From positions 165,634-229,633 of the forward strand of contig JAGCDZ010000100.1 of NCBI GenBank assembly GCA_017650905.1: a stretch of DNA of 64,000 bases. The letters are read 5' to 3'. Below are positions 1 through 64,000 of the stretch, one piece after another. Origin of the DNA: Prevotella sp. GTDB lineage: Bacteria > Bacteroidota > Bacteroidia > Bacteroidales > Bacteroidaceae. The translations under genes were made by a program, and so were the position numbers. A model generated the notes under the pieces. It searched no databases. It was not told the origin of the DNA and was given only the letters and a program-made list of their open reading frames with translations. Each line of letters opens with the position of its first letter. The first letter of the stretch is position 1.

Positions 1-1876
1 GAGCTCGGGTGATGGCCACATTCATCCGGCGCAGGTCGCGAAGGAAGCCTATCTGCCCCTCATCGTTGGCACGGACGAGGGAGATGAGGATAATATCGCG
101 TTCCTGGCCTTGGAAACCATCGACAGTGTTCACACTGATAAGGTGACGATAGGGCTTGAAAAACTCGCGTTTCTTGAAGAGTCGACGGAGGTATTGCACC
201 TGAGCGCGGTAGGGGGAGATGACACCGACGTCGAGGCGCTCCTCAAGGATGCGCTCTTTGCCGATTTTGGTGAAGTATTGTTCGAGGGCGAGGAGGGTGA
301 GCTCGGCCTCAGCCTTGTTGATGCGGCCGAAGGATTCGCCAACGAATTCTTCGCGGAAGAGGGGTTGGGCAGGTTTTTCTGGAAGTTCCGGATTTTCTGA
401 ATTTTCTGGAAAATCAAACTGGGAGGTGTCGATCCACGTCATGGGGATGTCGAGGTCGAGGATGCTGCGGAATTTCACCTCGGGGGCACTTTCTACCTGA
501 TTGCCATAGAACCAGTCGGAAGAGAAGCGCATGATTTCCTCATTCATACGATACTGCATCTTTAGGAGGGTGACGGTTTCGGGATGGTTTTCTACGATGC
601 GCTCCATCAGCGTCTTGCCGAGGCCTGCCTTCAGGGCAGCGAAACTCTTCACGGTGGGCGGCAACTGACAATGGTCGCCGGCGAAGACCACTCTCGATAC
701 GCGACGGATGGGAATCCAACAGGCAGCTTCAAGGGCCTGGGCTGCCTCGTCGATGAAGAGGGTGCCGAACTTCTGACCTTCGAGCAGGCGATTGGCCGAT
801 CCCACAAGGGTACTGGCGATGACACGGGCCTCACCAAAGAGTTGGGCATTGATGCGGACCTCCAGTTCGGTGGCGCGCTCTTTCAGGCGCTCTAACTTTT
901 GATGGTATTTCTCATCGCCTCTTTTGCGGTGGGCCCGGAGATCCCGGATGGCCTTGCGGATTGACCAGAGTAGGGTGTAGTCGGGATGAGCCTCGAAACG
1001 CCGTTCGTATGTGAAGGAGAGCATCTTGTCGTTGACACGGGTGGGATTACCGATACGTAGGACATTGATGCCACGGTCGACAAGTTTCTCGGAGATCCAG
1101 TCGACGGCCATATTACTCTGGGCGCAGACCAGCACTTGGTTCTCACGACGGAGGGTCTCGTAGATGGCCTCGACGAGGGTGGTGGTCTTGCCGGTGCCGG
1201 GAGGACCGTGAACAATGGCGACATCCTTGGCGCGTAGCACTTTGTTGACGGCATCCTCCTGTGTGCGGTTCAGGTAGGGGAAATGGAGTGGGGCGAAGGT
1301 GAAGGACTCGGCTTTCATGCCACCACTGCGCTTCTCCCCCTTTGAGGGGGAGTTAGAGGGGGTATAGAAGAGGTCGCGGAGATAACCCAGTCGGCTTTTG
1401 GCCCGGATGACACGGTCGAGGGCCTCGAACATCATCTTATAGCTGGTTTCATCGAAGAAGAGCTGGATGCCGACATTCTCTGCACCTTGGACATCGATGA
1501 GTTGGCCGTTATCGGGGACGGCGACGACCATGCGGTTACCATCGACATAAGAGACGGTGGCTGTGATGGGGAAGTATTTTAGTTTAGAGTTTACCGCTAC
1601 ACTGAAGAAACAGACGGGGCGACCGAATTCGAAGTTGTGCTCTATGTCGTCATCATCGCCCTGGCGGAAGACTTCGACGACCAATTGGTTCAGTGAGTTA
1701 TAGTAGCTCTTGCCCATTTTCAGGGGATACCAGGCATCGCCGCGCTTCACCTTCCGCTGCAGGCCTATTTCCTCGGTCTGCTTGCGGTAGGCTTCTTTCT
1801 CAGCCGCATACTCCATCTGGAGCAGCAACCGCTGTTGTTGGAGTGCCAGAATCGGCGAAACTTGCTGATTTCCCAT
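1..1876 (-). CDS. UPF1/DNA2-like superfamily 1 helicase, 3' end cut by window edge
   Basis: Reading the minus strand from an ATG at 1876 gives an open frame to the window edge (625 codons), so the C-terminus is missing. It begins MGNQQVSPIL. Walker A GPPGTGKTT sits at about residues 224-232, a DEAA-type Walker B (LFIDEAAQALE) near 370, the QYRMNEEIM motif near 430, the VDGFQGQERD motif near 595, and RRMNVAITRA at the edge. This order is that of SF1B helicases of the UPF1/SMUBP-2/DNA2 type, which unwind RNA or DNA with ATP; Bacteroidales carry such proteins of about 630 residues, so only a short tail is probably lost. The start is supported by a TACCTTTG promoter element ending about 11 bases upstream, which implies an almost leaderless mRNA. 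The exact substrate cannot be read from the sequence. Confidence 0.9.
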   Translation of the reverse strand, partial: MGNQQVSPILALQQQRLLLQMEYAAEKEAYRKQTEEIGLQRKVKRGDAWYPLKMGKSYYNSLNQLVVEVFRQGDDDDIEHNFEFGRPVCFFSVAVNSKLKYFPITATVSYVDGNRMVVAVPDNGQLIDVQGAENVGIQLFFDETSYKMMFEALDRVIRAKSRLGYLRDLFYTPSNSPSKGEKRSGGMKAESFTFAPLHFPYLNRTQEDAVNKVLRAKDVAIVHGPPGTGKTTTLVEAIYETLRRENQVLVCAQSNMAVDWISEKLVDRGINVLRIGNPTRVNDKMLSFTYERRFEAHPDYTLLWSIRKAIRDLRAHRKRGDEKYHQKLERLKERATELEVRINAQLFGEARVIASTLVGSANRLLEGQKFGTLFIDEAAQALEAACWIPIRRVSRVVFAGDHCQLPPTVKSFAALKAGLGKTLMERIVENHPETVTLLKMQYRMNEEIMRFSSDWFYGNQVESAPEVKFRSILDLDIPMTWIDTSQFDFPENSENPELPEKPAQPLFREEFVGESFGRINKAEAELTLLALEQYFTKIGKERILEERLDVGVISPYRAQVQYLRRLFKKREFFKPYRHLISVNTVDGFQGQERDIILISLVRANDEGQIGFLRDLRRMNVAITRA

Positions 1877-1886
1877 GAACTGGCTG

Positions 1887-1894
1887 CAAAGGTA
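1887..1894 (-). promoter_or_regulatory. Bacteroidetes -7 promoter element for the helicase gene
   Basis: TACCTTTG on the minus strand matches the Bacteroidetes -7 consensus TAnnTTTG. Transcription would start a few bases before the helicase ATG at 1876, giving almost no 5' UTR. Confidence 0.6.
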
Positions 1895-1900
1895 CAAAAT

Positions 1901-2001
1901 AGAAACGAATTTCCCTAATTATATCTTAATTCTGTTCACGAATTTTTTAATTAATATAATTCGTGGTTAAAATTAAAACCAAATTAAAGGAATTCGTTTC
2001 T
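1901..2001. repeat. Nested inverted repeats between divergent genes
   Basis: The outer arms are 1901-1920 and 1982-2001, each 20 bases, complementary with three mismatches and centred on ACGAATT. The inner arms are CACGAATT at 1937-1944 and AATTCGTG at 1958-1965, a perfect match. All arms share the CGAATT core. They lie between two outward-facing promoters (1887-1894 minus, 2061-2068 plus), so a shared repressor-binding region is plausible; a hairpin at DNA or RNA level is the alternative. Confidence 0.5.
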
Positions 2002-2060
2002 TAATTTAATTTCTGATGAAATTATTCTCATTATTCTAATTTGTTTCTAAAAGAATTTCG

Positions 2061-2068
2061 TATCTTTG
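2061..2068 (+). promoter_or_regulatory. -7 promoter element for the pyridoxal-kinase-like gene
   Basis: TATCTTTG, with TTTG at 2040-2043 as a fitting -33 element 17 bases upstream. The predicted start of transcription falls at about 2075, next to the ATG at 2077, so the transcript would be leaderless or nearly so. Confidence 0.65.
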
Positions 2069-2076
2069 CAGCAGAT

Positions 2077-2904
2077 ATGAAACAGATATTATTGATAAAC
2101 GACGTCGTAGGCTATAGTAAGGTAGGTATGGTGGCCATGCTGCCCATCCTCTCTTATCTTGGCGTTCCCACCTATAGCCTGCCCACGGCGCTCGTTTCCA
2201 ACACATTAGACTACGGGAAATTCAACATTCAGGATACCACAGAGTATATCCGTGGTACGTTGCCCGTGTGGAAAGAACTCGGCTTCTCGTTTGATGCTAT
2301 CTGCACGGGTCTGATGTTCAGCGACGAGCAGGCCAAACTCGTGGCGGGCTATTGCAAGGAGCAGAGTGCCTTGGGTACCACTGTCTTTGTAGACCCCATT
2401 CTCGGTGATGGCGGTCGCCTCTACAATGGTGTCACCCAGCGACAGGTGGAGCTCATGCGTGAGATGGTCTCTGTGGCGCATCTGACGTTTCCGAACTATA
2501 CCGAGGCCTGCTATCTGACGGACACGCCCATCCACATGGAGGGCATCACGTGGGAAGAGACCAAGACACTGCTCGACAAGTTGCGTGAGATAGGTTGTCA
2601 GTCGGTTATCATTACCAGTTGTAAGATTGACGGGCAGCATGCTGTGGCGGCCTATAATCACTTCAACGATAGTTATTTTCATTTGGAATATCATGAGATA
2701 CCGGGTCTTTTCCATGGTACGGGTGATATTTTCTCGGCTGTGCTCATCGGTCATCTGTTGAATGGCGAATCATTGAAGGTTTCCACCCGTATAGCGATGG
2801 ATACTGTGTTCCGGATGATTGACCGCTATCGTGATACGAAAGACAAGAACAGGGGCATTCCCGTGGAGAAGTGCCTGGATCTTTTGATGATGGATAATGG
2901 GTAA
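2077..2904 (+). CDS. Pyridoxal/pyridoxamine kinase-like PfkB-family protein
   Basis: A 275-residue cytosolic protein. The start was set at the ATG at 2077 (MKQILLINDVVGYSKVG) rather than further upstream, because the promoter element lies at 2061-2068. The N-terminal strand with the SKVGMVAM loop, the VDPILGDGG segment near residue 103, the FPNYTEACYL segment near 137 and the HGTGD motif (D217 as catalytic base) are those of the PdxK/PdxY branch of ribokinase-like kinases, which phosphorylate vitamin B6 aldehydes or amines to feed pyridoxal phosphate salvage. Length fits the family (about 280). It is followed after 20 bases by the pseudouridine synthase gene, but nothing links the two functionally. 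A neighbouring PfkB specificity cannot be excluded. Confidence 0.85.
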   Translation: MKQILLINDVVGYSKVGMVAMLPILSYLGVPTYSLPTALVSNTLDYGKFNIQDTTEYIRGTLPVWKELGFSFDAICTGLMFSDEQAKLVAGYCKEQSALGTTVFVDPILGDGGRLYNGVTQRQVELMREMVSVAHLTFPNYTEACYLTDTPIHMEGITWEETKTLLDKLREIGCQSVIITSCKIDGQHAVAAYNHFNDSYFHLEYHEIPGLFHGTGDIFSAVLIGHLLNGESLKVSTRIAMDTVFRMIDRYRDTKDKNRGIPVEKCLDLLMMDNG

Positions 2905-2935
2905 TTGAAAATTGGTAATTTAAATTGAGAATTCA
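2897..2935 (+). repeat. Degenerate heptamer repeat at a gene junction
   Basis: About five seven-base units of the type GTAATTG/AAAATTG/GTAATTT/AAATTGA run from the end of the kinase gene into the start of the next gene, and supply its TTG start codon. Confidence 0.5.
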
Positions 2936-4220
2936 TCCGCTGTCTTCAGATATTCCTAAGCCGGAGCGGTTTACTTACCCCTTCTGCTATGAACCCCATC
3001 CGCTGTGCCTGTTGGCTGCGGAGGAGGTGAAGCAGGAGATTGCTCGAATAAATCCGAAAGAGGGTAAGATGTTCGGGGTGCTGGTCGTGGAGGGCGGATT
3101 CCTGGCAGCGTATTCGGGACTGCTTGAGGGAAGAAATGACTGGGCATATTTTGTGCCACCGGTGTTTGATGCCCAACAGCCTGACGGTTATTTCAAGACC
3201 AAAGAGCGCGAGATTATGCTGGCGGCGGATCATAAGCAGATGTCACAGGACCTGCAGTTGTGGCTCTTCCGTCAGTATCGGCTTCTGAACGCCCGAGGAG
3301 AGAGCAAGGACCTGGTGGAAATCTGGCAGGACTATCATGCCTCTCCTCGTATAAGGGAGAAATATCCTTTGCCCCCAGGTGGTACTGGCGACTGCTGTGC
3401 CCCGAAACTGTTGCAATATGCTTATCAGCATGGTCTGAAGCCTCTCTGTATGGCAGAGTTCTGGTGGGGTGAAAGTCCGAAAAGCCTGATCCGACATCAC
3501 GGACAGTTCTATCCTGCCTGTAGTGGTAAGTGTAAGCCTGTGCTGGCCTGGATGTTGCAAGGTCTGGATGTCGATCCCAATCCCGAAGCACAGGGACTTC
3601 AGCCTCTGGAACCTGGTATCGTTTGGGAAGACGAGGTGATGGCGGTGGTCGACAAACCGTCGGGGATGTTGAGTATGCCAGGTAAGATTGGCGATTATTC
3701 CGTGGCCACGTGGGCTCTGGAGAGATGGCCGGAAGCGATGCTTGCTCATCGGTTGGATATGCAGACCTCGGGTATTCTGTTGGTGGCGAAGACGGAAGAG
3801 GTCTATCATCATCTGCAAAAACAGTTTGAAGAGCGGACCATTAAGAAGAAATACCTTGCTCTTGTCGAAGGTGTGCCGCAGAATGAGCATGGCGTCATCG
3901 ACCTGCCGTTGAGCAGTGACCCTCTGAACCGACCGTGTCAGGTGGTTGACTTCGAGCACGGCAAGCGTGCGATCACCGAATATCGTGTAACAAAAGAACC
4001 GTCCCCCTGTTATACTTTGCTGGCGCTATGGCCGCATACCGGGAGGACGCATCAGTTAAGGGTGCATTGTGCGCATCAGGAGGGACTTGGTTGTCCGATT
4101 GTTGGGGATGAGTTGTATGGAAGAAAGGCTGAGCGACTCTATCTACAGGCCCAGGCTATTGCCTTCGACCATCCTATCACAGGGAAACGTATGCACTTTG
4201 AGTTGAAGGAAGGATTTTAG
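2925..4220 (+). CDS. RluA-family pseudouridine synthase with N-terminal extension
   Basis: 431 residues from a TTG start at 2925 that lies inside the heptamer repeat; a later start is possible but would cut the conserved-looking N-terminal half. The C-terminal half is an RluA-type catalytic domain: VVDKPSGMLSMPG near residue 241, AHRLDMQTSGILLVAK with catalytic D278, and the PHTGRTHQLRVH motif near 380. It should convert uridine to pseudouridine in rRNA or tRNA. The first 220 residues form an extra domain with Cys157/Cys158 and Cys199/Cys203, a possible metal site (inference). Bacteroidetes RluA proteins with such a long N-terminal domain are known, but the target base is not obvious. Confidence 0.85.
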   Translation: MRIHPLSSDIPKPERFTYPFCYEPHPLCLLAAEEVKQEIARINPKEGKMFGVLVVEGGFLAAYSGLLEGRNDWAYFVPPVFDAQQPDGYFKTKEREIMLAADHKQMSQDLQLWLFRQYRLLNARGESKDLVEIWQDYHASPRIREKYPLPPGGTGDCCAPKLLQYAYQHGLKPLCMAEFWWGESPKSLIRHHGQFYPACSGKCKPVLAWMLQGLDVDPNPEAQGLQPLEPGIVWEDEVMAVVDKPSGMLSMPGKIGDYSVATWALERWPEAMLAHRLDMQTSGILLVAKTEEVYHHLQKQFEERTIKKKYLALVEGVPQNEHGVIDLPLSSDPLNRPCQVVDFEHGKRAITEYRVTKEPSPCYTLLALWPHTGRTHQLRVHCAHQEGLGCPIVGDELYGRKAERLYLQAQAIAFDHPITGKRMHFELKEGF

Positions 4221-4279
4221 GTTATAGTTTATAGTTTATAGTTTAAAGTGTATAGTTTACAGTTTATAGTTTATAGATT
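4221..4279 (+). repeat. GTTTATA heptamer tandem repeat
   Basis: Eight imperfect seven-base units (GTTTATA, GTTTAAA, GTGTATA, GTTTACA, GATTATG) fill the whole gap between two co-directional genes, and the last unit supplies the ATG of the next gene. Confidence 0.85.
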
Positions 4280-4585
4280 ATGGTTAAGCACATTATTCTC
4301 TGGACACTGAATCCAGAACTCTCTGAAGCAGAGAAGCAAGAAGTAAAGGCTGGCATCAAGGCCGGTTTAGAAGGACTCGTGGGTAAGGTTCCCGGACTCC
4401 TCGACGTTAAGGTTCACATTGACGGTCGTCTGGCCTCGTCGAATGCCGATGTGATGCTCGACAGTACCCTCGAAAGCGAGGAAGCCCTGAAGGGCTATGC
4501 CGTGCATCCTGAACATGTCGCCGTTGCCAACGGAAAGGTGCGCCCTTATACAGTTCAAAGAAGTTGTCTCGACTTCGAGATCTGA
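4280..4585 (+). CDS. Dabb (stress-responsive A/B barrel) family protein
   Basis: 101 residues, starting MVKHIILWTLNPELSEAEKQ. The opening VKHIILW strand, the alternating helix/strand pattern, and the ending VRPYTVQRSCLDFEI fit the Dabb ferredoxin-like fold, a small dimeric barrel of about 95-100 residues. Family members range from stress proteins to polyketide cyclases and oxygenases, so the reaction here cannot be given. It sits between the pseudouridine synthase and an alcohol dehydrogenase on the same strand. The ATG is formed by the last heptamer of the repeat in front of it. Confidence 0.8.
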   Translation: MVKHIILWTLNPELSEAEKQEVKAGIKAGLEGLVGKVPGLLDVKVHIDGRLASSNADVMLDSTLESEEALKGYAVHPEHVAVANGKVRPYTVQRSCLDFEI

Positions 4586-4640
4586 TAACTACCGAGAGAT
4601 TTTCCTTGGAAAATGAAACAATAATAAAAAGAAATGACGT

Positions 4641-5825
4641 ATGAGAGATTTTAATTACTATGCACCGACCGAAGTGGTGTTCGGTGATCAGTCAGAAGAG
4701 CAGGTGGCTGCTCTGGTAAAGAAGTATGGTGGAACGAAGGTGCTGGTGCATTTTGGCGGACAGAGTGCCAAGCGCTCCGGACTGCTCGACAAAATCTGCT
4801 ATCTGTTGAAAAAGGATGGTGTAGACTATGTCACTCTTGGTGGAGTGGTGCCTAATCCCAGACTCTCTTTGGCACAGCAGGGTATCGAACTCTGTCGTCA
4901 GGAAGATGTGGATTTTATTCTCGCTGTGGGCGGTGGCAGTGTGATCGACTCCGCCAAATGCATTGCCTATGGTGTTTGTTATGAAGGTGATGTCTGGGAC
5001 TTTTATCTTGGCAAGGCTGAGCCGAAGACGATGCTGCCTGTCGCTTCCGTCTTGACGATTCCTGCTGCTGGCAGTGAGATGAGCGAGGCGAGCGTCATCA
5101 CCAACGAGGATGGTGATGTAAAACTCGGCTATAGCAATAACATGTCACGCCCTAAATTTGCCATTATGAATCCCCGTCGTACCTATACGTTGCCCCCTTA
5201 TCAGACGGCTGCCGGTGTGACTGATATGATGATGCATACGATGGAGCGCTACTTCACCAAGGACGACGACATGGATCTGACCACCGATTTGGCTGAGGCT
5301 GTGCTTCGGCGGATGAAGACGGCTGTCTTTGAAGTGTTGAAAAATCCCAATGACTATCGTAACCGTGCCCAGATTATGTGGGGCGGCAGTGTGGCCCATT
5401 GGGGATTGACGGGTTGTGGCGTGGCTGATGATTGGGCCACCCATCAGTTAGAACACGAGTTGAGCGGTATGTTCGATGTGACGCATGGTGCCGGTCTGGC
5501 TGCCATCTGGCCGAGCTGGGCACGCTATGTGATGCATGAGAATCTGAGTCGGTTTGTACGCTTTGCCGTCAATGTGATGGATGTGCCCAACGATTTCACA
5601 GATCCTGAGGGCACGGCAGAAAGGGGTATCGAGGCCATGGAGCGTTTCTACCACGCTATTGGCATGCCCATCAACATTAAGGAACTGATAGGGAAGGATA
5701 TCTCTGATGAGGAGATCAAGGAGATGACGCGGAAGTGCAGCCGCGACTATACCGCCACTTGTGGCGCCCTCAAGGTATTGAGAGCAGAGGATATGGAAGC
5801 AATCTATAAAATGGCAAGAGGATGA
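4641..5825 (+). CDS. Iron-containing alcohol dehydrogenase (YqhD/butanol dehydrogenase-like)
   Basis: 394 residues, cytosolic. The nucleotide-binding GGGSVIDSAK motif lies near residue 97, AAGSEMSEASVIT near 142, and the metal site in the segment THQLEHELSGMFDVTHGAGL, with further ligands in VTDMMMHTMERY. This is the type III (Fe/Zn) alcohol dehydrogenase fold in the YqhD/BdhB branch, which usually reduces aldehydes with NADPH. The length is typical. Its stop overlaps the next gene's start by four bases (ATGA), so the two are probably translated together; substrate aldehyde unknown. Confidence 0.9.
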   Translation: MRDFNYYAPTEVVFGDQSEEQVAALVKKYGGTKVLVHFGGQSAKRSGLLDKICYLLKKDGVDYVTLGGVVPNPRLSLAQQGIELCRQEDVDFILAVGGGSVIDSAKCIAYGVCYEGDVWDFYLGKAEPKTMLPVASVLTIPAAGSEMSEASVITNEDGDVKLGYSNNMSRPKFAIMNPRRTYTLPPYQTAAGVTDMMMHTMERYFTKDDDMDLTTDLAEAVLRRMKTAVFEVLKNPNDYRNRAQIMWGGSVAHWGLTGCGVADDWATHQLEHELSGMFDVTHGAGLAAIWPSWARYVMHENLSRFVRFAVNVMDVPNDFTDPEGTAERGIEAMERFYHAIGMPINIKELIGKDISDEEIKEMTRKCSRDYTATCGALKVLRAEDMEAIYKMARG

Positions 5826-6838
5826 AGATATTAATGATAGGTGGAACCGGCACCATCAGCAGTGCCATCACCAGACAGTTGGCAGCAAGTGGTCACGACT
5901 TGTGGCTGCTGAATCGCGGAACCCGCAAAAGTGAGGTGCCCGCCAATGTAAAACAAGTCATTGTTGATATTGATGATACCGACGAGGTACAGCGGTTGCT
6001 CGGCAATGCACAGTTTGATGCTGTTTGCGAGTTTATCGGTTTCCTGCCTTCGCAGGTGGAGCGTGATATCCGGCTGTTCAAAGGGCGGACCAAGCAGTAT
6101 GTCTATATCTCATCGGCCTCGGCCTATAACAAGCCTGCAGCCAATCATGTTATTACTGAAGGCACAACACTTGCCAATCCGTACTGGGAATATTCACGCA
6201 ACAAGATTGCCTGTGAGGAACTGCTCCTGAAGACCTATCGCGAAGAGGGCTTCCCTATTACGATTATTCGTCCCTCGCATACTTATTGCGAACGGGCCGT
6301 ACCAGTAAGTGTCCATGGGTTGAAAGGTTCATGGCAGGTGCTGAAGCGCATGATGGAGGGTAAGCAGGTCTTGGTGAATGGCGATGGATCATCGTTGTGG
6401 ACGTTGACATGGAATGAGGATTTCGCACACGGGTTCATCGGTCTGTTGGGGAATCCCAAGGCCATCGGTGAGGCTTTCCAGATTATGAGTGACGAGCAGC
6501 TCTCGTGGGACCAGATTTACCAGTGCGTGGCTAATGCGCTCAACGTGACGCCTCGGCTCTATCATGTCGCCTCCGATTTCCTTGCTGCCACCTCGCCTAA
6601 GGCATGGGACTTTACGGGAAATCTCTTAGGTGATAAGAGTCTCACTGTCGTCTTCGACTGTACGAAACTGAAGCGTGCCGTTCCTGGATTCCAGGCAACC
6701 ACCCGTTTCGATGAGGGTGTCCGTCGTTGTGTCGCCTATATCCTCGCCCATCCCGAACTTCAGACTGAAGACCCCGAGTTCGACGCCTGGTGCGACCGGG
6801 TTATTGCAGCGCAGGAAAGCGCCAAACAAAGTATATAA
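5822..6838 (+). CDS. NAD-dependent epimerase/reductase, extended SDR
   Basis: 338 residues with an N-terminal Rossmann motif MIGGTGTIS, a short acidic loop (VDIDDTDEV) after the second strand, and a YSRNKIACE segment near residue 126 carrying the YxxxK catalytic pair. The second half has the SDR substrate domain, with HGLKGSWQVLKRM and a WTLTWNEDFAHG stretch typical of CSP41-like or isoflavone-reductase-like SDRs. It overlaps the alcohol dehydrogenase gene by four bases and ends in a strong terminator three bases after its stop. Substrate unknown; a sugar nucleotide or another polyol is possible. Confidence 0.8.
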   Translation: MKILMIGGTGTISSAITRQLAASGHDLWLLNRGTRKSEVPANVKQVIVDIDDTDEVQRLLGNAQFDAVCEFIGFLPSQVERDIRLFKGRTKQYVYISSASAYNKPAANHVITEGTTLANPYWEYSRNKIACEELLLKTYREEGFPITIIRPSHTYCERAVPVSVHGLKGSWQVLKRMMEGKQVLVNGDGSSLWTLTWNEDFAHGFIGLLGNPKAIGEAFQIMSDEQLSWDQIYQCVANALNVTPRLYHVASDFLAATSPKAWDFTGNLLGDKSLTVVFDCTKLKRAVPGFQATTRFDEGVRRCVAYILAHPELQTEDPEFDAWCDRVIAAQESAKQSI

Positions 6839-6997
6839 TTAAAAGCCCCCGCCAATCGGCAGGGGCTTTTCAGTGAGAACGATGATCCACTTGATATTCT
6901 CGAACCCGGTGGTCTGATTGCGCATCGATTCGGCACATTTCTGAAACATGCCCATGTCTACATTGTGGAACGGCGTAATAACTGATACCTTGTATAT
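6839..6997 (-). pseudogene. Remnant of a family 2 glycosyltransferase (N-terminal fragment)
   Basis: Downstream of the UDP-xylose synthase gene on the minus strand, an uninterrupted frame reads KVSVITPFHNVDMGMFQKC, continues through SMRNQTTGFENIKWIIV and stops at 6839-6841. This is the first strand and helix of a GT-A fold, family 2 glycosyltransferase (VSVI-P-HN). It has no ATG, GTG or TTG in front, lacks the DxD region and ends inside the shared terminator hairpin. The sugar-nucleotide gene next door is a natural partner for such an enzyme, so a broken transferase is likelier than a functional peptide. Confidence 0.7.
6841..6870. terminator. Bidirectional rho-independent terminator
   Basis: AAAAGCCCC pairs with GGGGCTTTT around a GCCAATCGGC loop stem. 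It lies three bases after the SDR stop and also serves the minus-strand remnant. Confidence 0.9.
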
Positions 6998-6999
6998 AA

Positions 7000-7935
7000 T
7001 TACAATGTTCCTTTGAAATATTCGATGGTCTTGGCTAATCCTTCATCAAGTTTGACCTTTGGTTCCCAGTCGAGTTTTTCCTTGGCTAGGGAGATATCAG
7101 GCCGACGCATCTTCGGGTCGTCTGAAGGTAGCGGATGGAATACAATTTTACTCTTCGACCCCGTCATGGTTATTACCTTCTCGGCCAGTTCCAACATAGT
7201 GAACTCGCCGGGATTACCAATGTTCACAGGTCCCAGGAAATCGTCACCGCTGTTCATCATACGTATCATGCCTTCTATCAGGTCGGAAACATACTGGAAC
7301 GAGCGCGTCTGCTGGCCGTCGCCATAGATGGTGATGTCCTCTCCGCGGAGTGCCTGCATGATGAAGTTGGAGACGACACGCCCGTCATGCTGAGCCATGC
7401 GCGGTCCGTAGGTGTTGAAGATGCGGATGACCTTGATGCGGACACCATGCTGACGGTGGTAATCGAAAAACATTGTTTCGGCGCACCGTTTGCCTTCGTC
7501 GTAGCACGAACGTATGCCAATAGTGTTCACGTTGCCCCAATAGCTCTCCGGCTGAGGATGGACGTTAGGGTCGCCATATACCTCACTGGTGGATGTTTGC
7601 AGGATTTTACACTTGGTACGACGTGCCAGTCCCAGCATGTGATAGGCCCCGAATACCGATGTCTTGGTGGTTTGGATAGGGTCATTCTGATAATAAATCG
7701 GCGATGCCGGACAGGCGAGGTTGTAAATCTCATCGACCTCTGCCCAATATGGCTGGCACACATCGTGCCGCACAATCTCGAAATTTGGTTTGCCTAACAG
7801 ATGCCAGACATTCTCTTTCGACCCGGTATAGAAGTTGTCCAGACAAATCACATCGTTGCCTTCATTTACAAGGCGTTCACAAAGGTGGGAGCCAATAAAG
7901 CCCGCGCCGCCTGTCACTAAAATCCGTTTCATCAT
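7000..7935 (-). CDS. uxs: UDP-glucuronate decarboxylase (UDP-xylose synthase)
   Basis: 311 residues, extended SDR. The N-terminal NAD motif is [12 protein letters not shown] (residues 7-18), followed by the [12 protein letters not shown] loop, [12 protein letters not shown] near 72, STSEVYG near 115 and the catalytic pair Y145/K149 in CYDEGKR. The [10 protein letters not shown] and [11 protein letters not shown] motifs near 170 and 215 place it firmly in the UXS family, which oxidises and decarboxylates UDP-glucuronate to UDP-xylose for surface glycans. Length matches soluble bacterial UXS. A glycosyltransferase fragment lies immediately downstream (gap of a few bases), so the gene once led a glycan cluster. 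No clear TAnnTTTG element was found upstream. Confidence 0.95.
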
Positions 7936-8005
7936 TTTCTGTTAGAATTAAAAAAGTAATTATTTCAGTTCGGTTTTTGTTGTTATAGTCCAAGTGGTTA
8001 ATGTG

Positions 8006-8033
8006 AAGAGCCCCGCCAACTAGCGGGGCTCTT
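8006..8033. terminator. Rho-independent terminator between minus-strand genes
   Basis: An 11-bp perfect stem (AAGAGCCCCGC with GCGGGGCTCTT) around a six-base loop, 20 bases downstream of the GGGtGRT gene stop. The T-tract on either side is short. Confidence 0.8.
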
Positions 8034-8053
8034 GATTATTTACCTTGACCACT

Positions 8054-9070
8054 TTACTTCTTGTTCAGGGCGAGGTCGATAGCAACGGCTACAGAAACGG
8101 TAGCACCTACCATCGGGTTGTTACCCATACCCAAGAAGCCCATCATCTCAACGTGAGCAGGCACTGAAGAAGAACCTGCAAACTGAGCGTCAGAATGCAT
8201 ACGACCCAGGGTGTCGGTCATACCGTAAGAAGCAGGACCGGCAGCCATGTTATCCGGGTGCAGGGTACGGCCTGTACCACCACCGGAAGCTACTGAGAAG
8301 TAAGGCTTACCAGCGAGCACGCGCTCCTTCTTATAGGTACCGGCTACTGGGTGCTGGAAACGGGTGGGGTTGGTAGAGTTTCCAGTGATAGAGACATCGA
8401 CGTTCTCCTTCCACAGGATAGCTACACCCTCACGAACATCGTCGGCACCATAGCACTTCACCTTCAGACGGCTGGGGTTGTTGCCATAAGGAACCTCCTT
8501 CACAACCGCCAGTTCACCAGTGAAGTAGTCGAACTTGGTCTGTACATAGGTGAAACCGTTGATACGGCTGATAATCTGGGCAGCGTCCTTACCAAGACCG
8601 TTCAGGATCACGCGGAGGGGCTTCTGACGTACCTTGTTGGCCATCTCAGCAATCTTGATGGCACCCTCGGCAGCAGCGAAGCTCTCGTGACCAGCCAAAA
8701 AGGCAAAGCACTCGGTCTCTTCGCGGAGCAGACGAGCAGCGAGGTTACCGTGACCGATACCTACCTTACGATCGTCGGCTACTGATCCGGGGATACAGAA
8801 GCTCTGCAGACCGATACCGATGGCCTCAGCAGCCTCGGCAGCTGTCTTCACGCCCTTCTTGATGGCGATAGCAGCACCACAAACATATGCCCACTTGGCA
8901 TTCTCGAAGCAGATCAGCTGAGTCTCCTCACACATCTGGTAAGGATCCACACCAGCCTTTTCACAAATCTCGTTGGCCTCTTCAATACTGTTGATGCCAT
9001 TCTCCTTCAGAGCAGCAAGAACCTGGTCGATACGGCGCTCCTGACTCTCAAACTGTACTTTTCTAATCAT
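8054..9070 (-). CDS. GGGtGRT family protein, function unknown
   Basis: 338 residues with the signature SGGGTGRTLHPDNMAAG near residue 270, which gives the family its name. No signal peptide. Other visible features are an N-terminal helical segment (QVLAALKENGINSIEEANE), Cys residues near 34-54, and a Gly-rich C-terminus (GFLGMGNNPMVGATVSVAVA). The gene follows an IscU-like scaffold gene by 14 bases on the same strand, and this pairing is known from other anaerobic Bacteroidetes and Firmicutes. The pairing suggests a part in iron-sulfur or other cluster chemistry, but no reaction is established. Confidence 0.85.
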   Translation of the reverse strand: MIRKVQFESQERRIDQVLAALKENGINSIEEANEICEKAGVDPYQMCEETQLICFENAKWAYVCGAAIAIKKGVKTAAEAAEAIGIGLQSFCIPGSVADDRKVGIGHGNLAARLLREETECFAFLAGHESFAAAEGAIKIAEMANKVRQKPLRVILNGLGKDAAQIISRINGFTYVQTKFDYFTGELAVVKEVPYGNNPSRLKVKCYGADDVREGVAILWKENVDVSITGNSTNPTRFQHPVAGTYKKERVLAGKPYFSVASGGGTGRTLHPDNMAAGPASYGMTDTLGRMHSDAQFAGSSSVPAHVEMMGFLGMGNNPMVGATVSVAVAIDLALNKK

Positions 9071-9084
9071 AGTCGTATCCTCCT

Positions 9085-9786
9085 TTATTCTTTACGTGGG
9101 TCAATTGCTTTCACTGCACCCTGATCCTCGGTACGACGACCGTAAGAACCGGTGAACTTCTTCAGAGCCTCATTGGCGTCCATGCCGTTCTTGATGGCTT
9201 CCATCATCTTGCCGAGGTGTACATACTCGTAACCGCAAACCTCGTTGTTAGCATCGAGATACTGCTTGGTGATATAACCCTCAGTCAGCTCCAGGTAACG
9301 GGTACCCTTGGCAACGGTGCCATAGAGTGTACCAGTCTGTGAACGGAGACCCTTACCGAGGTCCTCCAGACCAGCGCCGATGGGCAGACCGCCCTCAGAG
9401 AAGGCACTCTGTGTACGTCCGTAGACAATCTGCAGGAAGAGCTCGCGCATAGCGGTGTTGATGGCATCGCAGACGAGGTCGGTGTTCAAAGCCTCGAGGA
9501 TGGTCTTACCGGGCAGGATTTCAGAAGCCATAGCGGCTGAGTGAGTCATACCTGTGCAACCGATGGTCTCTACGAGAGCCTCCTGGATGATACCGTCCTT
9601 CACGTTCAGGCTCAGCTTGCAAGCACCCTGCTGAGGGGCACACCAGCCGATACCATGGGTGTAACCAGAGATCTCTTTGATTTCCTTCACTGCCACCCAC
9701 TTGCCCTCTTCGGGGATGGGTGCAGGTCCATGATAAGCGCCTTTGCAAACGCTACACATGTTCTCAACTTCTTTTGAATAAATCAT
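9085..9786 (-). CDS. IscU/NifU-like iron-sulfur cluster scaffold protein
   Basis: 233 residues (222 if the inner ATG, MCSVCKG, is used). It has an N-terminal CSVCKG pair, GIGWCAPQQGACKLS near residue 47, the scaffold cysteine region ETIGCTGMTHSAAMAS near 72 and a LVCDAIN stretch near 104, which correspond to the cysteine ligands of the IscU fold with extra cysteines. The C-terminal tail (YEYVHLGKMMEAI) is longer than in IscU. No IscS or HscA genes are near; its only partner is the GGGtGRT gene 14 bases downstream. It probably holds or passes a metal cluster in a special rather than housekeeping route (inference). Confidence 0.8.
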   Translation of the reverse strand: MIYSKEVENMCSVCKGAYHGPAPIPEEGKWVAVKEIKEISGYTHGIGWCAPQQGACKLSLNVKDGIIQEALVETIGCTGMTHSAAMASEILPGKTILEALNTDLVCDAINTAMRELFLQIVYGRTQSAFSEGGLPIGAGLEDLGKGLRSQTGTLYGTVAKGTRYLELTEGYITKQYLDANNEVCGYEYVHLGKMMEAIKNGMDANEALKKFTGSYGRRTEDQGAVKAIDPRKE

Positions 9787-9811
9787 TGATTAAAGAATAA
9801 AATGTTAAACT

Positions 9812-9834
9812 TATCTATAAACTATAAACTTTAC
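9812..9834 (-). repeat. CTATAAA heptamer repeat
   Basis: Three units (CTATAAA, CTATAAA, CTTTACC) in the 5' region of the IscU-like gene, the reverse complement of the GTTTATA type seen elsewhere. Confidence 0.6.
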
Positions 9835-9854
9835 CGCATTCGATATTCGACCTA

Positions 9855-9862
9855 CAAAATTA
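9855..9862 (-). promoter_or_regulatory. -7 promoter element for the scaffold/GGGtGRT operon
   Basis: TAATTTTG on the minus strand, about 70 bases upstream of the scaffold ATG; matches TAnnTTTG. Confidence 0.5.
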
Positions 9863-9959
9863 CGCTATTTATTTGAATCAGCCAAGCCTTAATAGCCCCA
9901 ATTAGAAATTATTAACATCAAAAAACGGGCAATAAAGGTGGGGTTGCCGTTTCTTTTTG

Positions 9960-9967
9960 TAATTTTG
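9960..9967 (+). promoter_or_regulatory. -7 promoter element for the C_GCAxxG_C_C gene
   Basis: TAATTTTG 18 bases upstream of the ATG at 9986, matching TAnnTTTG. Confidence 0.55.
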
Positions 9968-9985
9968 TAACCTAAAAATAGCACT

Positions 9986-10471
9986 ATGTCAAATATGGAG
10001 TTAGAAACTAGGGTACAGCGAGCTGTTGAGAATTTCATGGCGGGCTATGGTTGTTGTCAGAGTGTGGTGGCTGCCTTTGCCGACCTCTATGGTCTGGATG
10101 AGGTAATAGCCAAGCGTATTGCTGCCGGTTTTGGTGGCGGTGTAGGCCGTCTGAGGATGATGTGCGGAGCAGTTTCTGGTATAGTCATGTTGGTTGGTCT
10201 GGATTGTGGTCAGACGGAAGGTGGTGACCGAGAGGGCAAGTCGGCTTGCTATAAAGTGGTGCAGGATCTGCTGTCGCAGTCGAAGGCAGAAAACGGTAGT
10301 CTGATTTGTGCAGAGATTTTGGGTCTGAAAGGTTATCAGAAGGCCCAAAACAGTTATGTGGCTTCTCCCCGTACCGCAGAATACTATAAGACACGTCCCT
10401 GTGCTGCCAAGGTGGAGAGTGCGGCGCGGATCTTTGCCAATTATCTGAGGGAGAAGGGTGACGGAGTTTAA
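9986..10471 (+). CDS. C_GCAxxG_C_C family (redox-type) protein
   Basis: 161 residues, soluble. The spaced cysteines are those of the C-GCAxxG-C-C family: YGCCQSVV (Cys23/24), MMCGAVSG near residue 59, LDCGQ near 71, SLICAEILG near 107 and RPCAAKV near 137. The Gly-rich AAGFGGGVG stretch before the second Cys is also typical. The family occurs mainly in anaerobes and is suspected of redox or metal binding, without an assigned reaction. It is divergent from the scaffold/GGGtGRT pair, sharing a 200-bp intergenic region with two promoters, which may point to common regulation. Confidence 0.8.
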   Translation: MSNMELETRVQRAVENFMAGYGCCQSVVAAFADLYGLDEVIAKRIAAGFGGGVGRLRMMCGAVSGIVMLVGLDCGQTEGGDREGKSACYKVVQDLLSQSKAENGSLICAEILGLKGYQKAQNSYVASPRTAEYYKTRPCAAKVESAARIFANYLREKGDGV

Positions 10472-10526
10472 GGTTTTTAGTTTGGAGTTTATAGTTTAGT
10501 GTTTACAGTTTATTGTTTATAGATTA
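10470..10526 (+). repeat. GTTTATA heptamer tandem repeat
   Basis: About eight imperfect units (GTTTTTA, GTTTGGA, GTTTATA, GTTTAGT, GTTTACA, GTTTATT, GTTTATA, GATTAGT) fill the gap up to the regulator gene. The last unit overlaps its GTG start, just as the 4221-4279 array supplies an ATG. Confidence 0.85.
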
Positions 10527-13517
10527 GTGCTTAGGGAGGTTTGTCGTGTGGTGGTTTGCATGCTTCTGCTGTTGTTTGGCGGCAGGGTGGGGGCGATGGA
10601 GCTGACAGAACGGTACAATGTATCGTATCTGGATTTGCGCAATGGTTTGCCCCACGATAATGTAAGCAGTATTTTTGTCGATTCCAACGGCTTTTTGTGG
10701 ATCTCGACCTATGGCGGCGGTCTGGTACGTTATGACGGCTATGGCATGATGCAGCCCTTGATGAATCTGAACAGCAATTCGTGTAAGTCGATAGCCGAAG
10801 ACCGTTTCAAGCGTCTTTGGGTGGCTTTCGACGAGGGTACGGATGTCATCGACTTAACAACCATGTCAGGTATCCGCCTGTCATTACTTTCAGAACGTCT
10901 GCGACAGTTGTTGGCAGAGTCGAGCACCAAGACCTATTGCGATGCGTTGGGACGTATTTGGCTAATTACCTATTCAGATGTAAACCTATTGACATTCGAT
11001 GCATCGGGACAGGTCAGCCAGATCTGTTCCTATCAGTATCGGGGGAACACGCCCGAGATCAGTATCCGCGATGTGGAGGGCAATGGTAAGCCATGGATTG
11101 GTATTGACGGGGGCCTGTTCCGGTTGGTCGAGAAGAACGGTCAACTGGTGCGTGAAGAGATTTCACCGGAGTTGAGAGCCTTGCAGGGATTGTACATTAC
11201 CGACATGCTGAAACGAGGTAATCTTGTTTGGATCACTACGAGTCACGGGCTGTATCGTTATGATGCCTATGGCCATCGGTTAGACCATTATCAGTATGAC
11301 CCTGATAAGATAGGTAGCCTCATTCCCGCAGAAGCGTCTACCCGTAGCCTTTCTCATGATTTTCTGTCTAGCCTTGCTCTGATGCCTGATAACACCTTGC
11401 TCGTAGGATCTCTTCGTGGCGTGAATGTGTATGATGACATGACTGACGGTTTTTCTGTTTGGAATACGGCCAGCCGACTGCCTTTGAAGAGTGACTTTGT
11501 ACATTGTCTGTTGGTGGACAAAGGTCTGATATGGGTAGGCACAGAATCGGGTGGCATCGCCAAGTTAGTACCCCGGCAACTGCTTCTGCAGAACTATGTC
11601 CATACAGAATCACCTGCCTCTATCTCAGCCAATCCTGTCAACGCCATGTATGTGGAACCCGATGGTACTGTCTGGGTAGGTACTGTGGAGGGTGGTTTGA
11701 ACCGCAAGGCGAAAGGTCAGACAGTCTTCGAGCATTATACCAAGGCCAATACCCCTTTGTCGCATAACAGTGTATCGGTTTTGGCGGCAGATGAGACGGG
11801 AAGGCTATGGATTGGCACTTGGGGTGGCGGTCTGAATGTGGTGAATATGGAATCAAAGGTGGTTCGTCACATTGAGATGCCCTCTGAACAGGCCCGGCTC
11901 ACGAACTATATCGGTGCACTAGCTTATGACAGCAGGAACCAAGGCCTGTGGATTGGCAGTAATGACGGTGTGTTCTTCTTTGATTTCCGTAGCCAGGCAT
12001 TGATGGAGCCTTTCGAGGACTGTCAATTGATACGAGGTTGTATCGGTTCGGTGATCGACCAGGAAGGTATGCTTTGGATGGGTTGTATGCAAGGCGTCTG
12101 TATCGTTGACCTAAAAACGCGCAAAAACGGGCAGTTTGCCTATCGTAATCTGAAGTATCGGCTGAATATGCCTGACTCCCGTATTTATGATAAGATTTCC
12201 TCTTTCTGTTTAGCCAAGGATGGTACGTTGTGGTTGGGCAGTAATGGCTATGGGCTCTATAAGCGCGTCGGCGACAAGTTTGAGGTGTTCACACAAGAAG
12301 ACGGTTTGGTAAACAATGCCGTGAAAGGTCTGGTGGAGGATCGTAATGGTCGCTTGTGGGTTACGACGCAGAATGGCTTGTCAATCTATGACCCCCATCT
12401 GAAGACTTTCACCAACTTTTCTCAGCACGATGGACTCATTAGTTCACAGTTTTATTGGAACTCGGCAGTGATAGCTGAGTCGGGCACTATCTATCTGGGC
12501 AGTGAGGCCGGTTTGGTGGAAGTAACAGGTGAGAATCCAGAGGCCACATATCAACCTCACCTTGTTTTCACCCGTCTGATGGTCGACAATCAGGAGGTAC
12601 AGGCCGGCAGCGATTACCTGAGTGAGGACATATCTATTGTGAAGTCCATCATCCTGAGTGAGGCCAACCGTTCGTTCTCCATCGATTTCTCGGCCTTGAA
12701 CTATGGTTATGAGTCACAGGGTATCTTCAGTTATCGTATGCGGGGTTTTGATAAGGAATGGACGCTGTTGAAGCCTGGTCAGCACTCTGTGAGATATAGT
12801 GCCCTGCCCGTCGGTACTTATACATTCGAGGTGAAGTATGAGACGACGTTGTCCTCATCAGAGCATAACACGATTTCGGTGGATGTCGTTGTGCAGCCTC
12901 GTTTTTGGAACAGTTGGTGGTTCCGTCTGATTCTCGGCATCCTTTTCGTAGCACTGATTGTGTATGTCTATAACCGTAGGGTGGCAGAGTTGAAGCGCAG
13001 AGAAGCAGAGCAGTTGTTGCGTCCTATCCGTAAGGTTCTTGAGGAATCGAAGAATCCCCAACAACTCCAACAGCGCATCAGCAATATCCTCGACAACCAG
13101 GAACGTTATCAGAAGAGTGTGACCAGAAGTGTGGAGGCTGACAAAGAGGAAGTGATGAAAAACACAAGGCCATTTATGGAGCGGGTGATGGAGATTGTCG
13201 AGGCTAACTACACAAATTCCGAATTCGGCGTTCAGGAATTCTGTGACGCTTTGGGTATGAGCCGCAGTGTGCTCAGCAAGCACCTTAATGCCGAGGCCGG
13301 ATTACCGGCTGGTCAGTTCCTCCGTAATTACCGCCTGAACATGGCGAGGGAACTACTTTCTGCCAGGATGGGCAATCGCAATATTACCGAGATTGCCTAT
13401 GCGGTAGGATTCAATGACCCCAAATATTTCACTCGTTGTTTCACAAAGATGTATGGGAAGAGTCCGAGTTCCTATGATGATAGTCTACGGGTAGGCGCAT
13501 CTGAGGGATCGGATTGA
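10527..13517 (+). CDS. Membrane-spanning propeller sensor fused directly to an AraC-type DNA-binding domain
   Basis: 996 residues from a GTG (inner ATG start possible at 10560). An N-terminal hydrophobic export segment is followed by repeated Reg_prop blades (for example SIFVDSNGFLWISTYGGGL, TVWVGTVEGGL, LWIGTWGGGLNVV, LWVTTQNGLSIYD) to about residue 650, a Y_Y_Y Ig-like domain to about 790, one membrane helix (about 797-817), an 80-residue coiled linker, and an AraC HTH (about 890-985: SRSVLSKHLN, ITEIAYAVGFNDPKYFTRCF). In ordinary hybrid two-component systems a histidine kinase and a receiver lie between membrane and HTH; here neither an H-box nor a receiver is present. It is thus probably a one-component regulator of the SusC/D genes 170 bases downstream, sensing a periplasmic oligosaccharide. 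Confidence 0.9.
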   Translation: MLREVCRVVVCMLLLLFGGRVGAMELTERYNVSYLDLRNGLPHDNVSSIFVDSNGFLWISTYGGGLVRYDGYGMMQPLMNLNSNSCKSIAEDRFKRLWVAFDEGTDVIDLTTMSGIRLSLLSERLRQLLAESSTKTYCDALGRIWLITYSDVNLLTFDASGQVSQICSYQYRGNTPEISIRDVEGNGKPWIGIDGGLFRLVEKNGQLVREEISPELRALQGLYITDMLKRGNLVWITTSHGLYRYDAYGHRLDHYQYDPDKIGSLIPAEASTRSLSHDFLSSLALMPDNTLLVGSLRGVNVYDDMTDGFSVWNTASRLPLKSDFVHCLLVDKGLIWVGTESGGIAKLVPRQLLLQNYVHTESPASISANPVNAMYVEPDGTVWVGTVEGGLNRKAKGQTVFEHYTKANTPLSHNSVSVLAADETGRLWIGTWGGGLNVVNMESKVVRHIEMPSEQARLTNYIGALAYDSRNQGLWIGSNDGVFFFDFRSQALMEPFEDCQLIRGCIGSVIDQEGMLWMGCMQGVCIVDLKTRKNGQFAYRNLKYRLNMPDSRIYDKISSFCLAKDGTLWLGSNGYGLYKRVGDKFEVFTQEDGLVNNAVKGLVEDRNGRLWVTTQNGLSIYDPHLKTFTNFSQHDGLISSQFYWNSAVIAESGTIYLGSEAGLVEVTGENPEATYQPHLVFTRLMVDNQEVQAGSDYLSEDISIVKSIILSEANRSFSIDFSALNYGYESQGIFSYRMRGFDKEWTLLKPGQHSVRYSALPVGTYTFEVKYETTLSSSEHNTISVDVVVQPRFWNSWWFRLILGILFVALIVYVYNRRVAELKRREAEQLLRPIRKVLEESKNPQQLQQRISNILDNQERYQKSVTRSVEADKEEVMKNTRPFMERVMEIVEANYTNSEFGVQEFCDALGMSRSVLSKHLNAEAGLPAGQFLRNYRLNMARELLSARMGNRNITEIAYAVGFNDPKYFTRCFTKMYGKSPSSYDDSLRVGASEGSD

Positions 13518-13576
13518 TTCAAATCATTGACATACCTCAAGAAGTAGAAAAAACGCACCAAAACGTCTGTAAGTCA

Positions 13577-13608
13577 TTTTGTCCACCTATTAAATTGTTT
13601 TGTCCACC
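13577..13608 (+). promoter_or_regulatory. Direct-repeat operator upstream of susC
   Basis: TTTTGTCCACC occurs twice, at 13577-13587 and 13598-13608, exactly 21 bases apart (two helical turns), with an inverted GTGGAC at 13620-13625. The repeats end just upstream of the susC -7 element. Direct half-sites at this spacing are typical of AraC-family activators, so the regulator gene next door is the likely binder (inference). Confidence 0.65.
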
Positions 13609-13628
13609 CTCATTCGAGTGTGGACCAT

Positions 13629-13636
13629 TAATTTTG
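13629..13636 (+). promoter_or_regulatory. -7 promoter element for the susC operon
   Basis: TAATTTTG, 47 bases upstream of the susC ATG; matches TAnnTTTG. Confidence 0.65.
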
Positions 13637-13683
13637 CAGCCAGATTTCTATCTAATTAATTTCTAAACTAAAAGCAATTAACA

Positions 13684-16600
13684 ATGAGAAAACAAGTTTT
13701 ATTCTCTGTGATGTTGTCCTTGGGCATGTTGGGAGGTCTGATGGTCTGCCCCGTTCCTGCGACGGCATCAGTGACCCAACAGACTATCAAGGTCAGCGGT
13801 CAGGTTGTTGACCAAGACGATGAGGCCTTGATAGGTGCCACTGTCAAGGTGAAGGGCGCTCAGTCGGGAGCCATTACCGATTTTGACGGTAATTTTGAGC
13901 TGAGTGTTCCAGCTAATGCAACTCTCGTAGTAAGCTACGTAGGTTACAAGGATCGTGAGATTGCTGTTAACGGTCGCTCCATCCTTAATCAGATTCAGTT
14001 GGAGTCTGACTCTCAGATGCTCGACCAGGTGGTCGTTGTGGGTTATGGTGTTCAGAAGAAGGCTGACCTGACCGGTTCGGTATCTATCGTGAATGCCGAT
14101 GAATTGAAGCGTGTGTCACATTCCAATGTCTCCACGATGCTTGAAGGTAAGGTAGCTGGTGTACAGATCACCTCAGACGGTCAGCCAGGCGCCGACCCCT
14201 TGGTGCGTATCCGTGGTATCGGTACCCTGAACGGAAACCAGGCACCTCTGTACGTTATCGATGGTGTGCCTATGGGAACTTCCATTCGTGACTTCTCTCC
14301 GAATGACATTGAAACCATCCAGGTGCTGAAGGATGCCTCTGCTGGTGCTATCTACGGTTCGCGTGCGGCTAACGGTGTGGTCATCATCACCACTAAGAAC
14401 GGTAAAAAAGAGCAGCCCCTGAAAGTTGACTACAAAGGCTACTTCGGTATAGACCAGATTCAAAAGAATGTCTACGACCTGACCAATGCAGAGCAGTACA
14501 GTCAGTATCTTGGCATTGCAGCTGAGAATGCCGGTATTCCTGTTCCTGGCGGTTACAGCAAGGGTGCAGACGGATATTACCACTTTCAGGACAATACTGA
14601 TACCGACTGGCTCAGTGAGGCCTTTAAGACAGGTATCCGTCAGAACCACAGTGTGAATCTCAGTGGCGGTGGTGTTAATAATACCTATAATATAAGTCTT
14701 GATTACTATAATCAGAAGGGAACCCTTGAAGGTGCCGGACCTAATTTCAAGCGTTATACGGCTCGTGTGAACAATACGATGGATATCAAGTTCATCAAGT
14801 TCCGCACCAGTCTCGTCTACTCACACTCCGATCAGGACAATCTCGCCGTATCAAATGCCAATGAGTATGTTCAGGGTCTTTATGGCAACCTGGGTAACGT
14901 GCTGGGAGGTGTATTGAATATGCAGCCGACCATCAAGGCATACGACAGTTCCACGTGGGTGCTTGACGATAAGGTAGGTAGCGCCAGCGGTTATCGCTAC
15001 GATGCCTATGGCTATGGCGTGTACTATGACACGATTCATGGTGATATCTCAGCTATGAACCCCCTGTTGATAAACGAAATGCTGACAAGAAATACGATTG
15101 TTGACCGTTTCTTGGGTACAGCTTCTGCTGATGTCGACCTGCTTGATATGGTTGGTTTAAAGAATAAGAACCATCAGTTGACCTATAAGATTAACCTCTC
15201 CTATAGCACGACATCCTGCAACGACAAGACGTGGATTCCTGCTTGGATACAGAGTAATCGTGTGTACCTTGACAAGAGCAATGAGCGTTTGACCAAGGCG
15301 CACCGTAAGTACACTGATGCCCTGATAGAGAATACGCTGACATATGATGGAACCATCGGTCTGCATCATGTTAACCTCGTGGTCGGTCAGACCTTTGAGC
15401 AAGAGAACACCAACACACTGTCTGCGACAGGTGTTACGCTTTCTGAGCCCTATTTCCTGCAATTGCAGAATGCCGGTGATTGGAGTGCCGACAGTTATGA
15501 GTACAAGCATACCTTGGCTTCCTATCTGGCTCGTCTGAACTACGACTTCGATGGTAAATACCTTATTTCGGGTATTATCCGTCGTGATGGTAGTTCCCGT
15601 CTGACCAAGGATATCCGTTGGGATACATTTACCTCCATTTCATTAGGATGGCGTTTCGATAAGGAAAAGTTCTTCCCCATCGACCGTGACATCGTCAATA
15701 TGTTCAAACTTCGTGCCAGCTATGGTGAACTTGGTAATGAGGCCTCTGTAGGCGACTATGCCATCTATGCCACCATGGCCCGTAACAACATGACTTACAG
15801 CTTCGGTAACCAGCCTATCACAGGTTCTGCCGTTTCGACTTTCGTCAATGAGAACCTTTCTTGGGAAAAGAGAAAGACCATGAACGTCGGTCTCGACCTG
15901 GCTTTTTTCAACAATCGCATCGAGTTTACCGCAGAGTGGTACAAGAACAAGTCAGAAGATCTGCTTTATAATGTTCCTGTTCCTGCCAGTGCTGGTGTGG
16001 CCAACACTTCTGTGACCATGAATGCCGCCTCGCTGGAGAATAGCGGTTTGGAGTTCTCTGTTACCTACCGCAACCGCGACCATGCTTTGAGGCATGAGAT
16101 CAGTGCAAACTTGAGTACGCTGAAGAACAAAGTAACCTCTCTTGGTTTCGGTACAGAGAAGTACATCACCGGTGCCTATATCACTGAAGTTGGTGAGGAA
16201 GTCGGTAAGTTCTACGGCTGGGACTATCAGGGTATCATCCGTACACAAGAGCAGCTTGATAAGCTGAATGCCATCGCACAGGAAAAGGGTCTCACAGAGT
16301 ATCAGCCTGGAGCACGGGTCGGTGACTGCTACTATCGCGATATCAACGGTGACGGTCAAATTAATGGTGACGACCAAACCATTCTCGGCAGTGGTCTGCC
16401 AAAGGTGAACTTCGGTCTGAGCGCACACCTGGAGTACAATATCTTCGACCTGAGTATCTCTACTTTTGGTGCTCTTGGCTACCATGTAACCGATTACCTA
16501 TACAATACACTGAACTCCTCCTATGGCTACGGCAATAAGGATATTGCCATCCTGGGTGCTAACCAGTGGGACGGCTCTACTTACGTGAGCGACATCCCCC

Positions 16601-16902
16601 GTACCTATCTGTCGAACAGTGCTACATTGGGTTGGAACGATTTATTCTGCGACCGTCAGATCCAGAATGCCGCCTATTGGAAGATTGCTAACGTTGAGCT
16701 TGGCTGTAACTTGCCAAACAAGTGGTTTGCCAATTATGTATCAGGTGTGCGCGTTTATGTATCTGCACAGAATCTCTTCACCATCACTGGCTACAAGGGT
16801 TACAATGTGGACTATGCCGGCGGCACGTTCACCCCAGGCTATAATTACTGCTCGTATCCCACTGCAAGAAGCTTCATGGCTGGTCTGAACTTCACGTTCT
16901 AA
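13684..16902 (+). CDS. susC: SusC/RagA-family TonB-dependent outer-membrane transporter
   Basis: 1072 residues. Signal peptide to about residue 28, then a carboxypeptidase-regulatory-like Ig domain (KVSGQVVDQDDEALIGATV to about 110), a TonB box-like stretch (QMLDQVVVVGYG), a plug domain (TGSVSIVNADELKR, RIRGIGTLNG, GVVIITTKNG) to about 240, and a 22-strand barrel ending in the aromatic FMAGLNFTF. It imports oligosaccharides through the outer membrane using TonB energy, with the SusD protein as lid. The partner genes are arabinanases, so arabino-oligosaccharides are the likely cargo. No N-terminal sigma-interacting STN domain is seen. It is controlled by the promoter and direct repeats just upstream. 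Confidence 0.95.
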   Translation: MRKQVLFSVMLSLGMLGGLMVCPVPATASVTQQTIKVSGQVVDQDDEALIGATVKVKGAQSGAITDFDGNFELSVPANATLVVSYVGYKDREIAVNGRSILNQIQLESDSQMLDQVVVVGYGVQKKADLTGSVSIVNADELKRVSHSNVSTMLEGKVAGVQITSDGQPGADPLVRIRGIGTLNGNQAPLYVIDGVPMGTSIRDFSPNDIETIQVLKDASAGAIYGSRAANGVVIITTKNGKKEQPLKVDYKGYFGIDQIQKNVYDLTNAEQYSQYLGIAAENAGIPVPGGYSKGADGYYHFQDNTDTDWLSEAFKTGIRQNHSVNLSGGGVNNTYNISLDYYNQKGTLEGAGPNFKRYTARVNNTMDIKFIKFRTSLVYSHSDQDNLAVSNANEYVQGLYGNLGNVLGGVLNMQPTIKAYDSSTWVLDDKVGSASGYRYDAYGYGVYYDTIHGDISAMNPLLINEMLTRNTIVDRFLGTASADVDLLDMVGLKNKNHQLTYKINLSYSTTSCNDKTWIPAWIQSNRVYLDKSNERLTKAHRKYTDALIENTLTYDGTIGLHHVNLVVGQTFEQENTNTLSATGVTLSEPYFLQLQNAGDWSADSYEYKHTLASYLARLNYDFDGKYLISGIIRRDGSSRLTKDIRWDTFTSISLGWRFDKEKFFPIDRDIVNMFKLRASYGELGNEASVGDYAIYATMARNNMTYSFGNQPITGSAVSTFVNENLSWEKRKTMNVGLDLAFFNNRIEFTAEWYKNKSEDLLYNVPVPASAGVANTSVTMNAASLENSGLEFSVTYRNRDHALRHEISANLSTLKNKVTSLGFGTEKYITGAYITEVGEEVGKFYGWDYQGIIRTQEQLDKLNAIAQEKGLTEYQPGARVGDCYYRDINGDGQINGDDQTILGSGLPKVNFGLSAHLEYNIFDLSISTFGALGYHVTDYLYNTLNSSYGYGNKDIAILGANQWDGSTYVSDIPRTYLSNSATLGWNDLFCDRQIQNAAYWKIANVELGCNLPNKWFANYVSGVRVYVSAQNLFTITGYKGYNVDYAGGTFTPGYNYCSYPTARSFMAGLNFTF

Positions 16903-16960
16903 GAAGAATGAAAGAATGAAAAAATGAAGTAATGAAAAAATGAAAATAATGAAGGTTATG
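16903..16960 (+). repeat. AATGAAA octamer-type repeat between susC and susD
   Basis: About six units (AATGAAAG, AATGAAAA, AATGAAGT, AATGAAAA, AATGAAAA, AATGAAGG) span the gap and the first codons of susD. Several in-frame and out-of-frame ATGAAA starts result, so the real start is uncertain. Confidence 0.75.
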
Positions 16961-18736
16961 AAATACAATAGATATTTTAAGGTTGTGGCAGGAGTTTCCT
17001 CTTACCTCTTACTTATTACCTCTTTCCTCTTCGTAACGTCGTGTGATGACAAGTTGGACGTGTCTAACCCCAACCAGCAGACGACATCCACGTTCGGTAA
17101 TACCGCTGAAGATCTGGAGGAGAATGTGATTGCAGCTTACAATCACATCCGTATGGAGGGTACTTACGCTCGTGTCGGCTATACCCTCGATGTATGCCGT
17201 GGAGATGAGGTGTGGAACTCCTCGCAGGTATGGTACATGCCTTTCGATGATTTGAACACCCCCTTTACTGACGAGATTGGTCAGTGGTCATGGCGTGACT
17301 GGTACTATACCATCAATGTAACAAACTACACGCTCTCTCGCTGCGGAGAAGATGATAGTTCACTCTCAGAAGCCATGAAGCGGATCAAGGGTCAGATGTT
17401 GTTTCTCCGTGGTCTAGCTTACTACAACCTCACAGGATACTATCAGAACCCGATTCTGATTACCGATTATGCAACCTATTCTACCCTCGATGGTCTGTAT
17501 GGTGCTAACAGCACCTACGATGAGGCCTGGGATCAGGTGGAGAAGGACTTCGCCGAGGCTATGACACTGCTGCCTAGCCGTAATGAAGGCGGCGAGTGGG
17601 CCAAAGGTCGTGCTACCTGTGGTGCTGCCGCAGGCTATTATGCTCGTGCACTGATGATGCGTCATAAGTACAGTGAGGCACTCACCGTGCTGAAGGCAAT
17701 TATCAACGGCCAGTACGGTACCTATAAACTGATGGCTAATTATGGAGATAACTTCCGTGAAGGACCAGCCTATGAGAACAACGACGAGAGCCTGTTCGAG
17801 GTTCAATATCTGGATTATGGTTCACAGGGAACAGACGATGAGTGGACACCAGTGAATACCAGCCCGAATGCGACACAGGGTCACGCCATCGAGAGTAACT
17901 ACGGTCCTGGCGATTTTGGAGGATGGGCTGACCTCTCTGCTTCGCCCTGGCTCTATCAGCTCTTCAAGGCTGAAAAGACCACCAGTGGCTCGCTCGACCC
18001 CCGTCTCTATTGGACGATTGGCACATACGAACCTGAGTGGGATGGCTTTGAGTATGGTAATGTATGCTATACTGTGCCAATGACTGCCGATGCTCCTGTG
18101 GTGACCAATAACAACTATGGTGGTCTGCCTATCGCAAAGAACACCAACCTGCGTACTGGTACCTATGACAAGGTGGTAACTGGTCTGCACTGCGGTATCA
18201 ACCTCCGTATGATGCGTTTCAGCGACGTGTTGCTTCGTGCCGCTGAGTGCGAGAACGAGGTCAACGGCCCAACCCAGCAGGCTATCGACTGGATTAATCA
18301 GGTACGTAATCGTGCTGGTCTGGCCAATCTGAAGCTTTCAGACTTCAATTCTGCCGACAAACTCTTCGAACAGATTGCCAATGTAGAGCGTCCGAAAGAG
18401 TTCGGTTGTGAGTTCGGACGTGGCTTCGATCTCCTGCGCTGGGGCTTCTTCTACAGTGCCGACCGTCTGCAGCAGATCAAGGAACATGGTACTTTCCGTC
18501 GCACCAACGATCGTAGCAAGGTGAAAGAACCTGTCAGCTATGCTGAGGTAGGTATCGATTCTGAGTTGAAGAGTTCATACGACTCTTGGATTCAGGGTCA
18601 TGAGTTCTTCCCCATTTATCAGGGGACATTGAACGACAACCCCAACCTTGTAGGCAACTCTGCCAATAACAGCACGAGCAATGCTGATTACTTCTCAAGC
18701 AAGGGTTGGACGGTACATCCCGTGGTGAACTTATAA
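16940..18736 (+). CDS. susD: SusD/RagB-family surface glycan-binding lipoprotein
   Basis: 598 residues from 16940; the ATG at 16961 is an equally good start. The lipobox SFLFVTSCDD places the acylated Cys near residue 33. The mature part has the SusD tetratricopeptide-like helices (EDLEENVIAAYNHIR, RIKGQMLFLRGLAYYNL, RATCGAAAGYYARALMM) and the conserved C-terminal NxxRNRAGL and RPKEFGCEFGRGFDLLRW motifs. It binds polysaccharide at the cell surface and closes the SusC pore. The codons for its signal peptide are four copies of a TCTTACC-like heptamer. Cotranscribed with susC. Confidence 0.95.
   Translation: MKIMKVMKYNRYFKVVAGVSSYLLLITSFLFVTSCDDKLDVSNPNQQTTSTFGNTAEDLEENVIAAYNHIRMEGTYARVGYTLDVCRGDEVWNSSQVWYMPFDDLNTPFTDEIGQWSWRDWYYTINVTNYTLSRCGEDDSSLSEAMKRIKGQMLFLRGLAYYNLTGYYQNPILITDYATYSTLDGLYGANSTYDEAWDQVEKDFAEAMTLLPSRNEGGEWAKGRATCGAAAGYYARALMMRHKYSEALTVLKAIINGQYGTYKLMANYGDNFREGPAYENNDESLFEVQYLDYGSQGTDDEWTPVNTSPNATQGHAIESNYGPGDFGGWADLSASPWLYQLFKAEKTTSGSLDPRLYWTIGTYEPEWDGFEYGNVCYTVPMTADAPVVTNNNYGGLPIAKNTNLRTGTYDKVVTGLHCGINLRMMRFSDVLLRAAECENEVNGPTQQAIDWINQVRNRAGLANLKLSDFNSADKLFEQIANVERPKEFGCEFGRGFDLLRWGFFYSADRLQQIKEHGTFRRTNDRSKVKEPVSYAEVGIDSELKSSYDSWIQGHEFFPIYQGTLNDNPNLVGNSANNSTSNADYFSSKGWTVHPVVNL
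16998..17031 (+). repeat. TCTTACC heptamers encoding the SusD signal peptide
   Basis: Units TCTTACC, TCTTACT, TATTACC and TCTTTCC, then TCTTCGT, encode the hydrophobic core YLLLITSFLF. Loss or gain of one unit would shift the reading frame. Confidence 0.7.
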
Positions 18737-18773
18737 TGCATAATATAAAAAAATAGGATAAATTGTAAAAGTT

Positions 18774-20771
18774 ATGAAGACTAATAAATATAATAAGGTA
18801 TTGGCAGGTGGCCGGTTGGTGCTCACCACCGTCTTCTCTTACCTCTTACTTCTTACCTCTTTCCTCTTTATGACTTCCTGTGAGGGTGGCGACCTGTATG
18901 GCATCGACTCACCTGACTGGATCTCTGCTAAAGCAGACTCCATCGCTGCTGAAAAGGCCAAGAATCAGGGTGGCGAAGAAGAAATCGAAGGTTTGGAAGA
19001 GGATGTGTATACCGTTGGAGCTACTGACTATTCTACAGGTTGGTGGGCTGCATTCTCTAAGTATTATCAGATTCCCGAGGGTGGAAAGTGGATCGTTCAG
19101 TTCAACCTGAATATCAATCCCAATGCTACGAACACCTATAAGAACTTTGCGCTCATCATCTGTAATGATGCAGACCGTGGTTCCAATAAGGAGTATGGTG
19201 CTATCCGCTACGACTTCCAGCCCACCGGAAACTCTGAATGGGGAGATTATATCGACCGTAGTCTTGCTACCAGTACATTGGAGTTTGCTACCGATACCGA
19301 TACAGGTGTCGATCAGCTCGGTGGTAAGGTGACGCTGACCATTGACCGCACAGGTGGTGGTCTGATTGTAACGATGACGAATGGTAAAGTGACGAAGACT
19401 TATACGCAGACATCGCCACTGGTCAATCTTAATGATGACGCTTCTAATACGACCATTCGTGCATTCCTGGTACCAGAGGGCTCCTATATTGACTTCATTG
19501 GCAGTACCATCGAACCTATTGGTGGCTTTACCTCTAAGGAGGATAAACTGCCTCTGTCGATGATGCTGAACGGCGTACCCAAGAAGGTTCTCCAGGGTAC
19601 GGATCTGCTTGAAGCCTTCGCCAACGTTACAGCTACGGTTGAGTTCGAACAGGCTGTGTCAAAGACCGTTTCTGCTACTGATCTGACCTTCCAGGCAGTT
19701 CCCGACATGTATTCGCTTGGTCAGAAGACGTTAGTGGCTGTCTATAACAAGAGCTATAAGGGTGAGAGTTGTGATCCTGTCATTGCAACGGCCAATTTCG
19801 AGATTGTCGACAAGATGTACACTTCTCTCGGTGCTACTGATAACTCATCTGGTTGGTGGTCTGTTCACTCTGAGAAGATTAAGGTGAATCCGGGCGAGAC
19901 CTTTGTCAGCACTTTCACAAACTACACCAATGGTGGCGGTAACTGGAACAACTTCGTGGTTTGCCTCACCAATGAGGACGGTACCTTCGAGTATGGTATC
20001 CTGCGTGCTGACAACTGGGGCTGGGGAACCGGCTGGGAAGGTGGCGAATTAGCCTCGAAGTGTATACCCAGTGGTGGTCAGGCTGACTGGGCTGCATGGC
20101 TCGCTGCTATGGATGGTGCCAAGGTGACTGTCTATGTGACCAATAATGGCAATGGAACCTGCGATGTCAGATGTGTTATGCTGGGCAACGATGGTGTTAC
20201 CTACTATCAGGACTACATCGGCCTGAATACCGTAACGGATCCAAATAACTTCTACTTCCACTTCACAGTAGATGCATGTCACCTCGAGTTTGACAATGTG
20301 CTCGGTGCTGAGGATAACTCTACTGGCTGGTGGGGTGCTCACTCTGAGAAGATTCAGGTGCCTGCTGGCCAGACATACACGACACGATTCAAGAACTATA
20401 CCAACGGTGGTGGCAACTGGAACAACTTCGTGGTTTGCCTCACCAATGGGGATGGCACATTCGAGTATGGTATCCTGCGTGCTGACAACTGGGGCTGGGG
20501 AACCGGTTGGGAAGGTGCCGAACTGGGTTCGAAGTGTACACCGAGTGGTGGTCAGGCTGATTGGGGCGCATGGCTCTCAGCCATGGACGATGCTTTAGTG
20601 ACGGTCTCTGTCACAAATAACGGTAATGGTACAGCTGATGTCAGGTGTGTCATGTTGGGCAACGACGGTGTTACCTACTATCAGGATTACATCGGCTTGA
20701 ACACTGTTAACGATGCCAATGACTTCTGGTTCCACTTTACGGTTGATAGCTGTCATTTGGTATTTGAATAG
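18774..20771 (+). CDS. Surface lipoprotein with three homologous beta-domains (SusE-position glycan-binding protein)
   Basis: 665 residues. The lipobox FLFMTSCEGG gives an acylated Cys near residue 36, then an acidic linker. Three related domains follow, beginning VGATDYSTGWWAAFS (about 81), LGATDNSSGWWSVHS (about 352) and LGAEDNSTGWWGAHS (about 510); an Ig-like or Big_3-like segment (LNGVPKKVLQGTDLLE) lies between the first and second. The aromatic-rich repeats (GGGNWNNFVVCLTN, RADNWGWGTGWEG) suggest carbohydrate binding. It is the third gene of the susC operon, the place usually held by a surface glycan-binding protein. Domains two and three are nearly identical at DNA level, with a 474-base offset. 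No known catalytic motif was found. Confidence 0.8.
   Translation: MKTNKYNKVLAGGRLVLTTVFSYLLLLTSFLFMTSCEGGDLYGIDSPDWISAKADSIAAEKAKNQGGEEEIEGLEEDVYTVGATDYSTGWWAAFSKYYQIPEGGKWIVQFNLNINPNATNTYKNFALIICNDADRGSNKEYGAIRYDFQPTGNSEWGDYIDRSLATSTLEFATDTDTGVDQLGGKVTLTIDRTGGGLIVTMTNGKVTKTYTQTSPLVNLNDDASNTTIRAFLVPEGSYIDFIGSTIEPIGGFTSKEDKLPLSMMLNGVPKKVLQGTDLLEAFANVTATVEFEQAVSKTVSATDLTFQAVPDMYSLGQKTLVAVYNKSYKGESCDPVIATANFEIVDKMYTSLGATDNSSGWWSVHSEKIKVNPGETFVSTFTNYTNGGGNWNNFVVCLTNEDGTFEYGILRADNWGWGTGWEGGELASKCIPSGGQADWAAWLAAMDGAKVTVYVTNNGNGTCDVRCVMLGNDGVTYYQDYIGLNTVTDPNNFYFHFTVDACHLEFDNVLGAEDNSTGWWGAHSEKIQVPAGQTYTTRFKNYTNGGGNWNNFVVCLTNGDGTFEYGILRADNWGWGTGWEGAELGSKCTPSGGQADWGAWLSAMDDALVTVSVTNNGNGTADVRCVMLGNDGVTYYQDYIGLNTVNDANDFWFHFTVDSCHLVFE
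18836..18869 (+). repeat. TCTTACC heptamers encoding a lipoprotein signal peptide
   Basis: Units TCTTACC, TCTTACT, TCTTACC and TCTTTCC, then TCTTTAT, encode SYLLLLTSFLF. This is almost the same array as in susD. Confidence 0.7.
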
Positions 20772-20820
20772 AATCGTGGCGAGAGGTAAGAGAATAGTGA
20801 TATTAAAAGAAAAAAGAAAA

Positions 20821-22653
20821 ATGATGAAGACAAATAAGTATCATACTAAAAAGTATAATAATGTATTGGTAGGAGTAATCTCTCACCTCTTATCATATCT
20901 CTTACCTCTCACCTCTTACCTCTTGCTCTGCAGCGCCTACACGCTTAAGCGTGTAAGCGTGCATGACCCGAGCATCGTGTGGGAACCAGCGTCCCAGACG
21001 TATTACATCTTCGGCTCCCACCGTGCTGCTGCGAAGACGACCGATCTGATGAGCTGGACGTCGTTTCAGGCTCCTTGGGCAACAGCTTCAAGCACGAATG
21101 CTACCAACAGTGCTGCCTTCACCATTCCGCAGGTGACGAAGGTGAAGAAGGGCGGGGTGGAATATGACCTCAACTTCAATGCATTTAATTGGTCGAAACG
21201 CGGTAGCAATGGTTATAACGTCGACGGAAACATGTGGGCGCCCGATGTCATCTGGAACAAACAGATGCAGAAATGGTGCATGTATCTGAGTGTGAATGGC
21301 GACAATTGGTATTCGAGCATCATCCTGCTGACTGCTGACAAGATTACTGGCCCCTATCGCTATCAGGCACCAGTGGTGATAAGTGGATTCCATACTGGCA
21401 CAGCCTATAAGGACACCGATTTGGAACTCGTTATTGGTACACAGGCATCGCTGCCAAGCCGTTATAAAGCTCCTTGGGCTTCTACCCAGAAAGCCAGTTT
21501 TCCAAACTGTATCGACCCCTGTGTGTTCTATGACGAAGAGGGCAAGCTATGGATGTCGTATGGCTCATGGAGCGGTGGTATCTGGATGTTGGAACTTGAT
21601 GAGAATACCGGCTTACGCGACTATGATGTTACCTATGCAACTAACAATATTAGTGATCCGTATTTCGGGACGAAGATTGCCGGTGGGTTCTACGTGTCAG
21701 GCGAGGCCAGCTATATCGAGTATATCAACGGCTATTATTATCTGTTTGTCACATACGGCGGACTGGCTGCGGGTGGTAATGCCAACGACTATAACAATGG
21801 TGGCTACCAGATGCGTGTCTTCCGCTCCCAGAATCCCGATGGCCCGTATAAAGACTCCCAGAGCCATGACGCTGTATTTACATCCTATCTGCTGAACTTT
21901 GGTCCAAATGAGAACGATGGCAATCGTGGCGTCAACATCTTCGGTGCCTACACCTCATGGGGGAATCAGGCCAAAGGCAACTATGGCGAGCGCTCACAAG
22001 GCCACAATTCCATCATTGCTGCTGAGGACGGACGTACCTATCTGGTGTATCACACTCGTTTTCAGAACTGGGGTGAGAGTCACCAGGTGCGTGTGCACCA
22101 GGTGTTCCAAAGCAAAAACGGCTGGTTGGTGGCTGCACCCTTTGAATATACGGGCGAACAGGTGACGAGTGCTGATATTGCCACGACACAGCAGATTGCT
22201 ACCGATAGGGTAGCAGGTAAGTACAAGTTGCTCACCCATCATTACAAACTGGATCACAGGAAGAAGGCGGCTGCCGAACCTGTAGATATCGAGTTAAAGA
22301 GCGACGGCACCATCAGTGGTGCTTCGTCCGGCACATGGAAAATAGAAGAAGGAACCTCTTATATCACACTGAAGATAGGCAGCACTTACTATCATGGTGT
22401 GATGGTGGAGCAGACCTTGGAACCAACCGACACAAAAACGCCTGCCTTTACGGCTGTTGCGGCTACGACGGGTGCTACCGTTTGGGGCTATCAGACCGAG
22501 GCCACCACGGGGATTGAAGATATTCGGGTAGATGATATCATTCACCTCTCACCTCTTACCCATCACCTATACGACCTGCAAGGTCGACGTATCGATTCGC
22601 CACACCACAAAGGCGTCTATATTCAAAATGGGAAGAAGTATCTTTTGAAATAA
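20821..22653 (+). CDS. GH43 endo-arabinanase with C-terminal barrel and sorting-like tag
   Basis: 610 residues from the ATG at 20821; the frame continues upstream but over the preceding gene. A signal segment of heptamer-encoded leucines ends near residue 38. The five-bladed GH43 propeller has D49 (VHDPSIV), WAPDVIW at 139, D232 (IDPCVFYD) and E295 (SGEASYI), the expected base, modulator and acid. The C-terminal part (VAGKYKLLTHHYKL, SDGTISGASSGTW) resembles the small barrel of extracellular endo-1,5-alpha-arabinanases. The last residues (YDLQGRRI, GVYIQNGKKYLLK) form a tag seen on other exported Prevotella proteins. It should cut arabinan outside the cell or at the surface. The heptamer repeat also interrupts the coding sequence just before the tag. 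Confidence 0.88.
   Translation: MMKTNKYHTKKYNNVLVGVISHLLSYLLPLTSYLLLCSAYTLKRVSVHDPSIVWEPASQTYYIFGSHRAAAKTTDLMSWTSFQAPWATASSTNATNSAAFTIPQVTKVKKGGVEYDLNFNAFNWSKRGSNGYNVDGNMWAPDVIWNKQMQKWCMYLSVNGDNWYSSIILLTADKITGPYRYQAPVVISGFHTGTAYKDTDLELVIGTQASLPSRYKAPWASTQKASFPNCIDPCVFYDEEGKLWMSYGSWSGGIWMLELDENTGLRDYDVTYATNNISDPYFGTKIAGGFYVSGEASYIEYINGYYYLFVTYGGLAAGGNANDYNNGGYQMRVFRSQNPDGPYKDSQSHDAVFTSYLLNFGPNENDGNRGVNIFGAYTSWGNQAKGNYGERSQGHNSIIAAEDGRTYLVYHTRFQNWGESHQVRVHQVFQSKNGWLVAAPFEYTGEQVTSADIATTQQIATDRVAGKYKLLTHHYKLDHRKKAAAEPVDIELKSDGTISGASSGTWKIEEGTSYITLKIGSTYYHGVMVEQTLEPTDTKTPAFTAVAATTGATVWGYQTEATTGIEDIRVDDIIHLSPLTHHLYDLQGRRIDSPHHKGVYIQNGKKYLLK
20880..20928 (+). repeat. CTTACCT heptamers encoding the GH43 signal peptide
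   Basis: Seven units (CTCTCAC, CTCTTAT, CATATCT, CTTACCT, CTCACCT, CTTACCT, CTTGCTC) encode LLSYLLPLTSYLLL. Confidence 0.7.
22542..22570 (+). repeat. CTCACCT heptamers near the GH43 C-terminus
   Basis: Units TTCACCT, CTCACCT, CTTACCC and ATCACCT encode HLSPLTHHL, directly before the C-terminal tag; the same heptamer family as in the signal peptides. Confidence 0.6.
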
Positions 22654-22683
22654 AAAACGAACCACATACTACTTAAATTATAT

Positions 22684-23727
22684 ATGAGGAAACTTGTTTT
22701 TCCCTTGATGTTGATTGTCTCCTGTGCCGTGATGGCACAGGGGCAACGGCATCGCTTTCCAAGAGAGGCATTCACAACGGAGACACCTATGGTGCACGAT
22801 CCTGTGATGGCTTCCGAAAATGAGACCTACTACATTTTTGCTACCGGTATGGGTATCCAGAAGATGACCTCGAAAGACCGAAAGAGCTGGACGGTGCATC
22901 CTGATCCGGTGATGAGTGTCATCCCGAAGTGGACACATGACTCCGTGCCAGGATTCCGTAGCCATGTCTGGGCGCCGGATGTGATACAGTGGCATGGCCG
23001 CTGGTGGCTCGCCTATAGCTGCAGCACCTTCGGACGTAACGGTTCGGCCATCGGTCTGCTCTCCTGTCGCTCCTTGGCCCAAGGCCTATGGGAAGATGAG
23101 GGTTGCATCGTGGCTTCAAAGGAAAAACGTGACAATTGGAATGCAATTGATCCCAACTTCGTCATCGACGACAATGACCAGCCTTGGCTTGTCTGGGGTT
23201 CCTTCTGGGACGGCATTCAGATGGTTCGTCTTGATACGACGATGCATATTGCCAAGGGCGAACAGCCGCGCACCATCGCTCGCCGATTCAATCTGAACAG
23301 TCAGGCGAGCAAGAATGCGCTTCCGATAAATCCTAACCCACCCAAGAATCCGACTTCTGATTATGCTGGCCCCAATGCCATTGAGGCGCCGTTTATTTTT
23401 AAGCACGACGGCTGGTATTATCTGTTTGTTTCATGGGACTATTGCTGTCAGGGTGCGAAGAGTAATTATCGCGTGGCTGTAGGTCGCAGTAAGACGGTTA
23501 CGGGTCCCTATCTTGACAGTAAGGGCATTGATATGCGTTATGGTGGTGGTAACCTCTTCCTCGAAGGCGATAAGAAGACGTATGAGGCTGCCGGTCATAG
23601 CGCCGCTTACCATCTGGATGGCGAGGACATCTTCATCTGTCATGGCTATAGTGTAGCCCAGGAAGGTGCTTCTGTCCTCATCCAGCGTCCCATCCGTTGG
23701 ACATCCGACGGCTGGCCCAAATTATAA
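22684..23727 (+). CDS. GH43 arabinan endo-1,5-alpha-L-arabinosidase (secreted)
   Basis: 347 residues with a signal peptide cut near residue 19 (CAVMAQG). The GH43 catalytic acids are D39 (MVHDPVM), D156 (AIDPNFV) and E234 (IEAPFIF), with HVWAPDVIQW near 97; spacing and length match the single-domain arabinanases. It has no lipobox, so it is probably periplasmic. It follows the larger GH43 by 30 bases, suggesting that imported arabino-oligosaccharides are cut further here. It ends seven bases from the convergent chromate-transporter gene, without an obvious hairpin. Confidence 0.92.
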   Translation: MRKLVFPLMLIVSCAVMAQGQRHRFPREAFTTETPMVHDPVMASENETYYIFATGMGIQKMTSKDRKSWTVHPDPVMSVIPKWTHDSVPGFRSHVWAPDVIQWHGRWWLAYSCSTFGRNGSAIGLLSCRSLAQGLWEDEGCIVASKEKRDNWNAIDPNFVIDDNDQPWLVWGSFWDGIQMVRLDTTMHIAKGEQPRTIARRFNLNSQASKNALPINPNPPKNPTSDYAGPNAIEAPFIFKHDGWYYLFVSWDYCCQGAKSNYRVAVGRSKTVTGPYLDSKGIDMRYGGGNLFLEGDKKTYEAAGHSAAYHLDGEDIFICHGYSVAQEGASVLIQRPIRWTSDGWPKL

Positions 23728-23733
23728 TGCATT

Positions 23734-24306
23734 TCAGAGCAGGAGCAGACCGGCGAACCCAGCGTAGCAGATCATCCGGATAGGGTTGATCTTCAGATAA
23801 CCAGTGCCAAAGGCCGTGGCGAGGAAGAGAGCAATACTGATCCAGAACTGCCAGGGGTTTTCCATTGATGTAGAGAAGTTTTCCTTGTTGCAAAGCAGGA
23901 GGGTAGCGGCTGCAAGCAGGCCCACGACGGCAGGCCGCAAGCCTGTGAACACAGACTGTACCAATGGGGTGTTCATGTATCTCATGAACATGCGGCTAAT
24001 CAGTATCATCAGTATCAACGAGGGCAGTACCAAGGCGAAAGTGGCGGTTGCTGAGCCCAGCGTGGCCATCAGTTGCCCATAACCGGCATTGTGGATAGCG
24101 GTATAGCCACAGTAGGTGGCGGAGTTGATGCCGATAGGACCTGGCGTCATTTGGGAGATGGCGACAATATCGGTAAACTCTGCTGTAGAAAGCCAATGTT
24201 GAGCCTCCACCGTCTCATGCTGGATGAGGGAGAGCATGCCATACCCCCCACCGAAGCCGAAGAGCCCGATCTCGAAGAATGTAATGAAGAGACTAACAAA
24301 TATCAT
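23734..24306 (-). CDS. Chromate transporter family protein, second half-subunit
   Basis: 190 residues, almost entirely hydrophobic, with the CHR signature near the N-terminus (FFEIGLFGFGGGYGMLSLIQHETV) and SQMTPGPIGINSATYCGY near 50. This is a single-domain (short-chain) ChrA, which forms a heteromeric transporter with the related protein encoded 21 bases upstream. The family exports chromate with sulfate-like specificity in some bacteria; in Bacteroidetes the real substrate is often untested. Six membrane segments can be seen. Confidence 0.85.
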   Translation of the reverse strand: MIFVSLFITFFEIGLFGFGGGYGMLSLIQHETVEAQHWLSTAEFTDIVAISQMTPGPIGINSATYCGYTAIHNAGYGQLMATLGSATATFALVLPSLILMILISRMFMRYMNTPLVQSVFTGLRPAVVGLLAAATLLLCNKENFSTSMENPWQFWISIALFLATAFGTGYLKINPIRMICYAGFAGLLLL

Positions 24307-24327
24307 AACACAGATAAAAATTTAATG

Positions 24328-24870
24328 TCACACAGATCTATTTGAGAAACTACCATAGAGATAGCCGGCAAGGCCGGCGATGATGATGACGTAGATCGGT
24401 GAGACACCGAGGGCCCATATGGCGAGAGCACAGACGACAGGAATCCAGATTGTGTAGCGGTTGAGTTTGGCACGCTGACCTAAGCGGAACGTCGGTACTG
24501 CGATGAGTGCTACCACGGCTGGACGGATGCCTCGGAAGATGGCTGCCACATGGGGGTTATCCTTAAACTGGCTGAAGAAGATGGCGATGGCCAGGATGAT
24601 GAGGAAGGAGGGTAGGGCAGTGCCGAGAGTAGTGAAGATGGCTCCGCGCACCTTATTTAATTTATACCCAATGAAAGTGGCGATGTTGATGGCAAAGACG
24701 CCAGGACAACTCTGGGCAATGGCAATCAGGTCCAGCATCTCATCCTTGGATACCCATTGCTTCTTGTTGACCACCTCTTCTTCTATCAATGGAATCATGG
24801 CATATCCACCGCCGATGGTGAATATGCCAATCTTAAAGAATGTTCGAAATGAATCCCAATAGATATTCAT
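24328..24870 (-). CDS. Chromate transporter family protein, first half-subunit
   Basis: 180 residues with FFKIGIFTIGGGYAMIPLIEEEVV at the start and the partner motif AIAQSCPGVFAINIATFIGY near 50. It is homologous to the downstream 190-residue protein (TFFKIG/TFFEIG, GGGYAM/GGGYGM), as in typical short-chain CHR pairs. The start lies inside an AATGAAA-type repeat that also covers the end of purL. About five to six hydrophobic segments; inner-membrane location. Confidence 0.85.
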   Translation of the reverse strand: MNIYWDSFRTFFKIGIFTIGGGYAMIPLIEEEVVNKKQWVSKDEMLDLIAIAQSCPGVFAINIATFIGYKLNKVRGAIFTTLGTALPSFLIILAIAIFFSQFKDNPHVAAIFRGIRPAVVALIAVPTFRLGQRAKLNRYTIWIPVVCALAIWALGVSPIYVIIIAGLAGYLYGSFSNRSV

Positions 24871-24904
24871 TTTCTCATTTTCATTTTTTCATTCTTTCAT
24901 TTTT
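24868..24904 (-). repeat. AATGAAA octamer-type repeat at the purL/transporter junction
   Basis: On the minus strand the units AATGAAAG, AATGAAAA and AATGAAAA span the junction between purL and the transporter gene, and run into its start. The same repeat lies between susC and susD. Confidence 0.7.
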
Positions 24905-27900
24905 CCCTTTACCCATTTACGTGCATTAACGAAGGCTTCGATCCACGGGGTTACCTCGTCGTTTTTGTGGTCAGTGGGATACCACGCATTTTGCCAGGGG
25001 AAGAAGGCGCGCTCCAGGTGTGGCATCATACAGAGATGACGACCATCAGTGGAGCAGATTCCAGCTACGTTGTAGTCAGAGCCGTTCGGATTAGCGGGGT
25101 AGCCAGCGTAATTGTACTTGGCAATCACGTTGTAGCTCTTCTCTGGCTCAGGCAGATGGAATTTTCCCTCACCATGTGCCACCCAAAGGCCTAATTTTGA
25201 GCCGCTAAGCGAACCGAACATCACGCTATTGTTCTGTGGGATGCTGAGGCTGATAAACTCACTCTCGAACTTATGTGAGTCGTTGTGCAGCATCTTTGCA
25301 CCTTTTGCACCGGTGAGGCCGAGTTCTACCATTAATTGACAACCGTTACAGATACCTAAAGAAAGAGTGTCCTCGCGGGCATAGAATTTGTCGAGCGCCT
25401 CCTTGGCTTTCGGATTGAAGAGGAAGGCACCCGCCCAACCCTTGGCAGAACCGAGTACATCGGAATTGGAGAAACCACCGCAGAATACGATGAGATTCAC
25501 CTCTTCTAAAGTTTCACGGCCTGTGATGAGGTCGGTCATCATCACATCCTTCACATCGAAACCGGCGAGATAAAGCATATAGGCCATCTCGCGCTCACCG
25601 TTGGTTCCTTTCTCACGGATGATGGCGGCCTTGGGTGTTTTGGCTGTTGCAGTGGCACAGCCGCTCGGCTTTGCCGCTTCGCTCTGCGAAGAACAAACAG
25701 GACGGCGAGGGTTGAGGCCATACTGCGATAGTTTACCTGTGAAACCCTTGGGGAATTTCATTTCAAGGGGCTGCTTCTTATAGTTCTCGAAGCGCTCCTT
25801 GGCCTTGCCGTGGAAGCTCTGCTTGCGATCGAGCAAATAGCTTGTTTTATACCATACGTCGCGGAGAGCATCGATATCGAAGGTATAGTTAGACGTACTA
25901 GATTGGCTAGTTAGGCTACGATAGATGATCTCGATAGTGCGACTGTCTTCAACAGGATAGCCAATCTTAGCAAAGCCGATACCTTGCTCCTCCATGAATT
26001 CCTTAAACTCCTGCTTGTACTCGTCACTCACTTCAATCACCACACCTGGGTTCTCTGCGAAGAGGGTTTTCACGATGTCACCGTCAGCACAAATATCGTG
26101 GAGATTGATATGCATGCCGCCTTTGGTATTAGCGAAGCACATTTCCAAGAGGGTGGTGATGAGACCACCGGCCGAGATGTCATGACCCGCCATGATCCAA
26201 CCCTTTTCGATGAGTTGCTGGATGGCCATGAAGGCATCAGCGAAGTACTCGGGATTCTTCACCGTCGGTACATCGTCGCCGACCTTGCCTAAACTCTGGG
26301 CAAAGGCAGAACCCCCAAGATGCTGTTCGTCGAACGAGAAGTCGATATGATAGATGGAGGCGTTTTTATCGTTCACCAATACGGGCGATACCACCTTCTT
26401 GATGTCGCTTACCTCACCACCGGCAGAGACGATGACGGTTCCCGGGGAGATAATCTTCTCGCCATTGGGATACTGCTGAGAGAGTGAAAGCGAATCCTTA
26501 CCAGTAGGTACATTGATGTGTAGGTCGCAGCAAAAATCACTCAATGCCTTGACACCAGCATACAGACGGGCATCCTCACCCTCTTGAGAACGGCAAGGCC
26601 ACATCCAGTTGGCGGAGAGTGAAATGGAGTCCATACCCTCAGCCATCGGTGCCCAAACGATATTCGTGAGCGCTTCAGCTACAGAAAGCACACTGCCTGC
26701 AGCAGGATCAGCCAAACCGGCCTGTGGGGCATGACCGAGAGCTGTAGCAATACCCTTCTCACCACGGTAGTCAAGAGCCACGACACCACAGTCGCTGAGT
26801 GGCAACTGTATTTCACCTTGACACTGCTGACGGGCAATCTTTCCTGTCACGGAGCGGTCGACCTTATTAGTCAGCCAGTCCTTACAAGCCACAGCCTCCA
26901 ACTGGAGCACGCGTTCGAGGTATTCCTCAATCTTATCATGTGAATAAGTGACATTCTCATAATGACGCTCAACGGTATTGTCGCGCATGACGGTCTTCGG
27001 TGAGTGACCGAACATCTGAGCCACATCGAGGTCAAAAGGCTTTACGCCATCGCCCTGCTTGAACGAGAAGTGGGCATCGCCTGTGGTCTTGCCGACTACA
27101 TACAGCGGCGCACGCTCACGTTCAGCAATCTTACGCACATGTTCGATATGCTTTTCGTCGATGAGCAGGCCCATGCGTTCCTGACTCTCATTGGCAATAA
27201 TCTCTTTTGAACTCAGCGTCTTGTCACCGATAGGTAATTTGGTCATGTCAATCTCACCACCACATTCCTCGACAAGCTCAGACAGACAGTTCAGATGACC
27301 GGCTGATCCGTGGTCGTGGATAGAAACGACGGGATTTACATCCTCCTCACAGAGGGCACGAACCAAATTGTAGGCACGTTTCTGCATCTCGGGGTTGGCA
27401 CGCTGCACAGCGTTGAGCTCGATGCCGTTGCTATAGCGACCAGTATCCACAGAAGAAACAGAACCACCACCAAGGCCGATACGGTAGTTATCACCACCCA
27501 CAACAACAACCTTGTTACCTTTCTGGGGTTCTTTCTTCAGGCAGTCGCGCTTGGTGCCATAACCTACACCACCGGCGAGCATGATGACCTTATCGTAGGC
27601 ATACTTTTCTTGGCCCTCCTGATGCTCGAAGGTGAGGACAGAGCCGCAAATCAGCGGCTGGCCGAACTTGTTACCGAAGTCAGAAGCACCATTAGATGCT
27701 TTTGTCAGAATCTGCTGAGGCGTCTGGTAAAGCCACTGGCGCACAGGCAGGATATCTTCCCAGTCGCGTGCGACTCCTTCATCATCGTGAAGACGCGGAT
27801 AAGCCGTCATATAGACTGCGGTTCCGGCAATGGGCCAAGAGCCGACGCCACCACCCATACGGTCACGGATTTCACCACCCGTACCTGTAGCTGCTCCGTT

Positions 27901-28695
27901 AAAAGGCTCAACGGTGGTGGGGAAATTATGCGTCTCAGCTTTCAGTGAGATTACACTCTCAATATCCTTCACCTGGAAATAATCGCTGGTGCTTTGGTCT
28001 TTCGGCGCAAATTGCTCCACCATAGGACCCTGTGCGAAGGCTACATTATCCTTATAGGCCGAGAGAATTTTGTTGGGGTTCTCCTGCGTGGTTTTTTTGA
28101 TCATCGCAAAGAGCGAAGACTCCATCTCCTTGCCGTCGATAATAAACGTACCACCAAAAATCTTATGGCGACAGTGCTCAGAGTTGATCTGGGCAAAACC
28201 GAAAATCTCAGAATCCGTCAGAGGACGACCATTCTTTTTTTCCAGTCCATGCAGATATTCGATTTCCTCAGGTGAGAGGGCGAGACCTTCCTGTTCGTTG
28301 TATTCCTCCAGATTGTCCACATACTTGATGGGTTCAGGTTGGATGTTAATGGTGAAGATGTCCTGATTGAGGCCATTGTACATGCGCTGCAACATCTCGT
28401 CGTACTCAGCATCCTTGTTGGCAACAGCCCAATATTCCTCGATGCGGCTGATGCCCTTAATACCCATGTTCTGTGTAATCTCAACGGCATTGGTGGACCA
28501 CGGGGTCACCATTTCACGACGCGGACCAACGAAAAAACCGTCGAGTTTGTCTGCATCCAGCAATGTGGCCTCACCAAAAAGCCAATTTAATTCTTTGATT
28601 TCCTGTTCACTCAGTACGTGATCTACCTCTGTGGCAATCACCGAACGACTAGAGTCATCCGTCGTTTTTTGTGGGGTCTGAAAGAAGCGTATCAT
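24889..28695 (-). CDS. purL: Phosphoribosylformylglycinamidine synthase (FGAM synthase)
   Basis: 1268 residues, the large single-chain form that joins FGAR, glutamine and ATP in purine synthesis. Visible are the N-terminal linker, the first synthase half (LKAETHNFPTTVEPFNGAATG, GTGGEIRDRMGGG), the second half (APQAGLADPAAGSVL, GHDISAGG) and a C-terminal class I glutamine amidotransferase (FCGGFSNSDVLGSAKG, nucleophile Cys in LGICNGCQLM, AHGEGKF). The protein is close to the usual Bacteroidetes length but has an insertion of about 20 residues between synthase and glutaminase (see 25645-25703). It lies 18 bases downstream of the M1 peptidase gene. Confidence 0.97.
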   Translation of the reverse strand: MIRFFQTPQKTTDDSSRSVIATEVDHVLSEQEIKELNWLFGEATLLDADKLDGFFVGPRREMVTPWSTNAVEITQNMGIKGISRIEEYWAVANKDAEYDEMLQRMYNGLNQDIFTINIQPEPIKYVDNLEEYNEQEGLALSPEEIEYLHGLEKKNGRPLTDSEIFGFAQINSEHCRHKIFGGTFIIDGKEMESSLFAMIKKTTQENPNKILSAYKDNVAFAQGPMVEQFAPKDQSTSDYFQVKDIESVISLKAETHNFPTTVEPFNGAATGTGGEIRDRMGGGVGSWPIAGTAVYMTAYPRLHDDEGVARDWEDILPVRQWLYQTPQQILTKASNGASDFGNKFGQPLICGSVLTFEHQEGQEKYAYDKVIMLAGGVGYGTKRDCLKKEPQKGNKVVVVGGDNYRIGLGGGSVSSVDTGRYSNGIELNAVQRANPEMQKRAYNLVRALCEEDVNPVVSIHDHGSAGHLNCLSELVEECGGEIDMTKLPIGDKTLSSKEIIANESQERMGLLIDEKHIEHVRKIAERERAPLYVVGKTTGDAHFSFKQGDGVKPFDLDVAQMFGHSPKTVMRDNTVERHYENVTYSHDKIEEYLERVLQLEAVACKDWLTNKVDRSVTGKIARQQCQGEIQLPLSDCGVVALDYRGEKGIATALGHAPQAGLADPAAGSVLSVAEALTNIVWAPMAEGMDSISLSANWMWPCRSQEGEDARLYAGVKALSDFCCDLHINVPTGKDSLSLSQQYPNGEKIISPGTVIVSAGGEVSDIKKVVSPVLVNDKNASIYHIDFSFDEQHLGGSAFAQSLGKVGDDVPTVKNPEYFADAFMAIQQLIEKGWIMAGHDISAGGLITTLLEMCFANTKGGMHINLHDICADGDIVKTLFAENPGVVIEVSDEYKQEFKEFMEEQGIGFAKIGYPVEDSRTIEIIYRSLTSQSSTSNYTFDIDALRDVWYKTSYLLDRKQSFHGKAKERFENYKKQPLEMKFPKGFTGKLSQYGLNPRRPVCSSQSEAAKPSGCATATAKTPKAAIIREKGTNGEREMAYMLYLAGFDVKDVMMTDLITGRETLEEVNLIVFCGGFSNSDVLGSAKGWAGAFLFNPKAKEALDKFYAREDTLSLGICNGCQLMVELGLTGAKGAKMLHNDSHKFESEFISLSIPQNNSVMFGSLSGSKLGLWVAHGEGKFHLPEPEKSYNVIAKYNYAGYPANPNGSDYNVAGICSTDGRHLCMMPHLERAFFPWQNAWYPTDHKNDEVTPWIEAFVNARKWVKGKMKE
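25645..25703 (-). repeat. Palindromic in-frame insertion in purL
   Basis: The linker between the last synthase domain and the glutaminase contains VCSSQSEAAKPSGCATATAK, coded by a GC-rich stretch with the perfect hairpin CTTCG/CGAAG and a GCCGCTCGGC-TTTGCCGC half-palindrome. Expected sequence before and after (GLNPRRP, KAAIIREKG) is intact. Confidence 0.55.
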
Positions 28696-28713
28696 TTTTA
28701 ATATGTTTTGTTT

Positions 28714-31251
28714 TTATTTCTTGCGTTTAACGGTTTTGGGAGCAGCCTTCTTGACAACAGGCTTGGGATTTGTGACAACGGTTGCCGGCTTGGGACGCTC
28801 CACAAAGGGCTTCTGGTTTCTCATCAGCCAAGTTATTTCCAATACCTTATTACGAAGATCCTCAGGACAATCTGTCTTTGGGTTTTTCAGCCAGTTTTCC
28901 AATGTCTGTTTGACCGAAGAACTCTTCTGACTAGCAAATAATGCCTCCAGCCAGTTGCCGGGGAAGAGGATACTGCTCGTCTGCTGCAGATATTTCAGAT
29001 TGGCCAGCGTTTGTGCCACATAATTCGGAACATCCCGTTCGTAGATGTCAGTGCTCAACAATTGAAGTGCGTGGATGGTCCAGGATTCCTCCTTACGATT
29101 CTCTTTCTTTATAAGTTTCTTGAAGAGGTCATTACGCTTGGATGCATCGGGGTTGCAGGCACGACTGACAAAGTCAAACTCATTCTGCAGATCTTCGGTT
29201 TTCAGACGGGCTCGTTGGGTAGAAAGGATCTCTTGCCAACGGCTGGAATTCATGATGGCTAGACGATAGGCCATCTCCATATAGTCGTGTTCGTCGAAAA
29301 GTGGATCATTGTGTTGCAGCCAAACCGTTTCTAACTGTGCGAGCACATCGGGAGAAATGGCATTGACAGCCATTTTCCGGAAGATGAGTTGGCGACAGTC
29401 TTTTGATTTGTTCTCTCCTAGCAAGTCCATCATACAGAGTTCGAGCGTCTTCCGTTGTTCTAATGACAAGTCGAAAGCAATCTTAAACATGTGGTCGATG
29501 GTTGTCTGCATAACGATGGGATTCTTCTCTTTCATCATAAAACGGTAGAGTTCACCAAAAGACGAAGGAGCGACCTTGCCTTGGAAATAATTGTCGTGAA
29601 TGGTATTCAGCAGACAATAGCGTGCCAGATCATTACGGGTGGTGATGAGTCGCTTGGGCAGGATCTCTGCATAATCGTCATCGAGCGTAAAGATACCATA
29701 GCCTTGACCGTCGTAGTTGGGAATGATGTAGCTAGGTTTGCCGTTTTTCAGGCTGTAAGTCATAATAGGCTTTTGCATATCTACGGTGATAGAACGGCTG
29801 GGAGCCAGGTCGTAAATAACTTGGACGACGAACTTCTGTCGCCAGCAGAGGCCACGTCCGAAGGGATCGGTCTGTGAAACGACAAGCTGACCATCTTTAT
29901 AGGAAGTGTTAATGACGGGCATGCCTTTTTGTTTGGCCCATACCTCAAAGAACTGTCGTACGCCGACTGTAGGATTCTCCTTGTCGAGGGTTTCAATTAG
30001 GTCATCCCAGGTGGCATTCTTGAAATAGTATTTCTGCAGGAAGCTACGTAGACTTTTCTGCATTTTTGTTGGATCTATAAGTTGTTCCAAAGCCCGCATC
30101 ATGACCGTCGCTTTGTTATAGATAATGTTATCGTAGAGCAAGGTCGTATGGTCAACAATCGAAGGCCGTTCGATAGCGAATGTACCATCGGTGCGGTCTA
30201 AAGCCATCGCGGGATTCTGATAAGTGAGAAGGAAATTGAAATCATTCTCCTTGGGGTCAACCCTATGTGTCATTTTCGATGCCATGATGTTGGCAATCAC
30301 TTCCTTCTCCCAGAGATTCTCCATCCAGTTTAGTTGGACAATGTTTCCAAACCAGAGATGTGACGTTTCGTGGGCAATCAGTTCCGTCCGTTTGAGCACC
30401 TCTTCTTTTGAGGCGTTGTTCTCGAGCAACAGGCGTGATTGGTTGATTTGGAAAGCACCGGGATGTTCCATACCGCCATAGGGGTAGTCGGGTAGGATGG
30501 CTAGACCATACTCCCTAAACGGACACTTAATGCCTGTATAGTTCTCCATCCATTTCATGGATTTTGCTATTTCACTAATTACAACATCAACCTGGGCCAC
30601 CTTCTTTGGGTCGGTTTCACGATAGAGTACATGGATGGGATAGCCATCTCGTACTGTGACTTTCTCTTCGAATTTTCCTGCTACAAATGAATAGAAATAG
30701 ATGGGGATGGGGTTTGTGCCATCACTAAAAATGGCCTTCCAGCCTTCGGGTACATTGAGTGTGGTGGTGAATCTTGCCCTGATGTCAGGTTGATCGAAAC
30801 AAGGGAAGGCAGAATGAGCCTGATCAGGCAAAAAGATTGTATAAAGGAAGTCTTTCTGTCGGTTAAGGGCCTTGTTCACACTGGCAAAGTCGATCTCGAC
30901 AATGTTAAATCCCTCTTTCATCAGTTTAACATCCAAAAGAATATGATCGTGTTTGTAAGTGGCCTGACGTTTCTTCCTGCCATTGACTGTACAGGTGCCG
31001 GAGAAACCACCTTGGAAGTCGAGAACGACATTGCTTTTCTGCAAAAGGTCAAAAGTAATCACAGCTTTTCCCGTAACGGGTGTCTTTGCATCAGCGGGGA
31101 TGTTGAATGTCAAATCATAGTGCACGTTACTGATGTTGGTCTTTCGCTGTTGGGCCAGTTCCTTTGAAACACCCTTTTCCAGTACTTGAGCAGAAAGGCC
31201 AAGTACAATCAGACAGAGCGCAAAAATGAGAAAAAGTCTGCATTTTTTCAT
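28714..31251 (-). CDS. M1-family zinc metallopeptidase (aminopeptidase N-like), exported
   Basis: 845 residues with a signal peptide (LCLIVLGLSAQ, about 22 residues). The substrate-binding motif appears as YGGMEHPGA near residue 255, a common bacterial variant of GAMEN. Zinc ligands are HETSH near residue 292 and a Glu 18 residues further on (LWEKEVI). The remaining half is the all-helical M1 C-terminal domain, ending in a Lys-rich tail (APKTVKRKK). It probably trims peptides in the periplasm. It is first of a minus-strand group with purL; its own promoter (TAAATTTG at 31283-31290) lies 32 bases upstream. Confidence 0.9.
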   Translation of the reverse strand: MKKCRLFLIFALCLIVLGLSAQVLEKGVSKELAQQRKTNISNVHYDLTFNIPADAKTPVTGKAVITFDLLQKSNVVLDFQGGFSGTCTVNGRKKRQATYKHDHILLDVKLMKEGFNIVEIDFASVNKALNRQKDFLYTIFLPDQAHSAFPCFDQPDIRARFTTTLNVPEGWKAIFSDGTNPIPIYFYSFVAGKFEEKVTVRDGYPIHVLYRETDPKKVAQVDVVISEIAKSMKWMENYTGIKCPFREYGLAILPDYPYGGMEHPGAFQINQSRLLLENNASKEEVLKRTELIAHETSHLWFGNIVQLNWMENLWEKEVIANIMASKMTHRVDPKENDFNFLLTYQNPAMALDRTDGTFAIERPSIVDHTTLLYDNIIYNKATVMMRALEQLIDPTKMQKSLRSFLQKYYFKNATWDDLIETLDKENPTVGVRQFFEVWAKQKGMPVINTSYKDGQLVVSQTDPFGRGLCWRQKFVVQVIYDLAPSRSITVDMQKPIMTYSLKNGKPSYIIPNYDGQGYGIFTLDDDYAEILPKRLITTRNDLARYCLLNTIHDNYFQGKVAPSSFGELYRFMMKEKNPIVMQTTIDHMFKIAFDLSLEQRKTLELCMMDLLGENKSKDCRQLIFRKMAVNAISPDVLAQLETVWLQHNDPLFDEHDYMEMAYRLAIMNSSRWQEILSTQRARLKTEDLQNEFDFVSRACNPDASKRNDLFKKLIKKENRKEESWTIHALQLLSTDIYERDVPNYVAQTLANLKYLQQTSSILFPGNWLEALFASQKSSSVKQTLENWLKNPKTDCPEDLRNKVLEITWLMRNQKPFVERPKPATVVTNPKPVVKKAAPKTVKRKK

Positions 31252-31282
31252 CTTTTCGGGTGCTTTATTTGGTTTTCGTGTG

Positions 31283-31290
31283 CAAATTTA
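31283..31290 (-). promoter_or_regulatory. -7 promoter element for the M1 peptidase gene
   Basis: TAAATTTG on the minus strand, 32 bases upstream of the ATG. Confidence 0.55.
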
Positions 31291-31344
31291 ATTAAAATAA
31301 TTATAATTCCGCCAAAGTTTTCATTGTTTTTTGCGACATTAATG

Positions 31345-31352
31345 TAAATTTG
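31345..31352 (+). promoter_or_regulatory. -7 promoter element for the OmpA lipoprotein gene
   Basis: TAAATTTG 33 bases upstream of the ATG, with a TTG at 31324-31326 at the right distance for a -33 element. Confidence 0.6.
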
Positions 31353-31385
31353 CATCCGATTTGGAATTATTAAAATGAGAAAATT

Positions 31386-32240
31386 ATGAAAAAAAGTTTG
31401 ATTTTGATAGCCGTGTCTGCTCTGATATTGAGCAGTTGCGCTAGTAAAAAAGATTTGGTAGAATGCCAGACAACTAACAAGACCCTCAATGAGAGTCTAC
31501 AGAGTGCCAAGGAGGATCTGGCTGCCAAAAATGCCCGTATCGCTAGTTTGGAGGAGCAGCAGCGTGGTATGCAGCAGATGCTTAAGAATGCAGAGGATAA
31601 GTATGCCAAATTGCAGGCATCGCTCGACAAGAGTCTGACAAACGCTTCGCAGAACAATATCTCTATCGAGAAACTCGTTGATCAGATTAATGAGTCGAAC
31701 CAGTACATCCGTCACCTGGTGGAGGTAAAGTCGAAAAGTGACTCACTCAACATGGTGCTCACAAACAACCTGACGCGTTCGCTCACGAAGGAAGAGATGA
31801 AGGAGGTTGACGTACAGGTACTAAAGGGTGTGGTCTATATCTCATTGGCCGATAACATGCTTTACAAGAGTGGTTCGTATGAGATTAATGCCCGTGCAGC
31901 CGAAACACTGTCGAAGATTGCTAAGATCATCAAAGACTATAAGGATTATGACGTGCTGATCGAGGGTAACACCGACAATGTGCCCATCTCCAAGACAAAC
32001 ATCCGTAATAACTGGGACCTCTCGGCCCTGCGTGCATCGAGTGTTGTACAGGCTTTGCAGAACGACTACGGTGTGGATCCGAAGCGTCTGACAGCCGGTG
32101 GTCGTGGTGAGTATAATCCCATTGCTACCAACGATACCGAGGTCGGCAAGCAGCGTAACCGTCGTACCCAAATCATCATCACACCGAAACTCGACGAGTT
32201 TATGGATCTGATTGGCGAGGCTCCCGATACAGACAAATAA
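31386..32240 (+). CDS. OmpA-family peptidoglycan-binding lipoprotein
   Basis: 284 residues. The lipobox LILSSCASK gives acylated Cys near residue 18. A long coiled coil follows (about 30-120: SLQSAKEDLAAKNARIASLEE), then a C-terminal OmpA domain (about 155-275) with IEGNTDNVPISK, RASSVVQAL and GRGEYNPIATNDTEVGKQRNRRTQI, the residues that grip meso-diaminopimelate. It ties the outer membrane to the wall. The gene has its own promoter and is followed by a 27-base gap before the GH43-like fusion gene, so some co-transcription is possible. Confidence 0.92.
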   Translation: MKKSLILIAVSALILSSCASKKDLVECQTTNKTLNESLQSAKEDLAAKNARIASLEEQQRGMQQMLKNAEDKYAKLQASLDKSLTNASQNNISIEKLVDQINESNQYIRHLVEVKSKSDSLNMVLTNNLTRSLTKEEMKEVDVQVLKGVVYISLADNMLYKSGSYEINARAAETLSKIAKIIKDYKDYDVLIEGNTDNVPISKTNIRNNWDLSALRASSVVQALQNDYGVDPKRLTAGGRGEYNPIATNDTEVGKQRNRRTQIIITPKLDEFMDLIGEAPDTDK

Positions 32241-32267
32241 GTAAGTTTATCAGTGCAAGGGTGAAGC

Positions 32268-34511
32268 ATGGGGACTATTGGCAGGATAGCGACGATGATT
32301 GGTTGGATGGCAATAGTCCTCTTGTTTCACTTTTTTACTTTTTCTCCCGCTCAAGCACAGAATATCCAAAAAGGCGACTATGGCTATCTGTATTGCCACA
32401 TGAGCGATCGTGGGCAATGGACGGCTTTTGCATTGAGTCGTGACGGCTACCATTACGAGGATGTCCTTGGTGGTGAACCTGTGATGGATGTCAAAGAGCA
32501 TTCCCGTATCGAGGGCGGTCAGCGCGATGCCTACATTACCCGAAGTTGGGATGGCAATGGCTTTGTGATGGTGACGACGGATATGAACAACGGTATGACC
32601 AAAGCTCTGGGCAAGAAGAACGAATGGGACAATTATGGCATTGACCTGCTTAAGAGTGATGACCTCATTCATTGGACCAGCGTCTCTTTTGACTATCGTA
32701 AGGGTGATGCTATTTTCTGCGATCCACAGTCGCCGAGTCCTTATCAGGATTGGAGTACTATCAACCGCGTGTGGGCTCCGCAGATTTTCTGGGATCCCCA
32801 TTATGTTTGGCCCGATGGTGATAAAGGCGGTTACATGATTTATTACTCAATGTGGAACCGTGATGAGGAAGGTTATGACCGAATGTATTTTTCTTATGCC
32901 GATAAGTCATTCACCAAACTGACAAAGCCCCATATCCTTTTTGACTGGGGCTATGCAACCATCGATGCTGATATCAACTATTTGGAAAGCGACGGTCTTT
33001 ACCACATGCTGATAAAGAAGGAAGGTGGAAAGCCCGGCATCTATACGGCTACTTCAGAACATCTGACCTATGGTTGGGGTGAGCCAGTTGAGGATGATTA
33101 TGTCAGTTTTGAGGGTAAGAAGAAGTGCGAAGGGTCGAGTGCCTTTCAGTTGATAGGTGACGATACCTGGCGTGTGGCTTATATCGAGTATTCTTCCAAG
33201 CCCCGGCACTACCGTATCTGCAAGGCCGACAAGTATCTGCGCAATTTCTCCGATCCCGTTGATATTGAGGGTGTGACAGGACCGCAGCACGGTTCTTTCA
33301 TGCGACTGACCAAAGAGGAATACAAACGTTTGCAAAAATGGGGTTCCGTACCTGTTATCCATCGTTTGGAGGCTGAGGTTATTGATGGCGCTGTGTTACA
33401 TACCAATCGTTATCTTGAGGGTTATAATCCCGAAGTGCGTACGATGAATCAATATTTTACCACGCGCCTGAAGTATTCTTTTATGCCCTCACCCGATTCT
33501 GAGGAGGCCCGTATCTATAAGGGTGCCTATCAGGGTGTAGGTTTAGGTTATCATCATCTGAACAATCAGATTGGCAACCCCTTTTCCGCCTATCTTTTTC
33601 AGGGAGCCACCATTAAAACCCTGTCACCGAAACTCGCCCTCAACTATGAATGGGATTTTGGTGTGGCCTATGGCTGGCATTCCTATAATGAGACCGACCG
33701 GGTATCGAATCATGTGATCGGTTCAAAGATGACGGCCTATATGGATTTCGGCGTCTATCTGCGATGGATGCTTTCCCGACAGTTAGACCTGAATATCGGC
33801 CTCACGGCCTCTCATTTCAGCAATGGCAATACGTCGATGCCGAATGCAGGTTTGAATGTCGCTTCGGCGAAATTGTCACTAGCCTATTATATCGACCGAC
33901 CAGAGCAGCAGCCTGCCGATGGTCCGTTACCCTTTTTCCAAAAGTATTGGAGCACCGACGTTGTCGTGTTTGGCGGATGGAAGCGCAGAGGAGCGGAAAC
34001 GGCTCTCGGTTCGTATGCTCTGTCAGGGACCTATGGTGTGGTGGGTGTCAACGTGAACCCTATGTACAACCTGAACCATTGGTTGAATGTGGGTGCTTCC
34101 TTGGATTTGTATTATGACCATAGTGCCAACCTCAGAACAGAGGATCCCGCGTTGCCACCTGACAGTGGTGAGACTGGAGAGGAAAATGAGGGTGAGACAG
34201 AGACCACAGATGTGCCGTCTATCTCTCCAGAAGATCTTCTTCGTGCCCCCTCTTGGTATCGTCAGGCCACAGCTGGTCTTTCAGTTCGTGCGGAATATGT
34301 GATGCCGTATTTCACGATTAATTTCGGCATCGGCCACAATTTGTTTAATGCGGGCAGTGCCCATTTCCGCGGTTTTTATGAAATCCTGGCTTTGAAAGCA
34401 GCCCTTTCACCCAAAGTTTTCCTTCATATCGGTTATAGCCTTTATAGTTTTCAATATCCCAACAACTTGATGTTGGGCGTCGGCTATCGTTTTGGAGCCC
34501 GTCGGAAATAG
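32268..34511 (+). CDS. Fusion of a GH43-like propeller with a PagL-like outer-membrane barrel
   Basis: 747 residues in one open frame. Signal peptide to about residue 30 (FTFSPAQAQ). Residues about 30-360 resemble a family 43 five-bladed propeller: QRDAYI near 87 with the base Asp, VWAPQIFWD near 170, CEGSSAFQL near 286 with the acid Glu. From about 370 the sequence changes to beta-barrel strands (GVGLGYHHLNNQIG, LNYEWDFGVAYGW) and contains ASHFSNGN with H516 and S518, the HxSN pair of PagL-type lipid A 3-O-deacylases (acyloxyacyl hydrolase family). The Glu of the PagL triad is not at the usual distance. The C-terminus (LMLGVGYRFGARRK) has a barrel-like aromatic end. The barrel would place the sugar-acting domain at the outer membrane; both activities are inferred. 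Confidence 0.8.
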   Translation: MGTIGRIATMIGWMAIVLLFHFFTFSPAQAQNIQKGDYGYLYCHMSDRGQWTAFALSRDGYHYEDVLGGEPVMDVKEHSRIEGGQRDAYITRSWDGNGFVMVTTDMNNGMTKALGKKNEWDNYGIDLLKSDDLIHWTSVSFDYRKGDAIFCDPQSPSPYQDWSTINRVWAPQIFWDPHYVWPDGDKGGYMIYYSMWNRDEEGYDRMYFSYADKSFTKLTKPHILFDWGYATIDADINYLESDGLYHMLIKKEGGKPGIYTATSEHLTYGWGEPVEDDYVSFEGKKKCEGSSAFQLIGDDTWRVAYIEYSSKPRHYRICKADKYLRNFSDPVDIEGVTGPQHGSFMRLTKEEYKRLQKWGSVPVIHRLEAEVIDGAVLHTNRYLEGYNPEVRTMNQYFTTRLKYSFMPSPDSEEARIYKGAYQGVGLGYHHLNNQIGNPFSAYLFQGATIKTLSPKLALNYEWDFGVAYGWHSYNETDRVSNHVIGSKMTAYMDFGVYLRWMLSRQLDLNIGLTASHFSNGNTSMPNAGLNVASAKLSLAYYIDRPEQQPADGPLPFFQKYWSTDVVVFGGWKRRGAETALGSYALSGTYGVVGVNVNPMYNLNHWLNVGASLDLYYDHSANLRTEDPALPPDSGETGEENEGETETTDVPSISPEDLLRAPSWYRQATAGLSVRAEYVMPYFTINFGIGHNLFNAGSAHFRGFYEILALKAALSPKVFLHIGYSLYSFQYPNNLMLGVGYRFGARRK

Positions 34512-34591
34512 GCTCAATTGATGTGCGTCAAGAAGAAACTAATTACTTCTATTTTCCTTCCTGAAAACTTGTCTGTGTGCGAACACAGTTT

Positions 34592-34599
34592 TACCTTTG
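34592..34599 (+). promoter_or_regulatory. -7 promoter element in front of a small ORF
   Basis: TACCTTTG with a hairpin (CTGTGT/ACACAG, 34573-34588) just upstream that may end the preceding transcript. Transcription would start near 34606. Confidence 0.5.
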
Positions 34600-34647
34600 C
34601 ACCGGATTTAAGAACATAGGATAACAATTAAAAGAGGTATTAAACGT

Positions 34648-34725
34648 ATGATTATTTTGAATTTTGTAGCCATTAAAATCGCATCAGTAGTAAAATCCAA
34701 GGCTATTGCACTTATCAATAAGTAA
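34648..34725 (+). CDS. Possible 25-residue hydrophobic/basic peptide
   Basis: ATG to TAA, 25 codons: begins MIILNFVAIKIASVV and ends with a Lys-rich SKAIALINK. It would be an amphipathic, positively charged helix. Three things support expression: a TACCTTTG promoter 49-56 bases upstream, an AAAGAGG purine run ten bases before the ATG, and an 11-bp inverted repeat shortly after the stop that could end a short transcript. The rest of the 34512-34836 gap holds no other frame of note. Alternatives are a leader peptide for the GH115 gene, a type I toxin-like peptide, or chance. I recognise no family. Confidence 0.4.
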   Translation: MIILNFVAIKIASVVKSKAIALINK

Positions 34726-34738
34726 AAAGAACGGTAGA

Positions 34739-34784
34739 TTTTAAGTATGAAACAAAAGCAAAAACAATTGTGACATACTTAAAA
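34739..34784 (+). promoter_or_regulatory. 11-bp perfect inverted repeat upstream of the GH115 promoter
   Basis: TTTTAAGTATG (34739-34749) and CATACTTAAAA (34774-34784) with a 24-base A-rich spacer. It sits about 80 to 35 bases upstream of the predicted GH115 transcription start, so it may be an operator; a weak terminator for the small ORF is the alternative. Confidence 0.5.
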
Positions 34785-34805
34785 AGTAGCGCGACAGATT
34801 TTTAT

Positions 34806-34813
34806 TACCTTTG
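34806..34813 (+). promoter_or_regulatory. -7 promoter element for the GH115 gene
   Basis: TACCTTTG, 23 bases upstream of the ATG at 34837. Confidence 0.65.
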
Positions 34814-34836
34814 CAGCCGTAAATAATCTGTCAAGC

Positions 34837-37308
34837 ATGAAAAGGATTTTGATTTCCCTACTCGCCATCGTGGCGACGCTTGGCTCGGAAGCTGCCGAGC
34901 CTTTTGTGGTTTTCCAGACATCTGCAGACGTTCTTTCCCTGCAAGGTGCAAGTGTCTCTTTCGATAGCCGTGAGCATAGTTGTGTTCAGAGAGCTGTCGC
35001 CAACCTCCAGAAGGATTTTGAGAAGGTCACTCAGAAGCAACTTCCTGTTTCGGAGAGTGCGCGGATCCTCGTGGGTACGGTCGGTGTTAACAAGCAGATC
35101 GACCAATGGGTGAAAAAAGGCGAGCTCAGCAACTTGAAAGGCAAAACCGAAAAATACATCATCAAGACCATTGGCGACCAACTCGTCATTGCAGGTAGTG
35201 ACAAGCGTGGAACCGTGTTCGGTATCTACGAACTGACTAGGCAGATGGGTGTCTCACCTTGGTATTACTGGGCAGATGTTCCTGTTGAACAACACGAAGC
35301 ATTATATATAAAGAAAGGTGAATACACCGATGGCGAACCTGCAGTGCGCTATCGTGGTATCTTCCTCAACGACGAGGCACCCTGTCTGACCACTTGGGTG
35401 AAGAACACTTTCGGTACTGATTATGGTGATCATCATTTCTATGAGAAGGTCTTTGAGCTCATTCTCCGTCTGAAGGGTAATTTTCTTTGGCCGGCTATGT
35501 GGGGTTGGGCCTTCTATGCTGACGATCCTGAGAACTCGAAGGTGGCTGATGAGATGGGTGTCATTATCGGAACCTCCCACCATGAGCCAATGGCCCGCAA
35601 CCATCAGGAATACGCCCGTCGCCGTAATGAATGGGGTGCCTGGAACTATCAGACCAACAAGGAGAATCTTGACCGTTTCTTCCGGGAAGGTATCGAGCGC
35701 ATGAAAGGCACCGACGACATTGTGACCATCGGTATGCGTGGTGATGGCGATGAGGCCATGAGTGCGACGGCTGATACCAAGTTGTTGGAAAATATTATCG
35801 ACAACCAGCGCAGGATTATCAAAAATGTGACGGGCAAGTCCGCCGACAAGACCACCCAAGTGTGGGCCTTGTATAAGGAGGTACAGGACTATTACGACGC
35901 AGGCCTTCGTGTGCCCGACGATGTGATGATCCTGATCAGCGACGACAACTGGGGCGACATTCGTCGTGTACCCACCGCTGCCGAGCGTAGCCGCAAGGGC
36001 GGATGGGGTATCTACTACCACGTGGACTATGTAGGGGCACCCCGTAACACGAAGTGGCTCAACGTCACTCAGACGCAGCAGATGTTTGAACAATTGTCGC
36101 TTGCCTACGACTTCGGCATCCAGCGTATGTGGATTCTCAATGTCGGCGACCTTAAGCCGATGGAGTATCCCATCCAGTTGTTCATGGATATGGCATGGAG
36201 TCCGAAGGATTATACCGTCCCGACCGTTATCGATCATACCCGCCGTTTCTTCAGTTCTGTATTCAGCAGTGTAATCGCAGAAGAAGCCTCAGATATATAC
36301 AACCGTAACTGCCAGTACATGGCCCGCGTCACGCCCGAGATGCTCGATGCACGTACCTATAATATTGAGACGGGCGAATGGCGACAGGTGGCTGATGACT
36401 ATCAAAGGCTGGAACTGCGTGCTCTGCGTCTCTACGACCAGATTCCTATTGAGGCCCGCGACTTCTATCGTCAGCTGGTGCTCTTCCCTGTGCAGGCAAT
36501 GGCCAATCTCTACGATATGTACTATGCCCAGGCCATGAACCAGAAAATGGCCGCCAGCAAGAATCCTGATGCCAATGCGTGGGCCTATAAGGTGAGGGAC
36601 TGCTTCCGTCGCGACTCGCTGCTCTGTGCGGCTTATAATACCGATATCGCTGGTGGTAAATGGAATGGTATGATGATCCAAAAGCACATCGGCTATCGCT
36701 CGTGGAATGATAATTTCCGTGCCGACATGCTGCCGCGTATTACTTCTGTCGCCGACAGCACAACAGGTGGTTATACCTTTACTCCCAGCAATGGTTATGT
36801 GGCTATGGAAGCAGAGCACTACTATAGTGCTAAGGCACCCGAGGGTTTGCAGTGGACAGTTTATCCCTATTACGGCCGTACCCGTAGTGCTGTTGCCTTG
36901 ACACCCTATACGAAGTCTGTAGGCGACGCAGCATTGACCTACCAGTTTACATTGCCTGCTGACGTGAAGTCCGTAAAAGTTCATGTGATTGTGAAGTCTA
37001 CGCTCGACTTCCTCGATGTCGGTGGTTTCGAGAGCGCCGTCAGCCTCGATGGCGGAGAAGCCCAGGTCGTGAACTTCAACAAGACGCTTGTCGACCGCCA
37101 GCCTTATATGTACTCTGACTATTATCCCGCTGTTGCACGTCGCGTGGTGGAGAAGGTAGTGGAGTTGCCGGTGCAGAAAGATGGTGTGCATAATCTGACG
37201 TTACAGCCTAAGCATCCTGGTATCGTCTTCGAGAAGATTGTGGTCGATGCTGGTGGCTATCAATCACAATATCTCTTTGGTGAGGAGTCGCCCTGCAATC
37301 GCCTCTGA
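34837..37308 (+). CDS. GH115 xylan alpha-1,2-glucuronidase
   Basis: 823 residues with a signal peptide (LAIVATLGSEAAE). The family marks are plain: an N-terminal alpha/beta domain (GSDKRGTVFGIYELTRQMG near 120), RYRGIFLNDEAPCLTTW near 170, LILRLKGNFLWPAMW near 210, GVIIGTSHHEPMARN near 245, GMRGDGDEAM near 300, LLISDDNWGDIRR near 365 and GGWGIYYHVDYVGAPRNTKW near 390. The enzyme removes (4-O-methyl)glucuronic acid side chains from xylan without prior backbone cleavage. Own promoter; it stands beside the GH43-like fusion but in a separate transcription unit. A strong 20-bp hairpin follows. Confidence 0.93.
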   Translation: MKRILISLLAIVATLGSEAAEPFVVFQTSADVLSLQGASVSFDSREHSCVQRAVANLQKDFEKVTQKQLPVSESARILVGTVGVNKQIDQWVKKGELSNLKGKTEKYIIKTIGDQLVIAGSDKRGTVFGIYELTRQMGVSPWYYWADVPVEQHEALYIKKGEYTDGEPAVRYRGIFLNDEAPCLTTWVKNTFGTDYGDHHFYEKVFELILRLKGNFLWPAMWGWAFYADDPENSKVADEMGVIIGTSHHEPMARNHQEYARRRNEWGAWNYQTNKENLDRFFREGIERMKGTDDIVTIGMRGDGDEAMSATADTKLLENIIDNQRRIIKNVTGKSADKTTQVWALYKEVQDYYDAGLRVPDDVMILISDDNWGDIRRVPTAAERSRKGGWGIYYHVDYVGAPRNTKWLNVTQTQQMFEQLSLAYDFGIQRMWILNVGDLKPMEYPIQLFMDMAWSPKDYTVPTVIDHTRRFFSSVFSSVIAEEASDIYNRNCQYMARVTPEMLDARTYNIETGEWRQVADDYQRLELRALRLYDQIPIEARDFYRQLVLFPVQAMANLYDMYYAQAMNQKMAASKNPDANAWAYKVRDCFRRDSLLCAAYNTDIAGGKWNGMMIQKHIGYRSWNDNFRADMLPRITSVADSTTGGYTFTPSNGYVAMEAEHYYSAKAPEGLQWTVYPYYGRTRSAVALTPYTKSVGDAALTYQFTLPADVKSVKVHVIVKSTLDFLDVGGFESAVSLDGGEAQVVNFNKTLVDRQPYMYSDYYPAVARRVVEKVVELPVQKDGVHNLTLQPKHPGIVFEKIVVDAGGYQSQYLFGEESPCNRL

Positions 37309-37317
37309 GCATTGAAC

Positions 37318-37370
37318 ATTATTTTGGACAGAAATTTTATATGATTATTCAAATTTCTGTCCAAAATAAT
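37318..37370 (+). terminator. Strong terminator after GH115
   Basis: A perfect 20-bp stem (ATTATTTTGGACAGAAATTT and its complement) with a 13-base AT-rich loop, followed by ATCTTTTTTA. The unusually long AT-rich stem could also bind a protein as DNA. Confidence 0.85.
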
Positions 37371-37413
37371 ATCTTTTTTACCTTTTTACCTTCTTTCTTA
37401 TTTTCTTTTTTAT

Positions 37414-37421
37414 TATCTTTG
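37414..37421 (+). promoter_or_regulatory. -7 promoter element for the exported-protein operon
   Basis: TATCTTTG, 35 bases upstream of the ATG at 37456, preceded by a pyrimidine-rich stretch. Confidence 0.6.
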
Positions 37422-37455
37422 CATCCGAAAAGGTAAGTAATTAATAAATATCACT

Positions 37456-38259
37456 ATGAGAATGATGAAAAAACTCCTTATCGCCGTTCTTCTGATGCAG
37501 GTATCAGTAGCGGCTGTAGCACAGGACAAGACATTGTTGATCTCTGAGTCTGGACTTCCCTACACCGCCCAGACATGGTTTGCCTATGGTTCAGAGAGCA
37601 TCGACCAGAAAGACATTGTAGCATGTTGGGATCAGGGTAAGCGTATTGTGACGGCAGCCTACACGGGCGAAGGATGGTTTATCATTATGGCTGGCAACAC
37701 GCCTTATATGATGCAGACCTACCTTGTCAGTGATGCCTGGCCCGAGGAGTGGATTGCCCAGAAAACGCAAGAGGGCTACGCCATTACTTCGATGTCGCGC
37801 AGTCACAGCCAGTGGTTGGTGGTGCTCTCACAGGGCAGCGGCATCAGCCGTCAGATTATCTGGCAGAACACATGGGATAACCTCGCCCCTTGGATTGCCG
37901 AGCAGAAAAATAATGGCTATAGTATCACCGACCTTGCCTTCGACGGCAAGCGGTGGCTTGTCGTTATGAGCCAGAACTCCAAGTTCGTGTCGCAGGGCTA
38001 CTTCATATCCGACACCAACAACGATATGATGCGCAGCATCCAGTCGGAAGTTTGGAATCGTGGCTTCAACCTGCATCAGGTGGCCTATGGCGGTGGCAAA
38101 TACATCGTCACCTTCGGTAACTATGCCTATGGCGATGATCGCTTCCAGAACCTTCAGGTCAGTCCCGACAATCCCAAGGACTATATTCGTGAGCAGTGGG
38201 AGAAAGGCATCTGTATCGCCTATATTGGTGGCGGCATCGTTACGCCCACTAAACGCTGA
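37456..38259 (+). CDS. Exported protein with DUF7477-like repeated WxxVxS segments
   Basis: 267 residues; signal peptide cut after AVAQ (near residue 22). The mature part repeats a pattern of a turn, an aromatic strand and a W-I-GY motif: WFIIMAGNTPY, EEWIAQKTQEGYAITSM, QWLVVLSQGSG, PWIAEQKNNGYSITDL, RWLVVMSQNSK, VWNRGFNLHQVAYGGGKY. This resembles the propeller-like DUF7477 domain known from some plant kinases and bacterial exported proteins. No catalytic residues are evident, and binding is more likely than catalysis. First gene of an operon; the next start is two bases after its stop. Confidence 0.6.
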   Translation: MRMMKKLLIAVLLMQVSVAAVAQDKTLLISESGLPYTAQTWFAYGSESIDQKDIVACWDQGKRIVTAAYTGEGWFIIMAGNTPYMMQTYLVSDAWPEEWIAQKTQEGYAITSMSRSHSQWLVVLSQGSGISRQIIWQNTWDNLAPWIAEQKNNGYSITDLAFDGKRWLVVMSQNSKFVSQGYFISDTNNDMMRSIQSEVWNRGFNLHQVAYGGGKYIVTFGNYAYGDDRFQNLQVSPDNPKDYIREQWEKGICIAYIGGGIVTPTKR

Positions 38260-38261
38260 CG

Positions 38262-39683
38262 ATGGGCAATACCTTTTTAAAGACGATGTTGTTGACGCTC
38301 GCATTATGGGGCGTGACAATGGTTTGCAGCGCAGAGATATCTGCGCTGAAACCACGTTTAGTGGTGTGTACCGACATTGCCCCAGCTGACGTGGAACCAG
38401 ACGATATGGAGTCGATGGTTCACCTGATGGTCTATGCTGATATGTTTGAGATTGAGGCGATAATCACTTCAGTGGGTTGGAACTGCGACCCCTTTCCGAA
38501 GGATTGGTCACAGTATCTGTTTCGCGTGATTGGTGCCTACGCCAAGGATGTACCGAACTTGATGAAGCGTTCCGGACAAAAGAAGTTTCTCTCGATAAAA
38601 AAAGAAAACACGAGCCAAAAGATTGGCTATTGGCCAAGTGCAGAATATATTAATAGTCGTGCCGTGATGGGAAGCACGTCTGGTGGTATCCGCTCTATTG
38701 GCGAACATAACGATTCGCCAGGCAGCGATTTACTCATCCGCCTGGCTGATGAAGATGATCCTCGTCCCATCTATGTAGCGGCATGGGGTGGTGCCAATAC
38801 CCTGGCGCAAGCCATCTGGCGCGTCAAACAGACAAGGACACTAGAGGAACTGAAACGTTTCGTGCGCAAGTTCCGCCTTTATACGATTACCGATCAGGAC
38901 ATGGACTACGCTCATCGCATGGATCGCGCCCGCAGTTCTCACATGTGGTTGCGTCGGGAATTCAAGGACGACCTGCAGTTCATTTGGGATGAAGGTACCT
39001 GGCAGGAACAGTGCGAACTGGGCAAGCGTCATTGGACCAAGCATCAGCAGTATATTCAAGGTAAAGGAGCCCTTGGCAAGGAATATCCCAATTACAAATG
39101 GGGTGTTGAGGGCGACACACCGAGTTTTCTCTATGTGTTGCCTAACGGTCTCAACGACCCCGAGGACCCTTCGCAGGCTGGTTGGGCAGGCTATCATGAG
39201 CGCGGTCTTTGTCCCGATTCGCTTACCACGGCCTGGACCAGTTGGCAGGAACCTACCCGTAGTATCAGCGTGGGCTATAAGCAGCATTTCTATTCCGATG
39301 AACTCAACGATTTTATTGCCCGCATGCAGTGGGCTGATGAGGGCAAGGGCAATCATAATCCCATCGTTGTCGTAAATGCTCACAAAGGTCCGTCGCCTTT
39401 GGTATTTCATGCCAAAGCTGGTGAGACGATTCGTCTGGATGCCTCATATTCAAAAGATCCTGATGACAACACCATCCATTTCCTATGGTGGCAACAACCA
39501 GAGATAGGAAAAACGAAGCTTACCATCGACGATGCGGAGAGGAGTATCATCAACGTCCGCATTCCTGTCGATGCCGCAGGCCAGACGTTGCACCTTGTTT
39601 GCGAAGTAAGCGATGATGGAGCCAACCATCTGAAGTCGTATCAAAGGATTATCGTCCATACAATTAAAGAAGTAAGAAGATGA
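38262..39683 (+). CDS. DUF1593 (nucleoside-hydrolase-like) exported protein
   Basis: 473 residues with an N-terminal signal segment (LALWGVTMVCSAE). The segment VVCTDIAPADVEPDDMESM near residue 38 mimics the DxDxxxDD calcium site of nucleoside hydrolases, and YVAAWGGANTLAQAIW near 178 and LYTITDQDM near 210 are other DUF1593 marks. The C-terminus (VVVNAHKGPSPLVFHAKAGETI, DDNTIHFLWWQQPE) forms an Ig/PKD-like domain. These proteins are common in plant-polymer degraders and are presumed to hydrolyse a glycosidic or ester bond on cell-wall material; no reaction is established. Start two bases after the preceding stop. Confidence 0.8.
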   Translation: MGNTFLKTMLLTLALWGVTMVCSAEISALKPRLVVCTDIAPADVEPDDMESMVHLMVYADMFEIEAIITSVGWNCDPFPKDWSQYLFRVIGAYAKDVPNLMKRSGQKKFLSIKKENTSQKIGYWPSAEYINSRAVMGSTSGGIRSIGEHNDSPGSDLLIRLADEDDPRPIYVAAWGGANTLAQAIWRVKQTRTLEELKRFVRKFRLYTITDQDMDYAHRMDRARSSHMWLRREFKDDLQFIWDEGTWQEQCELGKRHWTKHQQYIQGKGALGKEYPNYKWGVEGDTPSFLYVLPNGLNDPEDPSQAGWAGYHERGLCPDSLTTAWTSWQEPTRSISVGYKQHFYSDELNDFIARMQWADEGKGNHNPIVVVNAHKGPSPLVFHAKAGETIRLDASYSKDPDDNTIHFLWWQQPEIGKTKLTIDDAERSIINVRIPVDAAGQTLHLVCEVSDDGANHLKSYQRIIVHTIKEVRR

Positions 39684-39699
39684 TTTATGATATATAAAA

Positions 39700-40836
39700 A
39701 TGAATTTAATGATGAAAAAGATTATTAGTTTATTAGCATTGGCTTTGGTGACTGTCATGACGTCACAGGCTCAGGAGTCTATTGAGCAGTTCACGGTGGC
39801 TACACTCAATGTCGATGGACTGCCCCAGAAACTATTGGTCATAAATGTCAATGCTGATGGTCCTGGCGATACCGGTACGGCTCGTATTGGTAAGTATCTG
39901 GTGAAGAAAGGCTACGACTTGGTGATGATGCAGGAAGACTTCAGCTACCACGGCGTACTCTCCGTATGTCTTGAGGACGACTACAAAATGGACGAGTGGT
40001 CAGGTACTTTATATTTGCTCGACGGCCTCCGCAAGATAGACTTTCTGCACTTGCAGAATCATCGCTTCGAGTGTGATGGATTGCTGACTGCGTGGAAGAA
40101 CGATCTGCAGGTTACGTCTGCAGTCCGCACGCCCTGGACGCAGAATTTTGGCAAGTTTAGCCATGCATTGGATGAGATGGTGACCAAGGGCTTCCGCCGT
40201 TACGAGGTGACCCTGCGCAGCGGTGACCGCATTGTGGTCTACAATATGCACATGGATGCCACTGATGACAAAGATGAAGCAGAAGGAAAAGCCGGTCCTG
40301 ACCATGATGCCCGTATGGCACAGTGGGCACAGCTGAAAGATGACGTGCTTCGGCATCTCGACTCCCGCCCTGTCATTATCACTGGTGACATGAACAGCCT
40401 CTATGGCCGTGACGATGTGAAAGGCCAGTTCATCGATGCCATCAACCAGAGCGGACGCGGCACGGCCTCTGACGTGTGGGTAGAACTACAACATAGTGGT
40501 ATCTATCCCTCCGAGAGCACAGAAGCAACTTCCAACGATGAGACGCTCGACAAGATTATTTATATCAATCCTACGATGGGTACAAACATCAAGCCCGTAG
40601 CCATTACTATCGACCGCGAAGGTTATCTTTACGATGGTAAACCGTTGGGCGACCACTTCCCTGTCGCTGCCACATTCCAGATGACACGAAAAGGCACTGG
40701 TATTGACGAGCAGAACAGTACGACAACTGGCGAAAGCAAGTATTATAACCTTAACGGCCAGCATGTCAGTCAGCCTCAGAAGGGCATATACATCGAGCAG
40801 CAGGGCAAGAAGGCAGGAAAGCGTATCATCAAGTAA
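39700..40836 (+). CDS. Exported endonuclease/exonuclease/phosphatase-fold hydrolase with C-terminal tag
   Basis: 378 residues. Signal peptide cut after TSQAQ. The EEP metal and catalytic motifs follow in order: ATLNVDGLP near 31, VMMQEDFSYHG near 74, NMHMDATDD near 185, GDMNSLYG near 229 and the final GDHFPVAATF near 318 with the catalytic Asp-His pair. The substrate might be a phosphodiester (sphingomyelin-like lipid, nucleic acid or phosphosugar). The last 30 residues (YYNLNGQHVSQPQKGIYI, GKKAGKRIIK) form the same tag type as on the 610-residue GH43, pointing to shared export or anchoring. Confidence 0.8.
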   Translation: MNLMMKKIISLLALALVTVMTSQAQESIEQFTVATLNVDGLPQKLLVINVNADGPGDTGTARIGKYLVKKGYDLVMMQEDFSYHGVLSVCLEDDYKMDEWSGTLYLLDGLRKIDFLHLQNHRFECDGLLTAWKNDLQVTSAVRTPWTQNFGKFSHALDEMVTKGFRRYEVTLRSGDRIVVYNMHMDATDDKDEAEGKAGPDHDARMAQWAQLKDDVLRHLDSRPVIITGDMNSLYGRDDVKGQFIDAINQSGRGTASDVWVELQHSGIYPSESTEATSNDETLDKIIYINPTMGTNIKPVAITIDREGYLYDGKPLGDHFPVAATFQMTRKGTGIDEQNSTTTGESKYYNLNGQHVSQPQKGIYIEQQGKKAGKRIIK

Positions 40837-40848
40837 TCAGAAGGAGGA

Positions 40849-42567
40849 ATGAGAATGAAAAAGATATTATTCATACTGATTGTTTTTCAGCTTTCGCTGA
40901 CAAACTCCAAGGCACAGGACGCTGCCTACACGATACTCTCCGAACGCGACACGACCGTCAAGGCCCAATTTAATGGCATCTCATTAGGTTCCCGCGAGGT
41001 GAGGCACATCGTCTATGAATACCCCTCGACCGATGCTGACGGAAATGCCGTGAAAGTCAGCGGTATCATCATGATTCCCTCCGATGTGGTCGATGGCTCG
41101 ACACCTTGCGACGGCGTCATCGTGTATAACCATCCCACCATTGGCTCCCCGAAGGATGCTCCTTCACAGGGCGGCGATACATTCGAAACCATCGGCATTG
41201 CTTTAGCCAGTCCGTTGAGGCCCAACTACATCGTTGTGGCTTCCGACTACATTGGCTACGGCTCGTCTATTGACAGCAATGTTTCCTATATCAGTGGCGA
41301 TACCAATAGCCGTAATGCATTGGACGGATTGCAGGCTGCCCGTCAGTTGTTTGCTGACAGACAGATTCCACAGGGCAAGTTCCTGTTCAACCTCGGATAT
41401 TCGCAGGGAGGCACTGTGAGCATGTATGCCGGACGACTGACCGATACTGACGCGAAGTACAAGAGCATCCGCTTTGACAAGACTTTCTCGGGTGGTGGTC
41501 CACTCGACTTCGAAGGCATTTATACTGCGTACGTCGAGCGCGATGCTTGCGACGACATTGCCGATGTGGTGCTCATGCTCATCTCTGTCAACGAGAACTA
41601 CCATTTGGGTATCGACTACAAGGACATGTTCAAGGAACCGATGGCGTCGCATGCGATGGAATATTTCAAGTCTAAGGACAAGAAAGTCGTCGCCGACATT
41701 GGTGTCATGTCGATGGATTCTATCAGTGAGGTACTGACACCCGCTTTCATGGACCTGAAAAACGATATGACTAAGGTACTCAGGGCTAAGTTGAAGGAAA
41801 TCAGCATCACTGAAGGCTGGGAACCTGACATCACGAAACGCTACTACATCGAGCACTCCCGACACGACAACTACGTACCCATACAGAGTGCACGCGCCAT
41901 TATTCCATGGATGCGCGGGAAGGGATTCACCCCCAGTATCGTGCCAGGCAAGAGCAACCTACAGACCTGTACCGTCGTCTTCAAACTGAAGCACCAACAG
42001 TCGGGCATCGTGTGGGCCATTCAGACCTTCGCGGCCATCCAGTTCTGGCCTGTGCTCTATTATGAGGGCGAGCAGAATCGCTACTTCCACGATGTGGTTG
42101 GCGACCTGAACCTCATGAAGGTCATCAAATATCTGGAAAGCTGGGGCATCGACTTGCGCAAACTTACGCAGTCGGCCCCTGAAGTCAAGGCCGATCTGGA
42201 GGCAAGTATCGCTGACGGCTCTATTCAGCCTGACGGCAGCGTCCGTCAGCTAGCCAACGTGAGGCGGGCCAGTTTCCTCGACATCATTGGCGATATCAGC
42301 AATTTCCTGGCGAAACTCGATCTGACGCTGACTGATGCCTACGAGATGCTCGATGACTCTGGAATTTCCATCCTTGATATTATGGCGGTCATCGACTACA
42401 TCAATGGAACATCCGCTGCTCGAGTCAAAGATGGTGACAGCTTATTGGCGCCCCTTGAGAGCAAACTCGAAGCTCCCCTCTATCTATTGCGTTCCTACGA
42501 ACAGACGTTAGCTAACTGGTATCTTTTGGGCGGCTACGACGTCAACTATAGCCTTTGGGGAATGTAG
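40849..42567 (+). CDS. Exported alpha/beta hydrolase (secretory lipase/esterase-like)
   Basis: 572 residues with a signal peptide (QLSLTNSKAQD). An alpha/beta hydrolase core runs to about 420: VIVYNHPTIGSP, VASDYIGYGSS near 132, nucleophile S185 in LGYSQGGTVS, and D340 in HSRHDNYVP, with a His later (YFHDVVGD). The chain continues with about 130 residues of helices (ISNFLAKLDLTL) without recognised motifs, so it is longer than usual lipases. It lies 12 bases after the nuclease-like gene. Ester substrates on plant or host lipids are possible. Confidence 0.8.
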   Translation: MRMKKILFILIVFQLSLTNSKAQDAAYTILSERDTTVKAQFNGISLGSREVRHIVYEYPSTDADGNAVKVSGIIMIPSDVVDGSTPCDGVIVYNHPTIGSPKDAPSQGGDTFETIGIALASPLRPNYIVVASDYIGYGSSIDSNVSYISGDTNSRNALDGLQAARQLFADRQIPQGKFLFNLGYSQGGTVSMYAGRLTDTDAKYKSIRFDKTFSGGGPLDFEGIYTAYVERDACDDIADVVLMLISVNENYHLGIDYKDMFKEPMASHAMEYFKSKDKKVVADIGVMSMDSISEVLTPAFMDLKNDMTKVLRAKLKEISITEGWEPDITKRYYIEHSRHDNYVPIQSARAIIPWMRGKGFTPSIVPGKSNLQTCTVVFKLKHQQSGIVWAIQTFAAIQFWPVLYYEGEQNRYFHDVVGDLNLMKVIKYLESWGIDLRKLTQSAPEVKADLEASIADGSIQPDGSVRQLANVRRASFLDIIGDISNFLAKLDLTLTDAYEMLDDSGISILDIMAVIDYINGTSAARVKDGDSLLAPLESKLEAPLYLLRSYEQTLANWYLLGGYDVNYSLWGM

Positions 42568-42592
42568 ACACTCATCTTCGTAATATTACATA

Positions 42593-43735
42593 ATGATAGA
42601 CATGGCAATTCTTGCAAGAATCATGAGAACAATAATAACAATAGCAATGATGTTGGTGGTTATCCCGACATCAGCACAAGAGAACCTGCAGAAGCAGGCA
42701 AGCAACAAGGAAGTAGAAAAGGTTTTCACAACAGTGAAGGAACTTCCGATAACGAGCGTGAAAAACCAGTATCGTAGCGGCACGTGCTGGGACTTTTCCA
42801 CGTTGGGCTATTTCGAGAGTGAGATTCTGCGAAAAACGGGAAAGACCTACGACCTATGTGAGATGTTTGTGGTGAACAAAGACTATATGGATTGCGCTAC
42901 TCACTATGTTCGTATGCACGGATATAGCCAGATTTCGGAAGGCGGCTCCTGTGACGACGTGCTGGAAGTAATCCGTCAGCACGGCATCTGTCCAGAGAAC
43001 GCTATGCCGGCACCTGGTTCGCTGACGGGTGACTCGCTCGCTAATTTCAAAGTGTTCTTCCCGGAATTGGAGCGGATGGTGAGGAGCATCGTCAAGAAAG
43101 ATGCTAAAGAGCCCCTAATCCACTGGCAGGACAGTGTTCAGACGATTATAGAGAAATATGTAGGCCGTTGTCCTGAGTCGTTCGTGTATGAAGGAAAAAC
43201 ATACACGCCGAAGTCGTTTGCCGAAAGCCTTGGACTTGATTTCGACGACTATGTGAGTCTGACTAGCTATATGCATCACCCGTTCAACAAGTGGTTCATC
43301 ATCGAAGCTCCTTATAAATGGCGGCTAAAGCCCAGCTACAACATCCCTATCGAACAGCTGATGAATGTGCTCGACAAGGCGCTGGATGCCGGTTACACGG
43401 TGGCTTGGGGCGGTGATGTGACGGGTGACTTCACCCGTACAGGACTGGCCATGCTGCCCGATGGAGTGATGCCTACACAAGAACTACGTCAGGAGCAGTG
43501 GAATGACTGGCGTTTCACTTATGATCATGTGATGCTCATCTACGGCAAGGCTACTGACGAGCAGGGCAAACCCTACTACATGGTGAAGAACTCATGGGGC
43601 AAGAGTGGACAATATAAGGGTATCTGGTATATGTCACGTGATTATATGTCACTGAACACCACCTACCTGTTCCTCAACCGTCACGCACTCTCAGAGGATT
43701 TACGTAAAGCTATCAAAATATCCGATTTCCACTGA
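42593..43735 (+). CDS. C1 papain-family peptidase (bleomycin-hydrolase/PepC-like), exported
   Basis: 380 residues, with ATG starts at 42593, 42602 or 42623; the last gives the cleanest signal peptide (MRTIITIAMMLVVIPTSAQ). Catalytic residues are C65 in RSGTCWDFST, H312 in YDHVMLIYG and N333 in VKNSWGKSG (numbering from 42593). The Gln of the oxyanion hole lies in VKNQYRSG. The fold and spacing fit the C1B branch, like Bacteroidetes aminopeptidases C that are exported rather than cytosolic. It is the last of five genes in the operon, with a terminator about 70 bases downstream. Confidence 0.9.
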   Translation: MIDMAILARIMRTIITIAMMLVVIPTSAQENLQKQASNKEVEKVFTTVKELPITSVKNQYRSGTCWDFSTLGYFESEILRKTGKTYDLCEMFVVNKDYMDCATHYVRMHGYSQISEGGSCDDVLEVIRQHGICPENAMPAPGSLTGDSLANFKVFFPELERMVRSIVKKDAKEPLIHWQDSVQTIIEKYVGRCPESFVYEGKTYTPKSFAESLGLDFDDYVSLTSYMHHPFNKWFIIEAPYKWRLKPSYNIPIEQLMNVLDKALDAGYTVAWGGDVTGDFTRTGLAMLPDGVMPTQELRQEQWNDWRFTYDHVMLIYGKATDEQGKPYYMVKNSWGKSGQYKGIWYMSRDYMSLNTTYLFLNRHALSEDLRKAIKISDFH

Positions 43736-43806
43736 TGAAATTAATTTTTGGATAAGATATTCCCCAACAATTGTAAAGACGGCGTCAAGAACGACAGAAC
43801 AATAAA

Positions 43807-43832
43807 AAAAGTCCCGGAGCTCCGGGACTTTT
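43807..43832. terminator. Bidirectional terminator
   Basis: GTCCCGGAGCTCCGGGAC is a perfect palindrome flanked by AAAA and TTTT, between convergent genes (C1 peptidase and GH3). Confidence 0.9.
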
Positions 43833-43884
43833 AAATTACAGGCAGTGTTCAAACATGACGATGGAGTAGGGCGCCATATTCAGC

Positions 43885-46209
43885 TTACTTGTATTTCTTC
43901 ACTCGGTCATCGTTGATAATGCCTTGCCAGTTGAGACCGAAAGCGAAGTCGTATGAGTTTCCATCAGCATCCTGATAGCATTGCATGTCACGCGGCACGT
44001 CTTCCTGTTGTTCTTCCACCGTTTTCATGTCAGCAGGCATCTGCATGGGTAGTAGGGCAGAGGGTTCCGCCTTACCACTGATCATGTCGAGCAGGGCCTG
44101 ATGCTGTACGTTGAAGGAGATCAGGATAGCATCGGCAGAAGGCTCAATCTCAGAGAGCACTACAGGACGCCCTGTCTCTAAGATCACCACAACGGGTTTC
44201 TCTCCCATGGCTTCCTTGGTCTCACTCACCAACAGCATATCATCGCGGTTATAGCATTTCACGGTCTTTCCTCTGAAACTGCGATTAGTGGTTTTCTCCA
44301 TAGGGTCGCCACCAGCAATGCTCACAGCGCGGGCATCCTTCGCCGTATAGTCATCATATTGTAGACTGAACGGCATATAGCCGTTACCACCCTTCTTCAC
44401 GTCATCGTAGGTGAAACCGAAACCTGTGCTCGGCTCTTCAATAATACAGATGGCAAAGTCTGCCTTCGCGGGCTCATCTACTACATCGAAATACTTCTTG
44501 ACGAGGTTGAGGTCTATCGGTTCCACCGTCTTTTCCTCAGAGATACCACCCCATGCACCCGGGATAGCAGGGAAGTGGCGCTTGGGTATATATACTTTCT
44601 TGCGGTCTTTCACGGGTAGTACCTGATTAGCGTGATTCTTCAGCATCACGATGGATTTCAGCTGAGCCTCGTAGCCTGCCTGCATATATTCAGGCTTTCC
44701 TACGATCTTTGAGGTTTCTGCAGGGTCGAGATAAGGATTCTCGAACAGGCCTACGCGGAATACATTGAGTAACAAGCGACGAGCTGAGAGCTCGAACCGC
44801 TCGCGGGCACTCTCCTCTCCAAACTCCTTGCTCCACATCTGATAAGCCTCTACCACAGGCCCAATCTCATTATTCCCGCCAAACTGATCCACGCCAGCCT
44901 GAAGGATCTTATAATGGCGCTCGGCCTCGTTGAAGGCTTCCATGCCCCAAGGTTTGCCACCACGAGGACTGTCAAGCACTTTCATATCCTTCGTGATACC
45001 CCAGTCTGTGCAAACCACACCTTCAAACTTAGCCTCGTCGCGCAACTGCTGTTGGATGAGCCATTTGCTGTAGCTGCCACCCACATTTTCACCTGAGGGA
45101 TCCTGGTTCCAAAGAATGCTGTAGATTGGCATCACGGCCGAAGCCATCTCCGTTCCTCCCTCCAGATGGAAGGCACCCTCCACAAACGAACGCTTGTGCA
45201 TCTCACGGTTGTTGCCAGGATAGACGGCATATTTGCCAGAGGCGTAGTGGGAGTCACGCCCGCCTTCCTGAGCACCATAGCCATACCAGTGTTTCACCAT
45301 CGCATTCACGCTCTTCATGCCCCAACCCTTTGTCTCTGGCGTGGTCTGGAAGGCATCGCAATAGGCGCGAGCCATGTCCGTAGAGAGTTGCGGATCTTCA
45401 CCGAAGGTGCCGCTAAAACGCGACCATCTGGGGTCGGTAGCGATATCTACCTGAGGCGACAAAGCTGTGGCGATACCCAAAGCCCGGTATTCCTCGGAGG
45501 CGATTTCTCCGAAACGGTACATCAATTGGGGATCGAAGGTGGCTGCCAGTCCGAGAGACGTCGGCCAGAGCGATATCTGTCCACCAGCACCGGCATTGTA
45601 TTCCGTTGTGGCCATCGCCTCATGACGGGGATCAGAACTTGTATTGGCAGGGATGCCGTAATCGAGCCCTTCGACGAAAGCCTGCATGTTGTTATTCCAT
45701 TCTGCTGCGATGGCCGGCGTCTCTACACGCGTCACTAAAACGGCACGCAGATGATCGTCACGCAGGAATTTCTTTTGGTCGTCAGAAAGATCGGAGGCTT
45801 TCGCGCCACTCTCGTCGAATGGTTTCCCTTCGTAGTTTGAGGCACCGAACCCCATCCTGTCTACCATCGGCACTGACTGATGACTGCTATAGAGCATCAG
45901 TCCCGCTATTTCTTCTATTGAAAGTTGGGAGGCGAGGTCGGCAGCACGTTCCTGAGCAGAGAGCCGCCAGTCTTCGTAGGCATCCAGAGAGTCATTGCGG
46001 TTCAGGTCTTTAAAGGCAAAACCATCTATTGTCAGGATCTTCACGCCCGACTGTGGGGAATAGCCCAGCGTGGGTCCGCCTTTCTGTGTCACTAACATAA
46101 AAGAATCCACCGCCTGCTCCGACCATTTCTGGCCATCACACGCCGTCAGACCCACGAGCATTCCACCCATGGTCATCATCATCAAAACTTTCGACTTTCT
46201 CATAGACAT
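43885..46209 (-). CDS. GH3 beta-glycosidase lipoprotein
   Basis: 774 residues. The lipobox LVGLTACDG marks an acylated Cys near residue 24. Domain 1 (TIM barrel) contains the acid-base region and the nucleophile in FEGVVCTDWGITKDM near residue 402; LSPQVDIATDPRWSRFSGTFGEDP near 245 and KHWYGYGAQEGGRDSHY near 300 are standard GH3 segments. The C-terminal sandwich domain follows (VVVILETGRPVVL near 670). It lacks the fibronectin III tail common in beta-glucosidases, which fits the length. Substrate may be beta-glucosides or beta-xylosides. It stands alone between a terminator and the tRNA gene, and no -7 element was found in front. Confidence 0.92.
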   Translation of the reverse strand: MSMRKSKVLMMMTMGGMLVGLTACDGQKWSEQAVDSFMLVTQKGGPTLGYSPQSGVKILTIDGFAFKDLNRNDSLDAYEDWRLSAQERAADLASQLSIEEIAGLMLYSSHQSVPMVDRMGFGASNYEGKPFDESGAKASDLSDDQKKFLRDDHLRAVLVTRVETPAIAAEWNNNMQAFVEGLDYGIPANTSSDPRHEAMATTEYNAGAGGQISLWPTSLGLAATFDPQLMYRFGEIASEEYRALGIATALSPQVDIATDPRWSRFSGTFGEDPQLSTDMARAYCDAFQTTPETKGWGMKSVNAMVKHWYGYGAQEGGRDSHYASGKYAVYPGNNREMHKRSFVEGAFHLEGGTEMASAVMPIYSILWNQDPSGENVGGSYSKWLIQQQLRDEAKFEGVVCTDWGITKDMKVLDSPRGGKPWGMEAFNEAERHYKILQAGVDQFGGNNEIGPVVEAYQMWSKEFGEESARERFELSARRLLLNVFRVGLFENPYLDPAETSKIVGKPEYMQAGYEAQLKSIVMLKNHANQVLPVKDRKKVYIPKRHFPAIPGAWGGISEEKTVEPIDLNLVKKYFDVVDEPAKADFAICIIEEPSTGFGFTYDDVKKGGNGYMPFSLQYDDYTAKDARAVSIAGGDPMEKTTNRSFRGKTVKCYNRDDMLLVSETKEAMGEKPVVVILETGRPVVLSEIEPSADAILISFNVQHQALLDMISGKAEPSALLPMQMPADMKTVEEQQEDVPRDMQCYQDADGNSYDFAFGLNWQGIINDDRVKKYK

Positions 46210-46243
46210 TATTATTTAGTAAATTATTTATAGTTAAGAAAAA

Positions 46244-46271
46244 AGCGCTGTGAGTAATGTCTCACAGCACT
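46244..46271 (-). terminator. Terminator after tRNA-Leu
   Basis: An 11-bp stem (one G-T pair) with loop ACATTA and a six-T run on the minus strand, about 30 bases downstream of the tRNA gene. Confidence 0.85.
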
Positions 46272-46298
46272 TTACCTTGGTGGATAACCTTTTACTTG

Positions 46299-46380
46299 TA
46301 CCCAGAGCCGGGGTCGAACCGGCACGGGTTGCCCCACTGGTGTTTGAGACCAGCGCGTCTACCGATTCCGCCATCTGGGC
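46299..46380 (-). tRNA. tRNA-Leu (anticodon CAA)
   Basis: Minus-strand cloverleaf of 82 bases. The acceptor stem GCCCAGA pairs with TCTGGGT (one G-U), the anticodon stem is CTGGT/ACCAG around loop CTCAAAC (anticodon CAA, reading UUG), there is a long variable arm, and the T-arm is CCGGTTCGACCCCGG. CCA is not encoded. A TACCTTTG promoter element lies upstream. Confidence 0.95.
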
Positions 46381-46416
46381 GTCACAACGCAGCAGGTTTC
46401 TTAACCAAAGCGGGTG

Positions 46417-46424
46417 CAAAGGTA
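46417..46424 (-). promoter_or_regulatory. -7 promoter element for tRNA-Leu
   Basis: TACCTTTG on the minus strand, 37 bases upstream of the mature tRNA 5' end. Confidence 0.6.
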
Positions 46425-46497
46425 CTACAAATTTCTGAAACTGCAAAAGTTTCTGATAAAAAAATGAAAAATACTTGCTCATATCAACTTTTTTGCG

Positions 46498-46505
46498 TAC
46501 CTTCG
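46498..46505 (+). promoter_or_regulatory. Near-consensus -7 element for manC
   Basis: TACCTTCG (one mismatch to TAnnTTTG), 32 bases upstream of the manC ATG. Confidence 0.4.
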
Positions 46506-46536
46506 CCCACAGAAACGAGAACTATAGATATTATAG

Positions 46537-47631
46537 ATGGAAAAAACAGATAAGAGAAACTTCTGTGTTATTCTCGCAGGAGGCCGCGGCAGACGCCTGT
46601 GGCCATGTAGCAGAGAACTGTATCCCAAGCAGTTTATGGATTTCTTCGGTACGGGACGCACGCAGTTGCAAGCCACCTATGACCGTTTTGTGAGATTACT
46701 GCCAAAGGAGAATATATATGTTTGTACGTCTCAGGAATACCTGGAACTGACCAAGGAACAGTTGCCTGAGGTATCGGATCACAATATCCTTGTGGAGCCC
46801 GTTCATCGGAATACGGGACCCAGTGTAGCTTGGACGGCTATGCGTATTGCCCGTATCAATCCAGAGGCGAATGTCATCATCACGCCTTCCGACCAGATGG
46901 TGTTGAATGACGAGGCTTTCAAGCGGAGTCTTGCAATCGGTGTGGGCTATGTTGCAGAAAACAATGTATTGCTGACAATGGGTGTGAAGCCTACCAGACC
47001 AGAGCCCGGCTATGGCTATATCCAGTTGGGTGATTTGAGCTGCAAGCCCGATGTGTATTGTGTGAAGTCGTTTACGGAAAAGCCTGAACGTGAGTTCGCA
47101 ACGATGTTCATGAATAGTGGAGAGTTCTATTGGAATACGGGTATTTTCCTCTCCAATGCGCGTCATCTGCTGAATAGCTTTATGCAGATCTTCCCTGAAG
47201 TGCTCCGCCATTTGGAAGAGGAGATCCCGAACTACACGTATGAACAGGAGATGGCATATGTGAAAGAGAACTATCCACGTTATCCGAATGTCTCGCTCGA
47301 CTATGCCATTCTGGAACAGAGTAAGGGCGTGTTTGTGATGAAGTGCGACTTTGGCTGGGCTGACCTCGGTACTTGGCATGGGATTTATGAGGCCATGCGA
47401 AAGACGGACGACGACAATGTGGTAATCGACTCGGAGGTAGTCCTCGAGGAGTGTAGCGGCAATGTCATTAAGTTGCCGAAGGGACGGTTGGGCGTGATTA
47501 ATGGTCTGGAGGGCTACATCGTGGCCGAGAAGGACAATGTGCTACTCATCTGCAAGAAGGGCGACTCGTCGTCGCTGGTGCGTAAGTATGTGAGTGAGGT
47601 ACAGATTAAATACGGAGAAGAGTTTGTCTGA
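46537..47631 (+). CDS. manC: Mannose-1-phosphate guanylyltransferase
   Basis: 364 residues. The nucleotidyltransferase motif FCVILAGGRGRRLWPCSRELYPKQF opens the chain; NTGPSVAWTAMRIA near 90, ITPSDQMV near 111, the FTEKPE motif near 174 and the GYGYIQLG stretch near 160 are all GDP-mannose pyrophosphorylase features. It makes GDP-mannose from mannose 1-phosphate and GTP for surface glycans. It lacks the C-terminal phosphomannose isomerase half of the bifunctional form, typical of Bacteroidetes. It converges with the HIT gene at zero distance: the stop at 47631 is followed directly by the HIT stop on the other strand. Confidence 0.93.
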   Translation: MEKTDKRNFCVILAGGRGRRLWPCSRELYPKQFMDFFGTGRTQLQATYDRFVRLLPKENIYVCTSQEYLELTKEQLPEVSDHNILVEPVHRNTGPSVAWTAMRIARINPEANVIITPSDQMVLNDEAFKRSLAIGVGYVAENNVLLTMGVKPTRPEPGYGYIQLGDLSCKPDVYCVKSFTEKPEREFATMFMNSGEFYWNTGIFLSNARHLLNSFMQIFPEVLRHLEEEIPNYTYEQEMAYVKENYPRYPNVSLDYAILEQSKGVFVMKCDFGWADLGTWHGIYEAMRKTDDDNVVIDSEVVLEECSGNVIKLPKGRLGVINGLEGYIVAEKDNVLLICKKGDSSSLVRKYVSEVQIKYGEEFV

Positions 47632-48033
47632 TTAGACAAACTCTTCACGAATCTTAGCGGCGATTTCCTTGAATTCTTCTTCCGAGAGCTTCAAATGCTC
47701 GCGACGGAAATCCACATCCTTTTCCGACTGCATCGGAATGAGATGGATATGGGCATGGGGCACTTCGAGGCCGAGCACCACCTGAGCCACCTTCTTGCAT
47801 GGGAAGGCCTTCTTAATGGCGAGGGCCACGCATTTGGCAAACACCTGGTAGCGGGCAATTTCGTCGTCTTCCATGTCGAAGATATAATCTACCTCACGAC
47901 GGGGAATGACGAGGGTGTGACCTTTTACCAGCGGATTGATGTCGAGGAAAGCATAGAACTCCTCGTTTTCTGCGCACTTGTAGCTGGGAATCTCACCAGC
48001 AGCAATCTTACTGAATATATCCATATTATCCAA
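47632..48033 (-). CDS. HIT-family nucleotide hydrolase/transferase
   Basis: 133 residues: N-terminal FSKIAAGEIPSYKCAENEEF, and the histidine triad VPHAHIHLIPM near residue 98. Hint/HinT proteins cleave AMP-amine or dinucleotide bonds. Four HIT features fit: length, the LVKGHTLVIPRREV stretch, the DINP loop, and the triad. The start overlaps the greA stop by eight bases, so the two are translationally coupled. Confidence 0.92.
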   Translation of the reverse strand: MDNMDIFSKIAAGEIPSYKCAENEEFYAFLDINPLVKGHTLVIPRREVDYIFDMEDDEIARYQVFAKCVALAIKKAFPCKKVAQVVLGLEVPHAHIHLIPMQSEKDVDFRREHLKLSEEEFKEIAAKIREEFV

Positions 48034-48493
48034 CGGTTATTTTATCGATACGCAACTTGATGGTGCCACGGGGAATCTTGACTTCCACCTCGTCGCCCAC
48101 CTTATGGTTCAGCAGGCCTTGGGCAATAGGCGTCTTGATAGAGATCTTTCCCTCGCGGAGGTTCGCCTCGCTCTCGCTGACAATGGTGTAGGTCATCTTT
48201 GCCTTATTCGTCATGTTGGTCATCTCCACCTTCGAGAGAATCTGCACGGAGTCGGTGCTCAGACGGCTGATATCCACAACCTTTGCTTCTGAGATGGTCA
48301 GTTTCAGCTGATTAATTTTATCCTCAAGATGCGCCTGAGCCTCTTTGGCGGCGTCATACTCACTGTTCTCACTCAAGTCGCCCTTCTCACGAGCCTCGGC
48401 GATGGCTGCTGAGGCCTTGGGGCGTTCAATGCTTTCTAAGCGTTTCAGTTCGGCTATCAGTTTGTCGTAGCCTTCTTGTGACATATATGCCAT
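48026..48493 (-). CDS. greA: Transcription elongation factor GreA
   Basis: 155 residues. The N-terminal coiled coil carries the tip AREKGDLSENSEYDAAKE with the acidic residues that reach into the RNA polymerase channel; the C-terminal domain has ISIKTPIAQGLLNHKVGDEVEV. It rescues backtracked polymerase by transcript cleavage. A 114-base leader precedes it, holding a terminator hairpin and a tiny ORF (see 48547-48588). Confidence 0.95.
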   Translation of the reverse strand: MAYMSQEGYDKLIAELKRLESIERPKASAAIAEAREKGDLSENSEYDAAKEAQAHLEDKINQLKLTISEAKVVDISRLSTDSVQILSKVEMTNMTNKAKMTYTIVSESEANLREGKISIKTPIAQGLLNHKVGDEVEVKIPRGTIKLRIDKITVG

Positions 48494-48546
48494 GATGTTT
48501 ACAATTTAATTAGTTTCAACTTTAGTTAGACAGACAAAAAACAAAA

Positions 48547-48588
48547 GAATCCCGACTTTTCTTATGTCGGAATCCTCGCTGTTAGCAT
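48547..48588 (-). promoter_or_regulatory. greA leader: terminator hairpin overlapped by an 8-codon ORF
   Basis: On the minus strand, downstream of the promoter at 48614-48621, a 10-bp stem (48566-48575 with 48547-48556, two wobble pairs) is followed by TTTTGTTTTTT. It can end the PAP2 transcript, but it also lies inside the greA leader. A mini-ORF MLTARIPT (48588 to 48562) reads through the 5' arm and stops in the loop, the layout of an attenuator. Confidence 0.6.
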
Positions 48589-48613
48589 GTCTTTATCCTT
48601 ACTTATCCGTTTG

Positions 48614-48621
48614 CAAAGGTA
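48614..48621 (-). promoter_or_regulatory. -7 promoter element for greA/HIT
   Basis: TACCTTTG on the minus strand between the PAP2 stop (48626) and the hairpin; transcription start predicted near 48607. Confidence 0.6.
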
Positions 48622-48625
48622 GGCA

Positions 48626-49597
48626 TTATTTTCGAATCGGCCAAATTTTTCCGTATAAAAAATGCAAAACGGCAAAGATGACGATGCCAGACACCCAGCC
48701 TCCCAGAACGTCGATGGCATAGTGCGCCAGGATATAGACGGTGGCCAGACACATCAGTACGAACAGCGGCAGCATGCCATAGAACAGAATCCGATTGCCG
48801 CTACGCCAGGCCAGAATCATGAGGATGGTGGTTACGCCGACATGACTGCTGGGGAAGGCTGCTGTGGGACGTTCGCCTGCAGCATGGGCATTTTCTACCA
48901 TGTGGTAGAAGAAACCGTCGCTATAGCCAGGCATGGGCAGTGGCTGATTGTGGGTGGCGAAATAGTCGTAAACATTGGGAAATATGCCTTGTGCGATGTT
49001 CTCAATGCCTGCTGCCAGATAATAGTATTGCGGACCCGTGACAGGCAGGAAGATAAATATAACGTAATAGATGAAGAACGAAGTCAGGATGATGAAGGCC
49101 GTACGGTCGAACTCCTTGTAACGGCAGAAGAAGTAAAACAGTGTCACAAGAGCGATCATCGGGAAATACGAAACGTAGCCTAAATGCATGAGTTCGCTGA
49201 ACACGGGATGTGACCATGACTGCGCGAAGAACAATGCAGGCTGACAGCCGAAGAGCTGTTGCTCGTAGCCTGCAAACACGTGGTCGAGATTGGGGAAGAT
49301 GCGATTCAGCAGATAGGTATCGGGATACCACCAGGACAAGAGCGCCAACTGTGCGACGATACGGCAGAGATGTGTAAAGCGGCATGGAATCATGCGATAC
49401 ACCGCCCAGAGTGCCAGTGTCATCATCACGATGCGGAAGCGGCCCCAGAGCATAGGCTCCGGATCCTGTATTTTTGTATAGGTGAAGAGCATCAGCAGCA
49501 GTGTCAGCAACAGATAGCCCATCACGACCCATTCCACTGCCAGCAACCCTTTCCGAGGCTTCTTCTCTATCTCAAACAGAAACTTTAAACTATTCAC
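48626..49597 (-). CDS. PAP2-family membrane phosphatase (AUR1-like)
   Basis: 323 residues from a GTG start six bases after the previous gene's stop (TGAGAAGTG). About six membrane helices. The PAP2 motifs are GERPTAAFPSSHVGVTT near residue 240 and ILAHYAIDVLGGWVSG near 290 with the catalytic His. Such PAP2_3 proteins resemble inositol-phosphoceramide synthases and phosphatidate phosphatases; Bacteroidales make inositol sphingolipids, so a lipid-headgroup role is possible but unproven. Cotranscribed with the epimerase gene. Confidence 0.85.
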   Translation of the reverse strand: MNSLKFLFEIEKKPRKGLLAVEWVVMGYLLLTLLLMLFTYTKIQDPEPMLWGRFRIVMMTLALWAVYRMIPCRFTHLCRIVAQLALLSWWYPDTYLLNRIFPNLDHVFAGYEQQLFGCQPALFFAQSWSHPVFSELMHLGYVSYFPMIALVTLFYFFCRYKEFDRTAFIILTSFFIYYVIFIFLPVTGPQYYYLAAGIENIAQGIFPNVYDYFATHNQPLPMPGYSDGFFYHMVENAHAAGERPTAAFPSSHVGVTTILMILAWRSGNRILFYGMLPLFVLMCLATVYILAHYAIDVLGGWVSGIVIFAVLHFLYGKIWPIRK

Positions 49598-49600
49598 TTC

Positions 49601-50596
49601 TCACAGCCATTTGTTTTCTTTGTACCATTGGATCGTTCGTCTGACGCCCTCTTCCAGCTGCACCTTCGGCTGATAGCCGAGTTCATCGGTGGCGGGCTGG
49701 ATATCGCAGCGCCAGTTACGTTGCTTGAGAATATTGTACTTGTCGTTGTTCAGTGCCGTTACCTTGCCCGTCATCCGTCCGATGTATTCACCGAAGAAGG
49801 TCACGATACGCAGCACCCATACAGGCGCTGTAATACGGATCCACCAAGGACGGCCCAATGCTTCATGAATGAGATTGCTGAACGTAGCACTTTGGTACAC
49901 CTCACCATCAGAGAGAAAATACTTGCGGCCATTCTCACCCTTCTCCAAAGCGAGGAATACTGCCTGCACCACATCCTCGACATAGACAAACGTGATGTCC
50001 TGACGCTGATAGCCGACGGCAAAGTCAGAATGCTGCTTAATGCTCTTTGCCATGATGAAGTAGTCCTTTTCCCGAGGACCATACACACCCGTCGGCCTTA
50101 GAATAATATATGGTAAGCGTGCACCTAAAGTATCCAGATATCGTTCTGCTGCCAGTTTACTGCGTCCGTATTCGGTATTCGGCTGTGGCGTGTCGCTCTC
50201 ACGGATCTCCTCATAAGGCTGCTGTTCCTTGATGGCACCGAAAATGCTAAGGCTGCTCACAAAGACAAAGCGCTTAAGAGGCATCCCCACTTCGAGCAAT
50301 GCATCTGCTAAGTTCTTCGTTCCCTCAGTATTGATGCGATGGAAATCGGCTTTATTCAGGCACTTCGTCACGCCGGCAGCATGCACCACATAATCGAAAT
50401 CCTGACCCCGCAGTTGTTCCACAAGCTGTGCCTTCGACGAGAGGTTGAGTTCGATGAACCGTATACGCTCATCCTGCAGCCATTCCCTCGAACTGCTCTT
50501 GCGGATAGCCGCCCACGTTTCGAAGCCCCGCTTCAAGGCTTCTTCCACGATAAATGAACCTATAAAACCGCTTGCACCAGTAATTAATATCTTCAT
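49601..50596 (-). CDS. NAD-dependent sugar epimerase/dehydratase (extended SDR)
   Basis: 331 residues from the ATG at 50596 (MKILITGASGFIGSFI); the frame runs further upstream but the TACCTTTG element at 50616-50623 lies in that part. The Rossmann motif TGASGFIG, VHAAGVTK near 78, FVSSLSIFG near 118 and the catalytic pair Y148/K152 in TEYGRSKLAAE identify an extended SDR. Substrate is unknown; hopanoid-, sterol- or sugar-nucleotide SDRs are alternatives. It is followed by the PAP2 gene with a 3-base gap, which hints at a lipid- or glycolipid-related job. Confidence 0.85.
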   Translation of the reverse strand: MKILITGASGFIGSFIVEEALKRGFETWAAIRKSSSREWLQDERIRFIELNLSSKAQLVEQLRGQDFDYVVHAAGVTKCLNKADFHRINTEGTKNLADALLEVGMPLKRFVFVSSLSIFGAIKEQQPYEEIRESDTPQPNTEYGRSKLAAERYLDTLGARLPYIILRPTGVYGPREKDYFIMAKSIKQHSDFAVGYQRQDITFVYVEDVVQAVFLALEKGENGRKYFLSDGEVYQSATFSNLIHEALGRPWWIRITAPVWVLRIVTFFGEYIGRMTGKVTALNNDKYNILKQRNWRCDIQPATDELGYQPKVQLEEGVRRTIQWYKENKWL

Positions 50597-50615
50597 TCGA
50601 TACGAATTTTGTCTG

Positions 50616-50623
50616 CAAAGGTA
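50616..50623 (-). promoter_or_regulatory. -7 promoter element for the epimerase/PAP2 operon
   Basis: TACCTTTG on the minus strand, 20 bases upstream of the ATG. Confidence 0.6.
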
Positions 50624-50720
50624 TAATTTTTTTATGGAACATAAAGTCACGAAGACACAAAGAAAAGTTAAAAAGGGAAAAAACTTAGTGTCTTCGTATC
50701 TTTGTGTTCAGTTTTTTTGT

Positions 50721-50728
50721 TATCTTTG
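50721..50728 (+). promoter_or_regulatory. -7 promoter element for rnr
   Basis: TATCTTTG, 26 bases upstream of the ATG at 50754. A second TATCTTTG lies at 50697-50704, overlapping a 9-bp inverted repeat (CGAAGACAC about 50650, GTGTCTTCG about 50689), so two promoters or a regulated one are possible. Confidence 0.55.
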
Positions 50729-50753
50729 CCGAAAACTAAGATATTACAACTCT

Positions 50754-52949
50754 ATGGGAAAAAAGAAAGGTGGAAAAAGACTGGGCAAGAAGCAGATTAG
50801 TGAACTGCTTCAGAATCTCTTCCAGCACAATCCGAACGAGACTTTCTCGTTCAAGCAGATATTCAAGGCTTTGAAACTCGACACCCATCCGTTGAAGATG
50901 CTCGCCATCGACACGATGGAGGAGATGGCTTGGGACGACTTCCTGAGTAAGGTTGGTGAAAACGCCTATCGTCTGAACATGAAGACGCAGGTTCAGGAAG
51001 GTATCTTCCGTCGCAAGGCCAATGGTCGCAACTCATTCCTGCCCGATGATGGTGGAACGCCTGTATTCGTGGCTGAGCGCAACTCGATGTCGGCGATGGA
51101 CGGCGACAAGGTGAAGGTGTCGTATATGGCCCGTCGCGACAAGCATATCAAGGAGGCGATGGTCATCGAGATTGTCCGTCGTGCCCATGATATGATTGTG
51201 GGTAAGCTGCGTGTTGATAAGGACTGGGCCTTCCTGATTCCGCAGGATTCTACCTTCGTTCACGATATCATCATTCCCAAGCGTAAGCTGAAGGGTGGAA
51301 AGACCGACGACAAGGCGGTGGTGAAGGTCACTCAGTGGCCCGACAACGAGCATAAGAACATCATTGGTGCCGTTGTCGATGTATTGGGTAAGACGGGTGA
51401 GAACAATGCCGAGATGCATGCCATCCTCGCTCAGTACAACCTGCCCTATAAATACCCGAAGAATGTGGAGGATGCTGCTGAGAAGATTGATGCGACCATC
51501 ACGCAGCAGGAGATTGATCGTCGTGAGGACTTCCGCGATGTATTTACCTGCACCATCGACCCCAAGGATGCCAAGGACTTCGACGATGCCCTTTCCATCC
51601 GCAAGCTCGACAGCGGTCTTTGGGAAGTGGGTGTGCATATCGCTGATGTCAGTCATTATGTGAAAGAAGGCTCCACTATTGATAAGGAGGCCTACAATCG
51701 TGCCACGAGCATCTACCTCGTCGACCGTACCATTCCGATGCTGCCTGAACGTCTCTGTAACTTCATCTGCTCGTTGCGTCCTGACGAAGAAAAACTCTGC
51801 TACAGCGTAATCTTCCAGCTCGACGATGAGGCCAATGTCAAGAAGTGGCATCTGGCCCATACCATTATCAAGAGCAATCGCCGCTATGCTTATGAGGAGG
51901 TGCAGCAGATACTCGAGGACAATGGTGTAAAGGATGGTACCGGAGAGCCTGCTCCCGCAGCCACGAAGAAGAATCCCTATAAGGGTGAGAATGCCACCGA
52001 ACTGATTGTGCTCGATGCCCTTGCCAAGAAACTGCGTGCCGCCCGTTTCAAGAACGGCTCCGTGAAGTTCGACCGCGAGGAACTGCATTTCGATATCGAT
52101 GAGAATGGCAAGCCCATAAAGGCCTACTTCAAGATGTCGAAGGATGCCAACAAGCTCATCGAGGAGTTCATGCTGCTCGCCAACCGCACTGTAGCCGAGT
52201 CGATAGGCCGCGTGAAGAAAGGTCAGAAAGCCAAGACCTTGCCCTATCGTATTCACGACCAGCCCGATCCTCAGAAACTCGAGAATCTGCGTCAATTCGT
52301 CTCGAAGTTCGGTTATAAGGTGAAGACCAGCGGTACGAAGGGTGCCATCACCAAGTCGCTCAATGCGCTGATGTCGGATGCTGAAGGAACCCGCGAACAG
52401 AACGCCATCGAGACCGTCGCTTTGCGTGCGATGATGAAGGCGAAATACAGTGTCCACAACATCGGTCACTATGGCCTTGCTTTTGATTATTACACCCACT
52501 TCACTTCACCTATCCGTCGTTATCCCGACATGATGGTACATCGTCTGCTGACAAAGTATCAGGATGGTGCCCGTTCGGCGAATAAGGATAAGTATGAGGA
52601 GTTCTGCGAGCATTGCAGTGATATGGAGCAGATTTCGCAGAATGCTGAGCGCGACTCTATCAAGTACAAGATGGTGGAGTTTATGGAGGACAAGATCGGC
52701 AACATCTACGATGCCCATATCTCCGGCCTTACCTCCTATGGCGTCTACGCCCAGATCGACGAGAATCACTGCGAGGGTATGATTCCTATCCGCGACCTTG
52801 GCAACGACTACTACGATTTCGACGAGAAGAACTTCGTCATCGTAGGCCGTCGTAACCATACGAAGTACCAGTTGGGCGATCCCATCCGCATTCAGGTGGC
52901 CCGCGCCAATCTGGAGCGCAAGCAACTCGACTTCACCTTAGCGGAGTAG
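50754..52949 (+). CDS. rnr: Ribonuclease R
   Basis: 731 residues from the ATG at 50754 (MGKKKGGKRLGKKQ), chosen over longer frames because of the promoter element in front and the basic N-terminus. An N-terminal winged-helix segment (NPNETFSFKQIFKALKL), cold-shock domains (DKVKVSYMARR, WAFLIPQD), the RNB catalytic core (DAKDFDDALSIRKL near 275, GVHIADVSHYVKEG), HYGLAFDYYTHFTSPIRRYPDMMVHRLL near 570, and a C-terminal S1 domain (SGLTSYGVYAQIDE) are all present. It degrades structured RNA 3' to 5'. Unlike E. coli the Lys-rich tail is short. Confidence 0.96.
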   Translation: MGKKKGGKRLGKKQISELLQNLFQHNPNETFSFKQIFKALKLDTHPLKMLAIDTMEEMAWDDFLSKVGENAYRLNMKTQVQEGIFRRKANGRNSFLPDDGGTPVFVAERNSMSAMDGDKVKVSYMARRDKHIKEAMVIEIVRRAHDMIVGKLRVDKDWAFLIPQDSTFVHDIIIPKRKLKGGKTDDKAVVKVTQWPDNEHKNIIGAVVDVLGKTGENNAEMHAILAQYNLPYKYPKNVEDAAEKIDATITQQEIDRREDFRDVFTCTIDPKDAKDFDDALSIRKLDSGLWEVGVHIADVSHYVKEGSTIDKEAYNRATSIYLVDRTIPMLPERLCNFICSLRPDEEKLCYSVIFQLDDEANVKKWHLAHTIIKSNRRYAYEEVQQILEDNGVKDGTGEPAPAATKKNPYKGENATELIVLDALAKKLRAARFKNGSVKFDREELHFDIDENGKPIKAYFKMSKDANKLIEEFMLLANRTVAESIGRVKKGQKAKTLPYRIHDQPDPQKLENLRQFVSKFGYKVKTSGTKGAITKSLNALMSDAEGTREQNAIETVALRAMMKAKYSVHNIGHYGLAFDYYTHFTSPIRRYPDMMVHRLLTKYQDGARSANKDKYEEFCEHCSDMEQISQNAERDSIKYKMVEFMEDKIGNIYDAHISGLTSYGVYAQIDENHCEGMIPIRDLGNDYYDFDEKNFVIVGRRNHTKYQLGDPIRIQVARANLERKQLDFTLAE

Positions 52950-53071
52950 CCGCCGTAGATTCAGCCTGACGCCCGCGTACATAGTATTATTTCGCACGCG
53001 AGGAAATGTTAAAATGGCATTTTTTCGAAAAATTTTCCCGTATTTTCTTGGAAGATACTGGGAAAATTTCC

Positions 53072-53079
53072 TATCTTTG
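53072..53079 (+). promoter_or_regulatory. -7 promoter element for the AAA+ operon
   Basis: TATCTTTG, directly after the palindrome GGAAAATTTCC (53061-53071). The predicted transcript starts near 53086, about 395 bases before the AAA+ gene. Confidence 0.6.
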
Positions 53080-53085
53080 TCGCCG

Positions 53086-53479
53086 CAAATCTAAAATCTA
53101 TCACAATTAGTTAAAACAAAATGAGGAGAAAAGCCATCAAGCAGTGTTTATTCAGTCGTCGGGTGACGCAGATGAAGATATAGCCTCGGGCTATGTTTTG
53201 AACTCTCGTGATTCGGACTGCGTAAATGCGTCTTGAAGGTCGTTCTTTGAAGCTTTGCTTCGAAAAACAGCTGCGCCTCAGCAAAGTCTGAAAGTGAGCT
53301 TTCACTTTGCATTCGGCTTGCATGTTCTTTGACATATTGTTACAACGATGTGATAGAGACTCCACACAAGTTTCTATGAAGCTCACTGGGCATTGGCCGC
53401 AAGGCTTTGCCCAAACACCTCTTGCGCCCCTTTTTACGGGGCATTCGAAAACACATTCTTTCAATCTCAACCTTGTTAT
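53086..53479 (+). promoter_or_regulatory. Long structured leader of the AAA+ gene, with boxA-like sites
   Basis: This 394-base stretch has no conserved long frame but several hairpins: GAAGC/GCTTC near 53249, GCTG/CAGC near 53270, GCAAAG-GAAAG/CTTTC-CTTTGC at 53281-53310, GGGCA-GCC/GGC-TGCCC at 53388-53412 and GCCCC/GGGGC at 53426-53442. GTTCTTTGA occurs at 53241 and again at 53324 as GTTCTTTGACATATT, which resembles the boxA antitermination site in front of Bacteroidetes rRNA operons. It thus looks like an rRNA-type leader placed before a protein gene (inference). Confidence 0.5.
53121..53183 (+). CDS. Possible 20-residue basic leader peptide
   Basis: ATG to TAG in the leader, MRRKAIKQCLFSRRVTQMKI. 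Seven Arg/Lys, preceded by an A-rich stretch. It stands near the start of the predicted transcript and could couple translation to leader folding. Too short for homology; it may be chance. Confidence 0.3.
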   Translation: MRRKAIKQCLFSRRVTQMKI

Positions 53480-55744
53480 ATGGAAAAGGATTTAGTAAAG
53501 CTCGACAACGAGCAGAATGATGACGATTTTGATAAGCTCTTCCAGGATTACTTGAATGAAGAGCTCTCCTCTAAAGATTCTGATACCAACGATGAAGACA
53601 CAACCGAAGGCGATGCCAATGATGATGATGAGGACGATATCTCCCTTCGCTTCAGAGGCGAGCGCCACTACATGCCGGAGCTCTTTAAAGTGGGGATTGA
53701 GGTCCAGCCTGATCTCTTCGATACGCCTTATGTCAATGGCGATATCGTCGTGGCCATTCTCGGAAAGGAAGGTACTTGTCTCACCGAAGAGCGCTTCAAG
53801 CTGAATATCCTTGCTGAAGGCTATTACCCGATGGCCACCACGCAGTTCTATCACGAGGCAGAGCTGCAATTCCCGGATATGCTCACGATTACGATGATGA
53901 GTCGTGAAGTCTGGCTGCCCGGAAACTATATGCTCTATGTGCGCGACACTACCGACGACTCGCTTTTGCAGATTCCCTTTACCCTCAACGATGAACTTGA
54001 GGCCTCGGTGGGCGATCCCAGTCCCTGTCTGCCTTGCAGTCCTGAGGATATCCTCACTTCTGTCATCGACGGCTACTGCTACGATTGGGACAGGCTGGCA
54101 CAGCGTCCGGGTATGGCACAGATACGCAACTATGTGGTCACACAGAAGCAGTTCGAGGTCTACAACGAGTTCCGTCAGGAGATGCATGGCTATAAACTCT
54201 GCGGGAAGGGCCATCTGCTGATTGCCACACGCAACAACGATCTCATGCCCCATCACCTGCGCTCCCTATGCACGCTGGTGGCCGACGACTACACATTCAG
54301 GCCTATCGACTGCAGTACCCTCTTCGATGCTGCCCGTAATAATCCCTACGAACAGCTCTTCGAGGAATTGTCAGTCTCGGGTAAGCACGTCTTCTGCCTG
54401 ACTAATCCCGGAGCCCTCCTCTCAACGGGCGGCAAGGTCATCGTCAAGAGGATCATCGACAAGATCCGCTCCGACGAGGATTCCTATCTGCTCTGGCTCT
54501 GCGGATACAAGTCTGATGTCGAGGCCGTGCTCAATATGTTTCCCTCGATGGGCGCTTTCTTCCCCAGCGACCACCGCCTGGAACAGGAGCCTCCGAAGGA
54601 TTTCGAACAGGTGCATGCCTTCTTCGACGCCCTCAACGACGAGCGCCTCAGTTGCTCCATCGAGGCAATGGACGGCTTTGCAAAGGCCATCCTGAAAGGC
54701 TGCAGGCAGGGCGTGCTCTCCTCCTGGTCGCTCAGCGACATCCGCCAGTTCGTCGTCGAACAGGTCAAGCCGCGCTACCTCGCCCGCTGTTATCGGGAGA
54801 TCAGCGAAGAGCATCTGCCTTGCATCGAGCTCGACGACCTCTGCCTCGACCAGCTCACCAGCACCGAGTCCACCTACGAACAGTGTCTTAAAGACCTGGA
54901 CGAGATGATCGGACTCGACGAGGTGAAGGAGGGCATCCGGAAGATGGCCAACAACACCAAGTTCTTTGCCGAGCGACGCCGTCGTGGACTGACCACTTCG
55001 CAAGAGGCTACCTTCCACTGTATCTTTACCGGCAATCCGGGAACGGGCAAGACTACCGTTGCCAAGAAGCTCGGTCGGATCTACCGCTCTTTAGGTCTGC
55101 TCTCGCGGGGCAATGTCATCGCCGTCGACCGCACCAGACTTGTGGGACGTTACATAGGTGAGACCGAGGAGAACATGAAGACCATCCTCGACGAGGCCCG
55201 AGGCAATGTGCTCTTCATCGATGAGGCTTACACCCTCTACGATGGGGCCAGCGACCGCAAGGATTTCGGCGCGCGCGTCATCGACTCGCTGCTCACCGTG
55301 CTTTCGCAGCCCGACCCCGATATGCTGGTTATCTTCGCCGGTTATCTGAAGGAGATGGACGCGATGCTCAACACCAATCCTGGACTTCTGGGACGCTTCC
55401 CTTACAAGTACCAGTTCAAGGATTACAATGCCGGGCAGCTCTTCGACATCGCCATCCGTCAGCTGAAGCACGACGACTACCTCCTCTCGCCCGAGGCTGA
55501 GGCCAAGCTCCGCGAGGCCATCGCCAAGGCCTACGCCCAGCGCGACGACAACTTCAGCAATGCCCGTTGGGTGGAGCAGTTCGTCAGTCACGGCATCATC
55601 CCCGCCATGGCCAGCCGCATCTCTCAGACAGGATGCGATGACTATCAGACCGTCGAGGTTGCCGACATCCGTCAGGCCTACGACAAATTCAATCCCAAAG
55701 CCACAGCGCTGAAGACCCGCCAGAAGGTGGGCTTCAACGCCTAA
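53480..55744 (+). CDS. AAA+ ATPase of the CbbX/EccA/SpoVK type
   Basis: 754 residues from the ATG at 53480 (MEKDLVKLDNEQ); the frame upstream runs through the hairpins of the leader and is unlikely to be translated. Residues 1-60 are very acidic and disordered; 60-430 contain a beta-rich segment (RFRGERHYMPELFKVGIEVQPD) and helices; 460-754 form the AAA+ module: LDEMIGLDEVKEGIRKMANN, Walker A GNPGTGKTT near 518, NVLFIDEAYTLYD (Walker B) near 576, sensor VIFAGYLKEMDAML near 632 and arginine finger in NPGLLGRFPYKYQF. This kind activates or remodels protein complexes (rubisco, ESX secretion, spores). Its client here is unknown; the small gene 28 bases on may encode it. Confidence 0.85.
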   Translation: MEKDLVKLDNEQNDDDFDKLFQDYLNEELSSKDSDTNDEDTTEGDANDDDEDDISLRFRGERHYMPELFKVGIEVQPDLFDTPYVNGDIVVAILGKEGTCLTEERFKLNILAEGYYPMATTQFYHEAELQFPDMLTITMMSREVWLPGNYMLYVRDTTDDSLLQIPFTLNDELEASVGDPSPCLPCSPEDILTSVIDGYCYDWDRLAQRPGMAQIRNYVVTQKQFEVYNEFRQEMHGYKLCGKGHLLIATRNNDLMPHHLRSLCTLVADDYTFRPIDCSTLFDAARNNPYEQLFEELSVSGKHVFCLTNPGALLSTGGKVIVKRIIDKIRSDEDSYLLWLCGYKSDVEAVLNMFPSMGAFFPSDHRLEQEPPKDFEQVHAFFDALNDERLSCSIEAMDGFAKAILKGCRQGVLSSWSLSDIRQFVVEQVKPRYLARCYREISEEHLPCIELDDLCLDQLTSTESTYEQCLKDLDEMIGLDEVKEGIRKMANNTKFFAERRRRGLTTSQEATFHCIFTGNPGTGKTTVAKKLGRIYRSLGLLSRGNVIAVDRTRLVGRYIGETEENMKTILDEARGNVLFIDEAYTLYDGASDRKDFGARVIDSLLTVLSQPDPDMLVIFAGYLKEMDAMLNTNPGLLGRFPYKYQFKDYNAGQLFDIAIRQLKHDDYLLSPEAEAKLREAIAKAYAQRDDNFSNARWVEQFVSHGIIPAMASRISQTGCDDYQTVEVADIRQAYDKFNPKATALKTRQKVGFNA

Positions 55745-55772
55745 GGCGTTTTTCTTCAAAACACTTATTTTC

Positions 55773-56057
55773 ATGTACAGAATCTTACAAAACCAAGACA
55801 ATGATCTCCTGCTGGTCATCGAACCGCAGGATTGTGAGCCCGATGGCCCTATGTTTATCTACGACGGTGGCGACACCGCCTTGCTCTTCCGCGATTGGGG
55901 CAGCAATGTCCGTCTGAACGGCATCAGTCCCGAAACCAGCCCCGAACTGCTGAATGCCAAGATCATCTACGTTGTTGAGATGTCTGGCGACGATATCGCC
56001 CGCGAATACGCCGCTCCCATCCGCATCGTCCGCGATGTCAAGAGCCTGATGGCCTGA
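55773..56057 (+). CDS. Small acidic protein of unknown function, partner of the AAA+ gene
   Basis: 94 residues, soluble, MYRILQNQDNDLLLVIEPQD. Alternating strands and turns (MFIYDGGDTALLFRD, IIYVVEMSGDDIAREY) suggest a compact beta-rich fold. It follows the AAA+ gene by 28 bases with no promoter or hairpin between them, so co-transcription is likely. I recognise no family. A client or adaptor of the ATPase would fit. Confidence 0.7.
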   Translation: MYRILQNQDNDLLLVIEPQDCEPDGPMFIYDGGDTALLFRDWGSNVRLNGISPETSPELLNAKIIYVVEMSGDDIAREYAAPIRIVRDVKSLMA

Positions 56058-56116
56058 TTTTGAGACATTTTTCAAGAAAATAGAAACAAATTGCGGCCAA
56101 TATCAGAATTAATTCG

Positions 56117-56124
56117 TAACTTTG
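56117..56124 (+). promoter_or_regulatory. -7 promoter element for the outer-membrane barrel gene
   Basis: TAACTTTG, 27 bases upstream of the ATG at 56152. Confidence 0.6.
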
Positions 56125-56151
56125 CGGCCAAGATCAAGATAATGATAAGGT

Positions 56152-56751
56152 ATGAAAAAAGTAATAATAATGGTCATAGCCGCCATGATGGCTATAGTAA
56201 GTGCAAATGCCCAGCATAGGGAAGGCGAGTTCAGCATCCAGCCCAGAGTGGGTGTCACATTCTCGACCTTAACTAACACCGACGATGCCAAGATGAAAAT
56301 CAACCTCACCTATGGCGCGGAGTACGAGCAATACATTACCGACCAATTCAGTCTGGCGGGAGGTGTGCTGTTCACCAATCAGGGTTTCAAATACGATGAT
56401 GGCGATGGTACCTTGAACAACTATTATTTCGCTGTGCCCATTACGGCCAACTACTATGTGGTGCCGGGACTGGCCGTAAAGGCCGGTTTACAGCCAGCCT
56501 ATAGGGTGAAAACCAACATGAAGATAGATGGCCAGACGTATGACTTCGACAGGGTTATGGATTTCCTGTTCAATGATAGCGACGCCAAGATGAACAAGTT
56601 CGACCTCTCCATTCCCGTTGGTCTCTCTTACGAGTACAATAACTTCACGCTCGATGCCCGTTACAACTTCGGTCTCATCAAGCTGTTCTCCGGCATCGAC
56701 GATAGTGTCTTCAACCGAGTCATCACCGTCACATTAGGCTATAAATTGTGA
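56152..56751 (+). CDS. Small outer-membrane beta-barrel protein
   Basis: 199 residues. Signal peptide (IAAMMAIVSANAQ) and then alternating amphipathic strands of an eight-stranded barrel: FSIQPRVGVTFSTLT, KINLTYGAEYEQYI, FSLAGGVLFTNQGFKY, YYFAVPITANYYVVPGLAVKAGLQ, TLDARYNFGLIKLF, and an aromatic-type end VITVTLGYKL. It belongs to the PorT/OmpX-like group common in Bacteroidetes. Function unknown. Own promoter. Confidence 0.85.
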   Translation: MKKVIIMVIAAMMAIVSANAQHREGEFSIQPRVGVTFSTLTNTDDAKMKINLTYGAEYEQYITDQFSLAGGVLFTNQGFKYDDGDGTLNNYYFAVPITANYYVVPGLAVKAGLQPAYRVKTNMKIDGQTYDFDRVMDFLFNDSDAKMNKFDLSIPVGLSYEYNNFTLDARYNFGLIKLFSGIDDSVFNRVITVTLGYKL

Positions 56752-56756
56752 TATAG

Positions 56757-56858
56757 CCAGGGCCTGAACACAAATCCCCTCGCAGCTACGCGCTCACGGT
56801 CTTCCTGACGGCCATCACCACCACGAGTTGCATGGGACGAGGACCGATCATGTTCTAA
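56757..56858 (+). pseudogene. Possible remnant of a smalltalk-type micropeptide
   Basis: A short open stretch of 33 codons with no start codon before its end, reading ALTVFLTAITTTSCMGRG and stopping at 56856-56858. The hydrophobic VFLTAI-TSC ending recalls the 'smalltalk' micropeptides that Bacteroidales carry near mobile modules. A stop at 56754 closes the frame upstream. The CACAAATCCCCTCGCAG segment inside it recurs, with one change, in the hairpin at 58745-58778. Low confidence. Confidence 0.3.
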
Positions 56859-56877
56859 GGAACACTATCTAAAAGCA

Positions 56878-56911
56878 AGAGCGACAGACTCCATACGGAA
56901 TCTGTCGCTCT
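56878..56911 (+). terminator. Terminator downstream of the outer-membrane barrel gene
   Basis: AGAGCGACAGA pairs with TCTGTCGCTCT around a CTCC-ATAC-GGAA centre, followed by seven T. Confidence 0.9.
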
Positions 56912-56981
56912 TTTTTTGTTCTATGAAAGAAATATTCCCATAGCATTATTCCCCTTTGTGCCTCAAATTCAATTGACACTT

Positions 56982-57592
56982 TGTTTGATCCTTATTCTAA
57001 TGGAATGCGGATAGAACGTGAAGGATTCTCTCATTGAAAAGAAAATCACTGAGTAGTCTTAATCCTTATTCTAATGGAATGCGGATAGAACGCTGCCGCA
57101 ACTACCGCAGTGGCACAGAATGTGAGTCTTAATCCTTATTCTAATGGAATGCGGATAGAACGTACGAGCCAGTGAGCCAGACAGTGCAGAACCAGTCGTC
57201 TTAATCCTTATTCTAATGGAATGCGGATAGAACAGCTTACAGGGTGGAATGCCTTAACAAGGAAAAGTCTTAATCCTTATTCTAATGGAATGCGGATAGA
57301 ACGGGAACAACTACGGTGACGGAGGCACCGCCAACCAGTCTTAATCCTTATTCTAATGGAATGCGGATAGAACGGCGAGTATTACGAAAAATTCTTTGTG
57401 GAGGTAAATTGTCTTAATCCTTATTCTAATGGAATGCGGATAGAACCGGTTAGAACTCCTTCGCCTGAAGGAATATGCTCTTGTCTTAATCCTTATTCTA
57501 ATGGAATGCGGATAGAACAATGAGACTATGGCTAAGCTGCAAGGCTGCACTATCAAGTCTTAATCCTTATTCTAATGGAATGCGGATAGAAC
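56982..57592. CRISPR. CRISPR array, nine 36-base repeats and eight spacers
   Basis: The 36-base repeat begins GTCTTAATCCTTATTCTAAT and ends GGAATGCGGATAGAAC. Repeats start at 56982, 57056, 57126, 57198, 57267, 57338, 57411, 57483 and 57557. The first is degenerate in its first six bases (four mismatches); the other eight are identical. Spacers vary from 33 to 38 bases. The damaged repeat lies at the left, so the leader is probably at the right and transcription may run leftwards, but repeat orientation alone does not settle this. No cas gene was found within the window, so the array depends on a locus elsewhere or is isolated. The repeat type recalls Bacteroidetes type I-B/III arrays more than type II or V. 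Confidence 0.97.
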
Positions 57593-58052
57593 AATCCTAT
57601 ATATCAGTAATCTGAAATATTTGTTCTTCCGTGACTTTATACTATCCTATTGCTGTTCAATCACTTAGACTCTATTTCTCAAAAAGTTCGCAAATGCCAT
57701 CATTTTTTAATGTCAAATGCCGGATTTTCAAAGACTCGCAAATGGCATGTCGCTGATTGTCAGGTAGATGCAATTATCGAAAAGTTCGCAAATGGTAAAC
57801 TGACTTTCTATGAAAACGGAGATTTGCGAAAAACCACCTCTCAGAACCCCCATTTTATCGTGCGCAAAATTACTCATTTTTCGCAAATGTCGCAAGCATT
57901 TTGGAGAAAAAATGCTCTTGCGAAGATTATTCACGACCTCAAAATAAACTCAAAAACGCAAAACCCTCAAAATGAGGCTTTTACGGAAATTCGATTTTTC
58001 GCAAATGATTTTGCGATTTCTTGTGTCAATAAGTCAAAGAACGCGATAGTTT
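57593..58052. other. AT-rich, repeat-rich region beside the CRISPR array
   Basis: 460 bases with no convincing gene. The motif TTCGCAAATG occurs at 57687, 57785, 57880 and 57998, with a one-base variant at 57735 and an inverted ATTTGCGAA at 57822; the first copies are about 50 bases apart. A 144-codon frame crosses it but looks accidental: it has no promoter and is A/F/K/N-rich. The region directly right of the last repeat would be the CRISPR leader if the array is read leftwards. Confidence 0.6.
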
Positions 58053-58508
58053 TTATTTCCAGACTCCAGACATCGAGTTTTTGAATTCGAACCTTCTTGT
58101 TATCGGTTCATTGTCATTCTGGTTGATGGATAGCGTATAGGTCTCACCTTCTTTCAGAGGACCAATCTCATAGCTCATGTCATAAGGACAAATGCATTTG
58201 CAACTCTGTTCTGTCTCATATTCATTTATAGTGATGATGTTTTCATCGACAGAGATATTGGCTCCTAATTCCCCAGGACAGCAATTAAACATAACATTCC
58301 GATGGTTTAAAAAGAGATAGTCATTGTGAATCACAGAATACTCGATGAACTCTGCCCTGTCTTCATCGCCAGCTCTGGTATTGCCTTTGCAACCTGAATT
58401 GGCAAAGTTCTTCAATGTGACATTATCTACAGGATTTTCACTTTCATCGCAACAAATAACCGTTGCCATGAACAATACTGCTAATAGGGAAAACAATACT
58501 TTCTTCAT
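58053..58508 (-). CDS. Cys-rich lipoprotein of unknown function
   Basis: 151 residues. Signal peptide with lipobox VICCDES (acylated Cys near residue 20). The mature part has six more Cys, in SGCKGN, FNCCPGE and SCKCICPYD, spaced for disulfides or metal binding. The fold looks beta-rich (YSVIHNDYLFLNHRN, YTLSINQND). I recognise no family. Alone on the minus strand with a TATATTTG element upstream. Confidence 0.7.
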   Translation of the reverse strand: MKKVLFSLLAVLFMATVICCDESENPVDNVTLKNFANSGCKGNTRAGDEDRAEFIEYSVIHNDYLFLNHRNVMFNCCPGELGANISVDENIITINEYETEQSCKCICPYDMSYEIGPLKEGETYTLSINQNDNEPITRRFEFKNSMSGVWK

Positions 58509-58584
58509 AACTCTTTTTATTTGGTTGTCACAGGCATATGTCCATGGGGCCTGGAACGATGTTTATACGTTTCTTTTCTTGCCG

Positions 58585-58592
58585 CAAATATA
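58585..58592 (-). promoter_or_regulatory. -7 promoter element for the Cys-rich lipoprotein gene
   Basis: TATATTTG on the minus strand, 77 bases upstream of the ATG. Confidence 0.55.
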
Positions 58593-58744
58593 CGAATTTA
58601 ATTCGAAAATAAAAGCCATTTCCTGCATTTTCTTGAAAAAAGTCTCAAAATAGTTGGATTATTCAGAAATAAAACCTATCTCTGCATCGTATATCAAAAG
58701 AACCCCTCGATACACTTTGCCACAATTTGGGAAGTTTAAACAAT

Positions 58745-58778
58745 AATCCCCTCGCAGCCATTTAACTGCAAGGGGATT
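58745..58778. terminator. Hairpin ending the minus-strand VirE_N/DUF3987 operon
   Basis: AATCCCCTCGCAG (58745-58757) pairs with CTGCAAGGGGATT (58766-58778) with one mismatch; a T-poor tail follows on the minus strand. One arm is nearly identical to 56771-56787. Confidence 0.6.
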
Positions 58779-58823
58779 TGTGCAAATCGATGTCCTGTTC
58801 TCTTTAATATTAATTACGACCAA

Positions 58824-61163
58824 TTATCCCTTGAATCTCAGATTTTGGAAACTGTCAACTGTCAACTGAAGAATGTAGCCGCGGGTTTTCCATTGGGAGA
58901 TCATCTTTGCCGTGCCTTTTGAGCCGAGGCCTTCCTGTTTGCGGATGCGGTCGGCATCGTCGCGTGAAAAGACCTCCGGCAGCAGCGTCAGCAGATTCTG
59001 AGGGCCGCGCCGCGAACCGTTCTCCATCACGTTGTTGGCATTTTCGATGGCCGCGCCGAAGAAGTGCATCTTGCACCACATGTCATACTGTAACGACCAG
59101 CGGATGAAGGGCTCGAAGCGCTCGTCCCACTGACAGCCGTTGGCCACGTAGAGCACGCAGGCCTTCAGCCAGGCAATCACGTTGGCACGGAAACTCAGGT
59201 TCTCGTAGGTACGCGACTGCGACAATTGCGCGAACTCGGCACACTCTCGACACAGCCGTTCCGCCAACACGAAAGCCTCAGGACAGTCCACATCGCCGCG
59301 AGCTGCACAGAGCCGTTCGATATAGGGCTTCAGTGCCTCGTCGAAAGCGGCATCATACTCACCGTATCGCGGAATCTCCGCACCGATCTCACGCTCTGGT
59401 ATCGTACAGAAGTTGATACGCGAGATGGGGCCGTCGGTCAGCACGCGCTGGAAATAGCGCTGCCCCTTCTGAATCGTGGTCGCCGCATTCCAGTTGAAGC
59501 GGATCTGCACACGCTCGGTGATGGACTGCGTGCCGATACGCGTCTGTCCGTAGCGGTTGTTGGGATCGAAGGCCAGACACATGATCTGGAACTGCGAACC
59601 CGTCCGTCCGTTGCCCTTCAGCGCGTCGAACTGGTCGATCTCGTTCAGCTTCACGTAGAGGAAATGCTCTTCTGCCTCTGCCGTACGCATCACGAAGGCG
59701 GGATTGGTCATATCTGCATCGATCTCCTGAATGACGAGTCCTTCGGGCCGCTGCTTCTTGTCTTTGTTGGCACCCTTCGAGTTGACCTCGTTCTTCCACG
59801 CCTTCTCGCGCCGCATGTTCTCCGCATCGCGCTCACGGATGTCGGCCATGATGTGGTCGATGGGGTCGGAGATGCAGTCCTTGCCTGCGCCCGTCCCTGC
59901 CATCAGACAGTTCATCAGCGTGGCTTCATGGCGCTTGTTGTCGATGTATCGGAAATACACCTTCCACAGATGGACGGCCAGCGAGGGGAACACGGCATGT
60001 GCCACCGCCGCCTTGTAGATATCGGGCGTACGCGACACCAGCAGGTCGATCAATGCCGGCAGCGGTTCGGGCATTTCAGGCGGTACATCTTCGATGACAG
60101 GGCGCGTCTCCGGAGAAGATGTCCCTTGACGCGATTTCTCGCGTTCGAGGCTTTCGAGCACTACCTTCAGACGTTGCGGCATCGCCTCGAACTTGCTGCT
60201 GAGGGCGTTCTTGATTTTCTGCCGCTTCTCCTCGATGGGGAAGTTGTCGTAGCAAGGAATCACTTGGTCGAGCCAGTCGGGATTCTTGCCGCAGATATGC
60301 CGCAGGTCGGAGGCCAGTTGGAAAGTCAGCGTATCGCGGTCGCCCTCTGTCGGCTCAAAGCCTTTGTTGTTTACCTCCCAATAGCGCTTCAGGATGGCTG
60401 TAAAGGGGATGCCGTGATAGTCCGATGGATAGGTCTGGGGGCTGACGGATGCCGGTTCGCACACTGGGGACAGGCACCTCTGTGACATCGCAAGCGACAT
60501 CACAGATGAGCCAGTCCCCGTGTGCTCCTCCCACGGCCGGTAGTGCTTGTTGGCCTGCTTGGCGCCTTCGGGCAGTTCCTCCTCACCGTTGGCCTCACGC
60601 TCCGACAGAGCCTGATACTCCGCTGCCGACTCCTCGACCGACATCGGTTCCTCAAACAGTGCATCGTCGAGATAGGGCAGGTCCTCCTCCGAGCCGCTGG
60701 TCGAGAACACCACGCGCTGCAGGTCGTGCGCACTCGTATCCATCTCAATCTTCAGGATGCTGGCCACGCGCACCTGATTCTCGAGGATGGTCTTGCCCCG
60801 TTCGCGACGGCATACCAGATGCCATCCGCCGCTGGCCGAGCGTTCGAGCATCATCAGGCCGATCTCGTCCTTCTTGCTCAGGATAAGGTCCTTGTAGGCC
60901 AAAGACTGTTGCTGGTCATAGCAGTCGACATCGTGGAAGAAGAAACTGCCTATGTGCTTGCAGCCTGCCAACCGGCCATTGACGGGCCGCGCATTGTAGG
61001 CCAGTTGCAACAGTCTGGTCTTCGCCTTTTTGTCGCCTTTATGGAAATTCTTCAGATTCCTGCGGTTCTGACTTGAATGGCGGAGCCGCATCAGCTCTGT
61101 CCTGTCCTTGACGGGGCAGGCCAACTTATGCCTGGCCCCGTCGTATCTGATGTAGTATATCAT
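58824..61163 (-). CDS. VirE_N/DUF3987 primase-helicase-like protein of mobile-type modules
   Basis: 779 residues from the ATG at 61163 (MIYYIRYDGARHKL); the longer frame from 61352 begins in sequence unlike the family and was not used. The N-terminal part is a BT4734-like VirE_N/primase-like domain (SFFFHDVDCYD near 70, SGGWHLVCRRERGKTI near 110, HDLQRVVFSTSG near 150). From about 370 a DUF3987 domain follows with a Walker A-like AGTGAGKDCI near 440, NEIDQFDAL near 525 and RFNWNAATTIQKGQRY near 575. It lies in a gene cluster often found beside capsule or mobile loci in Bacteroidales. Its role is unknown; DNA-handling is implied. Its last codons are built from GTTGACA repeats. Confidence 0.85.
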   Translation of the reverse strand: MIYYIRYDGARHKLACPVKDRTELMRLRHSSQNRRNLKNFHKGDKKAKTRLLQLAYNARPVNGRLAGCKHIGSFFFHDVDCYDQQQSLAYKDLILSKKDEIGLMMLERSASGGWHLVCRRERGKTILENQVRVASILKIEMDTSAHDLQRVVFSTSGSEEDLPYLDDALFEEPMSVEESAAEYQALSEREANGEEELPEGAKQANKHYRPWEEHTGTGSSVMSLAMSQRCLSPVCEPASVSPQTYPSDYHGIPFTAILKRYWEVNNKGFEPTEGDRDTLTFQLASDLRHICGKNPDWLDQVIPCYDNFPIEEKRQKIKNALSSKFEAMPQRLKVVLESLEREKSRQGTSSPETRPVIEDVPPEMPEPLPALIDLLVSRTPDIYKAAVAHAVFPSLAVHLWKVYFRYIDNKRHEATLMNCLMAGTGAGKDCISDPIDHIMADIRERDAENMRREKAWKNEVNSKGANKDKKQRPEGLVIQEIDADMTNPAFVMRTAEAEEHFLYVKLNEIDQFDALKGNGRTGSQFQIMCLAFDPNNRYGQTRIGTQSITERVQIRFNWNAATTIQKGQRYFQRVLTDGPISRINFCTIPEREIGAEIPRYGEYDAAFDEALKPYIERLCAARGDVDCPEAFVLAERLCRECAEFAQLSQSRTYENLSFRANVIAWLKACVLYVANGCQWDERFEPFIRWSLQYDMWCKMHFFGAAIENANNVMENGSRRGPQNLLTLLPEVFSRDDADRIRKQEGLGSKGTAKMISQWKTRGYILQLTVDSFQNLRFKG
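58851..58868 (-). repeat. GTTGACA heptamers at the 3' end of the DUF3987 gene
   Basis: Two and a half units (on the minus strand CAGTTGACAGTTGACAGT) encode part of LQLTVDSF. The opposite orientation occurs at 63911-63938. Confidence 0.7.
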
Positions 61164-61213
61164 TCGGTAGTTTTTGTGTGTGTTGTCAGGTTCGATTGTC
61201 CGGGCGTCATCGG

Positions 61214-61600
61214 TTAGTTCTCCGTCAACTCTCTGTAAGCCTCGGCAGCCTCCCACGCCTCGTTGATGAGGATTCGCGGGACATCGTTCTCCTCGGGATG
61301 GAAGACCTTGATGGTCAGTAGAACGGCATCGTCCCTGGTCAACGTCAGACAACCGTGATTCATCCGTTTGACGACGTTCGTATCCCGCCAGTCTCTCTTT
61401 TTGATCTTCACCACAAACCGGCCGTCGGGTGACGTTATCACATAGGCATTACCATTGAAGCCCTGTAGGAGTTTGTTACCACTCGTCTTCGGTGTGAAAC
61501 CGATCGACTTTCCCTTTTTCTCACTCTCGCTGAAAGCAGCTGTGCCGCTCACCACTGTTGTCATTGTTCTGTTAGTCTTGCTCATTGTTTTTGTTCTCAT
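61214..61600 (-). CDS. Unknown 128-residue protein of the DUF3987 module
   Basis: Starts MRTKTMSKTNRTM; a second ATG at 61585 is also possible. Ser/Thr/Lys-rich N-terminus, then a compact beta-rich part (AYVITSPDGRFVVKIKKRDW, DDAVLLTIKVFHPE) and a C-terminal helix (INEAWEAAEAYRELTEN). No family recognised. It lies between the lysozyme and the DUF3987 gene, in the same direction. Confidence 0.65.
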   Translation of the reverse strand: MRTKTMSKTNRTMTTVVSGTAAFSESEKKGKSIGFTPKTSGNKLLQGFNGNAYVITSPDGRFVVKIKKRDWRDTNVVKRMNHGCLTLTRDDAVLLTIKVFHPEENDVPRILINEAWEAAEAYRELTEN

Positions 61601-61627
61601 AATTACTCTGTTTCGGTTTCAAATTTT

Positions 61628-62062
61628 TCACTTTTCACTCTCAAAGAATCTCTCTGCCTCCCATTTGCGGCGCTTCTCGAGTCCCTTCAGGCGTTTGCCG
61701 TCGGCATACACCCAGCGCATGAACTCCTTCCGGATCTGATGCATCGAGCCGCCATTGCGGATGGTTTTCAGCAGCGTCGAACGGATCAGTCGCCCAATGC
61801 CCAGGTTAAAGGCAAACGATGTCAGCGCATCCAACTGCCCTTGCGTGTGGACGACACCCAGCTGCATCACTTCATACGCCACTTGGCCGACATCCTTCCG
61901 CAACAATTGGTCGGCCCAGTACGCTGTCAGACGGTCGCCCATCCTGACGCCTTTTGTGTGGCCATAGCCGATGGTCGGTACGCCCGCTGCATCGCGATAC
62001 GCCTCTAATCGCAGACCCTCAAACTCCTTCAGATTCTGAATCAGACTTTCACTTGCTCTCAT
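61628..62062 (-). CDS. GH24 phage-type lysozyme
   Basis: 144 residues without a signal peptide. The opening SLIQNLKEFEGLRLEAYRD carries the catalytic Glu (E14 region), DAAGVPTIGYGHTKGV the Asp/Thr partners, and LDALTSFAFNLGIGRLIRSTLL and FMRWVYADGKRLKGLEKRR the remaining T4-type lysozyme helices. It cleaves peptidoglycan. In related Bacteroidales modules an amidase takes this place. Without a holin or signal peptide it may act after lysis or in the cytosol. Unknown trigger. Confidence 0.9.
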   Translation of the reverse strand: MRASESLIQNLKEFEGLRLEAYRDAAGVPTIGYGHTKGVRMGDRLTAYWADQLLRKDVGQVAYEVMQLGVVHTQGQLDALTSFAFNLGIGRLIRSTLLKTIRNGGSMHQIRKEFMRWVYADGKRLKGLEKRRKWEAERFFESEK

Positions 62063-62065
62063 ACT

Positions 62066-62097
62066 TTTTTTAGTTTACAGTTTATCGTTTATAGAGG
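62066..62097 (-). repeat. GTTTATA-type heptamer repeat
   Basis: Units TAGTTTA, CAGTTTA, TCGTTTA and TAGAGG on the plus strand fill the gap between lysozyme and the coiled-coil gene. Their orientation is opposite to these genes. Confidence 0.7.
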
Positions 62098-62098
62098 A

Positions 62099-62653
62099 TT
62101 ACCACTCTTCACCGTGTGGACGGAATTCGGATTCATCGGGTTCTTCGGTCTTGGCCTGCACCTCAAGTTTCTTGAATAGTCCGTACTTCTTAAACAGATT
62201 CACCATCATCGAGTGGGTAGACAGCGAAATGGCGTCCTCCTCGATCTGGCCGCAGATGATCTTGAAATGCCAGCGTTCCACCTCGCGCTCAAACTCGGTC
62301 TTCTCGCTGAAGATGACGAAACTAAGCAGCGCTTTCATCATCCGGACTTGCTGATGCTTGTCGTAGAAACGCAGCATGCGCCTCACACGGAACTGGTTCA
62401 TCGGCGTGAGCCACAGGAAGAGATAGTCGCGCAGGATGCTCACCGTATCGTCGGTCGCCCGCTTCATCATACTGATCTTCTCGAGCGCATCCTTCAGCTT
62501 GTCGTTGGTCAGATAGAGTGTTCGCTGCGTCTGCCGTAGCTCATTCTTCGTCGCGTGCAGTTCATTACGCAACACGCGCATCTTGTACAGTTTCTTTCTC
62601 AGGTCCTTCTGGACTTCGGCCAGTTCCTGATTCAGTTTCTCGGTTTTTCCCAT
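62099..62653 (-). CDS. Coiled-coil protein of unknown function
   Basis: 184 residues from the ATG at 62653 (MGKTEKLNQELAEVQKDL). A longer frame starts further upstream but would read through the terminator hairpin at 62699-62729. Residues 5-75 form a coiled coil (KLNQELAEVQKDLRKKLYKM, RNELHATKNELRQTQ); the rest is helical with a FVIFSEKTEFEREVERWHFK stretch and an acidic C-terminus (TEEPDESEFRPHGEEW). No family recognised; typical of phage or mobile modules. Confidence 0.75.
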   Translation of the reverse strand: MGKTEKLNQELAEVQKDLRKKLYKMRVLRNELHATKNELRQTQRTLYLTNDKLKDALEKISMMKRATDDTVSILRDYLFLWLTPMNQFRVRRMLRFYDKHQQVRMMKALLSFVIFSEKTEFEREVERWHFKIICGQIEEDAISLSTHSMMVNLFKKYGLFKKLEVQAKTEEPDESEFRPHGEEW

Positions 62654-62698
62654 ACCTTTTTTATTTTTTAAGTAAGACAAGCGGGCCATACGAAAAAA

Positions 62699-62729
62699 GC
62701 CCACAGACTTCATTTTGAAATCCGTGGGC
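62699..62729 (-). terminator. Terminator after the Gly/Asn-motif pair of genes
   Basis: A 13-bp stem with two wobble pairs (GCCCACGGATTTC with GAAGTCTGTGGGC) followed by six T on the minus strand, 43 bases downstream of the 157-residue gene. Confidence 0.85.
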
Positions 62730-62771
62730 AAAGTTACGGGTGGTGTAGTATCTTTGTAGTACTACAATTTT

Positions 62772-63245
62772 TTACTCATCGAGGTATGTGATTCGTATGT
62801 CGCTGGCTGCCTGCGAGTTATACGGCTGAATCATTTTTGCGACCGTTTCTGCATCCTGCTGGATATTGTGGGGGTACACGTCCATTTTGCCGATTTCCAT
62901 GATCTTCTGACGGATACTGCCGGCCTTGTAACCAGTCACCTGACTGATCAACTCTGCCAGTTGGGTCTTGTGCTTGCCATAACCTTGTTCGAGCGGTTCG
63001 CCCAAAAGGGCCGAGAAGAGGATGACGGCCTGAGCAATCGTCAGTCGGTTACCGGGCTCCGAAGATTCTGTTTTTTCCCGAGTCTCTGATTTGTCCTGAG
63101 GCTCCGCGCTATCCGAATCCTGATCGTATGATTCTGCCGATTGGCTCGGCGGCGGCGTATGGATATGCTGTTGCAATACGTTGCCGTTAACCGGTCCGAA
63201 GTTGAAGGCAATCTGTGTCGCCTTGTTTTGATGGTCGTTTGTCAT
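62772..63245 (-). CDS. Unknown 157-residue protein with N-terminal GPxxGNV motif
   Basis: The N-terminus ATQIAFNFGPVNGNVLQQHI is followed by a charged, Ser/Glu-rich disordered stretch (residues 33-65) and a helical C-terminal domain (LTIAQAVILFSALLGEPL, LISQVTGYKAGSIRQKIMEI) with a helix-turn-helix-like look. The first segment matches a segment in the next gene product upstream (IAxNxxGPxxGNV). No family recognised. Its ATG overlaps the preceding stop as TAATG, so the two proteins are made together. Confidence 0.7.
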   Translation of the reverse strand: MTNDHQNKATQIAFNFGPVNGNVLQQHIHTPPPSQSAESYDQDSDSAEPQDKSETREKTESSEPGNRLTIAQAVILFSALLGEPLEQGYGKHKTQLAELISQVTGYKAGSIRQKIMEIGKMDVYPHNIQQDAETVAKMIQPYNSQAASDIRITYLDE

Positions 63246-63670
63246 TATTCTATTAATTTTGGGGTTGAGTCTTCATCTTTAGGGTGGCCGAGGCTCAGGT
63301 CCTGTCGGCCTACATTGCCTTTAAAGGGGCCGGTATTATTACCAGCGATACTGATATTCTGGTCGATATGCTGAACCGGCGGCACGGGTTCCTGCAACCT
63401 GGCATACCGCTCTGAGAGCTTGTCCTGATATTCATACATCAGTCTTGCGGGCATGCCCATCTTCACATGCGAGCGGGCAGCAATCGTGAAAGTGGCGTAG
63501 GCATTGTCGAAATCACGCTTGCCGATCACCTGGCCATAGACTTCATCAAGCATCTTCCTATACTCCTCCTCGGAACGGGAGCCGAAGCCGCCGCCACCCC
63601 CTTCGGGCATGGGGCCGGCATCAGCCCCATCACCCTTGTTTCCAAGTGATGCGTTAATAGGAATTTCCAT
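63245..63670 (-). CDS. Unknown 141-residue protein with C-terminal GPxxGNV motif
   Basis: Gly-rich N-terminus (MPEGGGGGFGSRSE), a helical middle (YRKMLDEVYGQVIGKRDFDN, RLMYEYQDKLSERYA) and a C-terminal segment HIDQNISIAGNNTGPFKGNV, which repeats the motif found at the N-terminus of the next protein. First gene of the minus-strand module; promoter element at 63789-63796. No family recognised. The shared motif could be an interaction site between the two proteins. Confidence 0.7.
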   Translation of the reverse strand: MEIPINASLGNKGDGADAGPMPEGGGGGFGSRSEEEYRKMLDEVYGQVIGKRDFDNAYATFTIAARSHVKMGMPARLMYEYQDKLSERYARLQEPVPPVQHIDQNISIAGNNTGPFKGNVGRQDLSLGHPKDEDSTPKLIE

Positions 63671-63788
63671 CTGATTGATAGATACAGACTTACGTGCCTG
63701 ATGTGATATTTTCTTGTAATTTTAGTCTATATATTGTTGGTGTCGAGAGGGTAAGAGATCCATCTGCGAGAGCAGAGCATAACGGTCG

Positions 63789-63796
63789 CAAAATTA
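63789..63796 (-). promoter_or_regulatory. -7 promoter element for the minus-strand module
   Basis: TAATTTTG on the minus strand, 119 bases upstream of the first ATG. Confidence 0.5.
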
Positions 63797-63910
63797 CAAA
63801 AATCCTATGATACTACAAAATAATGCAGGGGGAATTTTTTTCGTTTTTCTAGTTAAAGAATGTCAATCCCGTATGACTCAAATAGTTAGGCGAGCGATTG
63901 GGATGGTGAC

Positions 63911-63938
63911 GGTTGACAGTTGACAGTTGACAGTTTGC
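63911..63938 (+). repeat. GTTGACA heptamer tandem repeat
   Basis: Three GTTGACA units plus GTTTGCT. Inverted relative to the copy at 58851-58868, so the two flank the module. Confidence 0.8.
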
Positions 63939-64000
63939 TGATTCAGAATAAGGTATCTATCATCATTTAAAATATACTTATATATAATATATATATTATA

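Follow-up and report, generated by a model that had tools for sequence, protein, structure and literature searches.

PagL is an eight-stranded outer-membrane barrel, with Glu140 of the structure 2ERV as the third residue of its catalytic site. The glycoside hydrolases of family 43 (GH43) and related propellers, including the solved structures 4qqs, 3kst and 3qef, share a five-bladed fold with Asp, Asp and Glu as candidate catalytic residues. In Salmonella PagL, His163 and Ser165 are reported to be essential (PMC4958258); for the Bacteroidota, PMC8003790 and PMC11784228 describe LpxZ (PGN_1123) of Porphyromonas gingivalis as a lipid A deacylase. No open-licence paper was found that mentions both glycoside hydrolase family 43 and PagL, and none of the titles and abstract openings listed pointed to a protein that combines them. 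A single Prevotella gene joins domains of these two kinds in the stretch of 64,000 nucleotides analyzed here (the window), where it and its nearest neighbors are arranged as follows.

31386..32240, + strand: OmpA-family protein with a lipoprotein-like start, 27 bp upstream of the fused gene
32268..34511, + strand: fused coding sequence of 747 aa, with signal peptide, GH43-like propeller and PagL-like barrel (open frame; same fusion in L050-L054)
32268..32357, + strand: predicted type I signal peptide, residues 1-30, ending ...SPAQA before QN (sequence read by eye)
32358..33341, + strand: GH43-like five-bladed propeller, residues 31-358 (4qqs profile match, model and structure matches)
32526..32528, + strand: D87, candidate general base, RDA/RDP motif (invariance; aligned to the 4qqs DP motif)
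32964..32966, + strand: D233, candidate pKa modulator, IDAD motif (invariance; aligned to the 4qqs IDA motif)
33129..33131, + strand: E288, candidate general acid, EG motif (invariance; role from motif order)
33342..33353, + strand: linker GSVP, residues 359-362 (alignment of six complete fusions)
33354..34508, + strand: PagL-like outer-membrane barrel, residues 363-747 (PF09411, 40-row alignment and low-confidence model)
33813..33857, + strand: H516-x-S518-N519-G520 ... P525 ... G528-x-N530 motif (barrel alignments)
34837..37308, + strand: GH115, the next gene downstream (conserved in L050-L054 and L091)

The fusion was confirmed to be real: the pairing of the domains is conserved, their combination is new, and both parts are of known kinds. 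An earlier note on this DNA had described one uninterrupted 747-codon frame uniting a sugar-acting type of propeller with a PagL-like outer-membrane barrel, and this description holds. The same architecture recurs elsewhere. In a scan of 84,980 species, with one genome per species and the best 80 of 200 returned relatives kept, five loci in Prevotella-type genomes (L050-L054) have the fused frame in full, at 87-93% identity, a sixth (L055) carries the same fusion interrupted by a contig end inside the barrel, and one (L091) has the barrel without the propeller; the remaining 73 have the propeller, with no barrel match at E<=1e-8 in the stretch examined. Including the window's own genome, the fusion is present in seven genomes, in one of them cut. 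The neighbors in L050-L054 are identical (purL, M1 peptidase, OmpA-family gene, fusion, GH115 and DUF7477). The record of L050 names water buffalo omasum as its source, and the RUG names of L052, L054 and L055 presumably denote rumen genomes.

Barrels of this kind are far more widespread than the fusion. Of 398 genomes searched in the genus, 45 contain the barrel at E<=1e-20; 41 are unfused (355-538 aa) and four are fused (741-748 aa), the latter all belonging to the fusion's own clade and three of them being the genomes of L050, L052 and L053. Within the family the barrel was found in 45 of 301 genomes at E<=1e-40, with the window's own alone being fused and the other 44 having frames of 398-522 aa, while in the order 265 of 393 genomes matched, with no second full-length match among the matches listed. 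PF09411 matches occurred in 207 of 296 genomes of the class and in 1 of 14 control genomes; among the class matches listed, open frames reached 473 aa, and longer ones are possible beyond these.

Pairwise dN/dS was computed across the 15 pairs formed by the six complete fused genes. It spans 0.012-0.035 in the propeller (dS 0.57-1.46); in the barrel it spans 0.056-0.115 over residues 365-660 and 0.021-0.158 over residues 680-745. These low values in both halves rule out a recent read-through or a pseudogene. Lone barrels gave 0.059-0.138 in the eight computable pairs out of 15 among six barrels, with dS saturated in seven of the eight and the sole unsaturated pair at 0.114. Compared with these lone barrels there is no sign that selection on the barrel relaxed after fusion, in what is a weak test given the mostly saturated dS.

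Two whole units were joined, with loss of the barrel's signal peptide, as indicated by where each half ends and begins: lone propellers terminate near the residue aligned with W358, and the fused barrel begins V-I-H-R or similar, like lone barrels past their signal peptide. The linker between the two is four residues long in five of the six complete fusions, where it reads GSVP or GSAP, and eight residues long in L053. The barrel half has no signal peptide of its own; the predicted one at the start of the protein, which by eye is without a lipobox cysteine, encompasses a helix at residues 2-22 of the predicted model. PF09411 was the sole family above cut-off in the fused protein, a PHROGs search with it gave no match, and the single protein, when compared with the PDB, yielded nothing beyond one chance match.

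The fold of the first half is clear. A propeller profile matched 4qqs in the PDB (E 2.7e-8), and the predicted model of this half is confident, with five blades and a resemblance to the solved GH43 enzymes 4qqs, 3kst and 3qef; the model of the barrel is of low confidence and mostly below pLDDT 50. Chains of GH32, GH130 and GH159 type were also among the profile and structure matches. The GH43-type acidic motifs pointed out earlier held up well, with D87, D233 and E288 invariant in 34 aligned propellers and also in 26 more divergent ones; their putative roles as base, pKa modulator and acid follow GH43 chemistry. These residues were placed from the sequence profile; the model and 4qqs align structurally from residue 34 onward, in another register, a mismatch that we note beside the quasi-symmetry of propellers. 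Alignments A1 and A3 misplaced the lone barrel of L091 onto the propeller, and L091 was excluded from the modeled alignment, A4. Unlike GH43 enzymes proper, the fused protein falls under the threshold of the Pfam GH43 model, PF04616, which did not match it at E<=1, and it is attached to a membrane barrel. Across the propeller family, at E<=0.01, PF04616 was matched by 15 of 26 members and GH32N by 16 of 26. Of the two profile searches proposed in the earlier note, the one for GH43 gave no match to this protein and the one for PF09411 did.

Judged by its sequence relatives, the propeller is a widely shuffled module. Lone or multidomain propellers such as those of L056 and L058 reach 84% identity over this half and, unlike the barrel fusion, stand alone (L056) or with other partners. 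Elsewhere the family is fused to GH43, GH43 plus GH43_C2, GH2, pectate lyase plus GH43, GDSL lipase or DUF4861 (L066, L085, L090, L099, L102, L120, L121 and L122).

The second half scored 31.9 bits against PF09411 (PagL), for which the curated cut-off is 23, and it resembles PagL further in its HxSN motif and in the PN.G that follows. It differs from PagL in its length (some 385 residues, where the 2erv chain has 150), in its attachment to a glycosidase-type domain and in having Asn in the column of Glu140. The H516-x-S518-N motif singled out in the earlier note is invariant in 40 of 40 aligned barrels, together with G520, P525, G528 and N530. In the alignment of the barrel profile to 2erv, H516 and S518 fall on H126 and S128, and N530 falls on E140; this match is weak (E 0.26, with kinesins beside it at E 0.19-0.35), and the alignment was used for motif placement alone. 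Twenty further barrels from across the class (L171-L190), hand-picked rather than drawn at random among the PF09411 class matches listed, all keep His and Ser and have an Asn 14 residues after the His. Their sites were located by His-x-Ser-Asn, so that the later Asn played no part in locating them, and the two sets overlap, at least G312 occurring in both. Asn can orient a His too, as in papain-type enzymes. The presence of Asn at the Glu140 column in 40 of 40 and 20 of 20 barrels marks a branch of the family and is no sign of a dead enzyme; the barrel keeps its family's own His-Ser-Asn pattern and, most likely, an acyl-hydrolase role.

In the low-confidence model, 13 strands lie between residues 421 and 742; the last barrel strand ends ...GVGYRF and is followed by a short tail. 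Residues 587-742 resemble OMP_b-brl at a score under the cut-off, and an NCBIfam search with 40 barrels gave no match.

Trees of the two halves suggest that the fusion most likely arose once, in one Prevotella clade. In the barrel tree (43 rows, with five duplicates left out as well as any row of no more than 33% identity or no more than about 250 aligned residues), the six complete fused barrels form one clade (100/100) with L091 as its sister, and these together adjoin a clade that holds L010 and L134-L138. In the propeller tree (96 rows, with duplicates left out as well as any row of no more than 55% identity or no more than about 300 aligned residues), the fused propellers, including the cut L055, likewise form one clade (100/100). 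The lone barrels of L091 and L010 are 68% and 58% identical, respectively, to the fused barrel half. The L091 locus, with purL, M1 peptidase, OmpA, the barrel alone and GH115, is the same place without the propeller. Like L091, the lone barrels of L010 and L134-L137 have their own signal peptide and no propeller and directly follow an OmpA-family gene, an arrangement that these five show among 27 lone-barrel loci (two of the 27 being copies of one place, and most being covered with about 1.5 kb on either side). An OmpA-family gene thus stands directly ahead of a barrel gene in several Prevotella, and its product may possibly be a partner of the barrel. The gap between OmpA and fusion is 27 bases in the window and 3 bases in L052-L054.

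The halves also occur apart. In L079 and L070 OmpA is followed by a lone propeller with no fusion, and by eye a hairpin with a T-run lies between the two genes (at about 5895-5930 and 2200-2230, respectively), a feature not seen in the fused loci inspected. Both halves are present on separate contigs in G480 and G743, and G528 has a barrel together with fragments of a broken propeller. The fused genomes examined, including the window's own (G000), yielded no further close copy of either half; several of the genomes are incomplete (G000, 71.6%; G657, 52%), and a separate second copy could have escaped notice. Some fused genomes hold propeller relatives at 33-35% identity.

A polysaccharide locus at 10527-23727 of the window, upstream of the fusion, comprises a hybrid two-component regulator-like gene, SusC-like and SusD-like genes, one unmatched protein and two GH43 enzymes. 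Downstream, at 34837-43735, a single strand encodes GH115, DUF7477, a Sde182-like protein, an endonuclease/exonuclease/phosphatase-like protein, a secretory-lipase-like protein and a C1-type peptidase; GH115 is the alpha-glucuronidase family. GH43 enzymes adjoin the lone propeller in three of five loci scanned (L059, L060 and L061), and in the other two (L074 and L104) no sugar enzyme was seen among the scanned neighbors. The GH43-like fold, the adjacent GH115, the GH43 enzymes beside lone propellers and the upstream SusC/SusD and GH43 locus make arabinose- or xylose-decorated hemicellulose fragments the likely substrates, a tie drawn from neighbors and fold.

We consider it fairly probable that the fusion, having arisen once, places a GH43-like glycosidase beneath the outer membrane on a PagL-like barrel, itself probably still functional. 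A complete secreted glycosidase would have been fused to a barrel, namely the one that follows the same OmpA-family gene in the nearest relatives, at the point where the mature barrel begins, and the glycosidase's signal peptide would have taken the place of the barrel's. The product would be exported by Sec via this signal peptide and then inserted by the BAM machinery. Outer-membrane barrels usually have both ends in the periplasm, which would put the propeller there too, close under the membrane, hanging by its linker of 4-8 residues at the periplasmic face. In that position its most likely task, shared with the product of the adjacent GH115 gene, would be to remove side chains of arabinose or xylose type from hemicellulose fragments that have been imported, and the barrel, probably retaining its ancestral acyl-hydrolase role, would be more than an anchor.

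Other accounts of the protein are conceivable. The suspicion, raised in the earlier note, that the barrel is a mere membrane anchor whose deacylase site died with the loss of the catalytic Glu draws on the Asn in the Glu140 column of the fused barrel. We hold it to be unlikely, if worth serious consideration: every barrel of both sets described above has the same Asn and keeps His and Ser, and the dN/dS of the fused barrel (0.056-0.115) lies within the lone-barrel range, itself based on eight of 15 pairs with mostly saturated dS. The missing Glu thus no longer hints at an inactive site. Type V autotransporters have a 12-stranded translocator barrel and a surface passenger, with the N-terminal soluble domain first; this order is that of the fused protein, and the 13 strands of its low-confidence model exceed the eight of PagL, so that the barrel might export the propeller to the cell surface for polysaccharide outside. 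This is more doubtful still, since lone members of 398-522 aa (44 of 45 family genomes) leave little passenger room and the linker is too short for spanning a pore.

A further possibility is that the two activities are coupled, the handling of glycan by the propeller controlling, or answering to, the remodeling of lipid A by the barrel. Both active-site patterns are intact in the six complete fused genes, as such coupling would have it; the propeller domain, however, is joined to several other partners in its relatives, so that the pairing with the barrel may carry no particular significance among many such fusions, and we regard coupling as improbable. An assembly or frameshift artefact joining two adjacent genes has next to no probability. 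The halves are indeed separate genes in some relatives, as such an artefact would predict, but the error-like junction that the earlier note had envisaged beside them was not found: the junction recurs in five other complete assemblies, purifying selection is strong on either side, and the barrel's signal peptide is gone, although loss of a stop codon or a shift of frame would have left it in place. The shared junction, the conserved neighbors and dN/dS rule out an assembly artefact, and we return to the reading of a periplasmic glycosidase on a barrel that probably still works.

The fusion is a kept domain architecture that unites two envelope functions, and the sister locus with the lone barrel, L091, offers a natural before-and-after pair for what the fusion adds. 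That the protein is a two-headed enzyme, with a periplasmic hemicellulose glycosidase and a membrane acyl hydrolase for lipid A or another lipid linking polysaccharide use to envelope remodeling, is a long shot; if true, the outer membrane might, for example, be adjusted where glycan enters, through a His-Ser-Asn site instead of the His-Ser-Glu of PagL. The sampled PagL-like barrels of the Bacteroidia carry Asn at the position of PagL's catalytic Glu, and with PagL-family matches in so many genomes of this class, the Asn pattern matters for the assignment of lipid A deacylases in gut bacteria.
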